A stretch of DNA of 28,225 bases, taken from IMG/VR virus record IMGVR_UViG_3300000117_000172, positions 1-28,225 of that record; one strand, written 5' to 3'. Position numbers and translations under genes: made by a program. This document shows, piece after piece, positions 1-28,225 of the stretch; position 1 is the stretch's first letter; every line of letters starts with the position of its first letter. Under the pieces are notes generated by a model, which was not told the DNA's origin, made no database searches, and saw only the letters and a program-made list of their open reading frames with translations. The DNA comes from a virus.

Positions 1-651
1 GTTAGCGGCGTTCAAAAGTTCCGAGTTAAGAAAGACGGAACATGTACCGCAACTGCATTTGTAGGTAACGGAGCAGGGCTTACCAATCTGCCTGCTGCAA
101 CTGTAGACACTGGAGAGGATTACACTTGGACAGGCGACCATGAATTTGATGGTGGTGTTACGCTTCCTGCTAATGTGATCGACAGCGACCATTACACCGA
201 TGGTTCCATTGATACGGCTCACATTGGAGACAACCAAGTCACTGCTGACAAACTAGCTCACACAGCAGTTACCGCCGGATCATATACCAACGCAAGTATT
301 ACGGTGGACGCTCAGGGCAGGTTGACTGCTGCTTCTAGTGGTGCAGGCGGTGGCGGTGGTGTTTCCGACATGAGGCTTAAAAGCGATATTGCAAAATTAG
401 AAAATTCTCTTGGGCGTTTAATGAATATTTTCCCAAAGAGTTTTAATTGGAAAGATGGGTATGACCACGTTCACAATAATAAAGGAAAGGACATTGGGCT
501 TTTAGCTCAAGAGGTGGAGATTGCAGAACCAGCTTTGGTGGGCGAACACATGGAATACAAAACTGTTCAATATGAAAAGTTTGTTCCATTGCTGGTTGGC
601 GCAATTCAAGAACTTTACGGCGAAATTAAACAAATAAAAGAAAGAATTTAA
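1..651 (+). CDS. Tail fibre/spike protein, C-terminal part with peptidase S74 chaperone domain (5' end outside window)
   Basis: The frame is open from base 1, so the start lies upstream and 216 residues are visible. The first ~115 residues look like fibre shaft: short Gly/Thr/Asn-rich strands ending in a run of glycines. At residue 122 comes SDMRLKSDI, matching the conserved start of the peptidase S74 / intramolecular chaperone domain. In that family a Ser-Lys dyad (here S122 and K127) cleaves just before the Asp, after the chaperone has trimerised and folded the fibre. The rest fits the family: a GLLAQEVE motif, then YEKFVPLLVGAIQEL and a terminal coiled-coil helix. The expected role is receptor binding or assembly of a trimeric tail fibre. 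The stop codon overlaps the next ATG (TAATG). S74 assignment is firm; the receptor and fibre type are unknown. Confidence 0.88.
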   Translation, partial: VSGVQKFRVKKDGTCTATAFVGNGAGLTNLPAATVDTGEDYTWTGDHEFDGGVTLPANVIDSDHYTDGSIDTAHIGDNQVTADKLAHTAVTAGSYTNASITVDAQGRLTAASSGAGGGGGVSDMRLKSDIAKLENSLGRLMNIFPKSFNWKDGYDHVHNNKGKDIGLLAQEVEIAEPALVGEHMEYKTVQYEKFVPLLVGAIQELYGEIKQIKERI

Positions 652-815
652 TGAACGAAGAAGAACAAACAAAGCAGGCAATTATGACTATCGGAATCCA
701 GATGGAAACTCTGGCTCAACTGCCCTCTGTTAAGCAGTTTTTAGAACTCGATCAAAAACGAAATTTACTAATTAAAACTCTACCTAAAGAAGATGGCAAA
801 GGAGACGAAGAATGA
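651..815 (+). CDS. 54-residue acidic microprotein, hypothetical
   Basis: A short ORF fits exactly between its neighbours. Its ATG overlaps the stop of the fibre gene (TAATG), and its TGA overlaps the next gene's start (ATGA), so translational coupling on both sides argues that it is real. The product begins MNEEEQTKQA and is predicted helical, with acidic ends (GKGDEE at the C-terminus). No family recognised. Its position between a fibre and other tail-end genes suggests a small fibre chaperone or assembly factor, but that is inference only. Confidence 0.6.
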   Translation: MNEEEQTKQAIMTIGIQMETLAQLPSVKQFLELDQKRNLLIKTLPKEDGKGDEE

Positions 816-1189
816 GTCACGCAATATTTACAGTTACGGTAGTTGATCTTGAAGAAGGAACTCACGGTGCTTTGGCAGCAAAGTTCATTGTGGACAAGGA
901 AAATGAAAAAAGACATGCCGCAGAACCTCCAGAATTGCAATTGCCAACTGTGCCTTGGGCAAACTTGGAATCAAGTTATCTTCAAGTTTTGACTTCGACA
1001 ATTCAGTCGGCTCATGAGAATTACATTAAGCAGCAAGCCGATCAACAAGCATCTCAAGATGAGCTTAATGCTCGTTGGCTTGAAGGTGGTGAAGCTGAAC
1101 GTGCGGCTGCTATTGCGGCGTTGCCCCCTGTTGGAACGCCTATTGAAGTAACCCCTCACGATGGTGATCCTGAAGAACATCACGAATAG
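812..1189 (+). CDS. Hypothetical tail-region protein, 125 residues
   Basis: Starts in a 4-base ATGA overlap with the upstream microgene. The N-terminus is strand-like (MSHAIFTVTVVDLEEG), the middle is a long Gln/Ala/Glu-rich helix around residues 60-100 that could form a coiled coil, and the C-terminus is acidic and His-rich (DPEEHHE). It is not recognised as a member of a named family. Placement between the fibre and a predicted Ig-like protein suggests a virion or fibre-assembly function; this is inferred from context only. Confidence 0.7.
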   Translation: MSHAIFTVTVVDLEEGTHGALAAKFIVDKENEKRHAAEPPELQLPTVPWANLESSYLQVLTSTIQSAHENYIKQQADQQASQDELNARWLEGGEAERAAAIAALPPVGTPIEVTPHDGDPEEHHE

Positions 1190-1198
1190 GAAGTAAAC

Positions 1199-1726
1199 AT
1201 GGCTACGCAAAAAATACAATTTGCTTATACGTCTGGTCAAACTCTTACAGCAAAAGTGTTCGCTGTTGGCGGGGATGCTGTTTTACATACGTCTTCGTCT
1301 GTTGCAGAATTGCCTGCAAATAGTGGGCTTTACAAAGCAACATTTACAAGTTCGCCTGCAATTGATGGCAAGCATCGAGCAGTTGTATTTCTTGCAGGCC
1401 AAGGAGTTGCCTCATACGAAGTTAAATTTACTGGAACTGACACAGAAATAGTTCAGGCTGGCGAATTTACCAACGTAGATGTCTCAGGGCTTGGTGGAGC
1501 AGGTTCAATTACTTACCCGCTAACCGTCAAGTCTTCAGGGACTCCGGTAGCAGGAGTTGAGTGCTGGGTTTCTACAGACTCAGCAGGCACAAACGTGGTT
1601 GCGGGTACGCTTACCACAGATGATTTCGGAGTCGTTACGTTTCTTTTAGATGCAGGAACGTATTACCTGTGGCGAGATTCAACAACTCACAGTTTTCCTA
1701 AACCTACAACTATCACGGTGTCCTAA
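1199..1726 (+). CDS. Predicted beta-sandwich virion protein with Ig-like / carboxypeptidase-regulatory-like repeat
   Basis: Has a good ribosome site (GGAAG, 7 bases before ATG). The 175-residue product is strand-rich. Residues ~1-85 read like one beta-sandwich. Residues ~105-175 (from SITYPLTVKSSGTPVAGVECWV through TTDDFGVVTFLLDAGTYYLW) match the general pattern of carboxypeptidase-regulatory/transthyretin-like domains, in which a 'G.p..gv.v...' strand is followed by 'T...G...f.l..G.Y'. Such domains decorate phage tails and capsids and bind surface carbohydrate. The stop overlaps the next start (TAATG). The fold is by pattern only; the role is inferred. Confidence 0.72.
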   Translation: MATQKIQFAYTSGQTLTAKVFAVGGDAVLHTSSSVAELPANSGLYKATFTSSPAIDGKHRAVVFLAGQGVASYEVKFTGTDTEIVQAGEFTNVDVSGLGGAGSITYPLTVKSSGTPVAGVECWVSTDSAGTNVVAGTLTTDDFGVVTFLLDAGTYYLWRDSTTHSFPKPTTITVS

Positions 1727-3123
1727 TGCCGCATACAGAACTTGATCCACAGTTTCAGGACATAACGCCTGCTTGGAAAGGTCTTCCAAACATGAACGGC
1801 TGGTATTTTACCAGCGTTGTGGATGGAATTTCCGAGGAAGCATTGCCGTGGCTTTTAGCTCAAGGATGGCAGCTTAACGCGGCAAACACCGATCAAAGTA
1901 CAGAGCCTCCGACAACAACCTACTTAATGGCAAGGACTAGGTTGCTGCATTGGAATGTGCTTTACAGCCTTTTGGTTGACTTTACTAATTCGTTCAATGA
2001 GGGTCGCTGGGCAAATGATGCAAGGTACGAAGATATTATCTTCAACATGCAAAACATGCTTGACAAGCACCAGTCCGAAGTGACGGAATTTGTAGACGAA
2101 AAGGCTGGGGGTGAAAGCGGCTATCTTACTATAATGCTTAATCAAGTGGATCAAACTGCCGCCGATTACGATTCTTACAAAGAAGAATACCAAAGCAAAG
2201 ATTCAGGTGACAGGGCAACGGAATTAGCCAAGCTCAAGACGACATGGGCAAACGCGGCTGACACTGCTCAAGCCGAATACGACGAAATGACTAGCGGGTT
2301 AAATATCGGGGCTATCATTGACGGAGTTGATGGGGCAATTGATGATTTTGCAGTTGCAGTCACAGCGTTTAACAATGAATACGCCGATCTGGGTACGACT
2401 CTTGTAGCCGACTACGAAGCCCATCAGGTCATAGCAAAGGCTTTGTTAAACGATCTTGGCTCCACAGAGCTTATTAGAATTAACGAGAAGTTTGATGCAG
2501 ATTTGGCAACTCAGAGCCAAGCAATGATCGACAGGGGATTCTATTCTTCAGGAATCATGGCAGACATAACTTCCAGGAACACTCGCGAAAGAAATGAGGC
2601 TATCGCTGAACTCAACGACAAGCTCTCAAGAGAAAAACTCCAGAACCAGCACACGTTGTACGGTCAGCAATACCAAATGCGGCTGGGTGGTTTGGATGCA
2701 AGCATGAAGGCAATTGACGCATCCTCAAAGATTGTTTCTTCAAGATTACAGCATGGTCAATTTTCTGCTGAAATCAGACACAAAATTGCTACTCTTTCAG
2801 TTCAAACAAGGCTTGCAGTTTTAGGTCTGAGAGAAAAATACTACGAATCTTTGCTTCAGTCTATAAGCTGGGAGTCGGCTCGCGAGACGGAAATGTACCA
2901 ACAGCTTGTTCAAGTCCGAATCAGGCAATTTGAAATACTTGGGCGAACAATGCAGCAGGACATGGAACTGCTGAAATACAAACTTGACGGGCGAAATGAA
3001 ATTGCTGCGTCGATCTTTGGTTTTGTTGAGCGAAGAACGGACGCATACCCAGATCAAAACTCAATGGCTCAGTTGGCTACAAACCTTGGCGAAACGGGAG
3101 CAGCAACATGGCAGTCCGCGTAA
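1726..3123 (+). CDS. Helical virion structural protein (tail/neck-associated), 465 residues
   Basis: Starts in a TAATG overlap. The N-terminal ~65 residues are mixed. The rest is almost wholly helical, with long amphipathic stretches at residues ~95-240 and ~260-440. A notable block near residues 265-300 reads RGFYSSGIMADITSRNTRER and continues with alternating charges, as in a coiled coil. The style recurs in phage structural proteins of tail or neck modules, but no named family can be assigned. No signal peptide or membrane segment is seen. The end overlaps the next gene by 16 bases. Confidence 0.75.
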   Translation: MPHTELDPQFQDITPAWKGLPNMNGWYFTSVVDGISEEALPWLLAQGWQLNAANTDQSTEPPTTTYLMARTRLLHWNVLYSLLVDFTNSFNEGRWANDARYEDIIFNMQNMLDKHQSEVTEFVDEKAGGESGYLTIMLNQVDQTAADYDSYKEEYQSKDSGDRATELAKLKTTWANAADTAQAEYDEMTSGLNIGAIIDGVDGAIDDFAVAVTAFNNEYADLGTTLVADYEAHQVIAKALLNDLGSTELIRINEKFDADLATQSQAMIDRGFYSSGIMADITSRNTRERNEAIAELNDKLSREKLQNQHTLYGQQYQMRLGGLDASMKAIDASSKIVSSRLQHGQFSAEIRHKIATLSVQTRLAVLGLREKYYESLLQSISWESARETEMYQQLVQVRIRQFEILGRTMQQDMELLKYKLDGRNEIAASIFGFVERRTDAYPDQNSMAQLATNLGETGAATWQSA

Positions 3124-5048
3124 ATGGACACGAACAGGGAGACATGGGCGAGCCGTTTCGTCGTCGGCAGATACGAAACAATTCCGCTCAAGGCTTTCGC
3201 AACGGTGCGCCTTACGATTCGCGATCTGGCAATGATTCTCCGCTTTGGCCTACCGTTAAAATTAAAATCGGTGTCACTGATGAAGAAATTGAGCCGGACG
3301 GCTACGGAGTAGTTACCGTTTGGAGGAATCCTGTAAATGGAACCGAAGCAGAAAAAACGAACGAAAAAATCCGAGTCTACTTGGATTGGATGCACAACGA
3401 CCAAAGCATTCCCGAAAACACAGAAGTTCTTTGCATAGAGTTTCCAGATGAAAAGCTGTGGCGAGTGTTCATCGACCAAGACCCTGCGGCAGTGGAACTT
3501 GAGCGATGCAGCGATAAAAAAACCGTTCTTGCTTATGACATCGAACTCAGTGAACAACTTGGGAAACTGTCGGACAACAAAGATCGAGTTGTAAGACTTC
3601 GAGATTCCGCGTTTTTTGAAACAGATTGTTGGAAGATCAAAGACAAGTCAGATTGCATTCCTGAAATATGTCCAGACGTTTGCTTGGTTACGCCGGATTG
3701 CAAGACTTGCTACGGCTGCTACAAGCTGACGCAATGTGTAGACCCTTCAATTGTCAAGATAACCAATCCTCAAAATTTGTGCGTAGAGCATGACAAGAGC
3801 AGCGGAAACTTTTTTGATTTGATTGCGCGCGAAGGTGGCGTTGTTTTGCTTGATGACGACTTTTGCTATACCGTTGAGCTTGCGGACAACTGCCTTAATT
3901 CAGAGGAAGTAAAGTTAAAAGGCTTGGCAGAGGATTGCCAGTCGTGCCTTGACTGCTATCGGCTTGAGTTGTGTCCTCCTGATCCAGATTTCCCTCAATC
4001 GTTCCCAGATGACACTATTTACGTTTACAAAGACAATCACAAGTTGTCAGAGGGCGATGTAGTAAAATATGAAGGAAAATGCTACAAGGTTTTTGACGGG
4101 TTTAACAATTGCCCAGAAGAATCAATTCATGTAACAGGCGACCTAGAGAAATATGACGACTGCGAAGATTGTGTAGATTCAGGCTGTTATGAATTTCTAT
4201 CTTGTTCAGAAGCTCAGTACGACAACATAATAGTTCGGTCGGCAACAATGCTTGATTTGGATAATGAAGAATCAGATCAAGAAGGTTATGCAAATGTAGA
4301 CCTAGATCAATACATTGGCAAAGTCGTGCAGACTGCTGACGGAAAGTGCTACACAGTCCAAAAAATATACGAGGGCTGTGATAATGCGTTGGATGTTGTG
4401 ATTGTCGAAGAATACAGTGAATGCGAATGTTGTGGCGTTTACTTGATGGAAGGTTGCTACGGGGCAGAAGACATCTACACGTTTGATGATTTTTGCTACT
4501 ACATACAAAAAGGTGGAGGGCAACTATTCAAGCGGGCTGAAGATGGTCTTTGTTACATTCTCCGAGAACTGGATCAAACAGGAAAAATCGGCGTTCCTTT
4601 TACAATTGAAGCTGAATGGGGGCAGGGGGCGACTTGCGATTATTGCACAGAACCAAGGTATCGTTTAACTCCAAATTGCCCTGATTGCGATACAATTACT
4701 GACGGTGCAAGCGAGTGCGATTCAGAAGAAGGTACAAAAACAGCCGGAGGTAGCCGTGAATGGATTACTGACGAGGATTTATCGGATTACCTTGGGCAAT
4801 ACATAAAAATGCAAAATATTTGTTTTTATGTAACTGAAGCAGAAGACGAAGAAATAACTTTGTATTCTCCGATAAATTTTACTGGTGGATACCCAAATTG
4901 TGAAATTTGCCAGAAAACCTGCCTTTGGGTTGTCACGGATGTTTATGTTACAGATTACGGAATTCGGCAAAAGAAAAAGCAAATTATTGTCGATCAGATT
5001 TGTAGATCAGACGATCAATCAATTATTGATATTGAGGATTGCCCATAA
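3108..5048 (+). CDS. Cysteine-rich modular virion protein, 646 residues
   Basis: The ATG at 3108 follows a GGGAG site. The first ~185 residues have a basic, Arg-rich N-terminus and a beta-type domain. From residue 198 there are about six tandem modules starting near residues 198, 277, 352, 439, 510 and 598. Each opens with C-x2-C (C-E-C-C in the fourth) and mostly continues to a CYxLxxC-like strand. About 40-60 residues later most modules have a CYxV-type strand (FCYTV, KCYKV, KCYTV, FCYYI, ICFYV) and another Cys. I count about 42 cysteines in all. Such spacing could bind zinc or make disulfides in the extracellular virion. No named family recognised. The gene sits inside the tail-protein run and ends in TAATG with the next one. 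Confidence 0.8.
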   Translation: MAVRVNGHEQGDMGEPFRRRQIRNNSAQGFRNGAPYDSRSGNDSPLWPTVKIKIGVTDEEIEPDGYGVVTVWRNPVNGTEAEKTNEKIRVYLDWMHNDQSIPENTEVLCIEFPDEKLWRVFIDQDPAAVELERCSDKKTVLAYDIELSEQLGKLSDNKDRVVRLRDSAFFETDCWKIKDKSDCIPEICPDVCLVTPDCKTCYGCYKLTQCVDPSIVKITNPQNLCVEHDKSSGNFFDLIAREGGVVLLDDDFCYTVELADNCLNSEEVKLKGLAEDCQSCLDCYRLELCPPDPDFPQSFPDDTIYVYKDNHKLSEGDVVKYEGKCYKVFDGFNNCPEESIHVTGDLEKYDDCEDCVDSGCYEFLSCSEAQYDNIIVRSATMLDLDNEESDQEGYANVDLDQYIGKVVQTADGKCYTVQKIYEGCDNALDVVIVEEYSECECCGVYLMEGCYGAEDIYTFDDFCYYIQKGGGQLFKRAEDGLCYILRELDQTGKIGVPFTIEAEWGQGATCDYCTEPRYRLTPNCPDCDTITDGASECDSEEGTKTAGGSREWITDEDLSDYLGQYIKMQNICFYVTEAEDEEITLYSPINFTGGYPNCEICQKTCLWVVTDVYVTDYGIRQKKKQIIVDQICRSDDQSIIDIEDCP

Positions 5049-5446
5049 TGGGATTGAATAAGATACGAAGGTTTGACCGTGGAGATCATATTCTTGTCAT
5101 AAACGTGACAACGGGAGAAAAGTCCGTTGAACCTAAAGAAGCTCCAAGCCTAGTGAGAAAGGCTGCGAACTTTACTAAGGCGGCTGCAAGGCAAGCGTCT
5201 CGCGGAAATCCAAAAGTGTCACTTGAAATCATTAACCGGCGATATGAAATTTGTTCAAACTGCCCAGATGGATTGTTTGCTGAGATCGACCGAAATGACG
5301 TTCCAAAACGACTAAAAGATGTCGAGATAGTTGGGACTTGCATGCACCGAAAATGCGGATGCTATATCCACAACACTGAAACATTTCCTAATAAACTTTC
5401 GTGGGGTACTACTCGGTGTCCTAAAGGTCATTGGGGGGCAACGTAA
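5048..5446 (+). CDS. Small Cys-cluster (zinc-ribbon-like) phage protein, 132 residues
   Basis: The start chosen is the ATG in the TAATG junction at 5046-5050; an in-frame TTG nine bases earlier is less likely. The N-terminal half is basic and helical. The C-terminal half carries a metal-binding-like cluster: C69-x2-C72 (YEICSNCP), then C98, C103-G-C105 (MHRKCGCYI) and C124 in a CPKGHW end. This 'R..IC..CP ... C..CGC ... CP.g.W' layout recurs in small phage proteins of unknown role, usually near structural genes. Zinc binding is inferred from the cysteines. The end overlaps the next ATG by one base. Confidence 0.75.
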   Translation: MGLNKIRRFDRGDHILVINVTTGEKSVEPKEAPSLVRKAANFTKAAARQASRGNPKVSLEIINRRYEICSNCPDGLFAEIDRNDVPKRLKDVEIVGTCMHRKCGCYIHNTETFPNKLSWGTTRCPKGHWGAT

Positions 5447-5985
5447 TGCCTTTGTTTATAGGAGAAGGAGGGGGTCTTTTAAGGCTTCCAACAACAAATA
5501 AATTGATGCGTGCGCCAGCGGGAGAATGCTGTTGCGAAGAATGTGATTGTTGTGTTGCGTTTAAGGATGTGACGCTTGCTGGCGGGTTTGTGATTAACGA
5601 CATTGGGGTTCAATCTACCTCGGATATGTCAACGAACATTCACGAAACAGCATTCTGCGACCAGCAAACGTGGACATTTACAATGACAATCATTAACAAT
5701 ACGGGAATGCCGTGGAATGCAGCAATGCAAGGATATACTTGGATTACTTACCTGTTGTCTGATTTTGAATTTGTTTCGGCATCTCCGACTGAGTATTCAC
5801 AGACGGACAACGGGTCAGACGAAACTATTCTCTGGGATTACAATTACACAACAAGCGAAACTAAGACATTCACCGTGACGTTTAGGAAGAAAAACTGCGG
5901 GGTTGGTCAAGAGTACGACATAAATGGCGGTGTCCAGCAAGGCAAGGACGCTGAACTGACGATTGAACATATTACATGTAGCTAG
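5446..5985 (+). CDS. Predicted beta-sandwich protein with Cys-rich N-terminus, 179 residues
   Basis: The start is the ATG in the TAATG junction. A glycine-rich start (FIGEGGGLLRL) is followed by a dense cysteine patch at residues 28-36 (CCCEECDCC). The rest looks like one Ig-like/DUF11-type beta-sandwich: alternating hydrophobic strands around 'WTFTMTIINNTG' and 'KTFTVTFRKKNC', with the usual 'v.N.tg.p......' pattern. A surface decoration or tail-tip role is likely but inferred. It is the third successive cysteine-rich product in this block. No signal peptide is evident. Confidence 0.72.
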   Translation: MPLFIGEGGGLLRLPTTNKLMRAPAGECCCEECDCCVAFKDVTLAGGFVINDIGVQSTSDMSTNIHETAFCDQQTWTFTMTIINNTGMPWNAAMQGYTWITYLLSDFEFVSASPTEYSQTDNGSDETILWDYNYTTSETKTFTVTFRKKNCGVGQEYDINGGVQQGKDAELTIEHITCS

Positions 5986-5996
5986 AAGGTAGACAA

Positions 5997-8138
5997 ATGC
6001 CGATCACAATATCTTATGGAAATCCAGCTTTAGTGGGGGCAGCTTCGTTTGCGATAGGCAGAGAAAAGGGCAAAATGAAAGCGGGCGCGAAGGCCGCAGA
6101 CATGGCTCAGGGCATGCTGGATCGTCGTGACAAGAAACGAGATGACGAGCGAGACAGGTTTGACAGGCTGAACAAGGAAGCAGCTGATAGGAACCAAAGG
6201 TTTGCCACAGAGCAAGGCCGGCTGGCTGACAGTGAAGCGGATCGCCAGTCTCGACAAAACATTGCAACTTCTAGGCTCAATCAGGACATGCAGAATAAAG
6301 CGAATGCCTTTAAGCAATCGCAAAACGAAGATGCTCAAAAAGAACTTGATGATTGGGGCGAGAGAGATCGTAAAAGAAGAGAGGAATGGGCCAAGAGCAA
6401 TCAAGGCGGTTCAGATGTTTTTGGAAAGCCCTCTGGGGAATACCAAACTCCCGATTGGGACCCTCGTCCTTCAGGCCCTAGCATGGGCGGCGGCATGGGC
6501 GGTGGCATGCGAACGATGGAATTTGATCCGTATGGAAAGGACCGAAACAGAGGTCAATCTCCATTCCCAGGTTACGACGAGTCTTTGCGTCCTATGTATC
6601 CTGAAGATCGGATGCAAGGGCTACTGGATAATCGTCCACCAGTGCCTGAAGGGCCAATCCCTCTTTCCCAACCTCAACAAGAATACGGCCCAATCGGTGG
6701 TGGTGAGTTTGAAGTAGAAATGGGGCTTACTCCTGAACAACAGCAAAGAATGCAGCAGATCAGGACGTACAAGGGACAAATAAACTCTAACCCCGCACTA
6801 GATTACGATCAAAAAGTTCAAGCACTCAATGACGCTGACATTATGCTAGAGGAAGCAAGTGTTCCTCAAGTTATTCCTAAGCGGCAGAACAGGCCAAAAA
6901 CAGCTTGGGAGCAAGAAGTGTTTGAGACTCCACAAGGGCCAGTAACAATAGGCCCTGATGGAATGCCTACATTTATGCAGGGTGCTAAAGAGACTCCTGA
7001 AGAAAAGCAGCAGGCCGAAGCTCAGGCACTTGGATTGGCTTATGCGAATCAAATGAATCCAGATGGCACTCCACGCTACAAACCAGAAGAGATACCAGCT
7101 GCTGTCGCCTCTGCAATGGACAAAAATCCAGGTGACAGGTTGCGTGTTCCAACCCCATTTGAGAAATCGCATCCTGATTACACGACAAACCAAATGGGTG
7201 CGTACATTTCTCCGGTCATGGCAGAGGCTGATGCGGTTAAAGATATGCAGGGGCTGGATCCTGAGAAATACAGCGTTTCAATTAACAAAAGCGGTGACGG
7301 TCGCGCCCAGTTGACTGTCCATGAGAAAGCACAAAAGCCGCTTCCTGATATAGAAAAAGAAGAAGAACCAAAAATTGAATCAAGGGCTATGTCTTGGGAG
7401 GATTACAGCAGTAATGACAAAAGAAGAGATGATGCTGCAAGTGCTTTAGGTGGCGAACCTACTCAAGACCAAATAGACGAATATCTTGAGGATCAGTACG
7501 ACAAATATGTAGACGGGGCAGAGAAAAGAGCTGCTGCCCGAGCTGGTGGCGGTAGCAGTGCCAGTGTTTCTTCTGGAGGAATGCCAGACTACGACCTTTT
7601 AGAGCTTCCGGACGGAAAGCCAGTTGTTTCGTTTGCGGAAAAAACAAAGGGCATGAAAGGGTCAGCACCTCCAGCACAAAAAAATCCAGTGTTGGATAGT
7701 GCAATAAAAGCGACTGGCGGTGGACCTGCCCCAGAAGTGCCTGCACCTGCACCGGAAGTGCCGCCAGCTTCCCCTGATCAGGCGCAGCCGCCACTAAATG
7801 CTATGGGAATGGAGTCCGCTCCTGCACCTGCACAGGCTCCAGCGGCTGCAACAGATGCGGCCCCAAGAACCCCTGGTCCGTTTGAAAAGCCAAAACCTAG
7901 AATGTCAGGAAAAGAAGTTCTCGGGCCAACATCTTCAGCTAAAGAGAGAGACGACTATGACAGAGAAACAAACCAGAGAATGCTTGATTACTATCACAAT
8001 AATCTTGAGTTGACCGATGATATGACCCCCGAGCAGGTAAATGCTAAGCTTGATAGTTTAAGCCAAGAAGAGCTTACGGAGTACATGACTGCACTCGGGT
8101 TAATCATTGAAATTGACAACAAATACAACAGCAAGTAA
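5997..8138 (+). CDS. Low-complexity / coiled-coil internal virion protein, 713 residues
   Basis: RBS GAAGGTAG stands before the ATG. Residues 1-25 are small and hydrophobic (SYGNPALVGAASFAIG). Residues ~25-150 form a highly charged helix rich in Asp-Arg-Lys (coiled coil). Residues ~155-240 are Gly/Met/Pro-rich with a GGGMGGGM patch near 161-171. Residues ~575-625 are Pro/Ala-rich with PAPEVP repeats, and the last ~50 residues are helical. No enzyme motif is seen. It directly precedes the giant polyvalent gene (5-base gap), so it may be a partner in the virion or the ejectosome; this is inferred from position and composition. Confidence 0.72.
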   Translation: MPITISYGNPALVGAASFAIGREKGKMKAGAKAADMAQGMLDRRDKKRDDERDRFDRLNKEAADRNQRFATEQGRLADSEADRQSRQNIATSRLNQDMQNKANAFKQSQNEDAQKELDDWGERDRKRREEWAKSNQGGSDVFGKPSGEYQTPDWDPRPSGPSMGGGMGGGMRTMEFDPYGKDRNRGQSPFPGYDESLRPMYPEDRMQGLLDNRPPVPEGPIPLSQPQQEYGPIGGGEFEVEMGLTPEQQQRMQQIRTYKGQINSNPALDYDQKVQALNDADIMLEEASVPQVIPKRQNRPKTAWEQEVFETPQGPVTIGPDGMPTFMQGAKETPEEKQQAEAQALGLAYANQMNPDGTPRYKPEEIPAAVASAMDKNPGDRLRVPTPFEKSHPDYTTNQMGAYISPVMAEADAVKDMQGLDPEKYSVSINKSGDGRAQLTVHEKAQKPLPDIEKEEEPKIESRAMSWEDYSSNDKRRDDAASALGGEPTQDQIDEYLEDQYDKYVDGAEKRAAARAGGGSSASVSSGGMPDYDLLELPDGKPVVSFAEKTKGMKGSAPPAQKNPVLDSAIKATGGGPAPEVPAPAPEVPPASPDQAQPPLNAMGMESAPAPAQAPAAATDAAPRTPGPFEKPKPRMSGKEVLGPTSSAKERDDYDRETNQRMLDYYHNNLELTDDMTPEQVNAKLDSLSQEELTEYMTALGLIIEIDNKYNSK

Positions 8139-8143
8139 GAAAA

Positions 8144-11100
8144 ATGCAAGATCAACAAAATAACCAGCAAAACGCTATGCAACAAAGGCTAATGCAGGCA
8201 AAAGATCTGTATAAGCAAAAGACCGGCGTGGACTTTGAGAGCAAGCCTGAAGACGCTGGGCCAGCCGTGGCCGTTGCTGAGCCACCTGTGGTAGAAAAGC
8301 AGACTCCCGAACCCGAAGCAATTGTTCCGCAGCAACAAGCTCCGCAGCAACAAATGAGTGCTACGGATTTGTTTCAGCAAAGAGCGATCGAAAGGTGGAA
8401 CAAAAAGGTTGACGTTGAGGAAGGCTTTAAGCTTGAGTCAAAGTTCTACAGAAAAGACAGGAAAGAAAAGCCCGAGCAGGAAATGCCGAAAGAGGGTGAA
8501 TACTTTCTTGATGCGGACGGCCAGCTTCGACGAAGAGAATCTGGCATGTTTCACCCAACCCCAGAACAGGAAAAGGGCCGAACTTTACAAGACAAAAAAG
8601 AAGAGGAAATTAGAAAAAGAAACATGGAGATAGGCAACTTTAGTAAAGTTGTTCCAGATTCTTACGCAAGCCCTAACACAGAAGCCCAAAGAACTAAGCG
8701 TTTAGATAAAGAGTTAAAAGAATACTGGGCCAAGAAAAAGGGAACCGCACCGCTAGAAACTCCTGAAATTCCAGAAGGAATGTACATGGGTTTGGACGGC
8801 CTGGGCCATTTCTACAATACCGACACAAGAGTTTCCAAGGAGGAGTTCAAAAAAGCCAATCCTGATGTAGATATTGACAGAATACAAGGCGAATACTTTG
8901 CTGGAATTATGCAAGAAGCAAAGGAAGGTCAGCTTAAGTTTGCCGGCAAAGGAAGTGCAGTTTCGGGGGACGAGCAAAGCTGGGGAGGGTATCTTGGCTC
9001 AAAGACTCCTTGGATTGGATCGGCAATGGAGATTGGGGCGTTGTTGGCTCTCAAGCCTCACTTTGATGCGATCGAGGACGGCACAGCCACAAAAAGAGAT
9101 TACGTTGTTGCTGGTCGATACTTGGCAGAGCTGGAAAAAGAAGAAGGAAAAGGTTGGTGGCGTGGCGTTGGGGACATCGTTGCCGACATGCCGGCATTCA
9201 TGATTGAATTTGCAGCTGCCGGAGGCGGTGTTGCGACTACAGCTGCCAAGAAGGGACTGAAGACTGCGATTGAGTCGGGTGCGAAGATGACCGCTAAAGA
9301 GCTTTTAAAAGCTGGCGGCAAGGTAGCGGCAAAAGGTGCAGCCAAAATTGGCAAAGTTACCCTCAAGCAGCCGCACAGGATAGCAGAAGCTGCCGTCCGT
9401 GAATCAATGCCAGAGCCGACATACGACGAAGCAACAGGCAGGGTTACTTTTGAGGGTGGCTCTGATAATTGGGTGAGAAATGCTGTAAAAGGAACGCTTG
9501 ATACTGGAATCGAGACAGCTTCGGAAATGTCTGGTGGCTACACTTTGCCAATTATTGGCAAAGCAATGGGCCAGGCTGTGAAACCAGTAAAAAAGGTGCT
9601 TAATAAGGTTGCGCCAAAAACTATTAAAGGTGCGCCTAAGCCTGCAAGGCTAGACAAGAAGATGTGGACGCACGAGATAGCTGCACTGCAAATGAAGGCC
9701 CGTGTCGCTGTGCAGAAAAAGATTAACAAGATTGCAAATCCAAAAGTTCGGGAAAGCATACAAAAGATTCTTAATGCTGGCGGTTACAACGGCATCTTTG
9801 AGGAATATAGCGAAGAGCGATTGGCAGAGCTACTGAGAAAAGCAACGGCGTTGTCCGATTACACTGATCTGGACACAGATTTGGGACAGACTGGCGAGTT
9901 TTTCCAAGGTGCATTTGATGTTGCAACGGCAGGCAATTGGCAAAAGCTTGGCGACTTTGGCTATCACTCTGCACAGCAGCTGGCTGCGTTTTCGGTTTTT
10001 CCAGCTGGAAGTATGGCAGCAGAAGGCTTGTCTCAGTTAGATCGCTTCCCGACCTCAAGGCAGTGGGACGAGCTTGTTATGGGGGGTGACGGAACTGGTT
10101 GGTCACCAAGTCGAAAAATAAGAAAACAGCAGTGGGAGGCAACAAAGAAAGCTCAAGAGGCCATGAGGGCTGGATCTGCTCCTATTGCAAGGGTTCCCCA
10201 AAGAGAAAAAGGTCCTAAAGCTGGTTTAACAAGAGGAGCGATTTTTGATAACCCGCAACCTGATTTGAAAATTGATCACGGAAAGGATGTCCCGACTAGG
10301 AATTTGTATGATGCGGAAGGAAATCCATACGAGCAAAAAGGAGTAGCAAAAGATGTAGCTGAAAAAGCAAGGAAAGCTGCTCAACAAAAACAAACAGAGT
10401 CTCGGGCAGCGGAAGGTACGGTCAGGCTTTCTCCCGAGGCCGCAGCTGTTAAAAGACGGCAAGAGTTAGAAGAATACAAAAAGAGTAAAGCTGCCAAGCA
10501 AGCAGCAGCAGAGCGAGAAAAACTGAAAACCAAAAGGGAAGCTCGGCTTGATAAGCTACCAGCTGAAGAAAAGCAGTGGATCAAAGACACCGAAAAACTT
10601 ATCAAGTCAGTTCCAATTTTTGAAGGTTCGGAAGTTGACGTTGACATTGTTGACGGCAAAAAAACGGCCACGGTTACGCGGGAAGACGACAGGTCTGTTG
10701 TATTCCACTATGACAAAACCAGAACAGACAGTATTTTCTGGAACCCCAAGCCGATGGCTGGTGCGCCAAAAGGGCAAATTCATTTATCGTCAGACGCAAG
10801 CCATACCGACATTAACAAGCAAGCGATTCCGTGGTTGGTTGCTGAGGGAGTTGTGTCGCAAGAGGAAATCCAAGCTTACCCGAACTTAGCCCAAGATTAT
10901 GCTAAGTGGGCTAATAAAAGGTCGCTTAAAAAGGCCAAGATGGAAAAGGCCACTCCGCTCCAAAAAGTGTTTCAAAAAATATACGACTTTTTAGAGCCAA
11001 TCTTTGCACTGCAAAACAATCTTTTCAAGGATCTGGAAAAGCGTCGATCAAAAAGCTTGATGACAGACGAAATGCAGGAAGCGATTCATGTGGCACAGGA

Positions 11101-14100
11101 TTCATTTCTTGCTAATTCTTTGCGAGGGAAAACGCCACCTGCAATGCCTGGCTCAAACAAACCGCCAAAGCAACCACAGACTTACAAGAGTGGAAAACCA
11201 AGACCTGTTTGGAACCCACGCGAGCCAGCAACAAAAGCAGAGCAAAAGGTTGCTGATTTTATGAAAGCTCGTGGCAAAAAGTTTGCGTTTCTCGACACCC
11301 CAAGAGAAGCAACTGAGCCAGCTGGTGTACACATGACTGAATCGGGGTACGTCTTTTTGTTTCAGGGGCTTGCAGATCAGGTGAATCGGGATTTCTTGAC
11401 TGGCAAAAACCTGTTGTGGAACGTGCTAGGCCATGAGGTTGCCCACCAAACAAAACTTGACGCGGCAATGCCTTACAATTCCAAGTTTTATAGGGCAAGA
11501 AGAAAGCAATGGCTAAAGTTAAATTCAAAACTTGACGCTTATAGGGGCTTTGCTGAAAACGCTGGGGAGCTTGATCCAAGTATTCCTCGGGAAGACTGGT
11601 CATACGAAGAACGGCAAATTGGAAGAGAGGTCCAAGCCACCCTGGCTGGCGATTTTATGAGCAATCCGTTTTTTAGAAAAATGGTTAAGCAAAAAGAGCC
11701 TGGGGTTTACGAAAAGCTTAGAAAGAAAATTTTGCAATCAGCTAACAGCTGGGGGCCGCAAGATCAAGCTAAAGAAATGGTGCTTGCAGAGTTCCGCAAG
11801 ACCAAGGGCGAGAAAAAGCCGGTTGAGAAAAAGCCTCTTACTACTGAACAGATTCAAATTATCTCAAGGGCATTTAAAGAAAAGGAAGAAAAAGATCCAC
11901 TTGCTGTAGGGACTGGGTTTTTTGCAAAAGAAAATCCTAGCTTAATCAAAAAGCATTTTAAGACTGTAGATAACTTTGACACAGCTGCCTTTGATTACAT
12001 GATGATGCTTGATGCTGATAAAGCAAAAAGAGATATGGAAAGGGAAGAGGGTAAGAAAAAATCAGCTGGGTTAAAAGAAAAGGTCCTTCAAGGTCAAAAG
12101 GCTTTAAAAGATCAATCGCTGAAGGAGTATTACCAAAACCATCCACACAGGAAACTGATCCCAACCAGAGAAGAAGATGTGGTCGAGGTTTGTTTGATTG
12201 GCTGTGCCGCCAAGAAGTTTAAAGGCTGGCACAAAGGCATTGACTTGTACGACTCAAGGCCATTCAAGCAAAACGTAGAATATGCCGAGGGGACCGGAAT
12301 GCCTTGGGGTATACTCTCGGCAAAATTTGGGTTCATGGACCCATACCGAGAATACCACGACTATGACGCTGAGCTTGACACTAAAGAAAAGAGAGATGCT
12401 TTTGGGCCGAAAGCTGTTGAGCGTGTGTATGAACACCTAAAGAACCTTGGGGTTGACGTTGAGAATAGGCAGATCAAGTTTACGATTACAGCTCCAAAGA
12501 ATTACGCAAAAACCTTTGATGACTTTAGAGACTTCACGCACGAAGTTGAAATCCCGATGGAGGGGATGGGGCAAGGCAAGCGGAATCAGTGGCTAACTGA
12601 GCAGATTAAAGAGCAAAAATCCTTAGCAAAAGCAAAAAAAGATCCAGTTGAAGCGGAGAATTTAGCCAATAATCTTGCAGCGATTGAAAGAGAAAGGGTT
12701 AAGCGGGAAGCAGAAGCAAAAAAAAGGCAGCTGCCAGATTACTTTACAAGGGATGGTAATGACAATAAGCAGTCGTTTATTGAAATGCTTGATCAAATTT
12801 CAAGGGAAGATCCCAAGCAATACAATAAAGCAATTCGCGAACCTCTTCAGGACTTTATGCTTGGCATTAAAACTCCCGAAAATTCCGAAGTGGCAAAACT
12901 TGAAGGAGGCCAGTTAGACTCTCTCGCGCAGTCTTTAGTAAACCCTGTCCAGGAATGGCTTTTTGATTGGAATCAAGAAAATCTTCCTATGCTTCAACTG
13001 GACACTATAGAAAAATTGGCAAAGGCGTTAGCTGTTGAGCTTAACAAAACTCAAACTAAACAAATTCCATTTAGTGATTACGTGCCTGCTGAGCGTAAAG
13101 ATCAAGTTTACGAACTGTTGCTAACTGACTTTATATCTGGCTCCGGATTGCCTGTTCCTCTGATGCGAGCAGTTAGAGCCGTGGCTCCTGAGATTGCCGA
13201 TGACGCTAATTTTGAAAATTATCATGACGCGATCATTGGGAGAAAGGGCGGGCTTTACAAAGATAAGTTTAAGCCTAAAGATCCGGCTGCTAAGGATGTT
13301 GTTGGGCAGCTTGTAGATAAAGGCGACTACTTGGAAATTCCAAAAGGTTTGACCTTAGATTCGACCGTCAAATACAGTGACGAACAAACTGCTTTGTATG
13401 ACAAGGCCATAATTGCCATTAAGTTGGCAGACACTGCTTTGAAAAACGCCAATGAATCAGACAACTCTTTTTACAGTGAGGCAGGAGAGGCCGCTCAAAA
13501 TTACTTCGACGGCATAGACATCGAAAACAAAGAAAATGAAAAGCTTGGCTTGCCAGCTGTCAATGATCCTTATGACGGTGATTGGGACTATCTTACTGAA
13601 ACAATTAATCAGCTTTTGAATGAAAATTCTGGGCTTGAAGACAAAGGCGATTACATTGAGATTCCCTTTGAATTTAATTTTTTAAGGGCGCGTCCTATTG
13701 CCGAAGAACCACCGCCTATTGAGAAGCAAGCAGGGGATGCGGCTTATGAGGCAGAGAAACTTTATGTCAAACACACTAATGAAATGCCAATTGAAGATGT
13801 TGCCAATCTCGCTGACGAGGAAGTAATGTCTGATCTCGGGGATCTTATAGAAGACTCTTACATTGAAGCGTATGGTGGTGTGCCTTGGGGTGAAGATGCG
13901 GATGTTGAAGATTTTGAGCGCGACGCTTGGGATTGGAATGTTGAAGACAAAGGTAAAGTTTTAGATAAGCTTGAACTGACTGTTTTTAATTATTACCAAA
14001 AGCTTGTGGAGGCTAAACAAGATCCAGCAGAACTGGAATCTTACGACGACATAGAGGGAGAGCAGGAAGAAGAGCAGGAAGAAGAGCAGGAAGAAGAGCC

Positions 14101-17100
14101 TCAAATTTATACTGACGAAGACGGGGATATAAAGTATGACAGGTTAAGCGATGCCGCTTTGTATCGAATGATTACGAACGAGGGCAGGCTAGACAATAAA
14201 GAGTCAAGAAAGGAATTTTCTAAAAGAGGTGTAAACTACGGCGGGGTCCAAGTTTATATGGGATTTGACGAAATCCCTTCAGAGGTTCGCAATGCTAAAA
14301 AACTTTTAGATTGGATTGACGCATCAATCAAGGTTGGTGATGCCAAGGATTCGTTAAGCAAGGCAGTCAAGAAATACGCCTTTGAGCTGGATAATCTAAT
14401 TGTTAAAGAAGCACAAAAACTTGGCGTTCCAAAAGGCCGAGGAAAGCTTGGTTTGTCTAAGGCAAAAAAATACTTGGAGATGCTGAAAAAAGCGGAAGAG
14501 GCGGCTGAAAAAAATCCTAAGCTTGACAAGCTAAGAAATAATATTGAACAGGCTGAGCAAGAGCTAGAAAAAGCTGCCGGTGCGGACGAAAAAGCAGAGT
14601 ATGAATTTTATTCTGCAATAGACACAGCAGATGTTGATTGGAAAAAGGAGCGGCCTGACATAGATTTTATTGGAACAAAGTCTCTTAAAGGTGAAAAACT
14701 GGTCAGGCTTAAAGGTCTTACAAAATCCTTTTACATGGATTACCACGGCAGCAAAATGTATTGGCAAGATGATGTAAAGCTTGGAGAGTTTGATAAGAAA
14801 AAACGAAAATATGAAGTCACGGATTTGTTAAACAATCCAATTGGGTTTTTAAGCCGCTGGGAAATTGCCAATGATTATATGACAGAAGAGCAAGCAGAAG
14901 AGCAACGCATCCTTGTGAGCGACCATCATCAGGCCACAATTGAGTCACAGAAAATTAAAGACAGCAAAAAGCCTAAAAAGAAGCTTGTTAAAGAAGTTTC
15001 TCTTAAAGAAAGAAGGCAAAGCATTAGAGAGAAAGATCCGGCTCCCAGCTGGTTTGCTGGCTTAAAGACTGAGGCAAAAAAAATTAAGGCAAAGACCGCA
15101 AAGGACATTGAGCTTAGCGAAACAAGACTAGGAGAAATTCCAAAATCAACACTTAAATACTTTGACGGCAAAGCGCAAATTTGGCGATACGAGGGATTGT
15201 TTTCAGGTTACACTCGTAGGCCAAAATGGGCTTTAATTAACTCTTACCATGAAGCAGGTGGAGTTAAAAAAGGCGAAAAGCATTTAATGTACATTCCGGA
15301 TATGGAAAGTCCTAAAAGCAATAAAGAAGAGAGAAAACCGATTTACGTTGCGACTTTTGATGGGCCTTTAAATGCAAAGCATTTTTCCCAAATGGTAGAA
15401 AGGTTAGGCGTAAACGCACACACTGCTTTGGTCGGAGAAATGTCAGATGACATGAAGGCAGAGCAAAGAAAAATGCAAGCCGTTTATCAGACGTTTGTTG
15501 AAATGAGTCAAAACAAAGATTTCAACATCTACATGTTAGAAAAGGCTTTTACTGAAGAAATTGACATCCAGCGGCTGAAAAATATTCGTCCGTACATGCC
15601 CAGTCCGGAGATTGAGGCAGACATATACCTAGATGCTATTGATCTTGGTGATCAGGGCCTAAGAGGCAAGATGAGCAAGGTTGGCTTGGCTAAAGTTAAA
15701 GAGCTTGCCAAAGTTGCTCCTGAGTTTAGCTATAATCCGGTTTTTGTCGTAAACCAAAACTACGATCTTGAGTTCCAGGGATTTACTAATTTTAAATTTA
15801 GACTGGATCTGTTTAACCTTGAAGTTGACGAAGTAAAGGTTGGGCAGACGGTTGGCATCAATCTTCCCTCTATTGGGGTAAAGAAGATTACGAGCCAGTC
15901 TGATGCAGAAGAAAAGATAATTAAATTTATTAAGGGCTTTGCTGCATTTGGGGATTCTGAAGCTAAAGCAATAATATCAAAAATCCCGTTTGACTCTAAA
16001 AAACTGCAAAGGGAAATACTGGGTCAGCAAGGAAAGCTTGAACAAGCATCTGTTGATTACAACAAAATGCAAGCAAGAGAAAAGGTTCGCATCGCAAAAG
16101 AGCAGCAGCTGCCAGACGACTCACCTGACATTCGGTCGTCCTATCAGTTAAGGCCGCCTTCAAAAGGACAAAAGGCAAAGCCGCAAGGAAGTCCAGCTCG
16201 CGTTCCACAGCCAGGATCTAAAGGTCTTAAGCCGCAAGGCCCGCTAAGCAACGCTGCCATAAATCAGCTCTTCGGATTGCAGGGTCCAGAGCTTTACAAG
16301 ATTGCAAAGATATTGATGGCTGGAGGTCCTTTAGATGTCAAAAAGTTGCGTGGCGCACACGGAATGTTCCGTTATGAGGTCGGCACGACAAACATGGACA
16401 TTTTGATAAATCCAACTACAGCTCAAGACGAGCAATCATTGCTTCAGACATTGGCTCATGAAATTGGTCACCTGATTGATTACGTTCCTGAGCTGCTTGC
16501 ATTGTCTAAGAAGAACAACAAAGGGAATCTGCTTGCAAGGCTTGAAGTGCTAAGCAACATGGTTAGTAAGAAGCAAGGGTTCTTGCCGTACATGGCTGAA
16601 AAAGACAGGAAAAAAATTAGAAGACAAGCCGAGAAGCAGGCTGGTCCAAACGCAAGTCAAGAGGCTATTCAGCGAATTTACGAAGACATGCTTATATCGC
16701 AAGGCATACTTCCTCTCACAAGAATCAGGCGAGAGCTAATAGAAGTCACAAAGGCTTGGAGTGGTGATTACACAGGTCTTCCTAAATGGTACGTCAATTA
16801 CCGAGAAAGTCCGGCAGAGTTGTACGCAGAAGCATTGTCAATGTTTTTGAATAGTCCAGGCGACCTCGAAAGCATGGCTCCGACCTTTTACAACGCTCTC
16901 ATAGGCTATATGAACCGGAATCCCGAGTTTTTAGATGCTTATTCAGATGTTCAGCTGATGATGAATGGCAGCTCATCGGACTTGACAGCTCAAAGAACCG
17001 CAGATTTAAGAAAAATGTACCGCGATGCTGGCGCACATATTCATGCTTTAGGGGAGGAAAAGAAAAAGACTGCAAAAGACATGGCCCGTGGTACGGTGTC

Positions 17101-20068
17101 GTTCTTAAGTCAATACGGTCTGGATAAGCATGCCGCCGTCACCCTGAAAATGGGCCGCAGAAGCCCTGTGGGAGTTAATCAGGCAGACAAAGATGCAGCA
17201 AGGTTTGCCTTGGATGAGCTGTTCACCATGAACTCGGACAACAATAAATTTGTTCGTGAGGTAAAAGATACAGTCGTTGATCCGTTGAAAAAGTATTACA
17301 TGGAAAACGGCACTAGAGAAATAGGGAAAATGACAGAAGCAGAGGCAGGGTATCACGCTCAAGATGACCTTGGATTCTTTCTGTTCAGGCAAAGAGTTGC
17401 CAATGGAGATCGACAAGACAAGGCAAATCCTTACGCAACTACGCCGACATCGGCAAAGCAAGACCTGGTAAACATGGAAGCTAGGCTTGGCACAGACGCT
17501 TACGATGAGCTTCAAAAGCTTGCTTTAAAGTTTCACGATCTTGTTTTTGAGGCGAGCGAAAATGCTGTGGAAGAGGGCGTGTACAGCCAGCAAGCAATGG
17601 ACGAGATCATTGAGCCAAACAGGGATTACTATGCCGCGTTTAGGGTTACGAAGTACATAGAAGACCCAATGTACATCCCAGCTGGAATAATGAAGCAAGT
17701 TGGTACGTTTGATGGCGTTGAAAACGTGTTTCATTCAACCATGCTTAAAGTTATCTCCTTGAATCGTTTGACAAAGCTTAATAAGGCTAAAAACAGAGTC
17801 AGAGTTTTCTTGCAAAACAATTTTTCAGACGAAATAACAAAGGTCCCGACTGTTTACATAGGGCCAGGCAAGCCAAGGGAGCCAAAAGGGAAAGCGAAAG
17901 CTGGTTACGAACGAATAGTTGAGCTTGTTGATGGCAAGCCTGTTTGGTGGGAAGTTGATAAGTCTATTGCAAAGTCGTTTGAAACGTCAGATATAGGCGG
18001 TCTTGACACAGTAAGCGGATTCCTGAACTCGACAACCTACAAGCTTTTTCACCCGTTGTTTGTGACGTACAACCCTGGCTTTATAATTAAAAACCCAGTA
18101 AAAGACCTTCGCCGAACGTATGTTAACCTTGGCTCAATTTACAAGGTCAGCATGCTGGAATTGTTCGCCGAGCAGATTAAAGCTGTCCCAGCTGCGTATC
18201 GTCGCACCAAGGGCATTCTTGATCCAGTTGTAAAAGACATGCTGGACTCTGCGGCAATTGACATTCCGTTTGTTGGAAGAGACGCTGGCAAGCGGATGTT
18301 GCAAAGTGAGGAAAACAGCCTAGTTGCCTACGAAAACATGCTTAAAAATGCAGGGCTGGTGGAAATACGCAAAGGGCGGCTGGAAAGCATTCCGTATCTT
18401 GGAGTGGTTTTTAGAGCGTTAGAAGCAGCTGGCGAAATTACCGAGACAGCCACAAAAATTGCTGGTTGGCGAGTAATGGAAAAACGAAATGTCCCAATTC
18501 AAGAGAGGGCGTTTAACGTGCGAGCTTATGTTGGAACACCTGATTACAAAAAGTCAGGTCTTGCAACCTCGATTACTAACAGTGTTGCTATGTATTCGCG
18601 AGTGAAGTGGAACGGTTTGCAGGCCGACATGAACCTTGCGTTTCACTCAGACACCGCCTCGGGATGGTGGTGGAGACAGCTGATTACGACGATCATGCCA
18701 ACTTCATTCACCAAGCTTACGGCCTACGGTGGAGGGTCGGCGTTAATGTACTTTATGCTTGGGCTTGATCCAGACGACGAAGAAGACATGGACAGCCTTG
18801 CTGGAAAGACCGTTACGTGGTTCTATGAAAATTACAGACGATACGGTTCGTACTGGACTCGGGCCTATGATCAAATACCACTTGGACTTGACGAAAATTT
18901 AAAAGCTTTGTTTCTTTCAATTCCTCGCGACGAAACAAGTAAATTGGTTGCAACGGCCTACGACCATTTTACGGACCTAATAATGATTAGTCTCGGGCAG
19001 GACATTAGATCGGGAAAAACCACAGGACAGGTTGCCCGTGATCTTTTGGTGGGAACAACTTGGGACGCTGCGGCTCCGTCATTGTCGCCCACTCTTTTAA
19101 TTGCTGCTAAGCATAAAGATTATTTGCTAGACATACAGCCTTATGACGATTTTAGAAGCAGGCATATTGTCCCTGACCTTCACTGGCAAGCAGGTGGTTA
19201 TCACTCCCAAATTAAAATGGCTGAATGGACTGCTCAGCAATTTGGCGCGCCTGGGCAAGCGGCTGGCTATCTTTTAAGTCTGGCTGACGGGTCTGCATCT
19301 GAAACAACCGTTACCGAATCTGCGTTAGAGGCGGCTGGTGCATTGACTGGAATTGGATCTTTAATTCGACGCACCGATACGGGAATTAACGAAGAGGAAT
19401 ACGCAAGAATTGAGGTGCAGCAAAGGCATGACGCTCAGTTTAAATTAAGCTTGCCCGCCAAGGCTCGCAAATTGGCATCCAGCCTTTGGCTGTTGAATCA
19501 AAAGGAAAGCTCGACAAAGCGTGGTTTGTCTGAAGAAGACAGAAAACGAAAATACGATTTAGCTTTGTTTCAAAATTATGTTTACGAGCCAGCCAGGATG
19601 TCTATTAGAGAAGCTGATCTTGCAGAAAACAAAGCAGAAGCAAAATCGTTGCGTAAATCACTAGGGGATACAGCCAAGTTAGCAGACAAAGGCCAGCTGC
19701 CTACGCTGGCAAAGTTTGATGGAAAAGAAAAAGATGATCTTACGTGGGGATTGTCTAATGTTGCGTACCAAGGCGCGCAAGCCTTTCCAGAAAGGCAAAA
19801 CTACACAAGCAAAACAAATTTTGAAGAGGCTGTTGTTGAATACAAAGAAAGTCAGCAAGCCATGATTGAAAGAATGAAACATTTCTTTCCATCAGAAAAA
19901 GTCGCCTTGAATGCGTTAATGTATCATTTCTTGTTTAACAGGGTTGACGACAACGGCAAGCCGACCAGAACTAAGTACGAAATTAAGTATTTAGAAGCAT
20001 ACGGTAAGCGCCAGAAACAAATACAACGGCTTTATCGCACTCCAAACAAAGGACTTAAGCAAAAGTAA
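8144..20068 (+). CDS. Giant polyvalent virion protein (two HExxH metallopeptidase motifs, DUF6884-like, LPD38-like), 3974 residues
   Basis: One uninterrupted frame covers 42% of the window. Seen in order: a Gln-rich start; Ala/Gly-rich hydrophobic helices near residues 290-410 and 585-630; a zincin motif HEVAH at 1097-1101; a DUF6884-like domain at ~1345-1460 (VCLIGCAAKK, then ILSAKFGFMDP); an acidic repeat at 1973-1985; and a second zincin motif HEIGH at 2772-2776 with the downstream PAELYAEALSMFL signature near 2890. A C-terminal LPD38-like region (~3300-3560) has YNPGFIIKNPVKDLRRTYVN and a hydrophobic stretch near 3515-3540. Proteins of this kind in phages and plasmids are proposed to be packaged and delivered to the host, where the peptidases release or modify domains. 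Delivery and protease activity are inferred; no polymerase, helicase or methylase motif was found. Confidence 0.85.
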   Translation: MQDQQNNQQNAMQQRLMQAKDLYKQKTGVDFESKPEDAGPAVAVAEPPVVEKQTPEPEAIVPQQQAPQQQMSATDLFQQRAIERWNKKVDVEEGFKLESKFYRKDRKEKPEQEMPKEGEYFLDADGQLRRRESGMFHPTPEQEKGRTLQDKKEEEIRKRNMEIGNFSKVVPDSYASPNTEAQRTKRLDKELKEYWAKKKGTAPLETPEIPEGMYMGLDGLGHFYNTDTRVSKEEFKKANPDVDIDRIQGEYFAGIMQEAKEGQLKFAGKGSAVSGDEQSWGGYLGSKTPWIGSAMEIGALLALKPHFDAIEDGTATKRDYVVAGRYLAELEKEEGKGWWRGVGDIVADMPAFMIEFAAAGGGVATTAAKKGLKTAIESGAKMTAKELLKAGGKVAAKGAAKIGKVTLKQPHRIAEAAVRESMPEPTYDEATGRVTFEGGSDNWVRNAVKGTLDTGIETASEMSGGYTLPIIGKAMGQAVKPVKKVLNKVAPKTIKGAPKPARLDKKMWTHEIAALQMKARVAVQKKINKIANPKVRESIQKILNAGGYNGIFEEYSEERLAELLRKATALSDYTDLDTDLGQTGEFFQGAFDVATAGNWQKLGDFGYHSAQQLAAFSVFPAGSMAAEGLSQLDRFPTSRQWDELVMGGDGTGWSPSRKIRKQQWEATKKAQEAMRAGSAPIARVPQREKGPKAGLTRGAIFDNPQPDLKIDHGKDVPTRNLYDAEGNPYEQKGVAKDVAEKARKAAQQKQTESRAAEGTVRLSPEAAAVKRRQELEEYKKSKAAKQAAAEREKLKTKREARLDKLPAEEKQWIKDTEKLIKSVPIFEGSEVDVDIVDGKKTATVTREDDRSVVFHYDKTRTDSIFWNPKPMAGAPKGQIHLSSDASHTDINKQAIPWLVAEGVVSQEEIQAYPNLAQDYAKWANKRSLKKAKMEKATPLQKVFQKIYDFLEPIFALQNNLFKDLEKRRSKSLMTDEMQEAIHVAQDSFLANSLRGKTPPAMPGSNKPPKQPQTYKSGKPRPVWNPREPATKAEQKVADFMKARGKKFAFLDTPREATEPAGVHMTESGYVFLFQGLADQVNRDFLTGKNLLWNVLGHEVAHQTKLDAAMPYNSKFYRARRKQWLKLNSKLDAYRGFAENAGELDPSIPREDWSYEERQIGREVQATLAGDFMSNPFFRKMVKQKEPGVYEKLRKKILQSANSWGPQDQAKEMVLAEFRKTKGEKKPVEKKPLTTEQIQIISRAFKEKEEKDPLAVGTGFFAKENPSLIKKHFKTVDNFDTAAFDYMMMLDADKAKRDMEREEGKKKSAGLKEKVLQGQKALKDQSLKEYYQNHPHRKLIPTREEDVVEVCLIGCAAKKFKGWHKGIDLYDSRPFKQNVEYAEGTGMPWGILSAKFGFMDPYREYHDYDAELDTKEKRDAFGPKAVERVYEHLKNLGVDVENRQIKFTITAPKNYAKTFDDFRDFTHEVEIPMEGMGQGKRNQWLTEQIKEQKSLAKAKKDPVEAENLANNLAAIERERVKREAEAKKRQLPDYFTRDGNDNKQSFIEMLDQISREDPKQYNKAIREPLQDFMLGIKTPENSEVAKLEGGQLDSLAQSLVNPVQEWLFDWNQENLPMLQLDTIEKLAKALAVELNKTQTKQIPFSDYVPAERKDQVYELLLTDFISGSGLPVPLMRAVRAVAPEIADDANFENYHDAIIGRKGGLYKDKFKPKDPAAKDVVGQLVDKGDYLEIPKGLTLDSTVKYSDEQTALYDKAIIAIKLADTALKNANESDNSFYSEAGEAAQNYFDGIDIENKENEKLGLPAVNDPYDGDWDYLTETINQLLNENSGLEDKGDYIEIPFEFNFLRARPIAEEPPPIEKQAGDAAYEAEKLYVKHTNEMPIEDVANLADEEVMSDLGDLIEDSYIEAYGGVPWGEDADVEDFERDAWDWNVEDKGKVLDKLELTVFNYYQKLVEAKQDPAELESYDDIEGEQEEEQEEEQEEEPQIYTDEDGDIKYDRLSDAALYRMITNEGRLDNKESRKEFSKRGVNYGGVQVYMGFDEIPSEVRNAKKLLDWIDASIKVGDAKDSLSKAVKKYAFELDNLIVKEAQKLGVPKGRGKLGLSKAKKYLEMLKKAEEAAEKNPKLDKLRNNIEQAEQELEKAAGADEKAEYEFYSAIDTADVDWKKERPDIDFIGTKSLKGEKLVRLKGLTKSFYMDYHGSKMYWQDDVKLGEFDKKKRKYEVTDLLNNPIGFLSRWEIANDYMTEEQAEEQRILVSDHHQATIESQKIKDSKKPKKKLVKEVSLKERRQSIREKDPAPSWFAGLKTEAKKIKAKTAKDIELSETRLGEIPKSTLKYFDGKAQIWRYEGLFSGYTRRPKWALINSYHEAGGVKKGEKHLMYIPDMESPKSNKEERKPIYVATFDGPLNAKHFSQMVERLGVNAHTALVGEMSDDMKAEQRKMQAVYQTFVEMSQNKDFNIYMLEKAFTEEIDIQRLKNIRPYMPSPEIEADIYLDAIDLGDQGLRGKMSKVGLAKVKELAKVAPEFSYNPVFVVNQNYDLEFQGFTNFKFRLDLFNLEVDEVKVGQTVGINLPSIGVKKITSQSDAEEKIIKFIKGFAAFGDSEAKAIISKIPFDSKKLQREILGQQGKLEQASVDYNKMQAREKVRIAKEQQLPDDSPDIRSSYQLRPPSKGQKAKPQGSPARVPQPGSKGLKPQGPLSNAAINQLFGLQGPELYKIAKILMAGGPLDVKKLRGAHGMFRYEVGTTNMDILINPTTAQDEQSLLQTLAHEIGHLIDYVPELLALSKKNNKGNLLARLEVLSNMVSKKQGFLPYMAEKDRKKIRRQAEKQAGPNASQEAIQRIYEDMLISQGILPLTRIRRELIEVTKAWSGDYTGLPKWYVNYRESPAELYAEALSMFLNSPGDLESMAPTFYNALIGYMNRNPEFLDAYSDVQLMMNGSSSDLTAQRTADLRKMYRDAGAHIHALGEEKKKTAKDMARGTVSFLSQYGLDKHAAVTLKMGRRSPVGVNQADKDAARFALDELFTMNSDNNKFVREVKDTVVDPLKKYYMENGTREIGKMTEAEAGYHAQDDLGFFLFRQRVANGDRQDKANPYATTPTSAKQDLVNMEARLGTDAYDELQKLALKFHDLVFEASENAVEEGVYSQQAMDEIIEPNRDYYAAFRVTKYIEDPMYIPAGIMKQVGTFDGVENVFHSTMLKVISLNRLTKLNKAKNRVRVFLQNNFSDEITKVPTVYIGPGKPREPKGKAKAGYERIVELVDGKPVWWEVDKSIAKSFETSDIGGLDTVSGFLNSTTYKLFHPLFVTYNPGFIIKNPVKDLRRTYVNLGSIYKVSMLELFAEQIKAVPAAYRRTKGILDPVVKDMLDSAAIDIPFVGRDAGKRMLQSEENSLVAYENMLKNAGLVEIRKGRLESIPYLGVVFRALEAAGEITETATKIAGWRVMEKRNVPIQERAFNVRAYVGTPDYKKSGLATSITNSVAMYSRVKWNGLQADMNLAFHSDTASGWWWRQLITTIMPTSFTKLTAYGGGSALMYFMLGLDPDDEEDMDSLAGKTVTWFYENYRRYGSYWTRAYDQIPLGLDENLKALFLSIPRDETSKLVATAYDHFTDLIMISLGQDIRSGKTTGQVARDLLVGTTWDAAAPSLSPTLLIAAKHKDYLLDIQPYDDFRSRHIVPDLHWQAGGYHSQIKMAEWTAQQFGAPGQAAGYLLSLADGSASETTVTESALEAAGALTGIGSLIRRTDTGINEEEYARIEVQQRHDAQFKLSLPAKARKLASSLWLLNQKESSTKRGLSEEDRKRKYDLALFQNYVYEPARMSIREADLAENKAEAKSLRKSLGDTAKLADKGQLPTLAKFDGKEKDDLTWGLSNVAYQGAQAFPERQNYTSKTNFEEAVVEYKESQQAMIERMKHFFPSEKVALNALMYHFLFNRVDDNGKPTRTKYEIKYLEAYGKRQKQIQRLYRTPNKGLKQK
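14060..14098 (+). repeat. Tandem 12-bp repeat (GAGCAGGAAGAA x3) inside the giant gene
   Basis: Three perfect in-frame copies of GAGCAGGAAGAA followed by a partial GAG encode an EQEE repeat in a very acidic linker (residues 1973-1985). Unit length is a multiple of three, so copy-number change would keep the frame. It probably acts as a flexible acidic spacer between domains. Confidence 0.85.
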
Positions 20069-20179
20069 CAGCACTTTGCTTGCATGAAAAAAAGTTTCTT
20101 CTGTCGGCTTGACTTAGTTTGTTTAGCCAGGGTAACCTTGGGCAACCAAGTTTACACAGGAAGTTTTTTGGAGGAACGA
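20069..20179 (+). promoter_or_regulatory. csrA leader: GCAA-loop hairpin and three GGA motifs; possible weak promoter
   Basis: This 111-base gap separates the virion and early genes. A hairpin CTTGG-GCAA-CCAAG (20137-20150) has a GNRA-type loop. Between it and the csrA start are ACAGGAAGT (GGA at 20159-20161) and TTGGAGGAACGA (GGA at 20170-20172 and 20173-20175), the last being the ribosome site. CsrA proteins bind GGA, often at the Shine-Dalgarno, so autoregulation is plausible. A TTGACT at 20109-20114 could be a -35 box, but no convincing -10 follows at 16-18 bases, so the promoter is uncertain. Confidence 0.45.
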
Positions 20180-20350
20180 ATGCTTGTTTTATCGAGACGG
20201 GTGCTTGAAGAGATTGTTATCAATTCAAACATCAAAGTCACTGTCTGCGAGATAAACGGAAACCAAGTCCGTATCGGAGTTGAGGCTCCGAGTAATGTCT
20301 CAATCTTACGAGGTGAGCTTTTAAATCACGGAGGCAACTCCGATGACTAA
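20180..20350 (+). CDS. csrA: CsrA/RsmA-family post-transcriptional regulator, phage-encoded
   Basis: 56 residues starting MLVLSRR, the canonical CsrA N-terminus, with GNQVRIGVEAP at 27-37 and SILRGEL at 41-47. The residues known to contact RNA are present: L4 and R6 in strand 1 and R44 near the end of strand 5. CsrA dimers bind GGA motifs in mRNA leaders and alter translation or stability. I chose the ATG at 20180 because it gives the family start and has GGAGGAACGA just before it; an in-frame ATG at 20084 would add 32 unrelated residues. The last 8 bases overlap the next gene. As first gene of the early block it could redirect host Csr control and regulate phage messages; that role is inferred. 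Confidence 0.93.
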   Translation: MLVLSRRVLEEIVINSNIKVTVCEINGNQVRIGVEAPSNVSILRGELLNHGGNSDD

Positions 20351-21407
20351 AGAAAGACTTACTCACAGCCGGATGCAGTCGTTTAAGCTGTGCCGCAAAA
20401 AGCATTATTACGAATACGAAGTAGGCATAAGGAAAGAAACGGACGCAAAGGCGTTGCGAATGGGCCACGCTGGTCACGAGGGCCTAGATCGGCTTAAGAA
20501 GGGCGGTCTGATTGATTGGGCATGTCGCGCCGTTGAGGAAGAGTACGCGCATTGTCCACCAGAAATATGTCAATACGACTGGCATATTGAGAAACAGACA
20601 ATTTTAACCCTTCTTCAAATGTACAATTGGTATTGGCACGGCTCAGACCCGTTTGATGTAATTATTTCAGAAGCATCGTTTGAATTTCCGCTTCGCAACC
20701 CAAAGACAGGATATGCGGCAAGGAACTTTGGTAGAGCTGGTAAAATTGACGGCATTATCAATCTCAATGGAAGGAAGCTTGTCCTGGAGCATAAGTTTTT
20801 GGGCGAGGACATAACCTACGGTGGCAGCTTTCTTGAAAGGCTTCGCTTGGATCAGCAATGCACAAACTACATTGATGCAGCCAACGATGTGTTCGGCGAT
20901 GTTGATGGTGTGATTTACGATTTGATTCGCAAGCCGACGATTCAGCCAACCGCAATTCCTGTGCTGGACAAAGACGGCAAGAAGATTGTCATAGATTCAA
21001 CCACCGGCGAACGTGTTTACAACAAAGACGGCAAAACTTATCGCCAGACAGCTGACAAAAAGCTTGGCTACGAGATTATTACTCGTGACATGACTGTTGA
21101 AGAGTGGGGCTTAAAGCTTGCAGTTGATATAGAAAAACGGCCCGAATTTTATTTCCAGCGTCATGAAATAGCTCGCTTGGAAAGCGACATGCAAGAGTTT
21201 CGGGAGGAGGTCTGGCAAATACAGCTGGACATCAGAAGCCACCAGCGATCTGGCAACTGGTACAAGACGGTAAACAAAGGCAGCTGCACGTACTGCCCGT
21301 TTACCTCGTTGTGCTTAAATAGATCGAAGATCGACAAAAACACTCAGCCCCACGATTACCCTGAAGGGTTTATTAAGCTCGAAGATGTTCATCCGGAGCT
21401 GGGCTGA
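20343..21407 (+). CDS. PD-(D/E)XK nuclease of Cas4/RecB-like type with Fe-S cysteines
   Basis: 354 residues. The nuclease core shows GKIDGI with D136, then LVLEHK with E149 and K151, the D...ExK signature of PD-(D/E)XK enzymes, followed by a Q-x-Y-like helix at 171-176 (QQCTNYI). One Cys near the N-terminus (C17 in FKLCRKKHYY) and three at the end (C315, C318, C324 in CTYCPFTSLC) fit the 4Fe-4S cluster of Cas4/AddB-type exonucleases. The N-terminal S..Q.FK.CrkkhYy pattern is also typical. It probably resects DNA ends or makes 3' single strands for the Sak4-like annealing/recombination protein two genes on. ATG overlaps csrA by 8 bases, with GGAGG upstream. Confidence 0.88.
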   Translation: MTKERLTHSRMQSFKLCRKKHYYEYEVGIRKETDAKALRMGHAGHEGLDRLKKGGLIDWACRAVEEEYAHCPPEICQYDWHIEKQTILTLLQMYNWYWHGSDPFDVIISEASFEFPLRNPKTGYAARNFGRAGKIDGIINLNGRKLVLEHKFLGEDITYGGSFLERLRLDQQCTNYIDAANDVFGDVDGVIYDLIRKPTIQPTAIPVLDKDGKKIVIDSTTGERVYNKDGKTYRQTADKKLGYEIITRDMTVEEWGLKLAVDIEKRPEFYFQRHEIARLESDMQEFREEVWQIQLDIRSHQRSGNWYKTVNKGSCTYCPFTSLCLNRSKIDKNTQPHDYPEGFIKLEDVHPELG

Positions 21408-21724
21408 TGTTGTTTGATAAATTTTCACAAAATGACCCAAAGCCATTGGATTCTAAGTTTGATGGTAGTGATTACGAAGACAAGGTAGACCGCCGAAGAT
21501 TGGCTGGTCAGATCTTGCGAGTCTATGAGTGTATGAAAGATGGGCAGTGGCGAACGGTAAATGAAATTCATCAAGTTACTGGCGACCCACACGCTTCTAT
21601 TAGCGCGCAGTTAAGGAATTTGCGTAAGCCGAAATTTGGTTCTTACAATGTTGTGAAGCAAATTAGAGGTGAACGAAAAGATAGTTTGTACGAGTATCAA
21701 CTTTTAACCCAAAAAGGAACGTAG
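21407..21724 (+). CDS. Winged helix-turn-helix phage protein, 105 residues
   Basis: Starts in a TGATG overlap with the nuclease gene. Residues ~30-100 match a winged-helix layout common in phages: an alpha-helical part (ILRVYECMKDG), the HTH around 'TVNEIHQVTGDPHASISAQLRNLRKPKFG', and a wing ending in a tyrosine-rich strand (SLYEYQLL). The 'TGDP.ASIsa.LRdLRK.kfG' core is a recurrent small phage family. It likely binds DNA, as a regulator or replication accessory protein; which is unknown. The N-terminal 25 residues are acidic and probably disordered. Confidence 0.78.
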   Translation: MLFDKFSQNDPKPLDSKFDGSDYEDKVDRRRLAGQILRVYECMKDGQWRTVNEIHQVTGDPHASISAQLRNLRKPKFGSYNVVKQIRGERKDSLYEYQLLTQKGT

Positions 21725-21726
21725 TT

Positions 21727-22611
21727 ATGTCAACAGCACCAAAATCTGGCAGCAGGCCAGCAAGCAGCCGGTCAACCCCAGTTGCAGCTTCAACGAAGCA
21801 TCCCGTTTTGTCGCCGGTTAAGTCAGGCGTTTTGAAAGGAGTCGTCGCAAATCAGGGCGAAAGGATTGGTTTGTATGGAAGTGGTGGCATTGGAAAAACT
21901 GAGCTGGCATCCTCGCTGGCAAAAGTCGCCATAGATCCATTATTCATTGATCTTGACCAAGGCAGCATGGGCCTTGACGTATCCAGGGCGGTCGCTGGCG
22001 AGGACCAGCATTTAGTAAGGACTTTTAATGAGGTGCGATCGGTACTTCAGGACCGCGAGCTTATCTCCCAGTTTGGGGCCGTAGTGATCGACACGTTTAC
22101 TACCCTTGAAGACAGGATTCGCGATCACGTTATTGCGACAGTTCCTCACGAGAAGGGCAAAAAGATCAGCTCGATCGAAGATTATGGGTTCGGGAAAGGC
22201 TTGTCTCATGTCTTTGACCAAGCACTTTTAATCCTCAGCGATCTTGAGGCGGTTTGCCGAATGGGTGTGCATGTTGTTGTGATTTGCCACCAAGTTTCAG
22301 AGAAGGTTCCCAGCGTTGAATCTGAGGACTTCTTGGAATACCAGCCGCGTTTGCAATCTCCAGCAAAGACCGCAAAGCTTCGGGAGCGTATGTTCGAGTG
22401 GTGCAATCATTTTTTCCGAGTTGACTTCGATCGTTTTGTTGACGGAGGCAAGGTTGCCTCAACAAACAAGCGAAGCATTCATACTGTTAAAACAACAACG
22501 GCGTGGGCCAAGCATCGAACGATGCCGAACGGCAGGCAGTTCCCAGAGCTAATTGATTTTGAAAAAGGATCGTTTGATTTGTGGGACATTATGTTTGGAG
22601 GTGCAAAGTAA
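21727..22611 (+). CDS. Sak4-like / AAA_24-type RecA-fold ATPase (recombination)
   Basis: 294 residues with a disordered Ser/Pro-rich start (~30 residues). Walker A is GSGGIGKT at residues 51-58, Walker B is AVVIDTFT with D122, and a strand ending in VVICHQ (183-189) matches the sensor region of RecA-fold ATPases. Size and motifs fit the phage Sak4-type single-strand annealing/recombinase group (AAA_24). These usually sit beside an exonuclease and an SSB, exactly as here, and promote homologous pairing or annealing during phage replication. The ATPase fold is firm; Sak4 membership should be tested by profile search. Stop and next start overlap (TAATG). Confidence 0.85.
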   Translation: MSTAPKSGSRPASSRSTPVAASTKHPVLSPVKSGVLKGVVANQGERIGLYGSGGIGKTELASSLAKVAIDPLFIDLDQGSMGLDVSRAVAGEDQHLVRTFNEVRSVLQDRELISQFGAVVIDTFTTLEDRIRDHVIATVPHEKGKKISSIEDYGFGKGLSHVFDQALLILSDLEAVCRMGVHVVVICHQVSEKVPSVESEDFLEYQPRLQSPAKTAKLRERMFEWCNHFFRVDFDRFVDGGKVASTNKRSIHTVKTTTAWAKHRTMPNGRQFPELIDFEKGSFDLWDIMFGGAK

Positions 22612-22967
22612 TGGTTTCAGGCAATATCCCACCAAAGGGCGGTCGAGTTGACACTGCCGCCGAAGTGAAAAGCTCAGCCGCTGAAGTGCTTAAAACATTT
22701 AAAGAAGCTCTGAAAGAGCAGAATAATTTAGGCAGTGATCTGGAAAATTTGCGGGCAATTAGCAATATCGCCTACCATTATGCGAACGAAGTCGAGCAAC
22801 GCTTTTTAGAAATAGCTCGAAAAAATGATTCTGCATACTCAGATTCGGCAACTAAAGCTGACGAGGGAGAGAGATCAATTGAGTATATTGTGACAAAGGT
22901 TGGTGCGGCAGTTGTGCAGATCTGGTGTTCGGATCTGCATATTGGGATCGAAGCTGAAAACAACTAG
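22611..22967 (+). CDS. Hypothetical early protein, 118 residues
   Basis: Start chosen at the ATG in the TAATG junction rather than an upstream in-frame codon inside the ATPase gene. Predicted mostly helical, with a charged coiled-coil-like middle (residues ~20-85) and a hydrophobic end (KVGAAVVQIWCSDLHIGIEA). No family recognised. It belongs to the recombination operon by position. Its 3' end contains an inverted repeat, and the gene is followed by the structured non-coding region. Confidence 0.7.
   Translation: MVSGNIPPKGGRVDTAAEVKSSAAEVLKTFKEALKEQNNLGSDLENLRAISNIAYHYANEVEQRFLEIARKNDSAYSDSATKADEGERSIEYIVTKVGAAVVQIWCSDLHIGIEAENN
22915..22939. repeat. 8-bp perfect inverted repeat within the 3' end of the preceding gene
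   Basis: TGCAGATC (22915-22922) and GATCTGCA (22932-22939) are perfect complements around a 9-base spacer. Both arms contain GATC. It could be an RNA hairpin upstream of the non-coding element, or an operator-like site, but it is inside coding sequence and no T tract follows. Function unknown. Confidence 0.55.
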
Positions 22968-22981
22968 GTCAGCTGTAATGC

Positions 22982-23054
22982 ACTCGCCTGGGCTACCTCA
23001 CGGATACCATCGGAGGATAGGCTGTCACAGGACACGATAGCGGTCTTGGCGAGT
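22982..23054 (+). ncRNA. Candidate structured RNA with four GGA motifs
   Basis: The gap after the 118-residue gene has no convincing ORF but folds by hand. ACTCGCC (22982-22988) pairs perfectly with GGCGAGT (23048-23054) and is followed by T5. Inside are a stem CCTC(A)CGG / TCG-GAGG with an ATACCA loop, and a hairpin TGTC-ACAG-GACA. GGA occurs four times within about 40 bases (CGGATA, CGGAGGAT, AGGACA). Repeated GGA in hairpins is the hallmark of RNAs that bind CsrA/RsmA, and this phage encodes CsrA 2.6 kb upstream. It could be a sponge RNA, a cis leader of the SSB-like gene, or just part of a double terminator. No known RNA family recognised. Confidence 0.42.
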
Positions 23055-23059
23055 TTTTG

Positions 23060-23150
23060 CGAAGCGGGTGGTTCGAGTAGTCTTTGGTCATGATCAAACA
23101 GTACGCTTGAGTAATGCAGCCCACCCGCTTCGTTTTTTTATTTTTTTTTA
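23060..23150 (+). terminator. Strong terminator-like element with 12-bp stem and large structured loop
   Basis: CGAAGCGGGTGG (23060-23071) and CCACCCGCTTCG (23121-23132) form a perfect 12-bp stem, followed at once by seven Ts, an A and nine more Ts. The 49-base loop is unusually large for an intrinsic terminator and holds its own hairpin (TTTGGT-CATG-ATCAAA, 23083-23098). The stem is 30 bases before the next start codon, so it would stop transcription into the SSB-like gene unless opened or bypassed. It may be the end of an independent RNA (from about 22982) or an attenuator. Confidence 0.75.
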
Positions 23151-23164
23151 ATAAGGATTTTGTG

Positions 23165-23707
23165 ATGCCATACATTGAAGAAGCAGGAACATTTCGTGGA
23201 GAGATCGTAGCTTATGGAGCGGAGGAAAAAGATTCCGGCAGTGTCGCTGTTAAAATTGAAGTTTTGATTAGCGATCACTTTTCTAACGGAGTTTGGAACG
23301 ATTGGTCTGAACACAATATGATTGCAACAGGCCGAGTCTGGCTGATTGGTAAAACCGGCAAAATTATTAAGCGAAATGCTGAAGCACTTATGAACTATGC
23401 CGCGTGGGACGGCACTTTTAAGTCAATTACCGATGGGAACTGGGAGCCTGACAAGGTTGGAATTACTGTAAAAGGTGAGGAATACCCCGAAGGATCTGGT
23501 AAAATTTTCTACAGGATTGAATGGATCAATCCCTTTGAAAAGAAAAGTCACGCTGGCAACGGAAGCTTTAGCGCAGAGCAAAGCAATGCACTGGACTCAA
23601 AGTTCGGAAGCCAGCTGCGTGGTCTTGCTTCGATCGCTAAGCCTAGTCCAGTTAACAAGCCGCCCGCAAAGCCAAGCAAGGCAGAGGATTCCGATATTCC
23701 ATTTTAA
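23165..23707 (+). CDS. Single-stranded DNA-binding protein-like, 180 residues
   Basis: The ATG at 23165 has AAGGATTTTGTG before it; the open frame upstream runs through the terminator and is not used. Residues ~1-125 are strand-rich, as in an OB-type fold (GTFRGEIVAYG, VKIEVLIS, KVGITVKGEEY, KIFYRIEWINP). A Pro/Ser/Lys-rich linker and an acidic tip EDSDIPF follow. That tip closely matches the conserved SSB C-terminal peptide (DDDIPF) used to recruit replication and repair partners. It sits with the Sak4-like ATPase and nuclease, so it most likely coats phage single-stranded DNA. The OB fold is inferred; overall similarity to bacterial SSB is not obvious. Confidence 0.75.
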   Translation: MPYIEEAGTFRGEIVAYGAEEKDSGSVAVKIEVLISDHFSNGVWNDWSEHNMIATGRVWLIGKTGKIIKRNAEALMNYAAWDGTFKSITDGNWEPDKVGITVKGEEYPEGSGKIFYRIEWINPFEKKSHAGNGSFSAEQSNALDSKFGSQLRGLASIAKPSPVNKPPAKPSKAEDSDIPF

Positions 23708-23719
23708 AGGAGAACAGCA

Positions 23720-23944
23720 ATGGGGAAACCAGAATTAACTGGGCCGGTCACAGAGAAGGAAGCACAGGAGCTTCGAGAGTTTATCTTCATGAGACGAAGG
23801 ATCGAAGAGCTGGAATCGCAATTGGTTAGAAGTCGAGAGACGGCAGATATGTACTGGAAGATGTACGAAGAGCTGATGCTGAAATCGCGAAAGGAGCGAC
23901 CTCTTTCGGTTATGGAACGATCGCTTGAGGAGGGTCCTCTATGA
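23720..23944 (+). CDS. Short coiled-coil protein, 74 residues
   Basis: Strong RBS AAAGGAG before the ATG. The product is an almost continuous charged helix: residues ~12-60 are rich in Glu/Arg/Leu (RRRIEELESQLVRSRETAD), so a dimeric coiled coil is likely. No family recognised. Its stop overlaps the next start (ATGA), tying it to the replication gene that follows. An adaptor role is possible but unproven. Confidence 0.7.
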   Translation: MGKPELTGPVTEKEAQELREFIFMRRRIEELESQLVRSRETADMYWKMYEELMLKSRKERPLSVMERSLEEGPL

Positions 23945-24369
23945 AACGTGAAATTGCTCCCGAGGATATTGACCTTGTTTTTAGTTTTCACCATAAGCAT
24001 CACCCAAGGGAAAAGCTGAATGCTGAAAAACGAAAGTTGATTCGCCAGCGGTTGAAAGACGGTTACACAATTTCAGATTTGCGAACAGCAATTCTTGGAA
24101 TTCACAACACGCCCCACAACCTTGGCGACAACGATCGCAGGACAAAGTACCTGGGTTTGCACGTTTCGCTGAGGCATGAAAATATCGACCGTTTTATTGA
24201 AACGGGAGAAGAGGTAATTAAGCGTCGAGAAAAATTAAAAAGAAAGAGGTTAAACAAAAACGCAAAAATTTCGCGACCGATTGCGGAAGAACAGGAAGTG
24301 TCCCAAGAAGAGCGAGAAAGAGAAGCCGCTGAATTCCGTGCGATGGTCAAAAAGGAGTTAAGGAAGTGA
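23941..24369 (+). CDS. Phage replication-initiation / helicase-loader-like protein, 142 residues
   Basis: Residues ~5-85 resemble the C-terminal domain of phage replication proteins (Phg_2220_C/O-protein-like): a hydrophobic helix, then KRKLIRQRLKDGYTISDLR, TAILGIHNTPHNLGDND and a tyrosine-leucine block ending in RFIE. In longer family members this domain follows a DNA-binding part and recruits helicase. Here it stands nearly alone, with a very basic/charged C-terminal helix (residues ~95-142) that could contact nucleic acid. Coupled to the upstream gene by ATGA. The family call is by pattern and moderately sure; which replication step it serves is inferred. Confidence 0.65.
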   Translation: MKREIAPEDIDLVFSFHHKHHPREKLNAEKRKLIRQRLKDGYTISDLRTAILGIHNTPHNLGDNDRRTKYLGLHVSLRHENIDRFIETGEEVIKRREKLKRKRLNKNAKISRPIAEEQEVSQEEREREAAEFRAMVKKELRK

Positions 24370-24623
24370 TTCCACCGCAGCCAAACACGGACAAATGGGG
24401 TAGGCGAGGGTCGCGGATCAAGGATAGCAATCTTGTCCGCGACTATTGCCGCGTTTGTGCCGAGCCGATCAGAGTTACAATGATTGCGGAAGGAGCAAAT
24501 TCTCCTGCTTGCAATTGCTGTGCAGATAAAGACCGGACGCGAGGCTTTCAAAGCGTGGGCAGCTGGCGTAAGCTTATTTATTTAGCAGACAATCAGTACC
24601 ACGGAGATTACTACCGAGGATGA
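24366..24623 (+). CDS. Small zinc-finger-like protein, 85 residues, GTG start
   Basis: GTG at 24366 overlaps the preceding stop and follows GGAGTTAAGGAA. The only later in-frame ATG would remove the first metal pair. Two cysteine knuckles, C-x2-C at residues 28-31 (YCRVCAEP) and C-x-x-C at ~49-52 (ACNCCADK), could hold one zinc. The rest is basic and aromatic. It may be an HNH-like remnant or a small DNA/RNA-binding adaptor; I see no HNH catalytic His-Asn-His. Its TGA overlaps the next ATG. Confidence 0.65.
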   Translation: MIPPQPNTDKWGRRGSRIKDSNLVRDYCRVCAEPIRVTMIAEGANSPACNCCADKDRTRGFQSVGSWRKLIYLADNQYHGDYYRG

Positions 24624-24976
24624 CTCCAACCCAGCGAACACTGAAACGATTTAGAGCAGCTGGTTACCATTGCGAAGTCGTGGAGCGATGGTGTCAATTC
24701 AGCAAGAGACGCAAAGATCTCTTTGGGTTCATTGACATTCTGTGCATTAAGCAGGGCCGGATCGTTGGAGTCCAGGCCACCAGTGGCGGCAATGTGCCAG
24801 CCCGTATTAAGAAGATCCAAAGCGAGCCGAACGCTCAAAAGTTTGTAGATGCCGGTGGTGTCATTTTGGTCGTTGGCTGGCGACCGCTTGTTGCACGAAA
24901 AAAGGACGGCACAAAAGCGCGCCGTCCTCGCTGGGCTTGCAGAGTCAAGCGTATCAGATCAATCCCTCGCGCTTGA
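24620..24976 (+). CDS. PD-(D/E)XK-like nuclease/resolvase family protein, 118 residues
   Basis: ATGA-coupled to the zinc-finger gene. The pattern RKDLFGFIDIL (D33, D39) followed by RIVGVQATSGGN (Q52, T54) and an 'aR..KI....A..f..aGg.i.v.GW' tail matches a small phage group related to VRR-NUC/Holliday-junction-resolvase-like PD-(D/E)XK folds. The usual E-x-K is Q-x-T, so catalysis is doubtful or uses altered residues; in the homologues I know, the VQ-x-TS form itself is common. It may process branched phage DNA. The last 23 bases overlap the oppositely directed HTH gene, and the 3' part contains that strand's predicted terminator. Confidence 0.7.
   Translation: MTPTQRTLKRFRAAGYHCEVVERWCQFSKRRKDLFGFIDILCIKQGRIVGVQATSGGNVPARIKKIQSEPNAQKFVDAGGVILVVGWRPLVARKKDGTKARRPRWACRVKRIRSIPRA
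24898..24928 (-). terminator. Intrinsic terminator of the - strand cluster, embedded in the opposing nuclease gene
   Basis: Read on the - strand, AGGACGGC, a 10-base loop and GCCGTCCT form a perfect 8-bp GC-rich stem, followed directly by a run of Ts (24898-24902 as As on the + strand). It lies 26 bases past the stop of the HTH gene, the last gene of the - strand cluster. The same bases encode a basic KKDGTKARRPR segment of the + strand nuclease. Confidence 0.8.
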
Positions 24977-25196
24977 GTATTCGCTGGACCTGCTGAGGAT
25001 GCCAGTTTGTTCCCTTGCGTGTGGTGATCTTTTCGCCGTTTAACCAGCGGGCGATTGCGTTGTAGCTATCCCCTGCTTTGTATCGCTCGCGTATCGTGTC
25101 GATCGTAGCGATCTCTTCGTAATCCTTTACAGATTTTAATCTGTTGTCAGGATCAGGCTTAAGGCCGTAAGGCCGGTCATTTATGCTTTTTGCCAT
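24954..25196 (-). CDS. Free-standing recombinase-type helix-turn-helix protein, 80 residues
   Basis: The start chosen is MAKSIND at 25196, which has AAGGAAAACAAAA before it; a longer open frame upstream lacks support. Residues ~35-78 (IRERYKAGDSYNAIARWLN, then TTRKGTNWHPQQVQRIL) match the linker/HTH part of large serine recombinases (PF07508-like), which reads 'I...y..G.s...Ia..Ln..gi.t..G..W....v..iL'. No serine-recombinase catalytic domain is present, so it is a DNA-binding domain on its own: a regulator, a remnant, or a directionality factor. It is the last gene of the - strand cluster and overlaps its upstream neighbour by 20 bases. Confidence 0.72.
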   Translation of the reverse strand: MAKSINDRPYGLKPDPDNRLKSVKDYEEIATIDTIRERYKAGDSYNAIARWLNGEKITTRKGTNWHPQQVQRILKREGLI

Positions 25197-25503
25197 TTTT
25201 GTTTTCCTTGTTAAATATTTGATTGTGAATTGCCTCCAGCCGCAGCCCAAAGCGAACGAATGCGTCAATCCGCTTGTCTCCAGACATTGGTTCGAGGTTA
25301 GAATCAATTAACTCAGCCGCGTAATGCCGTCCGTCAATTGCGAGCGGAAGCATAGCCATGAGCTGTTTGGCCTCGGCTTCAGTGTCAACGCTGAACGCCG
25401 GCAAAAATCCCTCGGGACACACGGTCCCGTATCGCACTTCAATCGCTCAGAATATCTTCCATTTGCGTTCAATGTTGGGTAAATCGCCGAAGTTGTATAA
25501 TTT
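25177..25503 (-). pseudogene. Hypothetical gene apparently interrupted by an in-frame TGA
   Basis: An ATG with GGAAAACAGGG before it overlaps the preceding stop (ATGGTAA) and opens MVNKLYNFGDLPNIERKWKIF. It then meets TGA (25438-25440 region) and continues in the same frame as AIEVRYGTVCPEGFLPAF and on to KNGKKHK. Read through, the product would be about 108 residues with a plausible DTEAEAKQL helix and no further stop. TGA is a normal stop elsewhere, so this is either a nonsense mutation, a read-through site, or two genes: a 21-residue peptide and an 86-residue protein starting at GTG 25437 with a GAGCGATTGAA site. Coding in the downstream part looks intact. No family recognised. Confidence 0.5.
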
Positions 25504-25505
25504 GT

Positions 25506-25892
25506 TTACCATCCCTGTTTTCCTTTAATTCGTGTGCATGGTTTTTCAAGATCGGTCAATACCGTGATCCTGATCCAGTCTATCAAGCTGTTGCCGAGGT
25601 AGCTTAAGTCTCCGTCAATCACGAGCTGCTCCATGTTTAACGACTGGCCGACAAAATATGAGTGGCAATTGTCATAGAGTCGTTTTTCCCGATGATCCCA
25701 AACTTTGGTAAAGAAGAACCAAGCGCAATCTTCGTAAGTGCCATAGCCTGGGCCGATCTGGCCGACACACCCAAAGCTTATGTCGATTTGAGGGTATTGC
25801 TGACGTAACCAATCCCGAAGGATGTAGTACGGCTTTGTTTTTGTGCGATTGCTGTAATCCTCGATGCAAAGCATGTTATTTTTCAATTTCAT
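25506..25892 (-). CDS. Hypothetical protein, 128 residues
   Basis: The start is ATG at 25892, preceded by GAGGAAACTAATT; a GTG 15 bases upstream overlaps that ribosome site and is rejected. The product (MKLKNNMLCIEDYSNRTKTK...) has aromatic-rich strands (PYYILRDWLRQQYPQIDISFG, DCAWFFFTKVWD) and two later hydrophobic blocks. It has the look of the small accessory proteins seen in phage early regions, but no domain is recognised. No signal peptide or membrane segment. Confidence 0.7.
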   Translation of the reverse strand: MKLKNNMLCIEDYSNRTKTKPYYILRDWLRQQYPQIDISFGCVGQIGPGYGTYEDCAWFFFTKVWDHREKRLYDNCHSYFVGQSLNMEQLVIDGDLSYLGNSLIDWIRITVLTDLEKPCTRIKGKQGW

Positions 25893-26001
25893 AATTAGTT
25901 TCCTCACTTGGGTTAAGTTCGTATTGAGCTAGTCCGCATACCATTGCGGTCGCAGCTGCCAGTATGGCGATGACCGCGATGGTCGTTATTAAATTCTTCA
26001 C
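25876..26001 (-). CDS. Small single-pass membrane protein, 41 residues
   Basis: Starting at GTG 26001 it reads VKNLITTIAVIAILAAATAMVCGLAQYEL and an acidic tail. One clear transmembrane helix spans residues ~4-24. A longer version from GTG 26061 adds 20 basic residues and has TTTTGGACGGACGATT upstream, loosely like the cluster's common leader, so the start is uncertain. It overlaps the end of the 95-residue gene in another frame and runs 17 bases into the next gene. It could be a holin-like or inner-membrane effector peptide; unproven. Confidence 0.5.
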   Translation of the reverse strand: MKNLITTIAVIAILAAATAMVCGLAQYELNPSEETNYEIEK

Positions 26002-26200
26002 TTTCGTTAATCCGTTGGTTACTTGTCGGCTGGCAATACGTTTCGACTTGCTCCAGCCCACAATCGTCCGTCCAAAATAAGAGTGCCAAGACTATGTCCT
26101 GGTCAATCACGTAAGCTCTGCACCACCTACGCTGGTTACTTACCGATCCGTGGTGCGTCAGATCGTGCTGATCGCCGTTAAGCATTTGCAGTCTGATCAT
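25913..26200 (-). CDS. Hypothetical protein, 95 residues
   Basis: The ATG at 26200 forms a 4-base ATGA overlap with the stop of the upstream gene, favouring it over an ATG six codons earlier. It begins MIRLQMLNGDQHDLTHHG and has an aromatic/hydrophobic middle (DIVLALLFWTDDCG). The last ~30 residues are His/Arg/Asn-rich and overlap the membrane-protein gene in another frame, so they may be constrained by that gene. No family recognised. Confidence 0.5.
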   Translation of the reverse strand: MIRLQMLNGDQHDLTHHGSVSNQRRWCRAYVIDQDIVLALLFWTDDCGLEQVETYCQPTSNQRINESEEFNNDHRGHRHTGSCDRNGMRTSSIRT

Positions 26201-26619
26201 GGTGTCCACACTGCGCACAGATCGTCTTTCGACACTGTCACTTCGTGCGCTCCAATATTTAGATCGTACTGAAAAGCTAGGTCTAAGATCGCGTCCTGCA
26301 TGTCGCTGTACAGATCCGAATCGCGGATCGGCATTATTACTGGTCCAGATTCGACTTTTGGGACACCGTTGCAGAAATAGCGGGCTTGGTAGACATACCC
26401 CTCGTCACAAATTCTTCCTTCAATTTCGCATTCCCAGTACAGCTTTAAAGATTCGACGGATCTTGGGTTTTTTCGAGCTTCCTGCACAGCTTCGTGCAGC
26501 GGGCCGGCTGCCTCATCAATCTTTTCGGCAATTTCCCTAAATAGCTCATGGCCTTTGAAATAATTGATCAGGCTGTGCAGTGTGCTTTCGTTTTGCATGA
26601 CGGTTTCGCTTAATTTCAT
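26197..26619 (-). CDS. Hypothetical acidic helical protein, 140 residues
   Basis: The start ATG at 26619 has the cluster's common leader (TTTTGGAGCGAAC) just before it; the open frame upstream runs back through a hairpin and is rejected. Residues 1-65 are helical (LHSLINYFKGHELFREIAEK, then EAAGPLHEAVQEARKNPR). Residues 75-120 form a strand-rich part with three cysteines, and the end is short and hydrophobic. No named family. TGA is shared with the next start (ATGA). Confidence 0.72.
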   Translation of the reverse strand: MKLSETVMQNESTLHSLINYFKGHELFREIAEKIDEAAGPLHEAVQEARKNPRSVESLKLYWECEIEGRICDEGYVYQARYFCNGVPKVESGPVIMPIRDSDLYSDMQDAILDLAFQYDLNIGAHEVTVSKDDLCAVWTP

Positions 26620-26633
26620 AGTTCGCTCCAAAA
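26617..26633 (-). promoter_or_regulatory. Common leader/ribosome site, copy 1
   Basis: TTTTGGAGCGAACTATG on the - strand. It differs by one base (C for T) from the copies at 27018 and 27359. GGAG is the Shine-Dalgarno core. It follows directly on the hairpin at 26639-26659. Confidence 0.8.
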
Positions 26634-26659
26634 TAAAAGCCGGACGCAAACCGTCCGGC
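26634..26659 (-). terminator. Intercistronic hairpin with U tract
   Basis: On the - strand, GCCGGACG-GTTTG-CGTCCGGC is a perfect 8-bp stem with a 5-base loop, followed by TTTTATTTT. It lies 19 bases past the preceding stop and runs straight into the next ribosome site, leaving no room for a new promoter. It looks like a true intrinsic terminator placed inside the gene cluster. Confidence 0.8.
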
Positions 26660-26678
26660 ATGGGTAAAAGAATTTTAG

Positions 26679-27020
26679 TTAGTAAAGGATAGACAAATTG
26701 GCGAATAGGTCCGGAATAAATGGCGTGTCCGGATCTTTACAAACCACCTCGTACAGATCCCGCTTAATTGACTTGGTTTGTCCGTTGTAGACTGGGAAAC
26801 CAATTAGATCGTAGATCTTGCCGTCCAACTGGACATAACAGTACGACAGATCAAATACCGTCCAGCCCTGAACATAGTCGGCGAGAAAGCGCAGCCGGAC
26901 GATCCGGCCCTTGCGACCGGCCCGTAGTGCATCGCAAAAATCGCCCCAGTGCAGCCGCTCATCCTCCAGATCATCGGTGTTGAAGGATGTACCCCAATCG
27001 TGGAATATCTGTGTTGCCAT
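26679..27020 (-). CDS. Hypothetical protein, 113 residues
   Basis: Start ATG at 27020 after the common leader TTTTGGAGCGAATT. The product opens MATQIFHDWGTSFNTDDLEDE and is strand-rich with several aromatic residues (GWTVFDLSYCYVQLDGKIYDLIGFPVYNG), suggesting a small beta-barrel or SH3-like fold. No family recognised. It is flanked on both sides by hairpins, so its transcript may be a discrete unit. Confidence 0.72.
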   Translation of the reverse strand: MATQIFHDWGTSFNTDDLEDERLHWGDFCDALRAGRKGRIVRLRFLADYVQGWTVFDLSYCYVQLDGKIYDLIGFPVYNGQTKSIKRDLYEVVCKDPDTPFIPDLFANLSILY

Positions 27021-27034
27021 AATTCGCTCCAAAA
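27018..27034 (-). promoter_or_regulatory. Common leader/ribosome site, copy 2
   Basis: TTTTGGAGCGAATTATG on the - strand, with A/T-rich bases upstream. It is identical over TTGGAGCGAATTATG to the copies at 27359 and 28005. It lies directly after a hairpin and a long U-rich tract. Confidence 0.8.
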
Positions 27035-27071
27035 TAAAAAAACAAAGAATGCCGGTCGGACCGTATCCGGC
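27035..27071 (-). terminator. Intercistronic hairpin with U-rich tract (moderate)
   Basis: On the - strand GCCGG (27071-27067) pairs with CCGGC (27055-27051) around an 11-base loop. An alternative inner CGGA/TCCG pairing is possible. ATTCTTTGTTTTTTTA follows. The stem is weaker than in the neighbouring gaps, but position and U tract match. Confidence 0.55.
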
Positions 27072-27088
27072 GATAGGTCATTAGTGGA

Positions 27089-27361
27089 TCAATCCCACAT
27101 AGCCTGGCCCGTGAGGACCAGAGCCGGCCCGAATATGTGCTGGCCCGTCATGAGTGAAGCTGTTTCATTGTAGCCCAGCTCCAACAAAATCCCCTCTTCG
27201 TTCACCAGCATCTGCATAGGCTGATCTTCCGTCAGCTCGGGAAGTAGCTCAACAAACTGGACCAGTCCACCGACGATCGCTTGCGCCTCTTTTAACGTAG
27301 GCCGATTATCGGTCATTTTGGTGATGCGGGTAAAATTGTGGTCAATAACTCGTTCGGTCAT
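27089..27361 (-). CDS. DUF3846-domain protein, 90 residues
   Basis: Start ATG at 27361, immediately after TTTGGAGCGAATT; a TTG four codons upstream would include the ribosome site in the protein and is rejected. Residues ~30-88 fit DUF3846: AIVGGLVQFVEL, then MLVNEEGILLELGYNETAS and a terminal G.alVLtG-like strand (IFGPALVLTG). DUF3846 proteins are small accessory proteins of phages and other mobile elements with no established biochemical role. The gene lies between two hairpin-separated neighbours. Confidence 0.82.
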   Translation of the reverse strand: MTERVIDHNFTRITKMTDNRPTLKEAQAIVGGLVQFVELLPELTEDQPMQMLVNEEGILLELGYNETASLMTGQHIFGPALVLTGQAMWD

Positions 27362-27375
27362 AATTCGCTCCAAAT
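27359..27375 (-). promoter_or_regulatory. Common leader/ribosome site, copy 3
   Basis: ATTTGGAGCGAATTATG on the - strand, before the DUF3846 gene. Same core as the other three copies; the sequence upstream of the core is different, so identity is limited to the ribosome-site segment. Confidence 0.8.
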
Positions 27376-27380
27376 AGGTA

Positions 27381-27421
27381 AAAAGTGAAAAAACGGCCCC
27401 GCGCCTGATAGGCTCAGGGCC
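27381..27421 (-). terminator. Strong intercistronic terminator hairpin
   Basis: On the - strand GGCCC (27421-27417) pairs with GGGCC (27399-27395). The inner arms TGAGCCT and AGGCGCG continue the stem to about 12 bp with one mismatch and one wobble around a tiny loop. TTTTTT and then TTTTT follow. It starts 22 bases after the DUF7007 gene's stop. Confidence 0.8.
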
Positions 27422-27443
27422 ATGAGATTAGGTTTAAACTGTA

Positions 27444-28007
27444 TTAGTCATCACTTGGGACCATATAAAGATCCCAACACGGGCCACAGATGCCGGTTTG
27501 CAACTGTTCGCGCTCATGGATCGACAAGTAAGGCATAGCGTCTTGAATCAATTGTCCGCTTCGCCACCGATCGTAATCGTCCTTCTTGGTATGCACTTGA
27601 TCAGCCTCGGCACACATTGGACAGTGTGTGTTGACGGTGTGATCTAGCCTGGTCCGCTCTTTAATTTCACAGCGAGCGTCCACCCATTGCCATAGATCGC
27701 CCCAAGTACCGCCAAATTCGATCATGAGGTGATTCACTGCTGCTAATGCGTTTCGGACCGCCTCGGGACTAAATTCACCCGAAAAGCCTAAAACCACAGC
27801 TGCTACTTCACAATCCTCCTCATACCACTCAAAGCACCACACTTTGGGCATACCCCGCGCAGCTAGATTGTCTTGGCGATCCTTGGACAGCTGCATGCCG
27901 CCGTGGCTCGCGGTCGAATACGCGGTGATTCCTTCCGCGATAGGGTAGGCCCCATCGGACAAGCCCCAAGGAGTGTCTATAGCCGGTTCGATCGTTCGTT
28001 CGTTCAT
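27444..28007 (-). CDS. DUF7007-domain protein with C-terminal zinc-ribbon cysteines, 187 residues
   Basis: Start ATG at 28007 after ATTGGAGCGAATT. The N-terminal part has the DUF7007-like signature: TPWG at 12-15, then AEGITAYSTASHGGMQLS at 24-41. This family is common in phage and plasmid accessory regions and has no known activity. Residues 42-115 hold a Trp-rich core (VWCFEWYEED, WGDLWQWVD). The C-terminus adds two knuckles, C129-x2-C132 and C174-x2-C177, which could bind one zinc. Family call is by motif; function unknown. Confidence 0.8.
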   Translation of the reverse strand: MNERTIEPAIDTPWGLSDGAYPIAEGITAYSTASHGGMQLSKDRQDNLAARGMPKVWCFEWYEEDCEVAAVVLGFSGEFSPEAVRNALAAVNHLMIEFGGTWGDLWQWVDARCEIKERTRLDHTVNTHCPMCAEADQVHTKKDDYDRWRSGQLIQDAMPYLSIHEREQLQTGICGPCWDLYMVPSDD

Positions 28008-28020
28008 AATTCGCTCCAAT
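28005..28020 (-). promoter_or_regulatory. Common leader/ribosome site, copy 4
   Basis: ATTGGAGCGAATTATG on the - strand, before the DUF7007 gene. A T-run (28023-28028) precedes it, as in the other copies. Confidence 0.78.
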
Positions 28021-28067
28021 GTAAAAAACAGAAATTACCAAGCCGGACCACCGATCAGGGCCGGTGG
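28021..28067 (-). terminator. Possible intercistronic hairpin upstream of the DUF7007 gene (weak)
   Basis: On the - strand CCACCG (28067-28062) pairs with CGGTGG (28053-28048) around an 8-base loop. The T-run comes about 20 bases later rather than at once, so this is not a canonical terminator, but it occupies the same place as the stronger hairpins in the next gaps. Confidence 0.4.
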
Positions 28068-28086
28068 CGCGGTTTGGTTACTCCAA

Positions 28087-28225
28087 TTAAATTATTTTGC
28101 ATGCCGCCAGCATTCTACCGCTGGCCCTACCGTGGTCGATCTCGTCAGCTGTCCAGCCGTTTAACCGTAGCTCATTCTCGTAAGCCGCCAATTTATTCCA
28201 CTGCTTGCCCAGCTCAAGCCGATGC
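28087..28225 (-). CDS. 3' end of a hypothetical gene (start beyond window)
   Basis: The - strand is open from the window edge to a TAA at 28087-28089. The visible 45 residues read HRLELGKQWNKLAAYENELR, then a Trp/Asp/Arg part ending MLAACKII. It is charged and probably helical. The next gene of the cluster follows after 79 bases that include a hairpin. Too short to identify. Confidence 0.55.
   Translation of the reverse strand, partial: HRLELGKQWNKLAAYENELRLNGWTADEIDHGRASGRMLAACKII

Follow-up and report, generated by a model that had tools for sequence, protein, structure and literature searches.

A folded RNA lies downstream of csrA in the phage genome analysed here, a 28,225-base IMG/VR virus record (IMGVR_UViG_3300000117_000172) that we refer to as the window. 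This RNA, domain 1 (22982..23058, plus strand), is a conserved structured RNA without a match in Rfam. We suggest that the csrA transcription unit ends with this RNA, a terminator whose two GGA hairpins could dock one CsrA dimer, and that the RNA would act as a feedback attenuator, as a CsrA-binding 3′ RNA, or as both; we give this reading a probability of about one half. The occurrence of an unnamed folded RNA and csrA in one gene cluster is suggestive of a small self-contained control circuit.

The RNA is preceded by five plus-strand genes that overlap or almost touch. The first is csrA (20180..20350), whose 56-aa product, read from the ATG at 20180, matches PF02599 (E 1.8e-21; 76.3 bits against a cut-off of 27) and the CsrA-like PHROG 9500. 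It is followed by genes for a PD-(D/E)XK (Cas4-like) exonuclease (20343..21407; PF12705, PHROG 1218), a 105-aa ORF matching PHROG 25381, of unknown function (21407..21724), a Sak4-like ATPase of the ssDNA annealing type (21727..22611; PF13479, PHROG 124) and a 128-aa ORF without a family (22581..22967). A single ORF of 3974 aa occupies positions 8144-20068, directly upstream of csrA. The first gene past the RNA, also on the plus strand, encodes an SSB-like protein (23165..23707). Searches of Pfam, PHROG and PDB, the last also by profile, gave no sequence match for this protein. Its structure model (mean pLDDT 70.9) shows an OB-like fold, the chain ends in a C-terminal DSDIPF tail, and Foldseek returned PrgE (2.4e-4) and SSB (3.1e-4), with TM-scores of only 0.34-0.53. 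Assignment as an SSB therefore seems reasonable on the strength of the model.

Leu4, which we take to be an RNA-binding residue of CsrA, and Arg44 are both kept in the window protein, and are invariant in an alignment of seven CsrA sequences (A9). Arg44 is described as an RNA contact of CsrA in the portion of PMC4005645 consulted. The csrA leader (20156..20179, plus strand) carries GGA motifs that overlap the ribosome-binding site, in ACAGGAAGTTTTTTGGAGGAACGA ahead of the ATG. This may perhaps be a site of CsrA autoregulation; the evidence is weak because GGA can occur in any Shine-Dalgarno sequence.

The first-pass annotation had described a gap between the recombination genes and the SSB-like gene with two perfect inverted repeats and four GGA motifs, downstream of csrA. 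All of this was recovered. The gap runs for 197 bases (22968-23164) to the SSB-like ATG at 23165, and csrA ends 2.6 kb upstream of it. A perfect 7-bp repeat (22982-22988/23048-23054) is followed by T5 (23054-23058), and a perfect 12-bp repeat (23060-23071/23121-23132) by T7AT9 (23133-23149). The GGA motifs start at 23002, 23012, 23015 and 23030. Of mononucleotide shuffles, 3.2% reached four GGA in 81 nt, as did 4.3% of the 81-nt stretches in the window; the GGA density is thus by itself only mildly unusual.

Domain 1 is predicted to fold as a three-way junction. The closing stem P1 (22982-22994/23042-23054) holds the hairpins P2 (22996-23002/23011-23016) and P3 (23021-23026/23036-23041), which are separated by J23, AUAG (23017-23020), and a U5 tract (23054..23058) lies directly 3′ of P1. 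The GGA at the P2 hairpin loop, within ACGGAU (23002..23004), and the GGA in the P3 hairpin loop, within ACAGGACAC (23030..23032), are candidate CsrA sites 1 and 2. In the predicted fold the first G of the P2 motif is paired; the P3 motif has a probability of being unpaired of 0.87-0.95 in the window. These are the two motifs for which a position next to a hairpin loop, as first annotated, was borne out. The GGA at 23012 is paired in P2, and that at 23015 (23015..23017) spans the border of P2 and the junction.

The whole gap folds with a z-score of -2.94 (1 of 200 shuffles equally good), domain 1 alone with -1.88 (9 of 200) and the second hairpin with -4.48 (0 of 200). An alternative pairing of GGGCU with AGCCC (23119-23123) was rejected, being lost in the relative L003. 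In Rfam, nothing matched the gap RNA at gathering score, and permissive scans gave only unrelated weak matches. Neither hairpin of the gap was listed in a simple terminator scan of the window, because that scan allows loops of up to 8. The single-sequence evidence is moderate; the strong evidence is comparative.

Comparison of relatives yielded seven distinct sequences: the window, L002, L003, L156 (identical to L157 and L158), L159, L160 and L200. L002 and L003 were found by an ATPase search (ATPase 88% identical). When the window, L002 and L003 were aligned (A1), a core of 43 bases, GGGCTACC...CACAGGA, was identical and P1 changed in compensation; for scale, the window and L003 agree at 82% of third codon positions over the initial 390 nt of ssb. 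L156-L160 were found by a search with a 142-aa ORF and have the gene order of the window, csrA, exonuclease, ATPase and ssb, with csrA of L159 detected only by profile. Immediately ahead of ssb, L156, L159 and L160 carry a divergent copy of domain 1. We refer to the window, L002, L003 and L200 as type A, and to L156, L159 and L160 as type B.

A model, R2, was built from L156, L159 and L160 only, with a structure written by hand after folding these three. When it was run over 73 sources (731,806 bases), only L003 (E 1.5e-4), L002 (E 8.5e-4) and the window (E 2e-3) matched beyond its members and L157 and L158, all at the syntenic spot. Pairs were counted in an alignment of the seven sequences fitted to R2 (A8; 20 pairs, 139 cells), because MAFFT misaligned P2 and P3 between the types. 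Standard pairs made up 95.7% of cells, against 34-52% with partners slid by 1-3 positions; 12 of the 20 pairs changed on both sides, and none of 500 shuffles was as good on any of five measures, counts that lean towards the R2 structure and include related sequences. The minimum-energy fold alone was the junction in six of the seven sequences (window, L002, L003, L156, L160 and L200). L159 by itself formed P1 and P3 with another, smaller P2 that pairs part of its GGA. Fold z-scores were -4.14 for L003, -3.66 for L200, -2.65 for L160, -2.61 for L156 and -1.91 for L159.

The first-pass annotation had made its proposal depend on conservation and covariation in related phages. Folding, the match of the window to R2 (E 0.002) and the paired changes all point the same way: domain 1 is conserved and covarying, and GGA is kept at both loops. 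The size envisaged, about 170 nt, was not upheld, since what is conserved beyond the near relatives is a unit of about 75 nt.

Scanning 2.9 million viral contigs with a degenerate pattern yielded 59 stretches, including 56 loci not found before, four of which (L187, L206, L212 and L214) are other cuts of the L157, L159, L158 and L160 contigs. R2 gave one further good match among the 56, L200 (E 4.5e-5). The L200 core is identical to that of L003 at 48 of 55 positions in an ungapped alignment (68.9 bits, E 4.6e-9 at an assumed 60 Gb), and to that of the window at 46 of 55 (59.9 bits, E 2.4e-6, at word size 7); at the default word size of 11 the window core gave no match to L200. Six of the seven differences between L003 and L200 form three compensated pairs, which are ungapped and independent of the R2-fitted alignment. 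L200 is an otherwise different phage of 79 kb; here the csrA stop codon is immediately followed by the RNA, behind which come U7 and the next ribosome-binding site. In the 19.9 kb around the RNA, csrA (49%, E 2e-11) was the only window protein significantly matched (next E 0.055), the 3974-aa ORF being represented in this comparison by its first 700 and last 1200 residues. The gene after the RNA is ssb in the syntenic phages and an ORF of unknown function in L200, where we consider the start that follows AGGAG to be genuine. An open frame starting in the L200 csrA stop overlaps the RNA. The RNA thus lies on the same strand as csrA and downstream of it in two otherwise different phage groups.

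Other matches did not add copies. We rejected as chance the pattern matches L152-L154 and L227-L232, and the R2 matches L203 (also read as DNA), L168, L181, L182 and L197 (E 0.44-0.45) and L173, L185, L188, L176 and L162 (E 3-8.5). None of 74 pattern matches in genome contigs was credible by R2 (one match, E 2.5). Model R3 was run on 392, 398 and 288 whole genomes, sampled from the phyla to which G019 (titled as a Planctomycetota MAG), G021 (Gilvimarinus) and G022 (a Limisphaerales MAG) belong, and no credible copy was found with 12-17 first-look candidates scored per genome under strict filters, a procedure by which weak copies could be missed. The R3 matches L233, L238, L239, L322 and L323 (21-33 bits) were considered chance, that of L322 lying antisense in a DEAD-box helicase-like gene; L234-L237 were lesser matches of this kind. 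Low-scoring matches judged by score alone were L277 (22.8 bits), L066 (17.8 bits), window positions 24264-24353 on the minus strand (14.7 bits), L015 (11.6 bits) and L012 (11.3 bits). The R2 scores of the window, L003 and L200 were 25.7-31.2 bits, and chance R3 matches in whole genomes reached 32.6 bits; the former therefore carry weight only through position and, in the case of L200, through blastn identity. The gap had no homologue among GenBank phages (a single record covering 11% of the query, E 4) or plasmids (17 records, 10-16% of the query each; best E 4e-3, at the T-rich, ribosome-binding end).

GGA occurs at the loops of both hairpins in 7/7 sequences, with the P2 motif of type A and L159 partly paired in prediction. 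Type-B RNAs and L200 have three GGA each, and the window, L002 and L003 have four; two are at loops. The P2 loop has ANGGA in 7/7, and the P3 loop has ANGGA in the three type-B sequences and CAGGA in the four of type A. Apart from GGA the P3 loop differs between the types, ACAGGAMAC in type A and AAYGGAY in type B having little else in common. High-affinity CsrA sites are described as an ANGGAX hexaloop on a stem in the part of PMC4005645 consulted, and CsrA prefers GGA in hairpin loops according to an excerpt of PMC4347634; P3 of L156 is able to form such a hexaloop. We regard CsrA as the likely regulator: a dimer has two sites, and the RNA offers a GGA at each of two loops. Against docking of CsrA it counts that the first G of the type-A P2 motif is paired and that CAGGA in P3 is not ANGGA, and likewise that L159 folds by itself without the aligned P2 and with its GGA partly paired.

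Conservation also extends beyond GGA, to more than CsrA would need, and this too counts against docking. All seven sequences share the same P1 base, GGCU/GGUC, which contains a G.U and a U.G pair; GGCUA and the partly paired GGAWAG at the P2/J23 border are likewise kept in 7/7. An attenuator or riboswitch-like element recognising a ligand other than CsrA, or a phage termination or antitermination factor, with csrA as its neighbour for other reasons, would account for these features, for the position ahead of the next gene's ribosome-binding site, and for the lack of the RNA at most of the phage csrA genes sampled. We nevertheless consider it unlikely, as the RNA belongs to no Rfam class, and the gene downstream differs between the syntenic phages and L200 while csrA upstream is common to both.

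All eight RNA-bearing records that cover the csrA region (window, L003, L156, L157, L158, L159, L160 and L200) contain csrA; the L002 record begins at the ATPase gene and is thus uninformative. In the records covered the RNA therefore implies csrA, but the converse fails. Among 80 phage csrA loci (the best 80 of at least 519, chosen by protein), 79 gave no credible RNA match, the exception being the L003 contig. Of 67 sak4/ATPase loci, 36 had a csrA match, and within the stretches examined only L003 of these had the RNA. In 22 further records of ATPase relatives picked from the 67 loci, 20 had neither csrA nor a credible RNA and two had csrA only. The absence of the RNA from most of the sampled phage csrA loci counts against the CsrA-docking reading, as does the open frame overlapping the RNA in L200. 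As separate observations, csrA-like genes lie near a Sak4-like ATPase gene in many other phages (L025-L065) without the RNA in the stretch examined, and the L004 contig, which has csrA, ends before the RNA spot, with degenerate GACCAGCTTGGC-type repeats at its end (4260-4495) downstream of the ATPase gene. L004 CsrA is up to 68% identical to Planctomycetota CsrA, which gives only a hint of a Planctomycetota host.

The first-pass annotation had likened the RNA to the multi-site sponges CsrB and RsmZ. This likeness was not supported, as each record searched whole (window, L003, L158 and L200) has one copy, with two loop GGA. Nor is an independent sRNA gene indicated, because in each distinct lineage no more than about 15 nt lie between a stop codon and the RNA and, in a simple sigma-70 promoter scan of the window, no plus-strand site was found between 22728 and 23292. 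A more modest possibility is an sRNA released from the 3′ end when transcription of the csrA operon terminates. It would chiefly titrate phage or host CsrA in trans, as a minimal relative of CsrB and RsmZ that binds one dimer. The loop GGA in 7/7, the U-tract end and the linkage to csrA would suit such an RNA, and E. coli RrB, which comes from a double-terminator region and has two of its five GGA in predicted loops, binds CsrA in vitro according to the section of PMC8144298 consulted. We think it improbable, since one copy with two loop sites gives low capacity, the window has no promoter-like site just upstream, and a position between two co-directional genes, found in each lineage, suits a cis element as well.

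The second hairpin (23059..23149, plus strand), with its T7AT9 run, was found only in the window, L002 and L003, and is absent from the gaps of L156, L159 and L160 and after the L200 RNA. Comparison of the window with L002 and L003 showed that, of its 29 pairs, two changed on both sides, four on one side and one was broken. It is probably a back-up intrinsic terminator. Elsewhere in the window, minus-strand genes with ORF starts at 26661, 27032, 27373 and 28019 each have a terminator-like hairpin, a T-run and the common start region TTGGAGCGAA ahead of them, followed by TTATG in three and CTATG in one; the same arrangement is seen at two places in L003. Terminators placed gene by gene would imply readthrough or antitermination in this phage. 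As a caution, such predicted intercistronic terminators are general in the window genome, and with other units of hairpin, T-run and ribosome-binding site in the phage, the position before ssb need not be special.

These units in the same genome, the tandem arrangement of two hairpins with T-runs in the gap and the unremarkable GGA density are what would be expected of a plain intrinsic (double) terminator of the operon with GGA by chance. Such a terminator would require no three-way junction, nor would its loops and junction have to keep their sequence in phages that otherwise differ; yet L003 and L200 agree at 29 of the 36 core positions left free by the search pattern, with compensated changes in the stems. 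We therefore regard a plain terminator as very unlikely. The suggestion of a terminator or attenuator for the SSB-like gene, offered as the alternative in the first-pass annotation, was right in part, in that the RNA ends in a U-tract and precedes the next gene's ribosome-binding site.

Leaders of other genes were also seen. Upstream of csrA, L156 (about 546-617) and L160 (about 590-661) carry a nearly identical leader ending in T8, with GGGGA...UCCCC and a GCGG..CCGC hairpin whose loop could pair with ACGAC, as a possible pseudoknot. This leader had no Rfam match and was not more stable than shuffles (z -0.68). The ribosome-binding site of type-B ssb (L156, L159 and L160) is a conserved GAGATGGAGA of the ANGGA form, and could from its sequence itself be a candidate CsrA site.

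In the reading that we favour, a csrA-linked terminator with docked CsrA, placement and structure are considered together. In each lineage a stop codon is separated from the start of the RNA by no more than about 15 nt. The RNA ends in U5-U8 and is followed by the ribosome-binding site of the next gene, with the second hairpin in between in the window, L002 and L003. Its neighbours in the syntenic phages are the csrA-exonuclease-sak4 genes upstream and ssb downstream. It looks like an intercistronic terminator or attenuator at the apparent 3′ end of the csrA unit. P1 followed by U5 to U8, present in every distinct sequence, would be an intrinsic terminator that closes the three-way junction and holds out the two GGA hairpins. 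If csrA and the RNA share a transcript, one phage CsrA dimer, with its two identical RNA sites, would most likely clamp both hairpins. Clamping may stabilise the junction and favour closing of P1, so that termination would occur when CsrA is plentiful, or the sign could be the reverse. A short 3′ RNA with CsrA bound to it would remain after termination. In this way the element would serve as a feedback attenuator, placed after csrA and the recombination genes and before the gene that follows (ssb in the syntenic phages), with a possible secondary role as a small CsrA-binding decoy. More tentatively, at least two different phage groups may carry a minimal Csr circuit on one transcript, consisting of csrA and a dimer-clamped terminator that senses its own CsrA.

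In the literature consulted on phage CsrA, mostly as partial texts, we found no description of how a phage sets its own CsrA level. A dedicated conserved RNA downstream of csrA makes the question testable with one RNA of about 75 nt and one protein of about 60 aa. If a circuit of this kind exists, the RNA would be a CsrA-dependent intrinsic terminator and, as far as searched, the first phage-borne cognate RNA for CsrA. If the terminator is under CsrA control, protein-clamped termination would be added to the modes of CsrA action reviewed in PMC4347634, as far as the part of that review consulted goes. Even if CsrA is not the ligand, the RNA is a new covarying motif of phages.

Phage-encoded CsrA/RsmA proteins have been described, and are proposed to manipulate host physiology and CRISPR-Cas and to dampen host defence (PMC8450108, in part). 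The phage csrA gene is common to that account and ours; the portion consulted deals with proteins, with no associated phage RNA, and no phage RNA partner of CsrA was found in the mostly open-access texts consulted, in part, on phage CsrA/RsmA proteins and CsrA sponges. CsrB and CsrC, and RsmX, RsmY and RsmZ, resemble the phage RNA in having GGA at hairpin loops and a link to Csr. CsrB has 18 sites and CsrC nine (PMC4347634, excerpt), whereas the phage RNA is one compact junction with two loop sites; and the sRNAs of this type are free-standing genes, whereas the phage RNA sits downstream of csrA between two genes. Similar by description are RrA, RrB and RrF of E. coli rRNA operons, small RNAs of an operon-end dual-terminator region with two GGA predicted in loops, for which CsrA binding in vitro has been shown (PMC8144298, in the section consulted). 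These RNAs lie between two terminators, whereas the phage GGA element itself bears the first U-tract. With intrinsic terminators in general the phage RNA shares a closing stem and a U-tract, but here the stem is the base of a three-way junction in which both the loops and the junction itself are conserved.
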